A stretch of 38,185 nucleotides of DNA from a virus. The notes beneath the pieces are model-generated. The model was not told where the DNA came from and did not search any database. It saw nothing but the letters and a program-made list of their open reading frames with translations. The first letter of the stretch is position 1; the number at the start of each line of letters is the position of its first letter. The position numbers and the translations under genes are program-made. Location: IMG/VR virus record IMGVR_UViG_3300025508_000049, positions 1 through 38,185 of that record. The stretch is one strand, 5' to 3'. Below, one piece after another: positions 1 through 38,185 of the stretch.

Positions 1-807
1 TGTTGTTAAACTTGGTGCCACTATCGTTCTATCGGTATTCAATAAAAGAACTTTATCTTGTTGACCTTCAGTTATTTGATTAGTTGCTGTGTTCCCTAAT
101 GAGAATACTATATCCCCAGTATTATCACCAACCATTATATTTAGGTTCTTACCTGTAATAAGACCATGCGCTCTTAACCATGGAGCGTAATAAGAATCGT
201 TTTGTATACCTAAATAAACACCTTCATCAAATGCATCTCCGTTAATAGTTGCTCTAAATCCAGCTATGGCTGCATTTCCAACCGTATCTGTGTTATTTAC
301 AAGGAATCCTGTTGCCTTATTATTAGAACTTTCTACATAGAACCCTTCTTCGTTATTTGCAGGTTGTACTTGTGTTCCAAAGTAGGCATCTATGGGATTT
401 ACAATAGTAGATACAGGATGTGATATTCCAGTCAATCCTGATCCATCTCCTACGAATGATCCACTAAAAGAACCTGATATGATTGCTATTATATCGTCTG
501 CGAAAAAAAACCTATCTCTGGTTGTGCTGATTACCATATTAGAGGAATCGCCCATGTTAAAAGCCATCACTTCTGCTCCAGTATAGTCTATTGAGAGAGC
601 ACCAACATATGGAGCTGATACTCCTATTTTGCTAAGATTGTTAAGCATAATGCCGTTGGAGCTTGTAACTGCTAATGTAAATGATTTAGCACCTCCTATA
701 GTCTGGTTAGTTGTTGTATCTACTATACCGCTTAATGATATACCGTCGCTAACCGATAAGCTTCCTGTTATTTGTACGTTATTTCTAAATATATGCTCGT
801 TTGCCAT
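1..807 (-). CDS. tail fibre-like structural protein, 3' end outside window
   Basis: The frame is open from ATG at 807 to the left edge (269 codons, no stop), so the C-terminus is missing. The start reads MANEHIFRNNVQITGSLSVS. A segment SGSFSGSFVGDGSGLTGIS lies near residue 130; the same G-D-G-S-x-L-T-G-I linker recurs in the 774-aa fibre encoded at 826-3150. Such beta-rich repeats are common in phage tail fibres and virion adhesins of aquatic phages. The gene is the last of the late block seen here, 18 bp after the 774-aa gene. Its leader contains TTATAATAAAG, a weak version of the late-motif context. The role as a fibre or fibre-associated protein is inferred from composition and position. 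Confidence 0.75.
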   Translation of the reverse strand, partial: MANEHIFRNNVQITGSLSVSDGISLSGIVDTTTNQTIGGAKSFTLAVTSSNGIMLNNLSKIGVSAPYVGALSIDYTGAEVMAFNMGDSSNMVISTTRDRFFFADDIIAIISGSFSGSFVGDGSGLTGISHPVSTIVNPIDAYFGTQVQPANNEEGFYVESSNNKATGFLVNNTDTVGNAAIAGFRATINGDAFDEGVYLGIQNDSYYAPWLRAHGLITGKNLNIMVGDNTGDIVFSLGNTATNQITEGQQDKVLLLNTDRTIVAPSLTT

Positions 808-825
808 TACTTATCTTTATTATAA

Positions 826-3150
826 TTAGATAGATTTCTTAAATGCTGTTATTATCATATTCACATCATAAGTACCTATATCTGCATCTACCGTTAATGT
901 TGCATTTGATCCATCGTTAGTTAGTGAGAAAGATGTTGATAGGATGCTTGTTCCTCCTACTGCAATCTGACTATAGGAATCGTTTAAGGTTATAGCTGAT
1001 GTTTGATCCCATCCTCCGTAGAGAGTTCCTACTTTTTTCTGAGATTCACCTGAGTTTGAAATTGTGTAATCGGCTTTAAATCCTGTGTATCCTGATACTC
1101 CTATTTCGAATGCTTGTATATTATGTACCCCTACTAAACTTCCTGATGAGTATTGTATGTACTCAACTCCTGGGCTTGCTTCTGGTGCATTCTTAATAAC
1201 TGATGTTCCTGCTACTGTAAGTGACCCTGTTATAGATGCACTTCCTGTATAAGAACCGTTCCAATCAGTAACGATGTTTGTTAGTCCAGATCCGTCTCCT
1301 ACGAATGATCCAGAGAATATAGATCCTGATATTGCAGTGGTATCTACAAAGTTTACTACTCCGCCTGATATAATTAACGAACCTGTTATTGAAGCATCTC
1401 CGTTTAATAATCCGGTCCACTGTATACCTGTTAAGTTAGAACCATCTCCGTAGTATGTACTAGATGATACTGATCCTGTTATGTTTAGGCTTCCTGATAT
1501 TGACACTAAATCGTTATCAAATTCTCCGTAAATTAATGGAGTGCCAACACCAAACCCTATGTAAAGTTTATTGCTGTGCGTACCTGTTGACGGGCCTGCA
1601 TAACTTCCTAGAAATAGGTTATTACTTCCTGCACTTACTCCAAGGCCTGTATTATACCCCAGTGCTACGTTATAATTACCAGAGGATTGATTAAACAAGC
1701 TGTTTTGTCCTATCCCGGTATTATAATTACCTGTTGAATTATTTCTTAAAGAATAAGCACCTAGAGCATTGTTATGTTGTCCTGTACTATTATTACATAG
1801 TGAAGAAAATCCTACTGCTGTATTAAGTTGTCCGCTTGATACAATAGCTCCAAGTGAGCAAGCACCAATGCTTGTATTAAATGTTCCTGTGTTTTGATTT
1901 CCTGCTTTCCATCCTATGTAAGTAGTACATCCGTTTGCACATCTTCCTGCATCACCTCCTACTACCGTATGATAAGAACCTACTGGCGTATTAACTGCAT
2001 CGATACCTATTCCTACTGAGTATTGTTTACCTATACATGTTCCTGTGTAATTGTTACGTCCTATCGCAATTGAAGTTGCATGTTGGTTTTTTATTTCCGT
2101 ATAAGTATCTATTGTTGTAACTCCTGCTAAGTTGGCTGGACCTACTACGCTTAAGCTTCCTGTTATATCTGCTGAACCTGTGTAAGGGAATGTATCGGCT
2201 GTAACTCCTGTTAATCCGGATCCGTCTCCTGAAAAGGATCCTGAAAATAGAGAGCCTGTTGTCCATGTTACGTCAGAGAAGTCCACTGATCCTGTTACTG
2301 CAAATGATCCTGTTATTTCTGCTGCACCTTCAAATAATCCACTCCATGCTGCTACCGGGGCAATTCCTGTTAGGTTTGAACCATCTCCGTAGTACGTACT
2401 TGCTGATACTGCTGAGGCTGATACGTCAGCGTTAAATACTAGTATACTGTTTGCAAAATCTCCGTATATTAACGGATTATCATCTGCTTGATTATTTATG
2501 TATAATTTATCAGCTGAATATGCTGTAGTTGTTGTTGGTCCTGCTGCATACCCTACTAATACGTTTCTATCACCTGATTGGATGTTTAATCCTGTATTAG
2601 CCCCAATTGCCGTGTTACTATCATCGGAAGCTAAGTTAGCTAATGATTGATAACCAATAGCTGTTAACCCGTAGGAAGTCACAGTGCTCTGTGCAGCTGA
2701 TCTACCTATTATTACGTTATTAGCTCCTGCTAAGTTAATACTAGCGTCAACACCTATAACAACACTCCCTGATGTCTGTGTATAGTTTATACTTGCACCT
2801 GATCCTGAGTTTATTATTAGTATGTTGTCGTGGTTATCGTTTAAAGATAATGATCCTGAAATACGTAGTATACTTCCATCAAATGTGAAACTCGGCTCTC
2901 CTTGAAGTAGTCCTGCTATTCCTGTACCTGTAATTACTTGGTTATCTACGTTATTTAGTATGGATGAGCTAGCTGAGGTTCCTCCTAAAGGAATCGTTAC
3001 AAAGTCTCCTGAGTCGTAGTGCAGTTTTAAGATACTCCCGCTTCCTTCTAAAGAACTTGAGTATATAACTGATCTAAAGTTATTATCCATCTCTTGATGA
3101 GTAAGAGAGAGACCTTTTTCTAGTCTATATGTAATTCCTGGTATTGCCAT
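826..3150 (-). CDS. large tail fibre / adhesin with YadA-head-like repeats
   Basis: This 774-aa protein is a candidate host-recognition fibre. The N-terminal ~55 residues (R-L-E-K-G-x-x-L-T-x-x-E-M-D-N-N-F, then YSSSLEGSG and LKLHY) match the start of the 523-aa protein at 3544-5115, suggesting a shared virion attachment module. Two blocks, about residues 145-235 and 360-545, consist of repeats with the pattern N-T-A-x-G-x-x-S/A-L (NTAIGANTG, NTAVGFSSL, NNALGAYSL, YNVALGYNTG). This resembles the left-handed beta-roll of YadA-type trimeric adhesin heads. Linkers with YYGDGSNLTGI or SGDGSGLTGV separate the modules. A CTATTTATA motif lies at 3163-3171, 13 bp before the ATG, so the gene may start its own late transcript. 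Confidence 0.82.
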   Translation of the reverse strand: MAIPGITYRLEKGLSLTHQEMDNNFRSVIYSSSLEGSGSILKLHYDSGDFVTIPLGGTSASSSILNNVDNQVITGTGIAGLLQGEPSFTFDGSILRISGSLSLNDNHDNILIINSGSGASINYTQTSGSVVIGVDASINLAGANNVIIGRSAAQSTVTSYGLTAIGYQSLANLASDDSNTAIGANTGLNIQSGDRNVLVGYAAGPTTTTAYSADKLYINNQADDNPLIYGDFANSILVFNADVSASAVSASTYYGDGSNLTGIAPVAAWSGLFEGAAEITGSFAVTGSVDFSDVTWTTGSLFSGSFSGDGSGLTGVTADTFPYTGSADITGSLSVVGPANLAGVTTIDTYTEIKNQHATSIAIGRNNYTGTCIGKQYSVGIGIDAVNTPVGSYHTVVGGDAGRCANGCTTYIGWKAGNQNTGTFNTSIGACSLGAIVSSGQLNTAVGFSSLCNNSTGQHNNALGAYSLRNNSTGNYNTGIGQNSLFNQSSGNYNVALGYNTGLGVSAGSNNLFLGSYAGPSTGTHSNKLYIGFGVGTPLIYGEFDNDLVSISGSLNITGSVSSSTYYGDGSNLTGIQWTGLLNGDASITGSLIISGGVVNFVDTTAISGSIFSGSFVGDGSGLTNIVTDWNGSYTGSASITGSLTVAGTSVIKNAPEASPGVEYIQYSSGSLVGVHNIQAFEIGVSGYTGFKADYTISNSGESQKKVGTLYGGWDQTSAITLNDSYSQIAVGGTSILSTSFSLTNDGSNATLTVDADIGTYDVNMIITAFKKSI

Positions 3151-3162
3151 TTTTTAATTTAT

Positions 3163-3171
3163 TATAAATAG
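3163..3171 (-). promoter_or_regulatory. candidate late promoter motif CTATTTATA
   Basis: The coding strand reads CACTATTTATAATAAATT just before the ATG at 3150. The same CTATTTATA (or CTATTTATC) occurs before the starts at 17117, 19481 and 23124. No TTG lies 20 nt upstream, so it is distinct from the early cassette. A late promoter read by the gp55-like sigma is an inference. Confidence 0.4.
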
Positions 3172-3173
3172 TG

Positions 3174-3542
3174 TTAAGGTTCTATTGGAAACTCGCTACT
3201 AATGTTTTCTGGTTTTGTTATGTCTCTTAATTTCTGCCTATATTCTCTCCACTCTTCCTTTTTCTCTTCTAGAAGAGGGACGTCTGGGAGTTGTGTCCAG
3301 TCACTATCTACGAGTTTTGTGTTTCTCCTAATTCTAAGTATGTGAATATCTAGAACTTCTTTTCTAGGCTCTATACGTTTTACGTGTTTACCGTTAATTA
3401 CCGTATATTCCCCTGAAATAGCTTCTTGCCATTCGTTGTGCTGCAGTACTATTACAGGTTTCGGTATAGTGTGTCCATGTATCTCTTCTGTATAGAAACC
3501 TATATACTCTCCTTTATCGTTATAATGTCCAAAATAATCCAT
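3174..3542 (-). CDS. tail fibre assembly chaperone-like protein
   Basis: The protein has 122 aa when started at MDYFGHYNDKGEY. An in-frame ATG at 3581 would add 13 residues but would overlap the preceding fibre gene; the chosen ATG sits one base after that gene's TAA. The C-terminal half has the signature R-N-x-x-L-x-x-S-D-W-T-Q-L-P-D-V-P-L, then K-x-E-W-x-x-Y-R-Q-x-L-R-D-I. That is typical of the phage tail assembly chaperone family (Phage_tail_APC type), whose members help fold or trimerise adjacent fibres. Its place between two fibre genes fits. The family call is from memory of the motif; which fibre it serves is unknown. Confidence 0.72.
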   Translation of the reverse strand: MDYFGHYNDKGEYIGFYTEEIHGHTIPKPVIVLQHNEWQEAISGEYTVINGKHVKRIEPRKEVLDIHILRIRRNTKLVDSDWTQLPDVPLLEEKKEEWREYRQKLRDITKPENISSEFPIEP

Positions 3543-3543
3543 C

Positions 3544-5115
3544 TTAGTACCCCATTGCCATCCATCTTCCTGTTCCACCATCTATAACAAGTGTGCAAGC
3601 TGTAGTTGAAACATTGTAAACATGGTTAGTTCCTCTAGATCCTGAAGAGGTTCTGTCAGTTGAACATGTTACCGATACGCATCTGGTTGGGAATGCGATT
3701 GGGAAAGTTATTGTAGGTTCTGTTGTACCGCCGGAGACGTATCCAAACTGTATAATTAATCCTGTACTTAATCTCTGATATCCTGTGGTTGTGGTAAAGT
3801 TGCTAGCTACGTTTGTAACAACACTTCCTCCTGCTCCTGTACCTATTGTTGTTGTATCTCCGTTTGCTAATAAAATTTGGGTGCTTGTACCGCCTTGCTT
3901 TATTAGCTTATTTGCTGTTACGTTTCCTGTTGCAACAATACTACTCCCTGCTGTTACTGCTCCTGTTACATTTAAAGTATTTGAGAGTGTTGTTGCTCCT
4001 ACTATCTTTAGTGTACTTTTGCCGGTAATATTCCCAGCAATATTCATACCGCCTGATCCTGATATAAAACCTGTTACGTTTAAAGTTCCTCCTAGTGTAG
4101 TATTTCCTCCAATATTTAAAGTACCCCCTCCGTCTATATCTCCATCAAAATCTGCATCTCCAGATCCTGATATTATCCCTGCTACTGTTATACCTATGTC
4201 TGAAGGATTATTTGTGTTAAACCCTATTTTACCGCTTGCTTGAAAAGTAGCAATAACACCGTTTGCAGTTCCTGTTGTGCTTGTATAATTTCCTCCGTCA
4301 GCCCAGTCTATGTTAAACCCTTCTTTTTTGTTACTATCAGTGTTAACCATTACTACTACGTTACCTCCATCTGTTCCTGTTGGAGATTCTAATAACAGTC
4401 CCTGTGAAAAAGAACCTACCGGTATTAATCTTTCTAATCCTCCGGATAAGTTATTTACTATATCTGCAATAACAGGTCTAATTTTATTTTGAGTATTTAC
4501 GTAGTCTGTTGTTTTAGCGATACCTAATCCTAGAGTTGAAGAAACTGTTGTAATTCTCTGTGCAAACCCTGTGTTATTTCCTGTACCTACTCCTAACCCT
4601 GTAGAACTTAAAGTAGCTATAGGGTTAGCCGTTAAGGTATTATTTACTTGAAATTTTAAATAGTTACTACTGTTAGCAGTAAGGTATATGTCTTTTGAAG
4701 TATCGTATATTTTTCCAACTCTACCTGCAAGAGTACCTATACTGTAGAAATCTGTTTGAGCAAATTTACTAGTTCCTGTACTTGGTGTCTTTAGTGAAAG
4801 TTTTCCTGATGCATATGTAAGGTTAGAGCTTGCTCCAAAAGCTCCATTATCGTTATACTGTATTTGAGTATTAGATCCAGCTGCTGATGCAGTTGATCCG
4901 GAGATAATAGTTGTTCCTCCATCTGCTCCTAATGGAACATCTGTATACCTTCCATTTTCGTAACCTACTCCTAGTGCTGTGCTCCCTGAGTAGTGTAGTC
5001 TTAAGGTAGTTCCGCTATCTTGTATTGAACTTGAATAGTAAAACTGAGCTTGGTTTCTATCTAATTCATCGTATGTTAAGGCTGTTCCTTTATTTATTCT
5101 TAATACTATACTCAT
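3544..5115 (-). CDS. tail fibre with gp53-like receptor-binding C-terminus
   Basis: This 523-aa protein is a probable receptor-binding fibre. The N-terminal ~50 residues (RINKGTALTYDELDRN, then YYSSSI and LRLHYSGS) parallel the 774-aa fibre. The middle (about 290-400) has repeats such as GNTTLGGTLNVTGFISGSGG. The last ~95 residues contain RLSTGLIIQFG, ITFPIAFPTRCVSVTC and a terminal WMAMGY. This resembles the C-terminal tip domain of phage gp53-like tail fibres, where FP-IAFP and a terminal W-x-A-x-G-Y are hallmarks. The tail assembly chaperone-like gene follows directly. The start at 5115 leaves 3 bp after the upstream gene. The receptor is unknown. Confidence 0.8.
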   Translation of the reverse strand: MSIVLRINKGTALTYDELDRNQAQFYYSSSIQDSGTTLRLHYSGSTALGVGYENGRYTDVPLGADGGTTIISGSTASAAGSNTQIQYNDNGAFGASSNLTYASGKLSLKTPSTGTSKFAQTDFYSIGTLAGRVGKIYDTSKDIYLTANSSNYLKFQVNNTLTANPIATLSSTGLGVGTGNNTGFAQRITTVSSTLGLGIAKTTDYVNTQNKIRPVIADIVNNLSGGLERLIPVGSFSQGLLLESPTGTDGGNVVVMVNTDSNKKEGFNIDWADGGNYTSTTGTANGVIATFQASGKIGFNTNNPSDIGITVAGIISGSGDADFDGDIDGGGTLNIGGNTTLGGTLNVTGFISGSGGMNIAGNITGKSTLKIVGATTLSNTLNVTGAVTAGSSIVATGNVTANKLIKQGGTSTQILLANGDTTTIGTGAGGSVVTNVASNFTTTTGYQRLSTGLIIQFGYVSGGTTEPTITFPIAFPTRCVSVTCSTDRTSSGSRGTNHVYNVSTTACTLVIDGGTGRWMAMGY

Positions 5116-5118
5116 TTT

Positions 5119-6288
5119 TTATAATTTTGTAAACTTGTTAACTCCAAAGTTCATATCCAGTTTTGCTACTACAACCATATCCGTATCTGCTGATTTAGGT
5201 ATCGGTTGTCCCATTTTTGCTACTGCTATTAATTCATTAGCATCGTTATATAATCCTACTGTTGTAAAGTACGGTTGGAAATCTGATCCTGATATATTAG
5301 GTGCTATTTCTCCTGATGATATATCTAGAGCAGTCTTATTTAATGTATGATTCAATTCCCCTGATTTTAACTTACAGTGGTAGTTATGTGTATAAATAGG
5401 TAAATTTGATTTCCAGTTCAATGTTGCATTGAAATAGTTGTTAAAGTACCCTGCTACAATATCATCTGTTATTATAATCTGTCCATGAGGGTAGATTATA
5501 TTTCCAACGTATTTTCTCGGCAGTGATGATTCGAAGTATAGGTTTCCTTCTCCATCATCTACAATTCTTGTTGAATGTTGATCAGCTACTTCAGGGTCTA
5601 TTGCGTTTGGATCTTCTCCTGTATAATCTGGGCCTAGATACTGCCCTCCTGCTGGTATTGTCTCTAGTACGTAGTCTCCTTCATCTTCAATATAATCTAA
5701 ATCTGATAGAGGAAATGTTGATCCGTAAAGGTTTGTGGTGTTTTCTGCATACAGGTTATATATGTTATCGTAAGAATTAATACCTGCATCTGTAACGTAA
5801 TTGTTCAGTACGTAGTTATGTCCATCACTTCCTGATCCACCTGATCCTGTTATAATAGTTGATGTTATATCTGGCTCTAGTGATAGTGAGCCTGGTTCTA
5901 TATGAGTTCCGTATAATTCTTTCGGTATTGAAAATACTGCTACCCTCTGGTAGAGGTATCTTGATCCGCTTACGTTAAATGAAGACTGTAGATAATTTTC
6001 ATATGAACTTGAAACCGGTATTGATGCACTTGTAAAAAGGCTGTAGTATAAATGGTGTATGCTTTCGAAAGCTAGTCGCTTATCAAAAAGTACTTGAGAA
6101 GTACTTAGTACCCCTCCTCCGAAAGTTAGATTTATATCTTGCGGTATGTATGTTCCTGAGCCTGATAAACCAACAATGTTGAGTATGCCTAGGTCTATAT
6201 ACTGACTTCCACTAGCAGTCCACGACTTGCGTGCATTGTAAGTCGAAATATAAGCATCTTGTTTGTTTAGTTTTTTGTAAGCACTCAT
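5119..6288 (-). CDS. tail structural protein, paralogue of the next upstream gene
   Basis: This is a 389-aa protein with a Ser/Gly/Tyr-rich beta-type composition. Its C-terminus (PYFTTVGLYNDANELIAVAK, then PIPKSADTDMVVVAKLD) closely matches that of the 335-aa protein at 6292-7299 (SYFTTVGLYNDNNDLIAVAK, then PLLKDF and LVRIKLD). Both also share an N-terminal pattern and the PGSL-L element near the middle, so the two genes look like diverged tandem duplicates. The gap between them is 3 bp. Such proteins occur in tail or baseplate clusters of marine T4-like phages without an assigned role. A place at the baseplate periphery or fibre base is inferred from position only. Confidence 0.72.
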   Translation of the reverse strand: MSAYKKLNKQDAYISTYNARKSWTASGSQYIDLGILNIVGLSGSGTYIPQDINLTFGGGVLSTSQVLFDKRLAFESIHHLYYSLFTSASIPVSSSYENYLQSSFNVSGSRYLYQRVAVFSIPKELYGTHIEPGSLSLEPDITSTIITGSGGSGSDGHNYVLNNYVTDAGINSYDNIYNLYAENTTNLYGSTFPLSDLDYIEDEGDYVLETIPAGGQYLGPDYTGEDPNAIDPEVADQHSTRIVDDGEGNLYFESSLPRKYVGNIIYPHGQIIITDDIVAGYFNNYFNATLNWKSNLPIYTHNYHCKLKSGELNHTLNKTALDISSGEIAPNISGSDFQPYFTTVGLYNDANELIAVAKMGQPIPKSADTDMVVVAKLDMNFGVNKFTKL

Positions 6289-6291
6289 TCA

Positions 6292-7299
6292 TTAATAATC
6301 AAGTTTGATTCTCACTAGTGCTTCCGAAGTAAAATCCTTTAATAAAGGTCTAGACATCTTAGCTACTGCTATTAAATCGTTATTATCGTTATACAGTCCT
6401 ACTGTTGTAAAATATGATTGAGGAGAATTAATCATGATGTCATGTCTAAGTTCTCCAGATCCTGTAATATTTGAAGGATTTGTAGAGTAATTAAGCTCAG
6501 CGTTTCTCGCTCTTATAAATACATAATTAGAAGATATAGTCTCTTCTGATTGAAGTGATCCACTTGCTCCTGCTGCTATTACATTATAGAACTTACTTAA
6601 GTTACCGTCGTCTGAATTCTCAGTTATGCCTGTTGCTAGTGTTATTCCATCTGCAGCATCGTCTAATGCTGTTCCGTTTAATACTATAATACCTACATCA
6701 GGTAAGAATTTACCGTAGCTTCCTGCTGATGTTGTGTATCCTGTTCCTCCATCATAAGATGTTCCATAAGATCCACTAACTATATCGTAAACTCTTCCTG
6801 CATCTACATAAGAAACAGTTGTAGTATCATTACTATTATCAGTTAAATGTATTGTTTGTGCTCCGTTTGTTAACTTAAGGTTAAGTGAGCCAGGAAATAA
6901 TTTCTCTTTATATCTTGCTCTATCCATAGATAGTACATAAACATAATCAGATGTTACTGTTCCGAAAGTGAAATCTGTATCTTCATCTCCAAACACTAAA
7001 TTCCTGTACTGTCCGTATATTGTTGAGGACGGCGATTTACCTGTTACACTTGAGTTATATAGACTTGTTCCTTTCCCGTCTTTATGTCCAAAAGCAATAG
7101 AGAACTGTACTTTTGCAGTACTAACTGTTCCGGGATTACTTTCATATACTTCGTAAAAGTAATTACCTGTGTTACTTGCAACCTGTCCTGAAGCTGTGTG
7201 GAAAGAGTTAAGGTATACTGTGTCTGTTGACCAAAGAGGTGCAACTACTGATTCAGCACTTATTGTGATATCTTCTGGGTCTAATCTTTTAAATGACAT
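6292..7299 (-). CDS. tail structural protein, tandem paralogue
   Basis: This 335-aa protein starts MSFKRLDPEDITISAESVVA, and its C-terminal ~45 residues are shared with the 389-aa protein just downstream. It contains FPGSLNLKL (compare EPGSLSLEPD in the paralogue) and AELNYSTNPSNITGSGELRH (compare GELNHTLNKTALDISSGEI). No catalytic motif, signal peptide or membrane segment is visible. It lies 8 bp after the 219-aa conserved tail gene and is co-oriented with all virion genes. A structural role is inferred from these neighbours. Confidence 0.72.
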   Translation of the reverse strand: MSFKRLDPEDITISAESVVAPLWSTDTVYLNSFHTASGQVASNTGNYFYEVYESNPGTVSTAKVQFSIAFGHKDGKGTSLYNSSVTGKSPSSTIYGQYRNLVFGDEDTDFTFGTVTSDYVYVLSMDRARYKEKLFPGSLNLKLTNGAQTIHLTDNSNDTTTVSYVDAGRVYDIVSGSYGTSYDGGTGYTTSAGSYGKFLPDVGIIVLNGTALDDAADGITLATGITENSDDGNLSKFYNVIAAGASGSLQSEETISSNYVFIRARNAELNYSTNPSNITGSGELRHDIMINSPQSYFTTVGLYNDNNDLIAVAKMSRPLLKDFTSEALVRIKLDY

Positions 7300-7307
7300 A
7301 TGTTATA

Positions 7308-7967
7308 TTAGTTATTAACTTTTACAATAGTTACAGGAACAGTTACTCTTGCTCCTGAGTCTCTCCCTATTACAGTTATTGTTGTCTGTAATGTTGATTG
7401 GCTACCGAATAAAGTGTTAATAGTTGTTGCTGTGAGGTTGATCGATGTTCCTATTACTGTCTTAGAAACGTTAGTTCCTAGTGTAGTTGTTGAGTTTAGT
7501 CTTTCTGCTTCCGGTGTATTAACTCCTACTCCGTTATATGTCTGAAGTACTCTAGCATCTGCGATAGTTGCTACATACCCTCCTGCTTCAAAAGTCTGAG
7601 AGGATCCTAAGTAGTTTAGTGTTTGTGGAGTAATTGCAAGAGATGCTCCTTGCTTTAATCTTATAGAAGTGTACCCGATATCTAAAATAGGCAACTTAGC
7701 TGTTCCTCTTGGAAGTGTTGTAAGCTTGTATTTCATGATTTGAGTTTCATCAGGAAATGCTTCCAATACAGGAAGATTTTCTATTGCTTCTCCGTAGTAC
7801 GCTGATCCTAATGGATGACTTGGATTATACAGTGTATAGTCGATTTCATCATCTCCTAGAGCGAATTGTGTAATTTTGAAAGAACCGTCTCCTCTTGCAA
7901 GAAGTTCTCTTCCTTTTTTAGTCAATATTGCATCGACTGTAACGATTGAATTATCTAAGTATCCCAT
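7308..7967 (-). CDS. conserved tail/baseplate-region structural protein
   Basis: The protein has 219 aa. Its N-terminus (MGYLDNSIVTVDAILTKKGR, then ELLARGDGSFKITQFALGDD and EIDYTLYN) is a strongly conserved opening that I recall from structural proteins of T4-like phages in aquatic metagenomes. The C-terminal ~60 residues look like an Ig-type beta domain (alternating Thr/Val/Ile, ending VTVPVTIVKVNN). There is no enzyme motif. The position between fibre paralogues and the 309-aa gene suggests a virion component. A 52-bp gap upstream holds ACATATTTATATAAT, which could carry a weak late-type promoter. Confidence 0.7.
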   Translation of the reverse strand: MGYLDNSIVTVDAILTKKGRELLARGDGSFKITQFALGDDEIDYTLYNPSHPLGSAYYGEAIENLPVLEAFPDETQIMKYKLTTLPRGTAKLPILDIGYTSIRLKQGASLAITPQTLNYLGSSQTFEAGGYVATIADARVLQTYNGVGVNTPEAERLNSTTTLGTNVSKTVIGTSINLTATTINTLFGSQSTLQTTITVIGRDSGARVTVPVTIVKVNN

Positions 7968-8019
7968 TTAAGTATTATTCTATATTATATAAATATGTAA
8001 AAGTTTTGTTATTTATTCC

Positions 8020-8949
8020 TTATCCACAAGATGATGAATTTATCACTTGTCCGTATTCGTTTGTAAACATGATTGTACTATTACCTTCTATAAAGATAGC
8101 TGCATCATTAGCTGCTAATATTTTTGAAGTATTCCCTGTAAATTTAAATATGCTGACCGGTGTTGTAGAACCTGATATCCAAAATGGAAGTTTAGTCTTA
8201 TTGCTTGTTTCGTCACTTGTAAAAAATAATTCCTCTAAGATCCTGTCATTTACAGCTATTGAACAGATGCTCGAAGTTGGAAAAGTATCTTGAAATATCT
8301 CTCCTTTAAAGCTTCTTCCTATTACTGCTGGACTCACTCCTGAGTAGTTCTCTGATGTTGAAACACTTCCTTTATATCTTGCATTTGACCATCCTGTATC
8401 TGAGTATAAACTATCTTGTATTGTTGCCGGTGAAGCATTTCCATCTATGATTGATTGCCAGTTGCCTGGTTGTGAATTATTCTCTACCCTATCTGCTTCA
8501 ACTTGTCTTCTCGAAGGTCTATTAACTTGTGCATTACCTATTAAAGGATTATATTCACTAAATGCAAACTGTAAATCTGTAATAAATGGTGTAAAATCTA
8601 TCGATACGCTTGGTGCAAGATCATCAAATACGCCAGAACTTATATCCGGTACTGTAAAAGGATCTACTCCGAAGTAGTAGAAAGGTATAGCAGTGTTATA
8701 GAAACTTCTCTTAACCACTGCTAAGTTGTATAACACGTTATTGAAGATAAATCTTATAGCTTCTACCTGGTCTAGTACAGTTTCAAGATCTTGATTACTT
8801 ACTCCGTCTACTGATAAAGCAGATTTTGTAACGGTTAATCCTGATATGGTTCCTGTATTGTCTCCATTATCATCGTAGTTCACATTAATTCTTCCGGTAA
8901 GGTTTATTGCTCCGTTTACGTGTATCTGTATAAATGTTGCTTCTGTCAT
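8020..8949 (-). CDS. virion-associated protein of unknown function
   Basis: I do not recognise this 309-aa protein. It starts MTEATFIQIHVNGAINLTGR and is rich in Asn, Ser, Thr and aromatic residues, as expected of a beta-rich virion protein. Residues ~95-125 contain FYYFGVDPFTVPDISSGVFD. The C-terminus ends NSSSCG, with a cysteine near the end like the adjacent 1230-aa protein (ending EGTC). It has no signal peptide or membrane segment. It lies 15 bp downstream of the large gene and is co-directional with the tail cluster, so a tail accessory role is inferred. Confidence 0.6.
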   Translation of the reverse strand: MTEATFIQIHVNGAINLTGRINVNYDDNGDNTGTISGLTVTKSALSVDGVSNQDLETVLDQVEAIRFIFNNVLYNLAVVKRSFYNTAIPFYYFGVDPFTVPDISSGVFDDLAPSVSIDFTPFITDLQFAFSEYNPLIGNAQVNRPSRRQVEADRVENNSQPGNWQSIIDGNASPATIQDSLYSDTGWSNARYKGSVSTSENYSGVSPAVIGRSFKGEIFQDTFPTSSICSIAVNDRILEELFFTSDETSNKTKLPFWISGSTTPVSIFKFTGNTSKILAANDAAIFIEGNSTIMFTNEYGQVINSSSCG

Positions 8950-8964
8950 GCTATTTTATAATTA

Positions 8965-11900
8965 TTAACAAGTTCCCTCATATCCTGACCATGCTGTTCC
9001 GTTCCAGTATTTCCAGCTAGCTCCGTCAGAGTAATATCCTGCTGGTGCTAGGAGACCGGTATTATTATAAGCGAATATTTGGTATTCGTTAGCTAGTACC
9101 GTGGACGGTGTAGGGTACGGTGATCCTTCTGTATATGCTGCAAAGATATTTACCGGGTATTGGAATCCACAAGCTTTTTGTGCAGGTTGAAAAGCGTCAT
9201 TATTGTACCCTATATTCTGTACTGCTACTTTAAGTGTTACTGGTGTTGGTATTGATAGGTTTATCTCGCTGCTCTCTAATATACAGGATCCTCCGCTATT
9301 TGCACGAAACTGTATTACATAGACTGGGTAAGGTCCTACTGTTATTAGCCCTATGTCCGGGTAGGCTGCTGCTAGGTCTAAATACTCCGTATATACTGGG
9401 TTAGAGTTTGGTGTTATCCAGGCGCTCCACGGTAAGGCTAAACTATTATCTCTTACTCTAAATTCATAGGACGTACTTGCCTCTGTACCTGTAAATGCAA
9501 AAGGCGGTAGGAAATATCCACCTGTCCCGTCACTTCCGTATGTCATACTTGTTAAACTAGTCCAATTTAAGGTACATTCCCCGAAGGTTACTGTTCTTGT
9601 CTGTGCACAGCTGTTTCTTATAGCATCCCTAACTGTTACAGTTATACTCTCCCCTACTGTGTACCCTGTAAAGGTATGCGTAGTTTCATCATAGATCTGT
9701 ATACCGTTTACTAAGTATTCTATGTTAGTGTTATAAGATGTGTTAAACCATGTTGAAATATCATAAGTGTTGAATGAAGTTACTATAAAGGGTGCTGATG
9801 AGTCAATCTCTAAGTCGCAAGCTACTACTATTACCTCTCTTACTGCGTTGCATCCTACTAATGTTGAATGTGTTGCTGTTACACTATAAGTATCATACTG
9901 TGACCATGATCCTGGTGTTGATTGAGTTGTGAAATCATAAGTAAAGTTCCAGGCTGTTACCGGTACACTTGTACTACCTTGAAAGAATACTGTAATATCG
10001 TATATTTCTGAGATTCCTCCGAATAGTGTGAATAGGTTTGTTTCAGATGTTGATACTAACGGGTCTATGTAGAGTGGTGCGATGTCTACTGATATTGAGC
10101 ATGCGTTTGCAGGCACATCCCTGTAGAATTGAACGTCGTATAGTACGGTAGGGTAGTTAATTTGCTTAAACGGGTTATTCTTATTCAGGTCTCTAGTGCT
10201 TACTTCTATTCGTGATCCTGAAAGTATCCCGTCAAATTTAGCTTCATTATGACTTCTTTCGAAGTATCCTGGTCCTTTATCCCCTACCCACTGTTTGGCA
10301 GCTACAAATCCATAAGGTGTTTGAACTCCCTTTCTAAAGTTTGTTGATGATTCTCCATCTACTGCTCCTGTTCCTACTGATCTAAAACTTCCTGCGTTTG
10401 ACCCTGTTGTGAAGGCAGTATCTATTGAACCTGTGTGAACTGGTAGTGTATATGTCATTGTAGGAGAAACTATTTTACTCCTCTCTAATAAATGTGGTTT
10501 AATTATTATCCCTGTATCTGCAACTGATCTAGCAGGTATAAAATCCCTTACCATTCTAAAGATTACATTATCGAAAAATTTTATTAACCTTACAAAATCC
10601 TTTACATCGTACCTGCTAACATTTTCAAAGACTAAATCTTTATAGTTGTTTAGTGCAAAGTATCCTGATGTTCTTGTTTCTCTAGGGTCCCCAATATAAT
10701 CGTCTATATTAAATGAAGAAGTCGGAAACAGTACTTGTGATTGTGATACTATGTAACTGTCTATATTATCTGTCGGCGAAAAGCCTACTTCAATTCTATG
10801 AAGATCTTGAGTGTATCCACTGCCTTCCTGTACTATCTTAGTGTAGTACGATAACGTATCTCCTACTGCTATACTTCCTGTATTACTTGTTCTAACCTTA
10901 TCTAAAGAACCTGTCCAAGCTTGATCTCCTCCAAAGAAGGGTAGATCGTTTGACGACTGGCCCCCGTATACTTTAATTTTTAATATGTCAGAAGGTATTC
11001 CAAAACATGAAATAAGAGCTCTTAATCCTCTCTCAGTACCTTTTGATTTTAACAGTAGTGGCAGGTTATGGTAAAGTCTCTTATATATTTCTTTTTGATA
11101 ATCGTTTTGTGAAACAGATACTTCTCCTGATACATTTATAGTTGATAGTACTTCGTTACCTGTATCGTAAGAGTTTTTTGTAAAGTACCTAAATAGGTCG
11201 TCTACCGATTTGTTACTTGTATATAGTTTAACTCCAAAGTTTTTTAATAGATCTTCTACAAGATCTTTTGAAACACCTCTATTTAACCTATTATCTGCAT
11301 TATACTTTTCAGACACATTCTTAGTGTATATCCACAAGTTATCAAAATGCTGTGCAACCATATGTACTAATAGTAGATAAGGTTCGTTATCTAAATCCTC
11401 TCTTAAGTAACTTGGGATAGTGTTAGTAAGTATATCATAATTAGAATCATCATATAAAGTAGCTGATTCTACTGCTGTGTTAAACCATAGCTCTGCTACT
11501 GGATTTGATATACTTGCATTAACGTACGGTTTTACAAGATTTGTCTTCGGCCATGAGGTTGAACCATTTTCGTAGTATAGGTGTTTTTCGTAATGGTCAA
11601 AGTTATCTAAAACTCCATTGATTAAATTTTCATAATAATCTCTACTTCCTGATATGCCTGCTGTAGCTGAAGTAGTATTTACCGTATCTAGGTTTAGTTG
11701 GTATGATTCTAATAACTGTACTTTATATTGAAAATTTCTTAATCTTTCCTCTGCTGAAGAGAAGTTAATAAATTCTGAATAGTCTGTATAGTCAATGCTT
11801 AGTGTTGCTCCTTTTTCAGCAAATGCTGATGTTAGTTCTCTGTTTGAATTATTTACAGGGAAGCTAAAAAGTTCGTTGTAGTTAAAATATCCTGTTGATT

Positions 11901-12657
11901 CTGCTGTCTGTTCATCAACATCTATCTCAAAGTTAGGCCCTTTTATAGTGGGCGGTGTAATTACTTCAGGGATTATTTCTGTTGTTACTTGAAATGCTAT
12001 TGCATCAGAAATATTTTCTACAAGTGTTACGCTATCTTTAAGGCTTGTATTATTAGGAAGAGGTTCGTATAGTTTTACATCTATTGCTACTTTTCCGTTA
12101 ACAGTCTCTGTCTTAATGTTAATTGCTGAACTTGCTAAATCTACCCTGTTGTATAGGTAGAATTCAGTTATATACGCACTTGAAAGTATTTTACTTTGTA
12201 CTTCTCCTGTAGTCTTTAATATAAAGTCGTCGGTAAGTTTTGTCGATAATAGCCTCACCTCTGTTCTATCAGGTGATATTGATTCAATGTAGAATAAGTT
12301 ATCTTGGTTTAAATCAGAATATAAGTTATTGTAAAATTTGTAAAGTATCTTTATATCTGTTCCTGCATACCCGTATGAGATAAGGTCTTTTTCAGGATCA
12401 ATATCGATAGCTACTGCTCCATCTTTACCGGCAGAAGCACCATCTAAACTTATAGTGTAGTTTTTATAGTTACTATCTGAGTATAATTTTAGATCGTCTA
12501 TTGATAGAAAAGTAATTTCTACAAAGTTTTCAGAAGGATTAAATAGAGCATTTACAGAGAAAGATTCTACTAGGTTAGAATCCTCTGTTGTTAGAAACTG
12601 GCTACTTTCTAGTGTAGTTGCTTCTATTTTATTTATATTATATTTTAGTTTAGCCAT
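8965..12657 (-). CDS. very large baseplate/tail protein with gpI-like core and adhesin-like tail
   Basis: At 1230 aa this is the largest protein in the window. Residues ~520-562 read as IYKRLYHNLPLLLKSKGTER, then GLRALISCFGIP. That resembles the core of P2 gpI / tail protein I, which links the baseplate to fibres and has L-L-P-x-L, G-T-x-x-x-L-R-A-L and F-G-I. The helical stretch at 415-500 precedes it. After about residue 840 the protein changes to Cys-containing beta modules (segments ending VVACDLEID, TFGECTLNW, GGSCILESS) and ends SGYEGTC, like secreted Bacteroidota adhesin domains. The ATG at 12657 overlaps the upstream gene by 8 bp, suggesting translational coupling. The gpI resemblance is motif-level only. 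Confidence 0.75.
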   Translation of the reverse strand: MAKLKYNINKIEATTLESSQFLTTEDSNLVESFSVNALFNPSENFVEITFLSIDDLKLYSDSNYKNYTISLDGASAGKDGAVAIDIDPEKDLISYGYAGTDIKILYKFYNNLYSDLNQDNLFYIESISPDRTEVRLLSTKLTDDFILKTTGEVQSKILSSAYITEFYLYNRVDLASSAINIKTETVNGKVAIDVKLYEPLPNNTSLKDSVTLVENISDAIAFQVTTEIIPEVITPPTIKGPNFEIDVDEQTAESTGYFNYNELFSFPVNNSNRELTSAFAEKGATLSIDYTDYSEFINFSSAEERLRNFQYKVQLLESYQLNLDTVNTTSATAGISGSRDYYENLINGVLDNFDHYEKHLYYENGSTSWPKTNLVKPYVNASISNPVAELWFNTAVESATLYDDSNYDILTNTIPSYLREDLDNEPYLLLVHMVAQHFDNLWIYTKNVSEKYNADNRLNRGVSKDLVEDLLKNFGVKLYTSNKSVDDLFRYFTKNSYDTGNEVLSTINVSGEVSVSQNDYQKEIYKRLYHNLPLLLKSKGTERGLRALISCFGIPSDILKIKVYGGQSSNDLPFFGGDQAWTGSLDKVRTSNTGSIAVGDTLSYYTKIVQEGSGYTQDLHRIEVGFSPTDNIDSYIVSQSQVLFPTSSFNIDDYIGDPRETRTSGYFALNNYKDLVFENVSRYDVKDFVRLIKFFDNVIFRMVRDFIPARSVADTGIIIKPHLLERSKIVSPTMTYTLPVHTGSIDTAFTTGSNAGSFRSVGTGAVDGESSTNFRKGVQTPYGFVAAKQWVGDKGPGYFERSHNEAKFDGILSGSRIEVSTRDLNKNNPFKQINYPTVLYDVQFYRDVPANACSISVDIAPLYIDPLVSTSETNLFTLFGGISEIYDITVFFQGSTSVPVTAWNFTYDFTTQSTPGSWSQYDTYSVTATHSTLVGCNAVREVIVVACDLEIDSSAPFIVTSFNTYDISTWFNTSYNTNIEYLVNGIQIYDETTHTFTGYTVGESITVTVRDAIRNSCAQTRTVTFGECTLNWTSLTSMTYGSDGTGGYFLPPFAFTGTEASTSYEFRVRDNSLALPWSAWITPNSNPVYTEYLDLAAAYPDIGLITVGPYPVYVIQFRANSGGSCILESSEINLSIPTPVTLKVAVQNIGYNNDAFQPAQKACGFQYPVNIFAAYTEGSPYPTPSTVLANEYQIFAYNNTGLLAPAGYYSDGASWKYWNGTAWSGYEGTC

Positions 12658-12985
12658 TTGTTTCTAAATCGAATATTTGTTGATTTGCATCTAATAACTG
12701 TGCTCTCAGCTGTGCGATTTCATCTAATAGCGGTTGTAAATCTTCACTAGTGTTTTCTAAGTTAGTTAATTCACTACTTCTTTTTAGTATGTACTGGTGT
12801 GAATTTATATCTCCTTCTGCTGGTATGTTGTAAAAGAGTTTGTCATATAGTCTAAATAGTTCCTCTACTGTATCGTTATCTTGTACAGGTGTTGGATCTA
12901 CGAAGGTTGTAAAATCATTATTAACAACTGTGTCAAATTGATCTTTAATATAGACAGTTTTCGATATTCTAACTTCATTACCCAT
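12650..12985 (-). CDS. small coiled-coil tail protein
   Basis: This 111-aa protein overlaps both neighbours by 8 bp (12650-12657 and 12978-12985), so it is translated within one coupled tail operon. The N-terminal ~45 residues are beta-like. Residues ~75-108 (EDLQPLLDEIAQLRAQLLDA, then NQQIFDLE) form a clear heptad coiled coil with Leu/Ile at a/d positions. It resembles small connector or oligomerisation proteins next to large baseplate proteins, but I do not recognise a family. Confidence 0.65.
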   Translation of the reverse strand: MGNEVRISKTVYIKDQFDTVVNNDFTTFVDPTPVQDNDTVEELFRLYDKLFYNIPAEGDINSHQYILKRSSELTNLENTSEDLQPLLDEIAQLRAQLLDANQQIFDLETNG

Positions 12986-14102
12986 TTCTTACCACTTTAA
13001 ATATGTTCTCATTATCTACGACAATGTCACTACCGTCTAACTCTGTTTTAATTAATATACGATAATATCTCTCAGGTTGCAACCCTCCCATATAAATATC
13101 GAAGTATGATCCGTTTGAATCACAACTAATTTTTGTAAAGTCTGTATCGAAGTCAACTATCATCTCTTCTGTATTCTCATCTCTTATTCCCCAATACGAT
13201 GCTTCGGGTAGAGCATAATTTGTTAAGTATATTGATGATGTAGTAAATGTTCTTGTAGGATATTTAGGTTTAGCTGTTAACTTGAACCTCTGTTTTCCTT
13301 CGTCTTGATACCTTCCTCTATTGTTTTTTATGCCAATTGTTGAGATGTCTGTAGAAAGTACAGATAAGCTTCCTGTTATGTACGAAGCATCGTCCCATTT
13401 AAATTCTAAGAAAGGAGGGTATATTGTATTAGTATCTCTACTAAAGTACTTTAACCTTATTGAAGCGCTTGTATAGGCTTCATATCCATTCTCTAACTTT
13501 ACAATAAATCCTTTGTTAGATAACGAACCTGAATACATTTGCTTAATTGCTGCAGTAACATTTATGTCAACATCGTGAGTAGAGTTAAGTTTATGATTCT
13601 GTACGAACTCCATTGATTCTCCGTTTGAAGATGTATACCATGTTGCTCCTCCGACTTTTCCGTTTATCCAAGAAGATGTAACATCTGCAATAACAGATCC
13701 TGATACTTGCCAAGGATTTCCTTCTCCGAATTGAATATACTCCCAACTCACTCCTGTAATACTAGGTATAATATCGTCAAATTTACCTACTCCGTTATCC
13801 CATTCAACTGCTCCTGCAATGTATATAGGGTAAGCATACAGGTTATATTCTATAGGAAGCTCACTTGCTTCAGCTAAGTACATATGGTAACTCGAACTAA
13901 AGTTTGTACTACCTATGATGTTATTAATTACATCAGCTATATCTTCGTCAGCAAACTTAGTAAGAATACGGTTTGTTTCTCCAAAATCACTACTCTTTGG
14001 GTAACCTCCAATCTCTATAATTTCATCGTTACCTGCATTACCTGTTGATTGTTCAGTAAAGATAAATGTATCTTTTTCCGGGAATATTCTATATACTGCC
14101 AT
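12978..14102 (-). CDS. DNRLRE-like beta-sandwich virion protein
   Basis: This 374-aa protein has features of the DNRLRE family: IFPEKDTFIFTEQS with repeated aspartates at the start, RILTKF near residue 45, YNLYAYPI and WDNGVGKFDD near 95, and a V-D-I-N-V-T-A-A-I-K-Q-M-Y-S-G segment near 185. The S-I-R-L-K-Y-F-S-R-D and PPFLEFKW near 220-240 also fit. DNRLRE modules are found in secreted and cell-surface proteins; in phages they occur in tail-associated adhesion proteins. The C-terminal third looks like a separate beta domain. The start at 14102 follows the 90-aa gene by 8 bp. The family call is moderate and the tail role comes from context. Confidence 0.65.
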   Translation of the reverse strand: MAVYRIFPEKDTFIFTEQSTGNAGNDEIIEIGGYPKSSDFGETNRILTKFADEDIADVINNIIGSTNFSSSYHMYLAEASELPIEYNLYAYPIYIAGAVEWDNGVGKFDDIIPSITGVSWEYIQFGEGNPWQVSGSVIADVTSSWINGKVGGATWYTSSNGESMEFVQNHKLNSTHDVDINVTAAIKQMYSGSLSNKGFIVKLENGYEAYTSASIRLKYFSRDTNTIYPPFLEFKWDDASYITGSLSVLSTDISTIGIKNNRGRYQDEGKQRFKLTAKPKYPTRTFTTSSIYLTNYALPEASYWGIRDENTEEMIVDFDTDFTKISCDSNGSYFDIYMGGLQPERYYRILIKTELDGSDIVVDNENIFKVVRNG

Positions 14103-14110
14103 TTGTTTTT

Positions 14111-14383
14111 TTATCTACTTAAGTATTTTGAAATTTCAGTTGCCATCTTAGTACAATTATCACGACTCATTCTATAAGTCCCTCTACTAAAAGTATCAGA
14201 TAGTTGTTCTATTAATTCCTCTAACTCCATACCCTTAAACGAAGTATTAGCGAATTCGTATACGCCTCTTCCACCTAGGTATACATCGTACATTTGACAC
14301 TTACCATCAGGACATCTTGCATCTTCTTTAGGTTTAATTTCAAATGGAGAGTTACTTTCTTTTATAATGTTAACTAGTTTCAT
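14111..14383 (-). CDS. small conserved protein in the tail operon, function unknown
   Basis: This 90-aa protein starts MKLVNIIKESNSPFEIKPKE. It has two cysteines in ARCPDGKCQM (C-x4-C), a central MYDVYLGGRGVYEF segment and a helical C-terminus (MELEELIEQLSDTF, then MATEISKYLSR). The size and charge differ from its structural neighbours and suggest a soluble helper rather than a fibre. It lies between the wedge gene and the DNRLRE-like gene. No family is recognised. Confidence 0.6.
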   Translation of the reverse strand: MKLVNIIKESNSPFEIKPKEDARCPDGKCQMYDVYLGGRGVYEFANTSFKGMELEELIEQLSDTFSRGTYRMSRDNCTKMATEISKYLSR

Positions 14384-14409
14384 ATTTACTTTAGTATTAT
14401 TTTAATTTA

Positions 14410-16233
14410 TTATAGAGTTGTAGTACGACCTTTTATATCTATATCTGGGTGTTTAACTTCGAATATCATTATATCATAGGAAGGGTAAACTATATTATTT
14501 CTAGTTGCTCCTTCAATATCGTATGCGTATGTTGAGTAATTACCTCCTTGTTTATTTACGATTTCTACTTTCTGTACTGTCTGTACTCCTGTAACTCTGT
14601 CAAGCAAACTATATATTGCAGATAAATTAACTGGTTGGTTAATGCTCCATTTGTTTATTGCAAAATAATCTTTTAACGTATTTGTACAAGCTAATAAAAC
14701 ATCTCTACTGTTGTAGTTAGGTCTTACTAGTATATCAAAATTTACTCCAATATTTACAACAAAAGCATCTTTTATGTTTATTGAATCTGTTAAGAGCATA
14801 TATTGTGATAGGTATGTCTTTAGGTTCTGTTTAAGGTTTCTTGTGGCTACAAGTAAGTTGCTATTATTATCATAAGCTAATACATATAGTGAAAGTGCAA
14901 GCGGGTTACTATCCACTATGTTATCCGTAGTTGAACTGTCGCTATTCAATTCATCTTGAGTAATGAATACCTTACCTACTGTCCCGTATTTTGGCGGGAG
15001 AGACATAGCTCTAACTGTATAATCTTGTAGTGTAACTGCTCTTCCTTGCTCTGAAAATGCTCTCATTGCATTCTGCCTCAGCTCTTCTACTGTATCTCCA
15101 TCTTTTCCTCCTATAGCTGCTTTAGGGTTATTGAAAGCTAATGTACTTTGGTAAGTAGTGTCTACGGCTGTTGAAGTTGCTGTATACTGTGTTAATGTGT
15201 TTGCAGGTACGTTTGAAGATATTCCACCTCCTTTTAAGTACCTGATTGTTAAAGTGGTATTAGAAGGAGCTAATCCGTATGTCTGTGTATATAGGAAGTT
15301 TGAAGGATCGTAAGCAATACTTAAAGTACTTATACCTTGATTTGTTCCCATTCCAACATTTGTAGGATCAGGTGTAAATGTTGAATCGTCTGTTCCCGTT
15401 ACTCCTGCTCCAAATTGAACTTCTAATTGCCCTTCCGAATTGAATCTTGTAACAAATCTTCTTGGAACTTTCTGTAAATTCATAAGATGAGGTACACTAT
15501 TTGCATCGTATTCTGAATTAGATTCGTTTACATATATTGTCTCTTGTCCTAGAAAAGGAACTTCGTACCATATGTTATCGTTTTCATCTACTATATCTAA
15601 AATCCCAATAATATCGGTATCGTCAATAACTACCGTTGTATACTTTTCTGCATTAGTGAATATCGATGTAGTTGTTTTAACTTCTCCTGAGAATGCTTTT
15701 GTATATTTCTTAAGTAGGAATTCTACTGGTAATCCTGTACCTGAATCTATTGAATAGATTGTTATGTCTGTAGGATCGTATGAACTAGAGTAATTAAAGT
15801 CTACTTTCTTATCTATTAGGAAAGGTATATTTCCTGCTGAATCTGAATTTATTACTGTATTCTCCGATACTGTCAAGGCTTGGTCAAAGTTTGGTTCACT
15901 ATCTGATGCATTAGCACTCACTCGTTGAGTTACTTCTACATCTACTTCTGATACTGTCGTAACTCTTGGACGGTATCCCATCATATAAGCTAAGTTATAT
16001 AAATTTCCTGGCTCTTTTGCGTACTGTACAAATGTCTCTTGTAACTGTATATCTTGGTAAAAGGATAATATGTCCCCTACATATGCTGCCATTTCTATGA
16101 ACATAGTCCCAGGAGCGGTAGGAGAGAAGTCGTTATAAGTATCGGGGAAATAGTTCTTAGCGTACTCTGTCAGTTGATTTTTAAAATCACCGAACTCCCT
16201 GTTTACGTATTTTATATTTCTATCTTGAGCCAT
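14410..16233 (-). CDS. gp6: baseplate wedge protein, T4 gp6 / J-like
   Basis: This 607-aa protein matches the expected size of T4 gp6 (about 660 aa). The N-terminus shows the typical wedge signature NREFGDFKNQLTEYAKNYFP, then S-P-T-A-P-G-T-M-F-I-E-M-A-A-Y-V-G-D (residues 38-54). A baseplate-J-like region follows at ~365-440, with GGKDGDTVEELRQNAMRAFS and GRAVTLQDYTVRAMSLP. Gp6 forms the inner ring of the baseplate, joins neighbouring wedges and contacts gp25 and gp53. Here the gp25-like gene lies immediately upstream, with ATG and stop sharing base 16233, which supports the call. The C-terminus (~490-600) is the usual mixed alpha/beta part. Confidence 0.88.
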   Translation of the reverse strand: MAQDRNIKYVNREFGDFKNQLTEYAKNYFPDTYNDFSPTAPGTMFIEMAAYVGDILSFYQDIQLQETFVQYAKEPGNLYNLAYMMGYRPRVTTVSEVDVEVTQRVSANASDSEPNFDQALTVSENTVINSDSAGNIPFLIDKKVDFNYSSSYDPTDITIYSIDSGTGLPVEFLLKKYTKAFSGEVKTTTSIFTNAEKYTTVVIDDTDIIGILDIVDENDNIWYEVPFLGQETIYVNESNSEYDANSVPHLMNLQKVPRRFVTRFNSEGQLEVQFGAGVTGTDDSTFTPDPTNVGMGTNQGISTLSIAYDPSNFLYTQTYGLAPSNTTLTIRYLKGGGISSNVPANTLTQYTATSTAVDTTYQSTLAFNNPKAAIGGKDGDTVEELRQNAMRAFSEQGRAVTLQDYTVRAMSLPPKYGTVGKVFITQDELNSDSSTTDNIVDSNPLALSLYVLAYDNNSNLLVATRNLKQNLKTYLSQYMLLTDSINIKDAFVVNIGVNFDILVRPNYNSRDVLLACTNTLKDYFAINKWSINQPVNLSAIYSLLDRVTGVQTVQKVEIVNKQGGNYSTYAYDIEGATRNNIVYPSYDIMIFEVKHPDIDIKGRTTTL

Positions 16234-16643
16234 TATTGTTCAAAGTTTATTACTAATTCATCCTCTATGTTTGTGTCTGAGATAGAGTATCTCATTAATA
16301 AAACTACTGTATTATTATCAGGTGTTGCTTGAACTTCTAATACACTTGGTACAACTCTAGGAAAATATAAATCCAATCCTTGTTTTACTACATTTTTAAT
16401 ATCGTCAATCTTATCTTCTGTAATATTCTCAAAGAGAAGATTCCTTAACGGGGTTCCAAAAGTTGGATTTAAGTATCTTTCACCTAATCCTGTTAAAAAG
16501 TAATTAACCAAGTTGTACTTAACTGCATCTTTAGATTCATAGGTAGAATTAAATACCGCAGCTCCTGAAAAGGGGAGCGATACTCCTATTGCTTTTCTAG
16601 GCTGTAGATCTAGAGGATTAATTTTCTTAACTTCGTAGGCCAT
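16233..16643 (-). CDS. gp25: baseplate wedge protein, W/gp25-like
   Basis: This 136-aa protein is the size of T4 gp25 (132 aa). Visible family features are L-N-P-T-F-G-T-P-L-R-N-L-L-F-E (residues 58-72), a following acidic helix, and FPRV at 94-97 in place of the E-P-R-V knob that binds the sheath/tube initiation complex. In the gp25 family, glutamate of EPR is usually conserved; here it is Phe. The protein nucleates sheath assembly at the wedge. The stop overlaps the gp6-like ATG, a tightly coupled order seen in many myoviruses. Confidence 0.88.
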   Translation of the reverse strand: MAYEVKKINPLDLQPRKAIGVSLPFSGAAVFNSTYESKDAVKYNLVNYFLTGLGERYLNPTFGTPLRNLLFENITEDKIDDIKNVVKQGLDLYFPRVVPSVLEVQATPDNNTVVLLMRYSISDTNIEDELVINFEQ

Positions 16644-16646
16644 GTC

Positions 16647-17117
16647 TTATATTTTACCTTTTTCTTTATCTTTTTCTAAAATAGCACTGTTAATTGATTT
16701 AGCTTTTTTCATAAAATCAAATTGATTTAAGTCTAATCCTGGCTGTGGACCTTGTGCTGTCATTACTTGTGGGGATAATCCCATTTCGTTTACCATTTGA
16801 GAGGCCATATTAGGTCTCTGGTAAGTTTGTGCTATTGAGCTATCTCCTGAAGCTACTTGCTTAAAATCCCCTTGGCTCATTGAAGCTTTAGTTTCTGCTA
16901 ATAGCTGTGTTAGTGTATCACCCTGTACTGTATTACCTGTTCCCGGTACTGTCGGTGTTTTGGCGTAATAGCTTACGTCCTTACCTGGCGATACTCTTTC
17001 ATTTACTACTGGAGTGCTTGCTACATTAATTGCTTCTGTAAGCATATCTTGTAACTCCTCCTTAATAGCTGCTTTTACTTCTTCTCGAATGACTTTTCTT
17101 AATACGTCTAGTTTCAT
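16647..17117 (-). CDS. conserved small protein at the head of the wedge operon
   Basis: This 156-aa protein has an amphipathic helical N-terminus (MKLDVLRKVIREEVKAAIKE, then ELQDMLTEAIN) and a low-complexity middle (residues ~40-130) rich in Thr, Gln and Pro. It ends in a basic helix with KDKEKGKI. Similar short proteins with an I-R-E-E-V-x-x-A-I-K-E-E-L opening occur next to wedge genes in aquatic T4-like phages; their role is not established. It is the first gene after the CTATTTATA motif at 17124-17132 and is likely translated from the start of a late transcript. Confidence 0.65.
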   Translation of the reverse strand: MKLDVLRKVIREEVKAAIKEELQDMLTEAINVASTPVVNERVSPGKDVSYYAKTPTVPGTGNTVQGDTLTQLLAETKASMSQGDFKQVASGDSSIAQTYQRPNMASQMVNEMGLSPQVMTAQGPQPGLDLNQFDFMKKAKSINSAILEKDKEKGKI

Positions 17118-17123
17118 CTTAAT

Positions 17124-17132
17124 TATAAATAG
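17124..17132 (-). promoter_or_regulatory. candidate late promoter motif CTATTTATA
   Basis: The coding strand reads ACAACTATTTATAATTAAG, 7 bp before the ATG at 17117 and inside the 20-bp gap after the 266-aa gene. It shares CTATTTATA and the following ATTA/ATAA with the motifs at 3163 and 19497. The close spacing would give a very short leader if it is a promoter; alternatively it could be a translation-enhancing A/T box. Confidence 0.38.
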
Positions 17133-17137
17133 TTGTG

Positions 17138-17938
17138 TTATGGAAGTTGGTTGTCTATTCTGAATTTTAATTCATCTAATAGAATTTTGGTGCTTGAACT
17201 AAATGAGGACTGTCCTTGTAATACTATAATCCCTATGTTATCTTTAGCTACTGCTATTCTTCTAGGTACTGTAGATTTTATAGACTTATCCTCTATTATC
17301 TCTAAAGTATAGTCTCTTCCACTTTTAGACCTATACTTATAACTCTCATCTGGTGTTCCTTCGGAACCTGTATTTTCTCTTGGCTGTGCTTGATTTAATA
17401 AAGCTAACAGCTCATCCGGGTTATCTAACTCTTCGATGCACCCTATTAGTTTAACATCAACTGACTGTAAAACTGTTCTTATGTTTAACAGGCTGGGCTC
17501 TATTCCCGATACTAGTCCGTTCACAGATTTTACGTCATCCTCCAAGGCTTCCAGTAGTTTTTCAACTTTCCTTAACCTTCCTGCTAGTGTTGTCGTCTTA
17601 CCTAAACTAACTCCCCTACCCCCGGGATGAAAGATTATTGCGGTTGGGATTGGATTTTTAAGTAGTAATTTTCTTAATATTTTAGCTGCCCTTATCGGTA
17701 CTAGTAGCTGGTTTGTCAGTTTTTTAAACCTACCTGTTGTTTTTTCAAACTGGTTGATAGCATCAAGTAGATTGTTTCTAAGATCAATTATACCCTTCAA
17801 CTCTTTTTGAACAGGGCATGAATTTGCGAACTTATTTAACATACTCAGAGCCTCGGACTGTATACGAGCTTCTAATTCTCCCTGTATCCTACCTACTTGG
17901 GTTGCTACTATTTTCGACAAACTAGACTGTATTGACAT
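17138..17938 (-). CDS. helical tail/baseplate protein of unknown role
   Basis: The first ~170 residues of this 266-aa protein are helical, with heptads around 110-165 (RLRKVEKLLEALEDDVKSVN). A Gly/Arg-rich FHPGGRGVSLG near 103 breaks the helices. The C-terminal ~65 residues form a separate small domain, with Y-K-Y-R-S-K-S-G-R-D-Y-T-L-E-I, VPRRIAVAKDN and FSSSTKILLDELKFRI. I recall this C-terminal pattern from virion clusters of aquatic T4-like phages, without an assigned function. The start shares base 17938 with the stop of the spike gene. A baseplate hub or tail-tube-connector role is possible but not shown. Confidence 0.62.
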   Translation of the reverse strand: MSIQSSLSKIVATQVGRIQGELEARIQSEALSMLNKFANSCPVQKELKGIIDLRNNLLDAINQFEKTTGRFKKLTNQLLVPIRAAKILRKLLLKNPIPTAIIFHPGGRGVSLGKTTTLAGRLRKVEKLLEALEDDVKSVNGLVSGIEPSLLNIRTVLQSVDVKLIGCIEELDNPDELLALLNQAQPRENTGSEGTPDESYKYRSKSGRDYTLEIIEDKSIKSTVPRRIAVAKDNIGIIVLQGQSSFSSSTKILLDELKFRIDNQLP

Positions 17939-19113
17939 TATGATGTAAACACTTTTTTAGATTTTAACTTCGATGCACCGTTTATATTTATCTGATTTCT
18001 CAGTACCTTAATTACAGGTTGCATCTGTATTCCTCTCTTATTTATCTTCGGTATAGGTTTTCCGTCTGCTGTAATTGCTGTAGCCATGTCTTTTGCCATT
18101 CCCTCTAACATGTTCAATAGCTGTTGTAAAAATATTTCAGTTTGATTACCCAGTAGTACTGCTTCAATACTTGTTTTAGGTGCCGTTAAAGCTTCTTTTC
18201 CTAAGTATATTGCAGGAGCATCTAGAGCAAGATATTCTTTTGCATCTAAGTTAATACTACCTTCTGTGTTCAGTCCTATTGACTCTGTACTTAGTAGTAG
18301 TATATCGTCTGCTTTAGCATTAAATACTAACCTCCCTCCACTTATAATAACTTGATTACCTTTGTACTGATCTGCTTTTACAGGTTCTCTTTTATAAGCA
18401 TCTCTCTTTTCACTTGCTTGAACTAGAGGTATCTGATGGTTAGAAACCATGTAGATAGAGCTAGCATCTTCGTTTATATCTTCTGTAATTGTTGTAAACC
18501 CGTCTTCGGTAGTAACTTGCCCATTACTAAATATCATCATAGGTGCTCCTAAATTACTATCATCAATCCAGGGATTAGCTTTTCCTTTTGCTCCTGTAAA
18601 CCTTACTGATTGCCCTTGTCTCCCTTCTATTTGAATATCTCCCATCGCTGACTGTATAGGATTTATAGTAGACTCCTGTATGAACTCCCCTCCTTTACTT
18701 ATGTCTAACGTTGGATTAGAGTACACATCTAAGTACGTATTTGAATTTGGATGATTCCAAATATTCACTACAGCTGTATAATAGTTTACTAATTTACCCG
18801 ATAGGCTTGACGTTCTACTTGTTGGCCTTGATTCCAACTTTACCAACTCTCCTATTACAGGAACCACTTTTATTGTACCGTTCCCCTGGTATGCAAACCT
18901 TAACTGGTCTGCAGTATCTTCTGAGGAATCAGTGCTTTCGTACCTAAAGAATACTCCGTTGATAGATTTTGCTCCTCCTTTATTGCGGTACTGAGGGTGG
19001 CTTGCATCTAGTATAATATCCAACACCCTGCCAAACTTAGATGCAGGGGATGAGGATTTTCCTGTTGGAATTCCTGGTGAGAAGCTTTCTTTATTGAAGT
19101 TGTTAGTGTACAT
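17938..19113 (-). CDS. baseplate central spike / hub protein, gp5-like without lysozyme
   Basis: This 391-aa protein begins with a region (~25-135) that fits an OB-fold module: KFGRVLDIILDASHPQYRNK and later VPVIGELVKLESRPTS, the usual fluid-handling entry of gp5/VgrG spikes. Residues ~240-320 carry a beta-prism-like repeat, from NQVIISGGRLVFNAKADDIL through LSTESIGLNTEGSINLDAKE to LALDAPAIYLG, typical of the trimeric gp5C needle. There is no lysozyme domain between them, unlike T4 gp5. The helical C-terminus (FLQQLLNMLEGMAKDMATAI) may bind a tip or hub partner. It is flanked by overlapping stop/start pairs on both sides. Confidence 0.78.
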   Translation of the reverse strand: MYTNNFNKESFSPGIPTGKSSSPASKFGRVLDIILDASHPQYRNKGGAKSINGVFFRYESTDSSEDTADQLRFAYQGNGTIKVVPVIGELVKLESRPTSRTSSLSGKLVNYYTAVVNIWNHPNSNTYLDVYSNPTLDISKGGEFIQESTINPIQSAMGDIQIEGRQGQSVRFTGAKGKANPWIDDSNLGAPMMIFSNGQVTTEDGFTTITEDINEDASSIYMVSNHQIPLVQASEKRDAYKREPVKADQYKGNQVIISGGRLVFNAKADDILLLSTESIGLNTEGSINLDAKEYLALDAPAIYLGKEALTAPKTSIEAVLLGNQTEIFLQQLLNMLEGMAKDMATAITADGKPIPKINKRGIQMQPVIKVLRNQININGASKLKSKKVFTS

Positions 19114-19481
19114 TAACTCTCTTTACTTGGATCTTCTTTTGACTTATCTAACTTCTCTTGTTCCTGTTCTTGCTCTAATAAAAGGTCTTGGAGGTCTGAG
19201 AAGTCAAATTCATCCGATGTAGTTCCTTTAGCTGATGCTGATTCTAGTCTTTGGATTATTGTTGCTAGTTTTATTAACTGCTCATCATTCTTTACCCCTA
19301 TCTCCATATACTCTTTAATCATCGGTACAAGTAGGGTTGCATCCCCTATACTTTCCACAAGGGGTTTAAGTTCACCTATAAGGCTCTTCACTTGCCCTTT
19401 CGTCTCTTTAGAGTTGTTGTAAATCTCTTCAAAAAGGTCTGAGAGTTTCTTGTCTCCGAATATCTTTTTATCTGTATCCAT
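19113..19481 (-). CDS. small charged coiled-coil protein starting the virion operon
   Basis: This 122-aa protein is strongly helical and acidic. It starts MDTDKKIFGDKKLSDLFEEI, contains MIKEYMEIGVKNDEQLIKLA near 70-90, and has an acidic C-terminal tail with LQDLLLEQEQEQEKLDKSKE. The stop overlaps the spike ATG at 19113. The leader AGAACAGGATG is one of the few here with a purine-rich pre-start sequence; the same AGAACAGGATG precedes the gene at 37482. I do not recognise a family. A chaperone or hub-assembly role is possible from position. Confidence 0.6.
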   Translation of the reverse strand: MDTDKKIFGDKKLSDLFEEIYNNSKETKGQVKSLIGELKPLVESIGDATLLVPMIKEYMEIGVKNDEQLIKLATIIQRLESASAKGTTSDEFDFSDLQDLLLEQEQEQEKLDKSKEDPSKES

Positions 19482-19496
19482 CCTGTTCTTCTTTAC

Positions 19497-19505
19497 TATA
19501 AATAG
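19497..19505 (-). promoter_or_regulatory. candidate late promoter motif CTATTTATA
   Basis: The coding strand reads ATAATCTATTTATAGTAAAG in the 25-bp gap between the sigma gene stop and the ATG at 19481. It is positioned to start transcription of the virion block immediately after the gp55-like gene. Confidence 0.42.
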
Positions 19506-19506
19506 A

Positions 19507-20214
19507 TTATAGTTCTTTTAATGTAATTTTACCTTGATCGTGGTAGGTATAGTACATTTTGTAGAAGTCTTTTTTCAAAGCAGATATAACCTTAGTTAGG
19601 TGGGGAGTCTCACAATCGGTCATTTCCCGTATATAGATGTAAAGTGCTTTCTTTTTAAAAATATCTAAATCATACCTTGTCTTAAACAGAGTTAAGACAG
19701 CATCTGCAATCTTCTTCTCACTATCTTTTATAAACATTTCGTCTAAATTCTCATAGGTTACCTCAACCCATAAGTCTATAAACTGCCCTAATGTAATACT
19801 GCCTGGAAGTACTACTTCTTTTCCGTATTCATAAGATTCTTCTATATCGTCAAAAGACCCTATCTGTTTTAACTTCTTATAGTTTTTATTGTTATAGTTT
19901 ATTAGCCAACGCTTCACAATAGTTCCGAAATATGAGTATGCTTTTGCGCCTACTGTAGGGTCAAACTTCATAATCTTTTCTTCAAGTAACATAGAAACTA
20001 CCTCATGTTTAAGGTCTTCTATCTGTTCAACGTCTGTATAGTAGAACTTAAAGGTATGTATTATATTTTCTGCTAATTTATAGAAGGGAGTATATATATG
20101 CTCTGTAAATATCTTTGCCCTGATATCGGGATCTCCTAATGAATTGTTGTAGAGTACAATGTTCTCTTCTGTTTCTTTTGTAAAGTAGTTATTCGATGAT
20201 TTCTTCCTTGCCAT
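19507..20214 (-). CDS. gp55: late-transcription sigma factor, T4 gp55-like
   Basis: The protein has 235 aa from MARKKSSNNY; an upstream in-frame ATG at 20241 would add 9 residues but lies deeper in the overlapping gene. Residues ~45-110 look like sigma region 2: AENIIHTFKFYYTDVEQIED, an acidic/hydrophobic helix, then the core-binding and -10-recognition-like FDPTVGAKAYSYFGTIVKRW, and LINYNNKNYKK. Gp55-type sigmas are short, lack region 4 and direct RNA polymerase to late promoters together with a sliding clamp and co-activator. The gene sits right at the head of the virion block and near CTATTTATA motifs. Homology is by motif; promoter specificity is inferred. Confidence 0.82.
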   Translation of the reverse strand: MARKKSSNNYFTKETEENIVLYNNSLGDPDIRAKIFTEHIYTPFYKLAENIIHTFKFYYTDVEQIEDLKHEVVSMLLEEKIMKFDPTVGAKAYSYFGTIVKRWLINYNNKNYKKLKQIGSFDDIEESYEYGKEVVLPGSITLGQFIDLWVEVTYENLDEMFIKDSEKKIADAVLTLFKTRYDLDIFKKKALYIYIREMTDCETPHLTKVISALKKDFYKMYYTYHDQGKITLKEL

Positions 20215-20494
20215 AGTTTTCGGGTAGCATGTAGCGGTCAAGCTCTTGCTGTACGGTTTTTAGTTGTTCAAAAAAATAACCGACCTCATCATCTGACTTG
20301 AATGCTCCTTTTTCGTCAATTTCATTTAGGTGCTTTTGTGAATCTCTTATTACTTCTGATATATTCTGCAGATACGTTGCTTGATTCATTGCAATATCTT
20401 CATACTTTTCGACCTTTATCATCAGGTTCCTAATCGCTATTCCTGCAATTACTATAAGCACTATAAGTAGTGCTATGCTTATTACTGATATCAT
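20189..20494 (-). CDS. membrane-anchored coiled-coil protein
   Basis: This 101-aa protein has one N-terminal membrane helix (MISVISIALLIVLIVIAGIA). A heptad-rich cytoplasmic or periplasmic helix follows, with NQATYLQNISEVIRDSQKHL and FFEQLKTVQQELDRY. The D-E-K-G-A-F-K-S-D-D-E-V-G motif in the middle is one I recall in small proteins next to gp55-like genes of T4-like phages. It overlaps the sigma start by 26 bp, so the two are probably coupled. It could act at the inner membrane in lysis control or phage-host interaction; no evidence decides. Confidence 0.65.
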   Translation of the reverse strand: MISVISIALLIVLIVIAGIAIRNLMIKVEKYEDIAMNQATYLQNISEVIRDSQKHLNEIDEKGAFKSDDEVGYFFEQLKTVQQELDRYMLPENYGKEEIIE

Positions 20495-20501
20495 TTTTAA
20501 T

Positions 20502-21188
20502 TTATTTTTTGTTGTTATACCTAGGCTTAATTAAACCTTTCACTGATTCTACTAACCTGTCTTCGTACATATCGCATTCTATTTTAGAAGCTAAGTAATC
20601 TGATGATTGTAGAATATATACTAGGTTAGTTTTAAATTTAGATTTTGGATTAAAGTTTATGAAGTAAGCTTTATTAGCTTCATCAAAAACTCCGTCATGA
20701 CATCTTATAGCTAAGTACTCTTTCTGATTTAAAGGGATTCCAAACTTCTGAAGTATATAGAGTGACCTATCCTGTATCAGCATAAAGTCTAAATCTTGAT
20801 TATTAGTGTAGAGTTCCCCCATCTTTTCTTTCCTCCAATCATCTGAGGAGGCTATATAATTCTCCCTTTCTCCGTCCCCTATTTTACCTAGGTCGTGAAA
20901 TAATGCTGAGAATACTAATTCTTCATCAGTAAAATCTACCTTACCTCCCATGCTTAAGTAAAACTCTTTCATCTTTAGAGACATCTGCACTACCCTATTC
21001 ACATGTTCTACGTACCCTCCTGGAAAAGCACTGTGGTAATGTACCTTGATAGAGGCAGGAGCTATAGCGTAATAGTCTTCCATAGATTTAACCATATCTA
21101 GTACTTGATCCTTACGGTCTGTTATAAAATGGTTTATTAATTTTAAATGAACATCCCAATTACTTTGTATCTTCTCTGCTGAAATCAT
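20502..21188 (-). CDS. HD-domain phosphohydrolase
   Basis: This 228-aa metal-dependent HD-superfamily enzyme keeps the expected ligands: H62 (GGYVEHVNRV), the H98-D99 pair (FSALFHDLGKIGDG), H164-D165 (AIRCHDGVFD) and D197 (LQSSDYLA). The arrangement H...HD...H...D with G-K after HD resembles phage HD proteins related to YhaM-like 3'-5' exoribonucleases and nucleotidases. The fold supports phosphoester hydrolysis, but the substrate (RNA, dNTP or cyclic nucleotide) cannot be told from sequence. It lies 1 bp downstream of the 57-aa gene and 7 bp before the membrane-anchored gene, in one operon with the sigma. Confidence 0.82.
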   Translation of the reverse strand: MISAEKIQSNWDVHLKLINHFITDRKDQVLDMVKSMEDYYAIAPASIKVHYHSAFPGGYVEHVNRVVQMSLKMKEFYLSMGGKVDFTDEELVFSALFHDLGKIGDGERENYIASSDDWRKEKMGELYTNNQDLDFMLIQDRSLYILQKFGIPLNQKEYLAIRCHDGVFDEANKAYFINFNPKSKFKTNLVYILQSSDYLASKIECDMYEDRLVESVKGLIKPRYNNKK

Positions 21189-21189
21189 A

Positions 21190-21363
21190 TTAATTCTGTA
21201 TTTCAGTATTAAGTAATACCTGCATATCCCTCAATATTTCCCCTACCTCTTTAAGCGTACTTATAGCCTCTACTCGTTCATTCCTATTAATATGAAAACT
21301 TATAGATTTAGATAGGTTTTGAATTTGCTCTATTTTTAATTGAATATAGTTCTTGTTTCTCAT
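21190..21363 (-). CDS. small helical protein preceding the HD hydrolase
   Basis: This 57-aa ORF starts MRNKNYIQLKIEQIQNLSKS and ends VLLNTEIQN, one base before the HD gene ATG. It is almost all helix, with the segment S-F-H-I-N-R-N-E-R-V-E-A near residues 22-33. Short helical proteins with a similar HI-RNE pattern are known to me from T4-like phages but have no assigned role. The tight spacing with the HD gene supports it being real and co-translated. Confidence 0.6.
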   Translation of the reverse strand: MRNKNYIQLKIEQIQNLSKSISFHINRNERVEAISTLKEVGEILRDMQVLLNTEIQN

Positions 21364-21395
21364 GATTTATTTAGGATTATTTTTAATTATGTTAA

Positions 21396-21457
21396 TAAGA
21401 TACAGTCCTTGCAGTATTATCCACTGCAATATCTATGCTATTACCTTAAGTATCTTA
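21396..21457 (-). promoter_or_regulatory. nested hairpin in the HD/sigma operon leader
   Basis: An outer perfect 8-bp stem (TAAGATAC 21396-21403 with GTATCTTA 21450-21457) encloses an inner perfect 7-bp stem (TTGCAGT 21409-21415 with ACTGCAA 21423-21429, 7-nt loop). The asymmetric internal loop on the coding strand contains TTAAGGTAATAGCATAGATA. It could be an RNA switch, a protein-binding leader or an mRNA-stability element. No known riboswitch class is recognised. Confidence 0.4.
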
Positions 21458-21532
21458 TACTAAAGTAATAACTGTTCGTTAGGTATTTGATTTAGACTAT
21501 ATCTTAATTACTAACTATTTTATAAGTTATTT

Positions 21533-21540
21533 TATTTATA
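21533..21540 (-). promoter_or_regulatory. TATAAATA box (T4 late promoter sequence)
   Basis: On the coding strand, ATATATAAATAAAAT contains the exact TATAAATA recognised by gp55 in T4. It lies 170 bp before the first ATG (21363) of the operon that encodes the gp55-like sigma. In such AT-rich DNA a chance match is quite possible. Confidence 0.25.
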
Positions 21541-21639
21541 TATTAAACTAATAATAATTAAATACTATTTCTTATCTACTCTGTTATATCTTTAAGTTAT
21601 GAATTTATTTTTTAAGAAACAACTGGGAAGGTGCTTTTA

Positions 21640-21858
21640 TTATAGATGGCATACTAGTTTGAAGTTATCACTTACCCACTGTAAGCATTTACCCTTATTT
21701 TTTTCTAAGAATGTAAGTGTTTTTGCTGGATGGTTGAAGGGGTAAGCGTATATGCCTGCATTAGCATTATTATTAAGTCGGTAGATATCTTTAATAAGGT
21801 GTTCTATGATATATAGTTTATCATTTTCTTTACTTCTATATAGGTTACCTACTTTCAT
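21640..21858 (-). CDS. small protein, function unknown
   Basis: This 72-aa ORF starts MKVGNLYRSKENDKLYIIEH and ends NFKLVCHL. It is basic with alternating hydrophobics, consistent with a small beta fold. The ATG directly abuts the TAG of the 70-aa gene upstream, so it is the last gene of the operon that starts at 22667. No family is recognised. Confidence 0.55.
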   Translation of the reverse strand: MKVGNLYRSKENDKLYIIEHLIKDIYRLNNNANAGIYAYPFNHPAKTLTFLEKNKGKCLQWVSDNFKLVCHL

Positions 21859-22071
21859 CTAAACTTCTTTTTTACTACAAGATACCTGTAAGTCTGTAAA
21901 AACATGTTCGTATTCTTCAAAACGATGTTCGCGAATAGGTCTTAAATAAGGTTCTGTATTAAAGTACAGTACTAAACAAGGTGAAATATTTTTATACACT
22001 TCAACATATTCATATTTAATTAATTCGCCATTATTTATTCTTGATTTGATTTTATTATGATATGGATACAT
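21859..22071 (-). CDS. small phage protein with a PIREHR motif
   Basis: This 70-aa ORF starts MYPYHNKIKSRINNGELIKY, and its conserved-looking core has LVLYFNTEPYLRPIREHRFE. I recall small phage proteins with a similar x-R-I-x-N-G-E-L and R-P-I-R-E-H pattern, but no function. Its ATG shares one base with the TAA of the 59-aa gene (TAATG), indicating coupled translation. Confidence 0.6.
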   Translation of the reverse strand: MYPYHNKIKSRINNGELIKYEYVEVYKNISPCLVLYFNTEPYLRPIREHRFEEYEHVFTDLQVSCSKKEV

Positions 22072-22250
22072 TAAAACTTTCTTTTTAATATAGGGTACTT
22101 ATAGTAATTAACTTCCTCCCATCCTTCTCTCTCAGAATCTGTAGACTTAACTAAGGTGAAGAATCTAGCATCTTCTAAGTCATTCAGAGCTGGTATCTTA
22201 ACTAATCCATTAGCTTCAGCTTCTTGTTCTGTAATTCTCTGAATAGCCAT
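22071..22250 (-). CDS. small protein, function unknown
   Basis: This is a 59-aa ORF, MAIQRITEQEAEANGLVKIP to YKYPILKRKF. It lies between two coupled genes: its ATG is one base after the upstream TAA and its own stop overlaps the next ATG. The packed arrangement is the main evidence that it is real. It is acidic in the middle with a basic C-terminus. No family is recognised. Confidence 0.6.
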   Translation of the reverse strand: MAIQRITEQEAEANGLVKIPALNDLEDARFFTLVKSTDSEREGWEEVNYYKYPILKRKF

Positions 22251-22251
22251 A

Positions 22252-22446
22252 TTATTCGTCTGCTAAGTTACCTGCTTGTATAAGTAAAAAAAACTCTAAA
22301 ACTAGGAACGTAATTCTTCCCACTGTATTGTGAAACAGCCACCATTCTAACGGATAGTAATTCAATGCTAAAAACGCACCTATAGTATACGAAATTAAGT
22401 TAAGGCTAACAAATACTGCTCCTAACTTTAAGATAAATTTAAACAT
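22252..22446 (-). CDS. two-helix membrane protein
   Basis: This 64-aa ORF has two hydrophobic segments, ~5-28 (ILKLGAVFVSLNLISYTIGA) and ~42-60 (VGRITFLVLEFFLLIQAG), separated by a short loop with WWLFHNT. It is an inner-membrane protein by composition. It overlaps the zinc-ribbon gene by 19 bp. Holin-like or superinfection-exclusion roles are possible, but nothing decides. Confidence 0.6.
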   Translation of the reverse strand: MFKFILKLGAVFVSLNLISYTIGAFLALNYYPLEWWLFHNTVGRITFLVLEFFLLIQAGNLADE

Positions 22447-22667
22447 AACTTTTTTCTTTTATTAACCCTAAGTATACGTCTGCGGTGTATGTACTGGAGG
22501 GTATCGTTTATTTCTTTCAACTTCGCAGTAAGTTTCACTAAAGTCCCTTCACTGCTGGTAGTAAGGGAATTACTACAGTAACTACATGTATACTCTTTAA
22601 CATGGTAAGTAACGTGCCGCGTCACTCTAAAATCATGGCCAAACACCATGCAATGAATGTTTTTCAT
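22428..22667 (-). CDS. small zinc-ribbon protein of a Bacteroidota type
   Basis: This 79-aa protein has a C-x2-C pair at residues 28-31 (EYTCSYCSNSLTT) plus earlier potential ligands in IHCMVFGHDF, which suggests a metal-binding knuckle. The C-terminus is helical and basic (KLKEINDTLQYIHRRRILRV). I recall small flavobacterial proteins with GH-x-F, H-V-K-E-Y-x-C-x-x-C and L-T-T-x-x-x-G signatures, so it may have been exchanged with the host lineage. The early-type promoter at 22678-22710 directly precedes it. DNA or RNA binding is inferred from the charge. Confidence 0.65.
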   Translation of the reverse strand: MKNIHCMVFGHDFRVTRHVTYHVKEYTCSYCSNSLTTSSEGTLVKLTAKLKEINDTLQYIHRRRILRVNKRKKLCLNLS

Positions 22668-22677
22668 CTTACTACTG

Positions 22678-22710
22678 CCTAAATATACGATACTAATTTA
22701 ATACTAACAA
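22678..22710 (-). promoter_or_regulatory. early-type promoter, TTG-20-TATATTTAGG
   Basis: TTG at 22708-22710, a 20-nt spacer and TATATTTAGG at 22678-22687 lie inside the 3' end of the 143-aa gene. They point to the ATG at 22667. This is the same element as in the 26-35 kb array, found outside it, and it would drive the operon 22667-21640. Confidence 0.7.
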
Positions 22711-23124
22711 CTTTTCTCCGTAAAGAAGTTTAGTAAACTTTAAGACTAGTCCACATTTTTCATACTCTTCTATATTCTCATAATACAAGCGAAGAATGTC
22801 TAAAGCATCGTGACATTCCGAGATATCGTATGTCTCTCCTACTTTATACTTAACTTCGATAGAATCTATATCTATCCTACTTAAGTAGCTATAGAGACGG
22901 TTAAAGTATGTATACATTATTTTATGTCTAACCTCTTTGTACTTCTCCGGATATCGCTGCTTGTACATAGCATCCAGTATAGTGAAGTTATTTACTCCTG
23001 TAGTCACCATCCCCATTAGTACGAATGGATTTGAAAGAACCTCTGATACTCCGTGCTCTTGGTAGACTTCTTCATCCCCTTTCTCGAAGATAGAGAATAA
23101 GTCGTTAGGGTTTATTTTTTCCAT
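22693..23124 (-). CDS. helical protein of unknown function
   Basis: This 143-aa protein starts MEKINPNDLFSIFEKGDEEV. The middle has NPFVLMGMVTTGVNNFTILD, then AMYKQRYPEKYKEVRHKIMY and TYFNRLYSYLSRI. It is a mostly helical soluble protein; I recall the V-N-N-F-x-x-L-D-A-M-Y-K pattern from aquatic T4-like phages, without a function. It is divergent from the plus-strand operon at 23181, and its leader carries CTATTTATC (23139-23147). Confidence 0.6.
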   Translation of the reverse strand: MEKINPNDLFSIFEKGDEEVYQEHGVSEVLSNPFVLMGMVTTGVNNFTILDAMYKQRYPEKYKEVRHKIMYTYFNRLYSYLSRIDIDSIEVKYKVGETYDISECHDALDILRLYYENIEEYEKCGLVLKFTKLLYGEKLLVLN

Positions 23125-23128
23125 TTTT

Positions 23129-23161
23129 TTGCTATACTGATAAATAGTTCATATATTACTG
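23129..23161 (+). promoter_or_regulatory. divergent early-type promoter for the plus-strand operon
   Basis: On the plus strand, TTG (23129-23131), a 20-nt spacer and TATATTACTG (23152-23161) precede the ATG at 23181. It differs from the TATATTTAGG core by a few bases but keeps the exact spacing. It overlaps the CTATTTATC motif that faces the opposite way. Confidence 0.5.
23139..23147 (-). promoter_or_regulatory. candidate late motif CTATTTATC
   Basis: The coding strand reads GAACTATTTATCAGTATAG, 15 bp before the ATG at 23124. It is one base different from the motif before 3150, 17117 and 19481. It lies within the spacer of the plus-strand promoter, so the two could interfere. Confidence 0.3.
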
Positions 23162-23180
23162 TAAACATAAAGAATATAGT

Positions 23181-23519
23181 ATGCATGATAAACTTGAAGA
23201 AATTATAACACTTTTAAACTCGTTAAAGATTAGTCAAAAATCTACAGACTGGATTGAAGATCTTCCTTCTGAGATATACGATAAGTATTTTGACGATATT
23301 GTAGATATAAGAGATTCAGGATTAAATATAGATAAACACCGTTGGTATGAATACGCTACTTGCGTTTTTGAATTACCAGAACAGGTATCTGACAAGTATA
23401 TAGGAGTGAGACATATTAATGATTTATTCTCTGAGAGTATGACTTGCGATGATGTAGAACATACCTTAGTGTTTTTCGAAATGGTACCGGTTCGCACAAC
23501 TACGTATGTACAAAGATAA
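23181..23519 (+). CDS. acidic small protein, first gene of the plus-strand operon
   Basis: This 112-aa protein starts MHDKLEEIITLLNSLKISQK, with an N-terminal helix followed by an acidic segment (SEIYDKYFDDIVDIRDSGLN) and a C-terminal VRTTTYVQR. The region 48-75 contains HRWYEYATCVFELP. The minus-strand frame over it is a shadow. It is the only larger gene of this short plus-strand block and follows a promoter-like element by 19 bp. No family is recognised; a small regulatory or inhibitory protein is possible. Confidence 0.6.
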   Translation: MHDKLEEIITLLNSLKISQKSTDWIEDLPSEIYDKYFDDIVDIRDSGLNIDKHRWYEYATCVFELPEQVSDKYIGVRHINDLFSESMTCDDVEHTLVFFEMVPVRTTTYVQR

Positions 23520-23522
23520 CAT

Positions 23523-23627
23523 ATGATGGTGAATTTAGCAGTACCTATAGCATACTTACTTGTAGCTGTATTAATGGTAATCTTCTTTATAGACGATGAA
23601 AGAGATAATCACGATAAGAAAAAATAA
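23523..23627 (+). CDS. 34-aa single-span membrane peptide
   Basis: The ORF reads MMVNLAVPIAYLLVAVLMVI, then FFIDDERDNH and a Lys tail. It has one hydrophobic helix of about 19 residues followed by a charged tail, the usual form of small phage inner-membrane peptides. Two adjacent ATGs (23523, 23526) could both start it. It begins 3 bp after the stop of the 112-aa gene and ends 2 bp before the next ATG, which supports co-translation. Confidence 0.55.
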   Translation: MMVNLAVPIAYLLVAVLMVIFFIDDERDNHDKKK

Positions 23628-23629
23628 TA

Positions 23630-23797
23630 ATGGGACCAATAAAATTTAAAGAATGTAATGTGGAGTTTGCAAAAGACCAACCACCCTATAGTTCTATGCA
23701 TGCATTTAAAGATGTTGACGGGGTAGTTACTAGTTGCTGGAAATTGTCATGGAAAGAGCGTTTACACGTACTATTCCACGGTAATATCTGGAAGTAA
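23630..23797 (+). CDS. small conserved phage protein, 5' part, ended by an in-frame TAA
   Basis: This 55-aa ORF has I-K-F-K-E-C-N-V-E-F-A-K-D-Q-P-P-Y, G-V-V-T-S-C-W-K-L-S-W-K-E-R-L and H-V-L-F-H-G-N-I-W. I recall this as a widespread hypothetical phage family in which G-x-I-W is followed directly by a T-F-N-x-P-L-x-P segment. Here a TAA comes after GNIWK, and the expected continuation TFNKPLTPSY appears in the same frame two codons later (23801-23869). The gene thus seems split by a single stop codon. Function is unknown. Confidence 0.65.
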   Translation: MGPIKFKECNVEFAKDQPPYSSMHAFKDVDGVVTSCWKLSWKERLHVLFHGNIWK

Positions 23798-23800
23798 GAA

Positions 23801-23869
23801 ATGACATTTAATAAGCCTTTAACTCCCTCATACATGTCTCCTTACCGGGATGAGATATTTGAAAAGTGA
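23801..23869 (+). pseudogene. 3' part of the split small conserved phage gene
   Basis: MTFNKPLTPSYMSPYRDEIF, then EK and TGA: 22 codons in the same frame as the ORF at 23630. The TFN-x-P-L-x-P segment is what normally follows G-x-I-W in this family. It could be translated from its own ATG, or reached by stop-codon readthrough, or the gene may be a fresh nonsense mutant. The TGA shares a base with the next ATG (TGATG). Confidence 0.5.
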
Positions 23870-24156
23870 TGACAGATAACATAAAACCGCTTATAGAGAT
23901 AGATCCAGGCTGTGAATGTGACGATAAATGTCTATGTTATGATGGAGGATCAGAGCAAATACTACAGGTCTATGACATCCCATTAAACCTCCTCCCTAAA
24001 GAAGATGCTCCAACGATAAGCTTTCATGATAATGTTAATAAAGAAGTTGGACGATTTAATATAGTAGACGGAGTACTAACCTTTTCCGGATCAGTAGATG
24101 CATCAGCACAAATATTCATAGACGAAGTTCTTAGCCAATGGCAAAATCAACACTAA
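23869..24156 (+). CDS. small protein with a four-Cys N-terminal cluster
   Basis: The protein has 95 aa from the ATG at 23869; a GTG one codon earlier is possible but less likely because the ATG overlaps the preceding TGA. Cysteines at 15, 17, 21 and 23 (GCECDDKCLCYDG) may bind metal. The C-terminal part, DGVLTFSGSVDASAQIFIDE, resembles the G-x-L-x-F-x-G-x-x-x-x-S-A-x-x-F-x-x-x-V ending I recall in small phage proteins. Function is unknown. It overlaps the next gene by 19 bp. Confidence 0.65.
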   Translation: MTDNIKPLIEIDPGCECDDKCLCYDGGSEQILQVYDIPLNLLPKEDAPTISFHDNVNKEVGRFNIVDGVLTFSGSVDASAQIFIDEVLSQWQNQH

Positions 24157-24311
24157 TAGACACAAAGAAAGCAACTCATTTAGAATTACTAGAAGAGTAT
24201 GAGAGGGTTATGGACATGTGGGGTAAGTACTCATGTGACTCCTTTGGATTCTACCTCGGTGCCATTCACGATGCAATTGTTGATAAAGGAGGCTGGCCTG
24301 GGAAAGAATAG
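24138..24311 (+). CDS. small helical protein ending the plus-strand operon
   Basis: This is a 57-aa ORF, MAKSTLIDTKKATHLELLEE to GGWPGKE. It overlaps the preceding gene by 19 bp in another frame, and its TAG lies 3 bp from the convergent minus-strand gene's stop. The segment SCDSFGFYLGAIHDAIVDKG is helical and probably the conserved core. No family is recognised. Confidence 0.6.
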   Translation: MAKSTLIDTKKATHLELLEEYERVMDMWGKYSCDSFGFYLGAIHDAIVDKGGWPGKE

Positions 24312-24314
24312 GTG

Positions 24315-24497
24315 TTAGAGACTGTTAAAGAGATCGGACCAGTACTTATGTCCTTGAGGAGATTCACACCAGAGAAAAACACCGCTTAGTGTCGAAGACA
24401 GTCCATAAGAATTAAAATCTAAATCTTCAGTAGCATTACCTATAGCCTCAGTTCTATAAGGTTCTTCAAGTTGCTCTAAGTGTTGTCGATGTGTCAT
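24315..24497 (-). CDS. small conserved phage protein with an SPQGHKYW motif
   Basis: The protein has 60 aa from MTHRQHLEQLEEPYRTEAIG. An ATG 14 codons earlier exists, but the chosen start gives the usual length. The C-terminus has LSGVFLWCESPQGHKYWSDL. I recall a widespread small phage family with R-x-x-A-L/I near the start and F-x-W-x-x-[ST]-P-x-G-H-x-[YF]-W at the end; the function is not established. It is convergent with the plus-strand operon. Confidence 0.65.
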   Translation of the reverse strand: MTHRQHLEQLEEPYRTEAIGNATEDLDFNSYGLSSTLSGVFLWCESPQGHKYWSDLFNSL

Positions 24498-24569
24498 AGT
24501 AAAATTAGTTTTAGGTGTAGTGTAAGATAACAAGGGCACGCCGCGAGTTATTTGAATAAATTATAATTA

Positions 24570-24716
24570 TTAGTAAGTAGGGTATGCTGTTCTCATTGCT
24601 TCTTCAATAGCAGCTACAGTAGCTTCGTACCTAAGGCTTTCCATCTGTTTATTCGACACATATCCATGAGGAATGCATTGAGATAAATGTTTCTTATAGA
24701 GTTTCTTTGCGTCCAT
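24570..24716 (-). CDS. small protein, function unknown
   Basis: This is a 48-aa ORF, MDAKKLYKKHLSQCIPHGYV to EEAMRTAYPTY. It is helical at the C-terminus (YEATVAAIEEAM). The gap to the next ORF upstream is 8 bp, so they are likely co-transcribed. It is supported mainly by packing and by plausible composition. Confidence 0.5.
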   Translation of the reverse strand: MDAKKLYKKHLSQCIPHGYVSNKQMESLRYEATVAAIEEAMRTAYPTY

Positions 24717-24724
24717 ATGTAGTA

Positions 24725-24859
24725 TTATGTTTTTATATATTTAACAACGTCTTCACTAACTGTCTGTCCTAAAGATAAGGAAAATTCTCCACATTCACAA
24801 AACATATCATGAGTAACATTCTTAAAACATCCCTTACAGTGCCTATTCTCTTTGTCCAT
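24725..24859 (-). CDS. 44-aa mini zinc-ribbon protein
   Basis: MDKENRHCKGCFKNVTHDMF, then CECGEFSLSL and a helical tail. C8-x2-C11 and C21-x-C23 could coordinate zinc. It lies between the 94-aa gene (8-bp gap) and the 48-aa ORF. A nucleic-acid or protein-binding role is a guess from the cysteine spacing. Confidence 0.55.
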   Translation of the reverse strand: MDKENRHCKGCFKNVTHDMFCECGEFSLSLGQTVSEDVVKYIKT

Positions 24860-24867
24860 AACATTTT

Positions 24868-25152
24868 TTACAAGGGGGAAAAGGTTCTCGCGCATATTCC
24901 ACGATAAGTATAATCTTCCCTAACCCGGTTAATCCTCTTTTGAACTAAATCAGTGACTAGTACACGATCAGCCTTTTGATCACGCCCGTCATTGTAACCT
25001 TTTCTGTAGAGTTCCTTCAACCCTTCCTCGGTAAGACTTTGGGAAAGGGCCCAATTAACCCCGGCCAGGAAATGCTCTTGTGCTACATCCTGGGTAAGGT
25101 GTATGTGTTTGCTATATGTTCTAGCAGCCTTTATTACATCTTTATCTTTCAT
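24868..25152 (-). CDS. small helical protein, function unknown
   Basis: This 94-aa protein starts MKDKDVIKAARTYSKHIHLT. It has AQEHFLAGVNWALSQ (residues 24-38), a pattern seen in many small phage ORFs where an F-x-x-G-x-x-W-A helix follows an A-x-x-Y-S/A start, and then LYRKGYNDGRDQKADRVL. The shadow on the opposite strand is hydrophobic and less plausible. The role is unknown. Confidence 0.6.
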   Translation of the reverse strand: MKDKDVIKAARTYSKHIHLTQDVAQEHFLAGVNWALSQSLTEEGLKELYRKGYNDGRDQKADRVLVTDLVQKRINRVREDYTYRGICARTFSPL

Positions 25153-25254
25153 TCTGGATACTATTGGTTAATATTGTTTTTTATTGGCAAAGTCTTTGAG
25201 GATTTTGATTATCACTCGAATATAGGCTATCCCGCTTTTAAAGCCTGTAATGCT

Positions 25255-25398
25255 CTACTTAGTGTCATTTAGTTTGTTTTGAATAAAATCTAATGTTCTT
25301 TCCATTCCGTCAACAAATCCATCACACTCTTCTTGGGTATGTTCTTGTTTTATGTACTTTACCAATAACTCTACTTGTTGTAATTTACTTACTTTCAT
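25255..25398 (-). CDS. 47-aa helical protein
   Basis: This is an ORF from MKVSKLQQVELLVKYIKQEH to IQNKLNDTK. It is strongly helical and acidic, with GFVDGMERTLDFI near the end. Its ATG lies 3 bp after the TAA of the 65-aa gene. A 13-codon ORF (25227-25268, MTLSRALQALKAG) begins within its last codons and may be a remnant of a further gene. Confidence 0.55.
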   Translation of the reverse strand: MKVSKLQQVELLVKYIKQEHTQEECDGFVDGMERTLDFIQNKLNDTK

Positions 25399-25401
25399 AA
25401 T

Positions 25402-25599
25402 CTACTTTCTTAAATATTCCTGTATCCACTCCATACCCTTCTTATAAGCCTCTTCTGATGTTTCAAAAGGAGCTAATACATGCTCTGTAATCCAAGATGC
25501 TTTACCTTTTCTTATTATACCTACTATCCAATAATCTTGGTAGCTTGCCATTATAGTTACGTTTAACCACCAACCGTCTGGAATATCATTTGTATTCAT
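25402..25599 (-). CDS. small Trp-rich protein, function unknown
   Basis: This 65-aa protein starts MNTNDIPDGWWLNVTIMASY and ends SEEAYKKGMEWIQEYLRK. It has an N-terminal beta segment with five tryptophans in all and a C-terminal helix, an alpha/beta layout common in small phage proteins. Its ATG overlaps the TGA of an 18-codon ORF upstream (ATGA), suggesting coupling. No family is recognised. Confidence 0.58.
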   Translation of the reverse strand: MNTNDIPDGWWLNVTIMASYQDYWIVGIIRKGKASWITEHVLAPFETSEEAYKKGMEWIQEYLRK

Positions 25600-25678
25600 A
25601 ATTTCTCTATTTCCTGTTTAACGTCTTCCCATTCTTTAATCCAAAGATTCATATTAAACTTATGTTCTATTTCTTTTT

Positions 25679-25828
25679 TTACTTGATAGTTTCTCTATTT
25701 TTTTTTTGAAAGTCTCGTATTTCAATCCACATTTCGTGAGCATCGGTTTCGTTAAATTGAAACCCTAAATTTATAGCTGTTTGCCATATTAATTTTATTT
25801 CTGCTTTCGTTTCGTTTTTGATACTCAT
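25679..25828 (-). CDS. small protein ending after a poly-A run, possibly frameshifted
   Basis: The ORF has 49 aa, MSIKNETKAEIKLIWQTAIN to QKKNRETIK. Ten consecutive A on the coding strand (25698-25707) sit 9 codons before the stop. With one A fewer, the frame would continue as KKIEKLSSKKRNRT. In the third frame, the next 18 codons (25596-25652, MNLWIKEWEDVKQEIEKL) form a helix that reads like a displaced C-terminus. Sequencing error, slippage or decay are all possible. The start lies 5 bp after the 73-aa gene. Confidence 0.45.
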   Translation of the reverse strand: MSIKNETKAEIKLIWQTAINLGFQFNETDAHEMWIEIRDFQKKNRETIK

Positions 25829-25832
25829 TTTT

Positions 25833-26054
25833 TTAATTATTAAAAAAGTTCATATATAAAATTTTATTTAGATTATCGGTGTTAGATAATTCTGTTCTAA
25901 CGCTATTCAAAGTGTTTAAAACATCTGCGTTATCCATATCTAAAATACTTACGATTCCAACGTGTAAAGCTCCATTTTCTAATTTAGTCATATTTAAACC
26001 TCTAGAGTTTAATCCTTTATTTGCTTTGTTTATTTGTGTTTTTGTAGCTTTCAT
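25833..26054 (-). CDS. small protein, function unknown
   Basis: This is a 73-aa protein, MKATKTQINKANKGLNSRGL to NKILYMNFFNN. The N-terminal third is basic, the middle contains GALHVGIVSILDMDNADVLN, and the C-terminus is helical. A TTG-18-TATCTTTA sequence upstream (around 26091-26119) may be its own promoter. It is the first of a run of packed small genes down to 24315. Confidence 0.52.
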   Translation of the reverse strand: MKATKTQINKANKGLNSRGLNMTKLENGALHVGIVSILDMDNADVLNTLNSVRTELSNTDNLNKILYMNFFNN

Positions 26055-26080
26055 AATTTAAAATTTAAGTAGCTGTATTG

Positions 26081-26143
26081 CTATGGTGTAAAGATAAACC
26101 TTTTTTTGGATATACAATACTTTTTTATCTCTTTTGCTGTCAT
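26081..26143 (-). CDS. possible 20-aa peptide
   Basis: MTAKEIKKYCISKKRFIFTP followed by TAG. It starts 3 bp after the stop of the membrane-protein gene and is preceded by AAGTTAAGTTATG, which resembles the leader ends in this region. It is very short and basic; chance is a serious alternative. Confidence 0.25.
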   Translation of the reverse strand: MTAKEIKKYCISKKRFIFTP

Positions 26144-26146
26144 AAC

Positions 26147-26443
26147 TTAACTTATATAATGTATAATATTAATTGCCTGAGCTATTAAAGATATTATTAG
26201 TAACGAAGTACCTTTCGTATGATCTTTATCGTTTATATTCTCATAGATCCATACTGGAATATATGCTAATATCGCTACTAATGCTATTGATGAAAAAAAT
26301 ATGGTCATACCTAATGAATTTTTTTGGAATTTTTTTTCTCGATTTTCGTGTTTTATAACCTTTTTTACAATTCTAAATATACGAATAACTACCTTATTAA
26401 CCAAATACCTCAGTAAATAAAAAGGTATATATGTATATACCAC
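26147..26443 (-). CDS. two-helix membrane protein with an abnormal start context
   Basis: The longest frame gives 98 aa. Two hydrophobic helices are clear (GMTIFFSSIALVAILAYIPV, and TSLLIISLIAQAINIIHYIS at the C-terminus). A full promoter cassette (26372-26404) lies inside the first 24 codons. Its leader ends AAAAAAGGTTATA where every other cassette ends GTTATG, so the expected ATG is ATA at 26354-26356, in frame (residue 30). Either translation starts at ATA, at the internal Met of GMTIFF, or at the upstream ATG (26443), or the start has been lost by mutation. Confidence 0.5.
   Translation of the reverse strand: MVYTYIPFYLLRYLVNKVVIRIFRIVKKVIKHENREKKFQKNSLGMTIFFSSIALVAILAYIPVWIYENINDKDHTKGTSLLIISLIAQAINIIHYIS
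26372..26404 (-). promoter_or_regulatory. early-type promoter before an ATA codon
   Basis: TTG at 26402-26404, a 20-nt spacer and TATATTTAGA at 26372-26381, followed by an A-rich leader and GGTTATA. The element is as complete as its siblings, which argues that the gene downstream was, or is, expressed from here. Confidence 0.6.
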
Positions 26444-26595
26444 CTATATGGTGAAAAATCGACAGCATTATGACCACTAGTATGGGCTCTCCCGCCTGTG
26501 CTCTCACCCCGTTAGGGAACAATACCGGCAGTGTTATATCAGTATGATCTAACCTTGATAGCAACCTGATCTATCTCCTTCCGGAACAAGGAAGG
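26444..26595 (-). other. 152-bp noncoding island, richer in G+C
   Basis: There is no ORF of note. By eye this stretch has more G+C than its surroundings. It contains CCTTCC/GGAAGG and GGG...CCC inverted repeats on the coding strand (for example GGCGGGAGAGCCC). There is no T-loop consensus that would support a tRNA. It could be a small RNA or a relic. Confidence 0.35.
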
Positions 26596-26907
26596 CTATT
26601 CGCCCTCCACTAGTTCCATGTCTGTGTATCTCATCTTGTAGCTTGTCTGTTGGCTCATCATATCATATGAGTACATATGCAAGTACGTCTTCTTACTACT
26701 ACTCAGTCTAACATTCATACCATCGTAGATTAATTCATCAGCCTTCTCTATTGATAGACTAGCTCCATAGTCTTCATCATAACTATAACATCTGATAATA
26801 TAGTCTAGATCTTTGTACTTAATTCTTAACTCAGTATCCTCCTCGATTAGATTTGCTATTGCCTCTCTAATGTTTAATGTTGCTTTTAATTGTGCTGTGT
26901 AAGTCAT
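26596..26907 (-). CDS. small accessory protein, function unknown
   Basis: This 103-aa protein starts MTYTAQLKATLNIREAIANL and ends MRYTDMELVEGE. The layout is alpha/beta with a Tyr-rich second half (YLHMYSYDMMSQQTSYKMRY). It has its own early-type cassette at 26930-26962 and the standard leader AACAATAAGAGTTATG. No family is recognised. Confidence 0.6.
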   Translation of the reverse strand: MTYTAQLKATLNIREAIANLIEEDTELRIKYKDLDYIIRCYSYDEDYGASLSIEKADELIYDGMNVRLSSSKKTYLHMYSYDMMSQQTSYKMRYTDMELVEGE

Positions 26908-26929
26908 AACTCTTATTGTTTTAATTATA

Positions 26930-26962
26930 CCTAAATATAAGAAATATATAACAGTGAGGCAA
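26930..26962 (-). promoter_or_regulatory. early-type promoter for the 103-aa gene
   Basis: TTG at 26960-26962, a 20-nt spacer, TATATTTAGG at 26930-26939, then TATAATTAAAACAATAAGAG to the ATG at 26907. This is a reference example of the cassette. Confidence 0.72.
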
Positions 26963-26980
26963 CTTTAATTGCCGTGAAGT

Positions 26981-27190
26981 TTAGTCAGTTGTTAGAGAGA
27001 ATACTCTGTAGTTATCTAATGTTTCCTGAATACTATCTCTTCTTAGTTGACTCTTTGAGAACTCTAACCCATCCTCTTTCAACACCTCCCTGGTAGCATC
27101 ATATAGTAATTTACTTTGTACTAACATCTCTACAGTCATTGACTTATATTGCTCATGCGTTAACTTCTCTATAAATGATTCTAATGTCAT
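26981..27190 (-). CDS. small helical protein without its own cassette
   Basis: This is a 69-aa protein, MTLESFIEKLTHEQYKSMTV to DNYRVFSLTTD, probably all-helical. Unlike its neighbours it lacks a cassette; a terminator hairpin (27203-27230) stands directly before it. It would thus rely on readthrough from the peptidase-like gene upstream or on an unseen promoter. Confidence 0.58.
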   Translation of the reverse strand: MTLESFIEKLTHEQYKSMTVEMLVQSKLLYDATREVLKEDGLEFSKSQLRRDSIQETLDNYRVFSLTTD

Positions 27191-27202
27191 AATGTTTGGT
27201 AT

Positions 27203-27230
27203 TAAAAGAAGGAGGGTTTTTACACCCTCC
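27203..27230 (-). terminator. intrinsic terminator after the peptidase-like gene
   Basis: The coding strand has GGAGGG, an 8-nt loop and CCCTCC followed by TTCTTTT. The stem is 27225-27230 with 27211-27216. It is 9 bp after the TAA at 27239. Confidence 0.65.
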
Positions 27231-27238
27231 GTTCCTAG

Positions 27239-27754
27239 TTAAAATTCTAATGCTAACTGTATTCCTAATCCTGTTCTTATCAACTCATATGCTGATTGTA
27301 CCTTTCTTGTTGGTAAGAATGTCATACCTTTCCAATCGATTAACTCTCCATCTTGAATTGTTAAAGCATGTTTAGCTACTAACACTATAAATGTCCCTTC
27401 TGGATTAGCTTGAACGAATGACTTAAGAGTCTTTTGTCTCCATACTTCCTCTCCATGAAGTTTGTATAGATTTCTAGTCTGCTTTCTAGTACAGATCTTT
27501 ACGTCAAATGTTCTCCCATCTAACTCTATTCCGTCCTTAGAAGCTTTCTCCATTCTACCTACAATCTGTTCGTTCTTTGTTCCTCTTCTGTCAACTCTCT
27601 TAAACTCTTCTTTACAGAATTTATGAGCTGAATTGTAAGCAATACCACTAGCAGCAGCTAAGCTTCTTACTACACAATCATTCTTTTCACCTCTCGCTAA
27701 AGCTGATCCTGATTCGATTAACTCGTTGTAACTGTTTTCAATTTGTAAATACAT
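27239..27754 (-). CDS. papain-like/C39-type cysteine peptidase-fold protein
   Basis: This 171-aa protein has a candidate nucleophile at C27 in K-N-D-C-V-V-R-S-L-A-A-A-S-G, and a candidate general base at H129 in TFIVLVAKHALTIQDGELID, followed by D135 and D140-W141. The layout N-D-C-x-x-R-A/S-L-A at the N-terminus, with an H-A-x-x-x-x-D-G-x-x-x-D-W strand pair ~100 residues later, is typical of small phage proteins with a papain-like (C39/transglutaminase-like) fold. It may cleave a host or phage protein, or be an inactive relative. It has its own cassette at 27777-27809 and a strong terminator. The substrate is unknown. Confidence 0.65.
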   Translation of the reverse strand: MYLQIENSYNELIESGSALARGEKNDCVVRSLAAASGIAYNSAHKFCKEEFKRVDRRGTKNEQIVGRMEKASKDGIELDGRTFDVKICTRKQTRNLYKLHGEEVWRQKTLKSFVQANPEGTFIVLVAKHALTIQDGELIDWKGMTFLPTRKVQSAYELIRTGLGIQLALEF

Positions 27755-27776
27755 AACCTCTGTTTTAATTATTATA

Positions 27777-27809
27777 CCTAAATATAAGAAATATCTACGT
27801 TACTAGCAA
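27777..27809 (-). promoter_or_regulatory. early-type promoter for the peptidase-like gene
   Basis: TTG at 27807-27809, a 20-nt spacer, TATATTTAGG at 27777-27786, then an A/T-rich leader ending AACAGAGGTTATG. Confidence 0.72.
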
Positions 27810-27821
27810 CTAATTCCGGAA

Positions 27822-27944
27822 TCATTTTGCATGACCTATTTGACTTTCTCTTAATATGTTACCTAAGTTTACATTGAAGATATATTCTGCTAATACCTTT
27901 GATCTTATCTCATTCATTCGCTCGTTGTATCCTTCTGGTGGCAT
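27822..27944 (-). CDS. 40-aa protein downstream of the SH3-like gene
   Basis: MPPEGYNERMNEIRSKVLAE to LRESQIGHAK. It lies 18 bp after the stop of the 68-aa gene and before the next cassette, so it would be the second gene of a two-gene unit. It is helical and supported by context only. Confidence 0.5.
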   Translation of the reverse strand: MPPEGYNERMNEIRSKVLAEYIFNVNLGNILRESQIGHAK

Positions 27945-27962
27945 AGTATTGTTTTTTAATTG

Positions 27963-28169
27963 TTATTTAGTTAATTTAATTGTTTTTCTATCAACTGACC
28001 ATAATGGAGTTCTACCTAAAGTTACTTGAAACTCTCCATGGATAGGATTCACTCCTGCGAAGGTTAAAATACCTACGTACCTCTCTCCTTTAACCTTAAC
28101 CTCTACCTTCTTTCCAATCCAGCGTTTGAATTGTGGTACTGTCTGCTTTAATAGTAAATCTTTAAACAT
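27963..28169 (-). CDS. small beta-barrel-like protein
   Basis: This 68-aa protein starts MFKDLLLKQTVPQFKRWIGK. A short helix is followed by five likely strands (KVEVKVKGERYVGILTFAG, FQVTLGRTPLWSVDRKTIKL), the layout of an Lsm/SH3-type barrel. Such folds bind RNA, DNA or protein, but no specific family is recognised. It is driven by the cassette at 28189-28221. Confidence 0.6.
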   Translation of the reverse strand: MFKDLLLKQTVPQFKRWIGKKVEVKVKGERYVGILTFAGVNPIHGEFQVTLGRTPLWSVDRKTIKLTK

Positions 28170-28188
28170 AACCTCTGTTTTAAATATA

Positions 28189-28221
28189 CCTAAATATATG
28201 AATAATCTAGTTAGGATCCAA
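28189..28221 (-). promoter_or_regulatory. early-type promoter for the 68-aa gene
   Basis: TTG at 28219-28221, a 20-nt spacer, TATATTTAGG at 28189-28198. The TTG lies inside the last codons of the 85-aa gene. Confidence 0.7.
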
Positions 28222-28468
28222 CTTTTAAATGAGTATATAATGATCCGTAGTACCCTCCTCCTCCTTTATTAGAGCTCCAGGTATCTGCATGAACTCCTGT
28301 AGCACCGGTAATAATTTCATCTCCTTTTTGGTACCTGTACTGTCTTACAAACCCTACTCCTTCCTTATCGATAGGAACAAACCCTGCTCGAGTTAAGGCA
28401 TTATAATGCCACTGATCTTCTACCTTGTGTACTTTCTTATCTGCTTTGTTAAAATCTACTGTGTTCAT
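28211..28468 (-). CDS. small Gly/Tyr-rich protein, function unknown
   Basis: This is an 85-aa protein, MNTVDFNKADKKVHKVEDQW with a C-terminal SSNKGGGGYYGSLYTHLKVG. The middle segment ALTRAGFVPIDKEGVGFVRQ looks like a compact alpha/beta unit. It is expressed from the cassette at 28491-28523. No family is recognised. Confidence 0.6.
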   Translation of the reverse strand: MNTVDFNKADKKVHKVEDQWHYNALTRAGFVPIDKEGVGFVRQYRYQKGDEIITGATGVHADTWSSNKGGGGYYGSLYTHLKVGS

Positions 28469-28490
28469 AACTCTTATTGTTTTAATTATA

Positions 28491-28523
28491 ACTAAATATA
28501 TGAATAATAACTCTGTTAGGCAA
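28491..28523 (-). promoter_or_regulatory. early-type promoter for the 85-aa gene (TATATTTAGT variant)
   Basis: TTG at 28521-28523, a 20-nt spacer, TATATTTAGT at 28491-28500. The last core base is T instead of G. The TTG lies inside the 3' end of the 118-aa gene. Confidence 0.68.
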
Positions 28524-28872
28524 CTCTACCTAACAGTTTTTCTAGTTCCGGAAACTGCCCTCCTATAGTCTTCATTTGAGCTATCTTCTTACTCTCCTCT
28601 CTCTTCTTAGCAATCGCTTGCTTCTTTTCCTCTCTATAAGCTTCAACCCAATATGCCATTTGATCTTCATGCTGATCTAAAGCCTCTCCTCTATCAGCTT
28701 CTGACTCATATCTCTGCCAATGACTTCCGTAAGCACTTTCCCACTCTACAGCTGGTACTGTAAACTTACCTTCTGCATCCATTCCATAATCTATATCACT
28801 TACATAACTTCCTCCTGTATTGCAATATGCTTCGAACTCCTTATTTGTAATTTTAATCTCTGTAGTACCCAT
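28516..28872 (-). CDS. acidic N-terminus / basic coiled-coil protein
   Basis: In this 118-aa protein, residues 1-60 are acidic and aromatic (FEAYCNTGGSYVSDIDYGMD, WESAYGSHWQRYESE). Residues ~75-100 form a highly charged helix (YREEKKQAIAKKREESKKIA). The C-terminus is GGQFPELEKLLGRVA. It has its own cassette at 28895-28927. No family is recognised. Confidence 0.6.
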   Translation of the reverse strand: MGTTEIKITNKEFEAYCNTGGSYVSDIDYGMDAEGKFTVPAVEWESAYGSHWQRYESEADRGEALDQHEDQMAYWVEAYREEKKQAIAKKREESKKIAQMKTIGGQFPELEKLLGRVA

Positions 28873-28894
28873 AACTCTTATCGTTTTAATTATA

Positions 28895-28927
28895 CCTAAA
28901 TATACGATTAATTAAGGTAGTAGGCAA
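28895..28927 (-). promoter_or_regulatory. early-type promoter for the 118-aa gene
   Basis: TTG at 28925-28927, a 20-nt spacer, TATATTTAGG at 28895-28904. A terminator hairpin (28938-28966) lies just upstream of it. Confidence 0.72.
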
Positions 28928-28937
28928 CTAATTTAAT

Positions 28938-28966
28938 AAGAAAAGGCTCCTTAAAAAAAGAGCCTT
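28938..28966 (-). terminator. intrinsic terminator after the 276-aa gene
   Basis: Coding-strand AAGGCTC (28960-28966) pairs with GAGCCTT (28943-28949) around a T-rich loop and is followed by TTCTTATT. Confidence 0.65.
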
Positions 28967-28996
28967 ATTCCTAATAATAATTAAAACTACAGTGGG

Positions 28997-29827
28997 TTAT
29001 GAAGCAACTGTATTTGGTTGAACAACTTGCTTTGAATGATATCTTATCAAGTTCTCTATATTTTTATATCTTACATTTTCAAATGTATGTGTGTAAGTAT
29101 TCTCTGTTTCTATTCTCTTATCATCTACATATTCATATTCATACTGGACTAAATTTAATTCAATATTACATGACTTTCCCGATTTGGTTTTAGAAACGAT
29201 TCTAGCTTTTTTAATCTGTCTTACTTCATGATTGAAAGCAATATCCATCATTGGATAGTTACATTTCTTTCCTGTCTCAAAATTTATCTTTCCAAACTCT
29301 ACTCCTTCTTTTTCAAGACGATCTAAAAGTATTTGTTTTGCTTCTTGCTTCTGCCTATCTTCCACTCCTGTAATCTCTTTCTCTAAATCCCAAATCTCTT
29401 TGTACTTTTTATTAATCCCCTCTTTACATTCAGAATGTATAGCATTTATATTATTGATAATAGTCTGCTTATCTAATAAGATAACCTTAGCACAATTTCC
29501 CATTACGATTAATCTCTCTAATTCAAAAGTAGATTCTTCTGATGTCGAGTAAGCTGACATCCTAAGTCCTCTTACTGCTTTAGTATCATCACCATAAAAA
29601 GTATCAAATTGTAATGAAAACATCTCTCTAGCAAAAGTCTCATCATCTCTTTTTCTTTCAACTTGGAATGATGAACTTCCTTGTTTAATATCAAACCCTT
29701 CTATGAGCTGATCGCCAAAACGATGATTAACGTACTCTGTACATCTTGCGTTTCTAATGTCTTCTAAGTCCCATCTCTCTTTCTTAAGTTCGATAAGCTT
29801 CTCTTGTAAAATTTGTAATGCTGTCAT
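28997..29827 (-). CDS. coiled-coil accessory protein, largest of the array
   Basis: The 276-aa protein has N-terminal helix KLIELKKERWDLEDI. A beta-rich middle (FDIKQGSSSFQVERKRDDET) leads into a charged helical stretch at ~120-175 (INKKYKEIWDLEKEI, KQILLDRLEKEGVEF). The C-terminal domain has alternating strands (IELNLVQYEYEYVDDKR, NTYTHTFENVRYK). It could bind nucleic acid or a host protein; no family is recognised. Its cassette is at 29852-29884 and a strong terminator follows. Confidence 0.6.
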   Translation of the reverse strand: MTALQILQEKLIELKKERWDLEDIRNARCTEYVNHRFGDQLIEGFDIKQGSSSFQVERKRDDETFAREMFSLQFDTFYGDDTKAVRGLRMSAYSTSEESTFELERLIVMGNCAKVILLDKQTIINNINAIHSECKEGINKKYKEIWDLEKEITGVEDRQKQEAKQILLDRLEKEGVEFGKINFETGKKCNYPMMDIAFNHEVRQIKKARIVSKTKSGKSCNIELNLVQYEYEYVDDKRIETENTYTHTFENVRYKNIENLIRYHSKQVVQPNTVAS

Positions 29828-29851
29828 AACCTTTATATGTTTTTAATTATA

Positions 29852-29884
29852 CCTAAATATAAGAAATATATATACGTTAGCCAA
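29852..29884 (-). promoter_or_regulatory. early-type promoter for the 276-aa gene
   Basis: TTG at 29882-29884, a 20-nt spacer, TATATTTAGG at 29852-29861. The TTG overlaps the last codons of the 136-aa gene. Confidence 0.72.
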
Positions 29885-30287
29885 CTATTTCTTTAAGTTC
29901 TTTTAAAGTATTTTGACAGGTTATTAGTTGCTTTTCTAATAAATTAATCTTATCTTTAGCAGCTTTTCTAATATCTAATTGATCAGAATACATCGCTTTA
30001 TAAAACTCACCCTCTGTAATAGTAGTTTTCTCCGGAACTTCCTCTATATTAATATCTCTTAAATCTCTATCAGTAAAAATAGTAGCTCCCCAATGACATC
30101 CATATCCTCCCCTACCTGGTGCAAATCCCACTTTTACAACTCCGGCAACTTTTAATAATTCTCTCTCTAAATCCTTATCAAATTTATTAACAAATAAGAA
30201 CTTTAATCTTCTTCCCTCTACTCTCTTATCATTAAAAATGGTAACAGACTTTCCTAATTCCTTTTCAATAAAATGCTTTAGTTTCAT
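29877..30287 (-). CDS. small alpha/beta protein with a C-terminal coiled coil
   Basis: This 136-aa protein starts MKLKHFIEKELGKSVTIFND. Residues ~25-75 include LKFLFVNKFDKDLERELLKV and FAPGRGGYGCHWGATIF, the latter Gly/aromatic-rich. The last 35 residues are a coiled coil (KINLLEKQLITCQNTLKELK). It has its own cassette at 30308-30340, whose TTG sits in the loop of the preceding terminator. No family is recognised. Confidence 0.6.
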   Translation of the reverse strand: MKLKHFIEKELGKSVTIFNDKRVEGRRLKFLFVNKFDKDLERELLKVAGVVKVGFAPGRGGYGCHWGATIFTDRDLRDINIEEVPEKTTITEGEFYKAMYSDQLDIRKAAKDKINLLEKQLITCQNTLKELKEIVG

Positions 30288-30307
30288 AACCTATTGTTTT
30301 AATTATA

Positions 30308-30340
30308 CCTAAATATATGAAATAAAAAGGGAAGGAGCAA
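30308..30340 (-). promoter_or_regulatory. early-type promoter embedded in a terminator
   Basis: TTG at 30338-30340, a 20-nt spacer, TATATTTAGG at 30308-30317. The TTG is in the loop of the hairpin 30329-30348, and the spacer includes the terminator's T-tract. Confidence 0.72.
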
Positions 30341-30349
30341 CTCTTCCCC
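30323..30349 (-). terminator. terminator sharing bases with the next promoter
   Basis: Coding-strand GGGAAG (30343-30348) pairs with CTTCCC (30329-30334), followed by TTTTTATTT. The 8-nt loop carries AGTTGCTC. Confidence 0.65.
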
Positions 30350-30364
30350 TTATTTCTTTTTCAA

Positions 30365-30520
30365 CTATTCTACTATAAAATCTACAGCTTCCTCTCCTAT
30401 TCCTTTACCATTTCTAGTAATCTCATAACTAGGATCCATTCCGGACACCATTATATCATTAACTAATTCATTAATACTGTTAAACTCCTTTTTGTAATAC
30501 TCACATTTTAAACTATACAT
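30365..30520 (-). CDS. 51-aa protein, start corrected past the promoter
   Basis: The longest frame starts at 30592, but those first 24 codons run through the promoter cassette. The ATG at 30520 (MYSLKCEYYKKEFNSINELV) follows the usual leader AAACAAAGGATATG. The small alpha/beta protein ends GKGIGEEAVDFIVE. No family is recognised. Confidence 0.58.
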   Translation of the reverse strand: MYSLKCEYYKKEFNSINELVNDIMVSGMDPSYEITRNGKGIGEEAVDFIVE

Positions 30521-30542
30521 ATCCTTTGTTTTAATTATTATA

Positions 30543-30575
30543 CCTAAATATATGAAATATCTTTGAGAGGAGCAA
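30543..30575 (-). promoter_or_regulatory. early-type promoter for the 51-aa gene
   Basis: TTG at 30573-30575, a 20-nt spacer, TATATTTAGG at 30543-30552, 4 bp after the preceding stop. Confidence 0.72.
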
Positions 30576-30578
30576 CTT

Positions 30579-30746
30579 CTACATCCACTCATTTTCTACA
30601 TAAATACTTATCTTATCACACATGTAATCTAGATCATCAACATCTTCTTGACTGAATCCTTCTGCTATTGCTAGCTTTATAAATGTGTCAACTCGAATAC
30701 CTGCAAATACGAGCAGTTTAAGTAGTCCTACTGAAATTAATATCAT
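30579..30746 (-). CDS. 55-aa protein with a hydrophobic N-terminus
   Basis: MILISVGLLKLLVFAGIRVD, then TFIKLAIAEGFSQEDVDDLD and VENEWM. The start may be a short membrane or export segment. It follows the 54-aa ORF by 13 bp with no cassette between them, so they form a two-gene unit. Confidence 0.52.
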   Translation of the reverse strand: MILISVGLLKLLVFAGIRVDTFIKLAIAEGFSQEDVDDLDYMCDKISIYVENEWM

Positions 30747-30759
30747 AACCTTTTATTTT

Positions 30760-30924
30760 TTAATCTACATAATAATCAATTGTATCCCAACCATCTTTTC
30801 CTCTCACTTTTGTAAAATACTTAGGACCTGCCCTAAAAGCTTTTGAAGTTTGAGAATGAGATTTGAAATTATACTCAATCTTAGTCTTAGCTACTTCAGC
30901 TGTAATTTCTATTAAGTCTGCCAT
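30760..30924 (-). CDS. 54-aa protein, possibly read from a leaderless mRNA
   Basis: MADLIEITAEVAKTKIEYNF to GWDTIDYYVD, a basic alpha/beta protein. The promoter-like element 30927-30959 ends only 2 nt before the ATG, whereas in the other cassettes the gap is about 20 nt. If the element works the same way, transcription would start at or just after the ATG. No family is recognised. Confidence 0.52.
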   Translation of the reverse strand: MADLIEITAEVAKTKIEYNFKSHSQTSKAFRAGPKYFTKVRGKDGWDTIDYYVD

Positions 30925-30926
30925 AA

Positions 30927-30959
30927 TCTAAATTTACGAAATTTACTTCATACTTCCAA
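30927..30959 (-). promoter_or_regulatory. variant promoter abutting an ATG
   Basis: TTG at 30957-30959, a 20-nt spacer, TAAATTTAGA at 30927-30936, then TT and ATG. The TTG and part of the spacer lie in the last codons of the 101-aa gene. Confidence 0.5.
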
Positions 30960-31248
30960 TTTTATTTTGAATGAATACTTTAAACTTATAAGATAATACA
31001 TGCGAACCTATAGACCAGGATATCTTCTCTGTTGCAGATTCAGTAATGGAGTAATTATAATGATCATATAAGCAAAATATACTTCCTTCTTGATCTAAAT
31101 AAATCCATTCCGGAGCAAAGCTATCTGTTGCCTTACCTGTAGGAACTCCTAATGCAGTTTCTAAATCTAATAACGAAGCTATAATGCTTTCGCTCTTACT
31201 TGTTCCTGTAATATCTACACTTAACCTATCTCTTACTTTATCGAACAT
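30943..31248 (-). CDS. small accessory protein, function unknown
   Basis: This 101-aa protein starts MFDKVRDRLSVDITGTSKSE, has IIASLLDLETALGVPTGKAT in the N-terminal half, and ends YKFKVFIQNKIGSMK. The second half is beta-rich with aromatic residues (FCLYDHYNYSITES). Its cassette is at 31269-31301. No family is recognised. Confidence 0.6.
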   Translation of the reverse strand: MFDKVRDRLSVDITGTSKSESIIASLLDLETALGVPTGKATDSFAPEWIYLDQEGSIFCLYDHYNYSITESATEKISWSIGSHVLSYKFKVFIQNKIGSMK

Positions 31249-31268
31249 AACCTTTGTTTTTAATTATA

Positions 31269-31301
31269 CCTAAATATAAGAAATAAAAAGGGAAATAACA
31301 A
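31269..31301 (-). promoter_or_regulatory. early-type promoter embedded in a hairpin
   Basis: TTG at 31299-31301, a 20-nt spacer, TATATTTAGG at 31269-31278. TTTG is in the loop of the hairpin 31290-31310. Confidence 0.7.
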
Positions 31302-31310
31302 ATACCTCCC
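31284..31310 (-). terminator. weak terminator overlapping a promoter
   Basis: GGGAGG (31305-31310) can pair with TTTCCC (31290-31295), including two G-T pairs, and is followed by TTTTTATTT on the coding strand. Confidence 0.5.
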
Positions 31311-31336
31311 TTAGTTTCTCCATAGATATTATCTAT

Positions 31337-31627
31337 CTATTTAGCATTTCTTATGACTGTGTAGATGTAGCCCATTCTAATTTTTCCACACTTTAAACCT
31401 TTAGCCCAATCCTCAGATTCTAGCTTTGTAAAGATTTCTTTTTTCTCTAACCCTTCTCCATGAAGTTCTAGAATTCTGTGCTTCAAAGTTCCACCTACAC
31501 CAATCTTGGTATTTTGAGCTTCTTTGATCAGTAATTCTAAGTTAGCATTCTTCATTCTTGCAAGACCTTTAGCTTTAATTCCTAAATCCTTTGCTTCTTG
31601 TACTAGTGCTGCTTTTGACATAATCAT
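31337..31627 (-). CDS. SAP-like / helix-turn-helix DNA-binding candidate
   Basis: The protein has 96 aa from 31627; a second ATG two codons on (31621, MSKAALVQEA) matches the usual ATTATG leader end better. Residues 3-35 (LVQEAKDLGIKAKGLARMKN, then LELLIKEAQ) resemble a SAP motif, with helix, L-G-x-x-x-x-G and N-x-x-L-x-x-L-I. Residues ~45-90 (RILELHGEGLEKKEIFTKLE) resemble a helix-turn-helix of the kind that senses tandem steps. A role in DNA binding or transcription is inferred from fold features only. The leader is longer than in its neighbours (about 35 nt). Confidence 0.55.
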   Translation of the reverse strand: MIMSKAALVQEAKDLGIKAKGLARMKNANLELLIKEAQNTKIGVGGTLKHRILELHGEGLEKKEIFTKLESEDWAKGLKCGKIRMGYIYTVIRNAK

Positions 31628-31662
31628 TAATTTTTAACTGTTAATACTTTCTTTTTATTATA

Positions 31663-31695
31663 CCTAAATATAAGAATTAAAAAGGGAAGGAGCAA
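31663..31695 (-). promoter_or_regulatory. early-type promoter with TTG in the terminator loop
   Basis: TTG at 31693-31695, a 20-nt spacer, TATATTTAGG at 31663-31672. The clearest overlap case: the loop of the 7-bp hairpin is exactly GTTGCT. Confidence 0.75.
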
Positions 31696-31703
31696 CCCTT
31701 CCC
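31679..31703 (-). terminator. intrinsic terminator whose loop is a promoter element
   Basis: GGGAAGG (31697-31703), loop GTTGCT, CCTTCCC (31684-31690), then TTTTTAATT on the coding strand. It ends the 111-aa gene. Confidence 0.72.
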
Positions 31704-31712
31704 TGGTTTATT

Positions 31713-32048
31713 TTAAGCCTCATTAATGTACTTTTTAATAATCTTGGTAGGGTAGACTGTATGACTATTATTTCCTACAACATCTTCCCACCATTTAATT
31801 CCCATTGTTAATCTTGGAATTGCAAATCTCATAATATCTTCATCATGTACTCTGAAAAATACATCATGTCTTCCTCCTGTTTCAGGAACAATGTTTCCAT
31901 CTGAATCTATATCAGGGTCTGTCACTACTGTTTCGATTAGTTCTACCCTTGTATTCATATCATCTTTAAAGAAATTAATGAAATCTTCTTTCATACTATC
32001 TTCTAATATGGTACCTGGCCAAACGCATAATTGATTAAATTTACTCAT
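31713..32048 (-). CDS. small accessory protein, function unknown
   Basis: This 111-aa protein starts MSKFNQLCVWPGTILEDSMK. The middle is acidic (VTDPDIDSDGNIVPETGGRH), and DVFFRVHDEDIMRFAIPRLT follows. The C-terminus is basic (PTKIIKKYINEA). It looks like a compact alpha/beta protein. Cassette at 32074-32106; no family is recognised. Confidence 0.6.
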   Translation of the reverse strand: MSKFNQLCVWPGTILEDSMKEDFINFFKDDMNTRVELIETVVTDPDIDSDGNIVPETGGRHDVFFRVHDEDIMRFAIPRLTMGIKWWEDVVGNNSHTVYPTKIIKKYINEA

Positions 32049-32073
32049 AACTTATATTGTTTTTATTATTACA

Positions 32074-32106
32074 CCTAAATATACGAAATATCTACGTAAG
32101 GAGCAA
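32074..32106 (-). promoter_or_regulatory. early-type promoter for the 111-aa gene
   Basis: TTG at 32104-32106, a 20-nt spacer, TATATTTAGG at 32074-32083. Confidence 0.72.
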
Positions 32107-32109
32107 CTT

Positions 32110-32478
32110 TTATCCGTTTAAAATCTTCACTATGTTTCTAGATCCTTGAGACATTTCTCTTTCCCTCCTTGACTTTCTATTAGCTTCAAGTTGCTTGCAA
32201 GCATCAGAAATCATTTCTTCTAATATTCCTTTATCAAAAGGTACATAATGTAAATTATCATCTGTTTCTAAAGCTACAATTAAAGCTCCGACAGATTTAT
32301 CTCTGTATGATTCGAAACCTACTAATATTTCCCCAAATGATTTGTAATGATCTAATAATTCTTCTTTATATGAAGTAGAATGCTCTAATCCCATCTCTAA
32401 CCCCATTTCAAAGAAAAATGAATTAGCATCCTGTTTTAATGAATAGATTAAGCAATCTAATAATGTGTAATTTTTCAT
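32110..32478 (-). CDS. helical accessory protein, function unknown
   Basis: This 122-aa protein starts MKNYTLLDCLIYSLKQDANS. Residues 25-32 contain a short tandem duplication (MGLEMGLE). The C-terminus is a basic helix (KQLEANRKSRREREMSQGSR, then NIVKILNG) that could bind nucleic acid. Cassette at 32501-32533; no family is recognised. Confidence 0.6.
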   Translation of the reverse strand: MKNYTLLDCLIYSLKQDANSFFFEMGLEMGLEHSTSYKEELLDHYKSFGEILVGFESYRDKSVGALIVALETDDNLHYVPFDKGILEEMISDACKQLEANRKSRREREMSQGSRNIVKILNG

Positions 32479-32500
32479 AACCTTTATTGTTTTTATTATA

Positions 32501-32533
32501 CCTAAATATAAGAATTAAAAAGGGAAGGAGCAA
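32501..32533 (-). promoter_or_regulatory. early-type promoter with TTG in the terminator loop
   Basis: TTG at 32531-32533, a 20-nt spacer, TATATTTAGG at 32501-32510. The same composite element as at 31663-31703, nearly base for base. Confidence 0.75.
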
Positions 32534-32541
32534 CCCTTCCC
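32516..32541 (-). terminator. intrinsic terminator sharing bases with the next promoter
   Basis: GGGAAGG (32535-32541), loop GTTGCT, CCTTCCC (32522-32528), then TTTTTAATT. It ends the 101-aa winged-helix-like gene. Confidence 0.72.
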
Positions 32542-32549
32542 CTGTTTTT

Positions 32550-32855
32550 TTAAGAATGTTTAAAGTAAATGTAAAGGGCTCTCCCACCTTCTTTAGGTTT
32601 ACATAAACATCTACTAATTTTTCTGGATCTTAAAGCTCTCCTAAGGCATTCAGCGTATTTCTTATTACCTCCCCAAGAAGTACCTCTATAAAAATCATAC
32701 AGGTTTTCCATAATTTGGCTTTCTGTTTTACCGGGATATTTTGTAACATAAGCTACAATTTCGTCTTGGTTTACTATTCTTTTAAGTCCTCCCCCACCCC
32801 AAAAGTTTTCCCCAAATGTTCGGTAAATCTTTTTTGATTCTAAATCTGTTGTCAT
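32550..32855 (-). CDS. winged-helix-like small protein
   Basis: This 101-aa protein has DEIVAYVTKYPGKTESQIME (residues ~27-46), which fits helices 1-2 of a winged helix with the usual P-G-K-T turn. A basic third helix KKYAECLRRALRSRKISRCL and a two-strand wing ALYIYF near the end follow. Such proteins bind DNA and often act as small phage regulators. Gly-rich FGENFWGGGGLKR precedes the domain. Cassette at 32880-32912. DNA binding is inferred, with no target known. Confidence 0.6.
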   Translation of the reverse strand: MTTDLESKKIYRTFGENFWGGGGLKRIVNQDEIVAYVTKYPGKTESQIMENLYDFYRGTSWGGNKKYAECLRRALRSRKISRCLCKPKEGGRALYIYFKHS

Positions 32856-32879
32856 AACTTATATCGTTTTATTATTATA

Positions 32880-32912
32880 CCTAAATATACGAATAATTAA
32901 ATTAGGCTCCAA
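32880..32912 (-). promoter_or_regulatory. early-type promoter for the winged-helix-like gene
   Basis: TTG at 32910-32912, a 20-nt spacer, TATATTTAGG at 32880-32889. The TAG stop of the preceding gene touches the TTG. Confidence 0.72.
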
Positions 32913-33110
32913 CTAACAGGGTACATATTTTGTAATTATTATTTCTTCATTCCATCCTTCTGTACAGGTTCCATCTGGAAATTTACCTTCATCATTTATT
33001 CCTAACATCTCTAGATTTCCTGAACTATTTCTTAAGACTGTTACCTTAGTCTTAATTCCTGAAACATCAATGTAAGTCTCTCCTAATACTACTGTTTTAA
33101 AATCTGCCAT
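32913..33110 (-). CDS. small beta-rich protein, function unknown
   Basis: This 65-aa protein starts MADFKTVVLGETYIDVSGIK and ends EEIIITKYVPC. It is mostly strands with two Cys near the C-terminus (DGTCTEG, VPC). Cassette at 33132-33164. No family is recognised. Confidence 0.58.
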   Translation of the reverse strand: MADFKTVVLGETYIDVSGIKTKVTVLRNSSGNLEMLGINDEGKFPDGTCTEGWNEEIIITKYVPC

Positions 33111-33131
33111 AACTCTTATCTTTTAATTATA

Positions 33132-33164
33132 CCTAAATATAAGAAATATCTTTGAGAGGAGCAA
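33132..33164 (-). promoter_or_regulatory. early-type promoter for the 65-aa gene
   Basis: TTG at 33162-33164, a 20-nt spacer, TATATTTAGG at 33132-33141. Confidence 0.72.
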
Positions 33165-33171
33165 CTTTTAA

Positions 33172-33256
33172 TTAAAAGGAAGGGTAGTAATAAAATAAAT
33201 TAACGCCCCCATTAAATCGTTTGTGTGCCATTATTGGCGTTACTCCCTCCCCTTTT
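33172..33256 (-). terminator. large cruciform hairpin after the 82-aa gene
   Basis: A 16-base arm (33241-33256, AAAAGGGGAGGGAGTA on the coding strand) pairs with 33174-33189 at 14 of 16 positions. An inner 6-bp stem AACGCC/GGCGTT (33202-33207 with 33236-33241) sits within it. The structure ends in TTTTAATT and follows the 82-aa gene stop, so it may act as a terminator. Its size is unusual for this array. Confidence 0.45.
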
Positions 33257-33258
33257 TC

Positions 33259-33507
33259 TTACATTTCTGCTAATGTTATTTCGTAAAGGACGTCTTCCAT
33301 CTCTCCACTTGATTCGATATCATCTAACCATTGACAAACATGCATATCTATGTCCTGTCTATTGATAGCTTCATTTATGTATGCTTTCATAAAAGCTAAT
33401 CGTACCTTAGTTAGAGGTACTCCATTTGCTGGATGATCGTCCGGAAGTCTTAAATTATCTTCAATTGCTTCTTCGAACATTTCAGGAAGATCTATTTCTA
33501 TTTTCAT
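33259..33507 (-). CDS. small acidic helical protein
   Basis: This is an 82-aa protein, MKIEIDLPEMFEEAIEDNLR to EDVLYEITLAEM. It is strongly acidic with helices at VRLAFMKAYINEAINRQ. Its ATG overlaps the TGA of the 27-aa ORF (ATGA), so translation is probably coupled. Acidic small phage proteins can mimic DNA or inhibit host enzymes, but that is speculation here. Confidence 0.6.
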   Translation of the reverse strand: MKIEIDLPEMFEEAIEDNLRLPDDHPANGVPLTKVRLAFMKAYINEAINRQDIDMHVCQWLDDIESSGEMEDVLYEITLAEM

Positions 33508-33587
33508 GATAAGTCTTTTTTACAAATTGAACATTTACCATTTTTGACTTGTACCATTGTACAACACTTTTTACAAAATCTGAACAT
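33504..33587 (-). CDS. 27-aa mini zinc-knuckle peptide
   Basis: MFRFCKKCCTMVQVKNGKCS, then ICKKDLS. C5-x2-C8 and C19-x2-C22 form a compact zinc-ribbon pattern. It is the first ORF after the promoter at 33611-33643, with the standard AAAGGTTATG leader, and overlaps the next gene by ATGA. The preserved Cys pairs and coupling argue that it is real. Confidence 0.6.
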   Translation of the reverse strand: MFRFCKKCCTMVQVKNGKCSICKKDLS

Positions 33588-33610
33588 AACCTTTTGTTTT
33601 AATTATTATA

Positions 33611-33643
33611 CCTAAATATACGAATAACTACCTTAGTAACCTA
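33611..33643 (-). promoter_or_regulatory. early-type promoter with a degenerate upstream element
   Basis: TATATTTAGG at 33611-33620 and a standard leader, but the trinucleotide at the usual position (33641-33643) is TAG, which is also the stop codon of the 130-aa gene. It may be weaker than its siblings. Confidence 0.6.
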
Positions 33644-34033
33644 CCAGTTTCCTAAATTAATTGAATGTAAATGAGCTAAAGCTATTTCTTTTGAAATACC
33701 AACTCCTATTAAGCTTTCTTCTAATTCAACACCAAACCCCTCTCCATCTAAACTATCAATTCTTTTTCTGTAAGTATCTCTATCTTCTTGGCAAAAATAA
33801 GTATCCAATAATAATTCAAACTCAAAAACTGTAGAATTATATCCTTGCTCTTTATTAAAATCTTCAACCTCCTTTTCCAGCTCCTCACTTATCTCATATT
33901 CGTAAGGATCTATTCCTTCCTGTTCCTTAAACATCTTTTCTAAAAGTTGCTTAAATGGAATAAAGTCAAATGAAAACTTATTAGTCCATTCATCTCCTCT
34001 ACAATTTGTGTGTACTATTATATATACTTTCAT
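33641..34033 (-). CDS. small accessory protein, function unknown
   Basis: This 130-aa protein starts MKVYIIVHTNCRGDEWTNKF. It has an acidic helical middle (YEYEISEELEKEVEDFNKEQ) and a C-terminal LEESLIGVGISKEIALAHLH. A beta strand at the start and long helices suggest a ferredoxin-like or mixed fold. Cassette at 34052-34083. No family is recognised. Confidence 0.6.
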   Translation of the reverse strand: MKVYIIVHTNCRGDEWTNKFSFDFIPFKQLLEKMFKEQEGIDPYEYEISEELEKEVEDFNKEQGYNSTVFEFELLLDTYFCQEDRDTYRKRIDSLDGEGFGVELEESLIGVGISKEIALAHLHSINLGNW

Positions 34034-34051
34034 AACCTTTGTTTTAATATA

Positions 34052-34083
34052 CCTAAATATAAGAAATAAAAAGGGAAGTACAA
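34052..34083 (-). promoter_or_regulatory. early-type promoter with TTTG in the terminator loop
   Basis: TTG at 34081-34083, a 19-nt spacer (one shorter than usual), TATATTTAGG at 34052-34061. The loop of the hairpin is GTTTG. Confidence 0.7.
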
Positions 34084-34093
34084 ACTACTTCCC
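34067..34093 (-). terminator. intrinsic terminator with an 8-bp stem
   Basis: GGGAAGTA (34086-34093), loop GTTTG, TACTTCCC (34073-34080), then TTTTTATTT on the coding strand. It ends the 59-aa gene. Confidence 0.7.
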
Positions 34094-34102
34094 TAATTGC
34101 TT

Positions 34103-34282
34103 TTACCATCTTCCTAAGAACTCTCCTTCATCATCATATATCCACGTTTCCGTAATATGACAATCTCCATCATACCTCTCCTTAATGCTCTCCCATTCTT
34201 TTTTAGCATCCGACTTAGTAGGGTGCTCATTTGAGGAGTATTCATCTCCCTCGTTGTCCTTGTAATTGAAATCGTAAACCAT
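34103..34282 (-). CDS. 59-aa acidic protein, start corrected
   Basis: MVYDFNYKDNEGDEYSSNEH to YDDEGEFLGRW. A longer frame to 34339 exists only because the repeated cassette is open in this frame; the ATG at 34282 follows the standard leader. It has an acidic alpha/beta composition. The two 34-kb genes share their false N-terminal extension because the cassettes are near-identical. No family is recognised. Confidence 0.6.
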   Translation of the reverse strand: MVYDFNYKDNEGDEYSSNEHPTKSDAKKEWESIKERYDGDCHITETWIYDDEGEFLGRW

Positions 34283-34306
34283 AATCTTTATTGTTTTATT
34301 ATTATA

Positions 34307-34339
34307 CCTAAATATATGAAATATAATTAAGGTAGGCAA
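34307..34339 (-). promoter_or_regulatory. early-type promoter in an 81-nt repeat
   Basis: TTG at 34337-34339, a 20-nt spacer, TATATTTAGG at 34307-34316. It is part of a sequence repeated exactly 292 nt away. Confidence 0.72.
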
Positions 34340-34358
34340 CTAAGTACCTACCTTTTTT
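34329..34358 (-). terminator. terminator-like hairpin overlapping a promoter
   Basis: AAGGTAGG / CCTACCTT (34329-34336 with 34347-34354). T-runs lie on both sides, so it might work in both directions. TTG is in the loop. Confidence 0.55.
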
Positions 34359-34361
34359 AAA

Positions 34362-34574
34362 TTAATCCCATACCTCTATATCCTCAAGGATATTCTCCAA
34401 GCAACTATCATAAGGATTTCCCTGCCCTAGCAATTGATTAAACCCATACTTTCCGTAAGCTTGATAGTTTGAAACTATATTAGTGCCCCTTACTGCATCA
34501 TCTACTAAATTCATAGCTTCATTTACTAATTCTTGAGCTTGCATAATAGCCTCTTTTCTTTCTACTAAATCCAT
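34362..34574 (-). CDS. 70-aa helical protein, start corrected
   Basis: MDLVERKEAIMQAQELVNEA, then MNLVDDAVRGTNIVSNYQAY and DSCLENILEDIEVWD. An ATG at 34631 would add 19 codons that belong to the promoter repeat. It is largely helical and acidic. It lies between two 81-nt direct repeats and so could be lost or moved by recombination between them. Confidence 0.6.
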   Translation of the reverse strand: MDLVERKEAIMQAQELVNEAMNLVDDAVRGTNIVSNYQAYGKYGFNQLLGQGNPYDSCLENILEDIEVWD

Positions 34575-34598
34575 AACCTTTATTGTTTTATTATTATA

Positions 34599-34631
34599 CC
34601 TAAATATATGAAATATAATTAAGGTAGGCAA
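34599..34631 (-). promoter_or_regulatory. early-type promoter in an 81-nt repeat
   Basis: TTG at 34629-34631, a 20-nt spacer, TATATTTAGG at 34599-34608. Confidence 0.72.
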
Positions 34632-34650
34632 CTAAGTACCTACCTTTTTT
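34621..34650 (-). terminator. terminator-like hairpin overlapping a promoter
   Basis: The same AAGGTAGG/CCTACCTT hairpin as at 34329-34358, here after the 87-aa gene. Confidence 0.55.
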
Positions 34651-34653
34651 AAA

Positions 34654-34917
34654 TTAATAAGCAAATACTTCTCCACCTACTTTAATTTCCGTAATTGTGT
34701 CAAAGTTAATCATTCTATAACCTCCACTTTGCATATCATAACATCCTAGTAGATTATACTTAGATGGATCATACTTTAATGTCCCCCCTTTTAAATGCTT
34801 CTTAACACCTAATCGAGCATTCATCACTCTTACCTCTCCATTTTTTTTAATGAACGTAATTGTGAATGTTTTTCCGGACTTAACCGATTCTAAATTTTTG
34901 AATTCTGATAGTAGCAT
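34654..34917 (-). CDS. small basic beta-rich protein
   Basis: This 87-aa protein starts MLLSEFKNLESVKSGKTFTI, has TFIKKNGEVRVMNARLGVKK near 20-40 and ends MINFDTITEIKVGGEVFAY. The pattern of K-x-G-E-x-R-x-x-x-A-x-x-G-V-K and a Y-D-x-x-x-x-x-Y-R-x-I-x-x-D-x-I ending is shared with WYL-free small phage SH3-like proteins that I recall as hypothetical. It may bind nucleic acid. Cassette at 34941-34973. Confidence 0.6.
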   Translation of the reverse strand: MLLSEFKNLESVKSGKTFTITFIKKNGEVRVMNARLGVKKHLKGGTLKYDPSKYNLLGCYDMQSGGYRMINFDTITEIKVGGEVFAY

Positions 34918-34940
34918 AACCTTTTGTTTTTATTATTATA

Positions 34941-34973
34941 CCTAAATATATGAATAATTAGGGTAGGCTCCAA
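34941..34973 (-). promoter_or_regulatory. early-type promoter for the 87-aa gene
   Basis: TTG at 34971-34973, a 20-nt spacer, TATATTTAGG at 34941-34950. Confidence 0.72.
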
Positions 34974-34974
34974 C

Positions 34975-35169
34975 TTAATAATTAAAGATATCAGCAAAGT
35001 TCTGAATAAATAATTCTTTAGTATCTTCACTTAAATCCTCTAACTTCTCTCCAAATATTTCCTGAAGTTCAGAATATACATCTTCTTCAGATCTCCCTTC
35101 TAGTAAACTGCTCTCCTCCTTTTTTAATATGTCCTTTAGTTCAATTTCAAAACTCACCTTAATTAACAT
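34975..35169 (-). CDS. small acidic helical protein
   Basis: This is a 64-aa protein, MLIKVSFEIELKDILKKEES to FIQNFADIFNY. A short strand is followed by acidic helices (EEDVYSELQEIFGEKLEDLS). Cassette at 35193-35225. No family is recognised. Confidence 0.58.
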   Translation of the reverse strand: MLIKVSFEIELKDILKKEESSLLEGRSEEDVYSELQEIFGEKLEDLSEDTKELFIQNFADIFNY

Positions 35170-35192
35170 AACCTTTTGTTTTTATTATTATA

Positions 35193-35225
35193 CCTAAATA
35201 TACGTAATATAAGTAAGGTAGGCAA
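35193..35225 (-). promoter_or_regulatory. early-type promoter, third copy of the repeat type
   Basis: TTG at 35223-35225, a 20-nt spacer, TATATTTAGG at 35193-35202. The surrounding bases are a diverged copy of the 81-nt repeat. Confidence 0.72.
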
Positions 35226-35243
35226 CTAAGTACCTACCTTTTT
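35215..35243 (-). terminator. terminator-like hairpin overlapping a promoter
   Basis: AAGGTAGG/CCTACCTT (35215-35222 with 35233-35240), T-runs on both sides, TTG in the loop. It follows the 90-aa gene. Confidence 0.55.
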
Positions 35244-35246
35244 TAA

Positions 35247-35519
35247 TTAGTTTGAAATTACTTTTAGACCTGGCTGGAATACTGTCTTATACCCTCCTCC
35301 TAGACTATCAATAACTCTATCAATAAAGTCTTGTAATAGGTAGGTACCATCCGAAGATCCAAATCCATGACCTTCCGGCCAATCATCTGTCCATTCTGTT
35401 GCTACTTCAACAGCTATCTCTGTTAAAGATCCAAAATGTATTTGGTGAATGATTTCATTAAAGCCTTCTATCTTAGATGACTTTGTTACTAAATGTACTG
35501 GGTGTACTAAAAAATCCAT
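35247..35519 (-). CDS. first gene of the cassette array, function unknown
   Basis: This 90-aa protein starts MDFLVHPVHLVTKSSKIEGF. The middle is helical (EIAVEVATEWTDDWPEGHGF), and the C-terminus is DRVIDSLGGGYKTVFQPGLK. The Gly-rich SLGGGYKT is reminiscent of nucleotide-binding loops but lacks the GKS/T ending. Cassette at 35542-35574. No family is recognised. Confidence 0.6.
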   Translation of the reverse strand: MDFLVHPVHLVTKSSKIEGFNEIIHQIHFGSLTEIAVEVATEWTDDWPEGHGFGSSDGTYLLQDFIDRVIDSLGGGYKTVFQPGLKVISN

Positions 35520-35541
35520 AACTCTTATCGTTTTAATTATA

Positions 35542-35574
35542 CCTAAATATATGAATTATAATTGTAACTACCTA
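35542..35574 (-). promoter_or_regulatory. first early-type promoter of the array, no TTG
   Basis: TATATTTAGG at 35542-35551 with a standard leader. The usual TTG position (35572-35574) reads TAG, as at 33641-33643, so the upstream element is degenerate. Confidence 0.6.
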
Positions 35575-35847
35575 CCCTTTCCGGAAATTAATTAAGGAAA
35601 ATAAAGTTACTTAAATAGTTGCTCCTTACATATATAGTCCGTATCTTTAGATAGAAGCAATAGATAAGTCTTGGGCGGGGTGTCACATCAACACCGGAAG
35701 AGTAGACGGGCCGGTACCTTATATTCAAATCCCCTCCTTTCCGGCCTACGAACCATTCTTCACATTTCCAACTATTTTCCGGAATTTTTCAATATATTTT
35801 AATATACATATTTATATACCTGTATATACCTATCCCCCATATAGCAA

Positions 35848-35912
35848 CAAAGCTTGAATAGAGAGGAGTTACTTGAATAGAGGCAAAGCTTGATTGAAGG
35901 GACAAAGCTTGA
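35848..35912. repeat. three CAAAGCTTGA repeats (iteron-like)
   Basis: Exact 10-mers start at 35848, 35884 and 35903; a related ACTTGAATAG lies between the first two. Each contains the palindrome AAGCTT. Spacing is 36 and 19 nt. A binding site for a replication or regulatory protein is possible. Confidence 0.5.
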
Positions 35913-36010
35913 TAAGCAACTGTCCTTGAAAGGGCCCTTCCTTAGTACTATAGTCTAGTTACTTGTCTATTTAGAGAGAGGGTTAAACGGTCCCTTAGTT
36001 TAGTAGTTGT

Positions 36011-36169
36011 AAGAGACTCTTGCCTGGTAGTGCACCGGTAGAGGAAGGTTACATTAAACCTAGTAATCAACTTCCGGCATACTTTAATGTGGTACTGAGA
36101 GGTACAGGACTTAATACACTTGCTTATCTTGTAGTAGGCTTTATACTTACTACTCTTTGACAGTCTCTT
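36011..36169. ncRNA. candidate multi-branched structured RNA
   Basis: A closing stem AAGAGACT (36011-36018) with AGTCTCTT (36162-36169) encloses ACATTAAA/TTTAATGT (36051-36058 with 36083-36090) and GTAGTA/TACTAC (36131-36136 with 36148-36153). All three are perfect and nested without crossing. A short GTAC/GTAC pair lies between. The strand cannot be decided from pairing alone. No known RNA family is recognised. Confidence 0.4.
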
Positions 36170-36252
36170 GAGGGAAGGTTTAGTCATAGTATTAAGATAA
36201 GAATTAATACCCAGACAGGCAACTGTACCATAGAGACAATTACGGTGAGAAG

Positions 36253-36333
36253 GACGGCGGGAAGACGTAGTGAGGATGGCGGGAATACCCTACCTAGTGA
36301 GGACGTAGTGAGGATAGCGTGAAGACGGCGGGA
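36253..36333. repeat. G-rich repeat cluster GACGTAGTGAGGAT / GACGGCGGGA
   Basis: The 14-mer GACGTAGTGAGGAT occurs at 36264 and 36302; GACGGCGGGA occurs at 36253 and 36324; ATGGCGGGA follows the first 14-mer and TAGTGAGGA recurs at 36295. The cluster is unlike the AT-rich surroundings in both composition and repetition. Confidence 0.6.
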
Positions 36334-36818
36334 GTCTCCCCTATTTTACCCCTTTTACCCCTTCTTATTCCGGAAAGAGAGGAAGGTACGGGCCTAGACG
36401 GGCCTTTTATTCCATTATTCACATTTTTTAAGGAATCTCCTATAGTACCTATTGTATTATATGTAAGGAAGGGAAGGTTTTACTGTTAATGTCGTAAAAG
36501 TCGAGGTTCATAGAAAAAATCTATAGAAAAAATTTGTTTTTTAGACAGGCACCTGCCTTACATCTCTATCCTTCTTTCCATACCTACCCTATTCAATTCT
36601 TACACATATACATATATACTCATGTACCTCTATACTTATATAACTATATACACATATACTTCTATACTTTTTTATACACTTGACCTACTTAGCCTTCCTT
36701 ATACATGTTATATAAGGTTTTCCCTATATCTCTCAGTGTCTCTATAGGAATCTATTCAATACGATTATAGTATATTGTAATGCTTTGGAAGGTTATTAGA
36801 TACAGTATTAACTACTCG

Positions 36819-37157
36819 TTATATGACATAACTCTCGAAAGGACTAGTTGTTAGCTTACCATCTTTCTTCCATTCTTTTTCTAAAAAGTTATGCAAGTCT
36901 CTTAACGATACACCTTCTTCTTCTATATGCCCGTTACGTAATATATCTCCTGTCTCTTGATCATATGACCACATCTCTCCTTTACCTAAGTCTCTTTCAT
37001 CTAACGTTATAGTAGCTTCAGGTATCTCTTCTACATGATTATGATCATATCCTTTTATATGATGATCTTTATGTATCTCTTCTTTTACTATATACCCTAT
37101 TACCGATGTACCTATTAACACCTTACCTAATACACCTAGAAAGTCTCTTCTATTCAT
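36819..37157 (-). CDS. twin-arginine-like exported or anchored protein
   Basis: The 112-aa protein begins MNRRDFLGVLGKVLIGTSVI. N-R-R-D-F-L-G followed by a hydrophobic stretch to about residue 23 closely fits a Tat signal (S/T-R-R-x-F-L-K-type), with the position-1 residue Asn. No A-x-A cleavage site is obvious, so it could stay anchored. The mature part is His- and acid-rich (HKDHHIKGYDHNHVEE), which may bind metal, and ends in a helix and TTSPFESYVI. It overlaps the upstream gene by 8 bp and is the last of a three-gene unit. A Tat-type phage protein is unusual. Confidence 0.58.
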   Translation of the reverse strand: MNRRDFLGVLGKVLIGTSVIGYIVKEEIHKDHHIKGYDHNHVEEIPEATITLDERDLGKGEMWSYDQETGDILRNGHIEEEGVSLRDLHNFLEKEWKKDGKLTTSPFESYVI

Positions 37158-37482
37158 TCTTATTATTCTTTTGACTCTGAGATTCCCTCTTGGCTAATTT
37201 CTTTTTTAATTCTTTGATTTCCTTCTCTATTGTTTCTACTTCATATTCTTTCCATAACTCCCTTAAGTAGTCATTCATCCTAGGTACTGCTTTCTCTAGG
37301 AAGGTCCATCTTATATGTCCTCCTAGTGGTATGGAAGGAACCATCTTTAATTTAATAAAGTCTATACTGTCCATAAATTCTAACTCCCTCTTATAGTATA
37401 CAATGTTTTCCATTAATTCGGTTTCCGTCTTAGGATCACTCCATAAACTTACTGATCTAATTCTTGTTTTCTCTCTTCCCAT
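37150..37482 (-). CDS. coiled-coil protein in the surface-gene operon
   Basis: This 110-aa protein starts MGREKTRIRSVSLWSDPKTE. A helical middle (VYYKRELEFMDSIDFIKLKM) is followed by a long basic/acidic coiled coil at ~80-108 (EVETIEKEIKELKKKLAKRE). The ATG follows AGAACAGGATG, the same pre-start sequence as the first virion gene (19481). It lies 12 bp after the lipoprotein gene and overlaps the Tat-like gene. A cytoplasmic partner or scaffold is possible; no family is recognised. Confidence 0.58.
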   Translation of the reverse strand: MGREKTRIRSVSLWSDPKTETELMENIVYYKRELEFMDSIDFIKLKMVPSIPLGGHIRWTFLEKAVPRMNDYLRELWKEYEVETIEKEIKELKKKLAKRESQSQKNNKNE

Positions 37483-37494
37483 CCTGTTCTAAAT

Positions 37495-38109
37495 TTATTT
37501 TAATTTATATTTGAACATTCCTTTATCGTCGTAATAATTTTTATCTAAATCTAAGTCACAAGGCACTTCTGCAAATTCTCGCATTGTTGGATTGTATGTA
37601 CCTAAACTAACCCCTTCAACGATTAACTCGCATCCATCTTTAATTATAATGTTTGCTTGAGGTGAAACACTACCTTCTACGATTAATTGTGTATTGTGAC
37701 CATTAATAGTAAAAGTACCAGTGCCTGTAATATTACCAGTTACAACCAAATGCACATTTACAGTACTATAATTTATGCCATCTTCTAAATGTAAATCACC
37801 TTCAATTTTAGCCCAAATACACGTGTATCTGTAATCTGCGGAATCTAAGCAACCACTAGCTATTATGTGCCTTTTGTTGTCTTTTAAGTAATCCCAGATA
37901 AATGCGGTTTCCCTTGTGTCGTGTTCTCCTAATACTGTTAATGTTTCAGCCTTGCTATATAAGCTAAAGTCAGTAACTGCTGATTGTTGGGGGGAGTAAA
38001 CCTTCTCAACTGCTTGCGTACATTTATCTTCACAAGATGTTAACAGTAACATAATACCAATACCTATTTTGAAATATTTAATTTCACTAAAATCTTTTAT
38101 ACTTTTCAT
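37495..38109 (-). CDS. phage-encoded surface lipoprotein candidate
   Basis: In this 204-aa protein, a charged n-region is followed by a hydrophobic core (YFKIGIGIMLLLTSC) with lipobox L23-T24-S25-C26, a signal peptidase II site. Residues after the Cys are E-D-K; acidic residues here act as a surface-export signal in several Bacteroidota, so the protein may face outward. Residues ~100-165 are beta-helix-like (INYSTVNVHLVVTGNITGTG, LIVEGSVSPQANIIIKDG). No enzyme motif is seen. As a moron gene it could block superinfection or alter the host surface; this is inference. No cassette of the early type precedes it within the window. Confidence 0.65.
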   Translation of the reverse strand: MKSIKDFSEIKYFKIGIGIMLLLTSCEDKCTQAVEKVYSPQQSAVTDFSLYSKAETLTVLGEHDTRETAFIWDYLKDNKRHIIASGCLDSADYRYTCIWAKIEGDLHLEDGINYSTVNVHLVVTGNITGTGTFTINGHNTQLIVEGSVSPQANIIIKDGCELIVEGVSLGTYNPTMREFAEVPCDLDLDKNYYDDKGMFKYKLK

Positions 38110-38185
38110 ATTTTATAATTTAATGTTTATTATTTTAATAACAGTTGATATAAGTCATTAAAAACGCCTCATATCTTTGTGTTAG

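Follow-up and report, generated by a model that had tools for sequence, protein, structure and literature searches.

The window analysed here is a 38,185-nt stretch of viral DNA; it covers part of the genome of a phage of Flavobacterium-like hosts, a relative of Flavobacterium phage immuto (160 kb). A motif scan of the window identified 22 minus-strand cassettes within 26,372-35,551, together with an outlier at 22,678 (Table 1). An earlier sequence-only reading had counted at least 23 array copies where the scan gives 22, while the additional copy it placed at 22678 is indeed present and also has the TTG-N20 form. The core is TATATTTAGG in 20 of the 22 array copies, the last base being T at 28491 and A at 26372. 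The TTG-N20-TATATTTAG layout was found in 19/22, in agreement with the claim that the spacer is 20 nt except at 34052 (19 nt) and that two copies (33611 and 35542) lack the TTG. In 1000 dinucleotide shuffles of the 9.3-kb region, this layout occurred 0.005 times on average and once at most, compared with the 19 observed, and a control scan with the cassette pattern read backward gave 0 occurrences in the window.

Behind 20 of the 22 array cassettes, an ORF of 51 aa or more opens with ATG 18-35 nt past the core; the 33611 cassette precedes a 27-aa ORF with four Cys and the 26372 cassette has ATA at the ATG position. About 5 ORFs of the array region are not individually preceded by a cassette. 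No paralogues were found among the array genes, which speaks against gene duplication as the source of the repeats.

Table 1. Cassettes, hairpins, late-type motifs and neighbouring genes in the window (hairpin energies in kcal/mol)
Feature	Position	Strand	Basis
Core without -33 TTG, first array copy	35542..35551	-	scan
Cassette TTG-N20-TATATTTAGG	35193..35225	-	scan
Cassette, preceding stop codon abuts TTG, no hairpin	34941..34973	-	
Cassette, 81 nt identical to 34307 copy	34599..34631	-	
Cassette, 81 nt identical to 34599 copy	34307..34339	-	
Cassette with 19-nt spacer	34052..34083	-	
Core without TTG, ahead of 27-aa four-Cys ORF (33504-33587)	33611..33620	-	
Cassette	33132..33164	-	
Cassette, preceding stop codon abuts TTG	32880..32912	-	
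Cassette, 52 nt identical to 31663 copy	32501..32533	-	
Cassette	32074..32106	-	
Cassette, 52 nt identical to 32501 copy	31663..31695	-	
Cassette	31269..31301	-	
Cassette	30543..30575	-	
Cassette	30308..30340	-	
Cassette, gene's homologues keep cassette in six other loci	29852..29884	-	
Cassette	28895..28927	-	
Cassette, core ending AGT	28491..28523	-	
Cassette	28189..28221	-	
Cassette	27777..27809	-	
Cassette	26930..26962	-	
Cassette, core ending AGA, ATA at ATG position	26372..26404	-	
Outlying cassette, short leader, upstream of operon leading to sigma-like gene	22678..22710	-	
Hairpin GGTAGG...CCTACC enclosing TTG of 35193 cassette, -14.0	35215..35240	-	
Terminator-like hairpin overlapping TTG, -14.0	34621..34646	-	
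Terminator-like hairpin overlapping TTG, -14.0	34329..34354	-	
Hairpin GGGAAGTA-GTTTG-TACTTCCC then TTTTTATTT, TTG in loop, -13.5	34073..34093	-	
Hairpin GGGAAGG-GTTGCT-CCTTCCC then TTTTTAATT, -14.3	32520..32543	-	
Hairpin and U-tract overlapping TTG, -13.7	31683..31704	-	
Hairpin and U-tract overlapping TTG, -11.3	31288..31312	-	
Hairpin and U-tract overlapping TTG, -11.6	30326..30351	-	
Hairpin CTGTTAGG...CCTAACAG overlapping TTG, -13.5	28513..28536	-	
Late-type candidate promoter TATTTAT	23140..23146	-	
Late-type candidate promoter TATTTAT	19498..19504	-	
Late-type candidate promoter TATTTAT	17125..17131	-	
Late-type candidate promoter TATTTAT	7989..7995	-	
Late-type candidate promoter TATTTAT	3164..3170	-	
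HD-domain phosphohydrolase, two genes upstream of sigma-like gene, conserved neighbour	20502..21188	-	
Sigma-like protein of 235 aa, sigma region 2 fold in its N-terminal part, C-terminal fold unassigned	19507..20214	-	

Conservation of the cassettes in related phages

The logo of 271 cassettes is composed of an A-rich upstream tract, TTG, exactly 20 nt, TTCn and TAT(A/C)TTTAG, and the 20-nt spacer gave 129 sense matches versus 0 antisense. The identification as promoters proposed by the sequence-only reading is supported by this host-like -33/-7 geometry, the upstream A-tracts, the strict orientation and the constant distance to the ATG.

We also scanned related phages and hosts, as that reading had suggested, and found arrays in the relatives, with host genomes not above control. 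In uncultured viral contigs, at least 119 stretches carry the exact motif, on a single strand in every case (reversed control 0), and immuto has its own array at 60.9-76.2 kb, upstream of a homologous baseplate operon. The phages Cellulophaga phiST, Chryseobacterium MA9V-3, crAss-like 'jaberico', Flavobacterium elemo and Prevotella Lak-A1 have no array (0-2 motif matches, control 0-1), and BLAST matches of the cassette in these five genomes were attributed to chance. In 100 Flavobacteriaceae genomes, the exact phage motif was not enriched (23 matches versus about 42 for the reversed control). Plain motif matches in bacterial genomes (9 in 257 Gb, scattered over unrelated phyla) were at chance level.

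Leaders are more alike within genomes (identity 0.78) than between genomes (0.66), forming genome-specific dialects, and identical 81-nt and 52-nt cassette copies stand before unrelated genes. Homologous array genes keep their cassette while neighbouring genes differ, and relatives show one-gene differences; homologues of array proteins were found by tblastn against related loci, a peptide-pattern search with two array proteins giving no viral match. Selection or cassette-wise spread had been suggested for this uniformity, and the sequences support homogenisation of the cassettes within a genome.

Terminator-like hairpins over the -33 TTG

In about half of the window cassettes, a terminator-like hairpin belonging to the preceding gene encloses the TTG, a feature newly found here. 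Hairpins of -9 kcal/mol or below were present at 10 of the 22 window cassettes compared with 2.9 expected, and TTG-overlapping hairpins in the window had a mean of -8.3 kcal/mol versus -5.5 kcal/mol for chimeras (0/20,000 permutations). Among 202 type A cassettes, the hairpin z was -12.4 against the chimera control, with a median z of -6.2 when one cassette was taken per locus. U-tracts after the hairpin are clear by eye at 31288, 31683, 32520, 34073 and 30326; pooled T counts after hairpins are uninformative, as the stem takes up the U-tracts by pairing and the spacer itself is rich in T.

The stable hairpin after a stop codon that characterizes an intrinsic terminator was found in only about half of the copies. 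Several of the cassettes without a hairpin have the preceding stop codon abutting the TTG, and therefore some read-through is likely. The array genes had been described as single units; most of them do have their own cassette, but with a hairpin at only about 10/22 copies this holds for a part of them.

Host sigma-A promoters and the second motif class

In F. johnsoniae, the consensus of the primary sigma factor (sigma-ABfr) is -33 TTTG / -7 TANNTTTG, and Flavobacterium promoters have a nearly invariant G at the position of the -5 A of the phage cassettes (PMC6847099). In one Flavobacteriaceae genome, host promoters showed TTG-N19/20 and a T-rich TT(C/T)G directly before TAnnTTTG, in line with the F. 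johnsoniae consensus, and those of the same geometry as the cassettes favour G at the last -7 base. The cassettes fall within the Bacteroidota sigma-A spacing (-33 TTG/TTTG 19-21 nt from the -7 box, host peak 19-20) but lack the final G of TANNTTTG, their last core base across phage contigs being A in 194 cases, T in 5 and G in 1 (n=200). The sequence-only reading had considered the core a sigma-A -7 match apart from this base; the host geometry stands, while the last base is a strict A and not a sloppy match.

The cassettes share with sigma-ABfr promoters the -33 TTG, the spacing of 20, the TAnnTTT core and AT-rich upstream blocks, as well as a TTCn-like extension (observed in a single host genome) and a leader of about 20-30 nt. 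On the contrary, they have A-G-G after TTT instead of the nearly invariant G, their -33 and upstream A-tract are far more conserved, and they stand in arrays and have a superimposed terminator. Considering the strict A versus the host G, the cassettes are by their sequence a distinct class, presumably working like sigma-A promoters without being canonical sigma-A members. In the complete immuto genome, the TTTA form of the TTG-N19/20 motif occurs 41 times in sense and 10 in antisense, and the canonical TTG-N19/20-TAnnTTTG shows no excess (2 sense, 5 antisense); the TTTA class is thus the only candidate found there for promoters of host geometry. In the open-access papers searched, this promoter class is undescribed.

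Virion genes are preceded by a second class, TATTTAT without a -33 TTG (194 sense versus 5 antisense; 37 versus 3 in immuto). The array had been set apart from the virion operons; the two do differ, but the virion operons also carry a motif class of their own. The sigma-like gene lies in the virion operon, beside TATTTAT candidate promoters. Its 235-aa protein matches Pfam Sigma70_r2 weakly, below the cut-off, and matches sigma-2 domains by fold (e.g., Z 8.0, rmsd 3.2 over 95 residues). The C-terminal domain folded alone gave no fold match to a sigma-4 domain, an absence that is not an exclusion. One homologue only matched phrog_234 ('late sigma transcription factor'), weakly (E = 0.0026), and the family had no sequence match in the PDB. 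In most of 30 array contigs (21 full-length matches and one contig-edge fragment) and in immuto, the sigma-like gene follows downstream of the array, and it is present in 0/5 other Bacteroidota phages checked; among 41 contigs picked by this gene, only 15 have the exact motif. PF00940 (phage RNA polymerase) had no match in nine array phages, the control genomes being equally silent.

Readings of the array

Taken together, the cassettes probably serve an Immutovirus-like phage as strong early promoters that the host Bacteroidota RNA polymerase reads, and form swappable one-gene units. We infer transcription, the polymerase used and the efficiency of termination from sequence, and early timing is suggested by analogy and by the fact that virion genes have a second class. 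Each promoter would combine an A-rich upstream element, the -33 TTG, a fixed 20-nt spacer, TTCn and the -7 box TAT(A/C)TTTAG with a leader behind it that is rich in A, about 20-25 nt long and ends in (G)GTT-ATG, and would serve an individual small accessory gene; transcript 5' ends would then be expected about 4-5 nt after TATATTTA. Where intergenic room allows, the intrinsic terminator of the preceding gene would overlie the -33/spacer of the promoter that follows, so that one intergenic cassette of 60-80 bp may end one transcript and start the next, a compact route to one-gene units. The cassettes appear to be copied or homogenised between sites of one genome, which would allow single genes to be gained, lost or rearranged while their expression is kept, and the terminator-promoter fusion would explain the single-gene exchange of accessory genes in these phages. 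Virion genes would use the TATTTAT class, probably read by the phage sigma-like protein.

The E. coli polymerase is known to be recycled in vitro once it has terminated at an intrinsic terminator (PMC6978380). It is conceivable, if rather improbable, that the fusion works as a relay, in which a polymerase terminating inside the next promoter stays on the DNA and re-initiates there. If true, a few polymerases would make many one-gene transcripts one after another along the array, and the whole array would be built around polymerase recycling.

The strict A-for-G difference raises the question of what reads the cassettes. As the -5 A is almost invariant and the motif is not enriched in hosts, recognition by the unmodified host holoenzyme is only presumed. 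A polymerase altered by the sigma-like protein or another phage factor would make the cassettes a phage-only class, middle rather than early; we consider this unlikely, while giving it real weight. The switch of the last core base from G to A (194:1), the host genomes at control level and the sigma-like gene downstream of the array in most array contigs and immuto but in none of the five other phages all speak for it. On the contrary, the -33 TTG, the 20-nt spacing and TTCn are host features, the sigma-like protein combines a sigma-2 fold with a C-terminal domain lacking a sigma-4 match, its gene adjoins candidate promoters of the -33-less class, and no other host-like class to start infection was found in immuto. 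Moreover, the co-occurrence is confounded by shared ancestry, considering the 15/41 contigs above.

Recombination sites or mobile repeats spreading selfishly, with a secondary likeness to promoters, would fit the identical copies before unrelated genes, the leader dialects and the one-gene differences, but gene conversion would give the same pattern. This reading is very improbable: the single-strand orientation, the fixed place before the start and the conservation of promoter elements across divergent contigs with diverging flanks need selection for expression, the persistence of such elements in lineages without homogenised flanks has in part been observed, and the subset of array proteins scanned had no recombinase, integrase or transposase family match. 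There is equally little reason to see mainly translation or RNA-level start signals, or regulator operators: the A-rich leader and (G)GTT-ATG are conserved and Cluster K phages have start-proximal repeats (SAS/ESAS), short and oriented, before many non-structural genes of different families (PMC3203893), but SASs look translational and RBS-like, 3-7 bp from the start, and Bacteroidota do not use RBS (PMC6847099), while here the core ends 18-35 nt from the ATG and conservation is strongest 20-60 nt upstream of it, with exact promoter spacing and the A-tract.

The cassettes would provide a ready map of early, and with TATTTAT probably late, candidate promoters for Bacteroidota phages of a large group with hardly any cultured members, for which the open-access papers searched give no promoters. 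They may also serve as strong parts in Flavobacterium genetics. As in T4 late transcription (gp55 sigma, TATAAATA), a -10-only element before virion genes goes together with a phage protein, here one with a predicted sigma region 2 fold; the element is TATTTAT instead of TATAAATA, and sequence similarity of the window protein to gp55 is not significant. T4 and the Herelleviridae staphylophages have multiple strong early sigma70 promoters (PMC6024815, PMC10383478), likewise near-consensus and ahead of early, mostly uncharacterised genes, alongside a distinct late class that lacks the -35 element. The cassettes differ in belonging to another phylum and polymerase, in standing at about one per gene, in being homogenised within the genome, and in that the -33 lies within the preceding gene's predicted terminator.

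Cassette composition and copy number

Scanning the window located 22 copies of TATATTTAG on the minus strand at 26,372-35,551, 20 of which read TATATTTAGG, and an outlying further copy of the core at 22,678. The sequence-only reading had counted at least 23 array copies, one too many; it was right about the outlying copy and about the spacer, as TTG lies exactly 20 nt upstream of the core in 19 of the 22 copies and at 19 nt in cassette 34052 (cassettes are named by core position), and is missing from cassettes 33611 and 35542. Motif density relative to chance had been set as a test beforehand: TTG-N20-TATATTTAG occurred 19 times, against a mean of 0.005 and a maximum of 1 when the region was dinucleotide-shuffled 1000 times. 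The five other Bacteroidota phages examined had no array. In 20 cassettes the core is followed after 18-35 nt by an ATG that opens an ORF of 51 aa or more. Cassette 26372 has ATA in the expected place (26354-26371, minus strand), in frame with the downstream ORF, which is a broken or unusual start. Directly behind one cassette we also noticed a 27-aa ORF (MFRFCKKCCTMVQVKNGKCSICKKDLS, 33504-33587, minus strand) with zinc-ribbon-like cysteines, whose stop overlaps the ATG of an 82-aa gene.

A logo of 271 de-duplicated cassettes from 87 loci revealed, for the main type and in this order, A-tracts about -41 and -28 before the core, AGTTG, 16 variable bases, TTCn, TATATTTAGG, TAT and an A-rich leader mostly ending in (G)GTT followed by ATG. 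G at -3 and TT at -2/-1 dominate in array leaders; in F. johnsoniae, a G at -3 is reported to be the least favourable base for translation (PMC6847099). With the last core base left free (TTG-N20-TAnnTTTn), array contigs had A 194 times, T 5 times and G once, and the antisense pattern showed no preference for A. In a second cassette type, GTTTGGC replaces AGTTG and GATGT replaces TTCn; this form (GTTTGGC...GATGT-TATATTTAG) occurs in a different set of contigs (among them L079, L088, L071 and L029), which may come from phages infecting a different Bacteroidota host group.

Affiliation, distribution and spread of the array

Two virion-operon proteins had their best isolate match in the Flavobacterium phage immuto_2-6A (63.5% and 41.5% identity), a 160-kb Immutovirus, in which an HD phosphohydrolase, a small gene, the 235-aa protein and the baseplate operon follow in the same order as in the window. 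Considering these matches and this order, the window covers only part of a larger phage. In immuto, a separate array with about two dozen cassettes occupies 60.9-76.2 kb, immediately upstream of that baseplate operon.

IMG/VR contains at least 119 stretches with the exact 19-base pattern TTG-N20-TATATTTAGGTATAAT, and 257 Gb of genomes from bacteria and archaea gave just 9 sites, spread over scattered phyla. Scanning related phages, as the sequence-only reading had proposed, revealed arrays in 30 viral contigs (the window and 29 picked by pattern) and in immuto, each holding all its copies, at most 27 per contig, on a single strand; the reversed control pattern had no occurrence in them.

No paralogues occur among the window's array genes, yet their cassettes include one pair identical over 81 nt and one over 52 nt. 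Leaders resemble one another more closely inside a genome (0.78) than across genomes (0.66; 0/1000 label permutations), in agreement with the cassette-wise spread suggested earlier, and genome-specific forms exist, such as GTATCAATAATTA in immuto. A cassette is kept before homologues of the 276-aa gene in 6/6 other loci, and the genes between it and the 171-aa gene number three in the window, one in locus L020 and none in locus L047. Families F3-F4-F0 have the same order in the window and immuto, with different intervening genes. These patterns fit gain and loss of one-gene units together with homogenised intergenic cassettes.

Host promoters and a probable late class

Published promoters of F. 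johnsoniae pair a -33 TTTG with a -7 TAHHTTTG whose G hardly ever varies, and transcription starts 4-5 nt further on (PMC6847099). In one Flavobacteriaceae genome we found TTG at a distance of 19-20 nt and, immediately preceding TAnnTTTG, TT(C/T)G. From this comparison, phage and host promoters share geometry and elements (TTG spacing, a TTC-like element) and diverge where the -7 box ends, with A in the phage and G in the host. Across 100 Flavobacteriaceae genomes, the proposed scan of the host group met the exact phage motif 23 times and its reversed control about 42 times, which is no enrichment, while one canonical host pattern was enriched (79 vs about 27; one genome gives 27 of the 79). 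In the complete immuto genome, the canonical TTTG form showed no excess (2 sense vs 5 antisense) and the TTTA form occurred 41 times sense vs 10 antisense. An infecting phage needs to begin with something readable by the host polymerase. The array class, the only candidate found, would fill this role, an argument that fails if the incoming DNA is accompanied by a transcription factor.

A second, putatively late class, TATTTAT without TTG, stands shortly before the start codon of virion genes: immuto has 37 sense and 3 antisense copies, and 79 loci surrounding the 235-aa gene have 194 and 5.

Late-type promoter-like sites in the window
Feature	Position	Strand	Context
TATTTAT	23140-23146	-	before virion-operon gene
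TATTTAT	19498-19504	-	before virion-operon gene
TATTTAT	17125-17131	-	before virion-operon gene
TATTTAT	7989-7995	-	before virion-operon gene
TATTTAT	3164-3170	-	before virion-operon gene

At least 588 viral stretches conserve the sigma-like 235-aa protein (19507-20214, minus strand), which matches Sigma70 region 2 weakly. The N-terminal domain of its predicted structure resembles sigma-2 domains (Z 8.0 and rmsd 3.2 over 95 residues in the best single-domain row), and the best 38 structure rows are nearly all sigma-factor chains, two having other titles. As the C-terminal domain, compared alone, gave no sigma-4 match, the protein is perhaps more plausibly assigned to the -33-less late class than to the array class. 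In hundreds of viral contigs its gene is a conserved neighbour of an HD phosphohydrolase gene. Some immuto sites (L137 25025-25060 and similar) combine TTG-N20 with TATATTTATAA, an array-type -33 with a late-type core; possibly these are dual early/late promoters.

Superimposed hairpins and proposed mechanism

In many cassettes TTG lies within the loop or stem of a terminator-like hairpin, for example GGGAAGG-GTTGCT-CCTTCCC-TTTTTAATTC-TTATATTTAGG. We isolated folding from the fixed motif by joining the upstream half of each cassette to the downstream half of others. Window cassettes folded better than these chimeras (-8.3 vs -5.5 kcal/mol, 0/20,000 permutations), as did 202 type A cassettes (one cassette type; z = -12.4) and one cassette per locus (median z = -6.2). 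Stems differ among cassettes, so pairing is kept while sequence is not. Hairpins are found mostly where there is space between stop codon and TTG. Because 10/22 window cassettes reach -9 kcal/mol (2.9 expected), usually none where the stop abuts TTG, about half of the genes look insulated; at the others read-through is likely.

Most likely, the array cassettes act as strong early promoters read by host polymerase, making genes swappable one-gene units. The motif and its order are certain, as are the statistics and the hairpins; judging from sequence, promoter function is highly probable, and with less confidence the unaided host holoenzyme probably reads the cassettes and termination at the hairpins is probably efficient. 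Recycled polymerase possibly passes along the array as a relay. The literature searched held no description of the promoter class with its A-for-G difference, the superimposed terminators or the homogenised array. T4 and Herelleviridae are already known to have strong early promoters in arrays and late promoters with a -10 element only (PMC6024815, PMC10383478).

At 36180-36420 the window also has a non-coding segment of relatively high GC content, in which ggacggcggga / gacgtagtgagga units recur.
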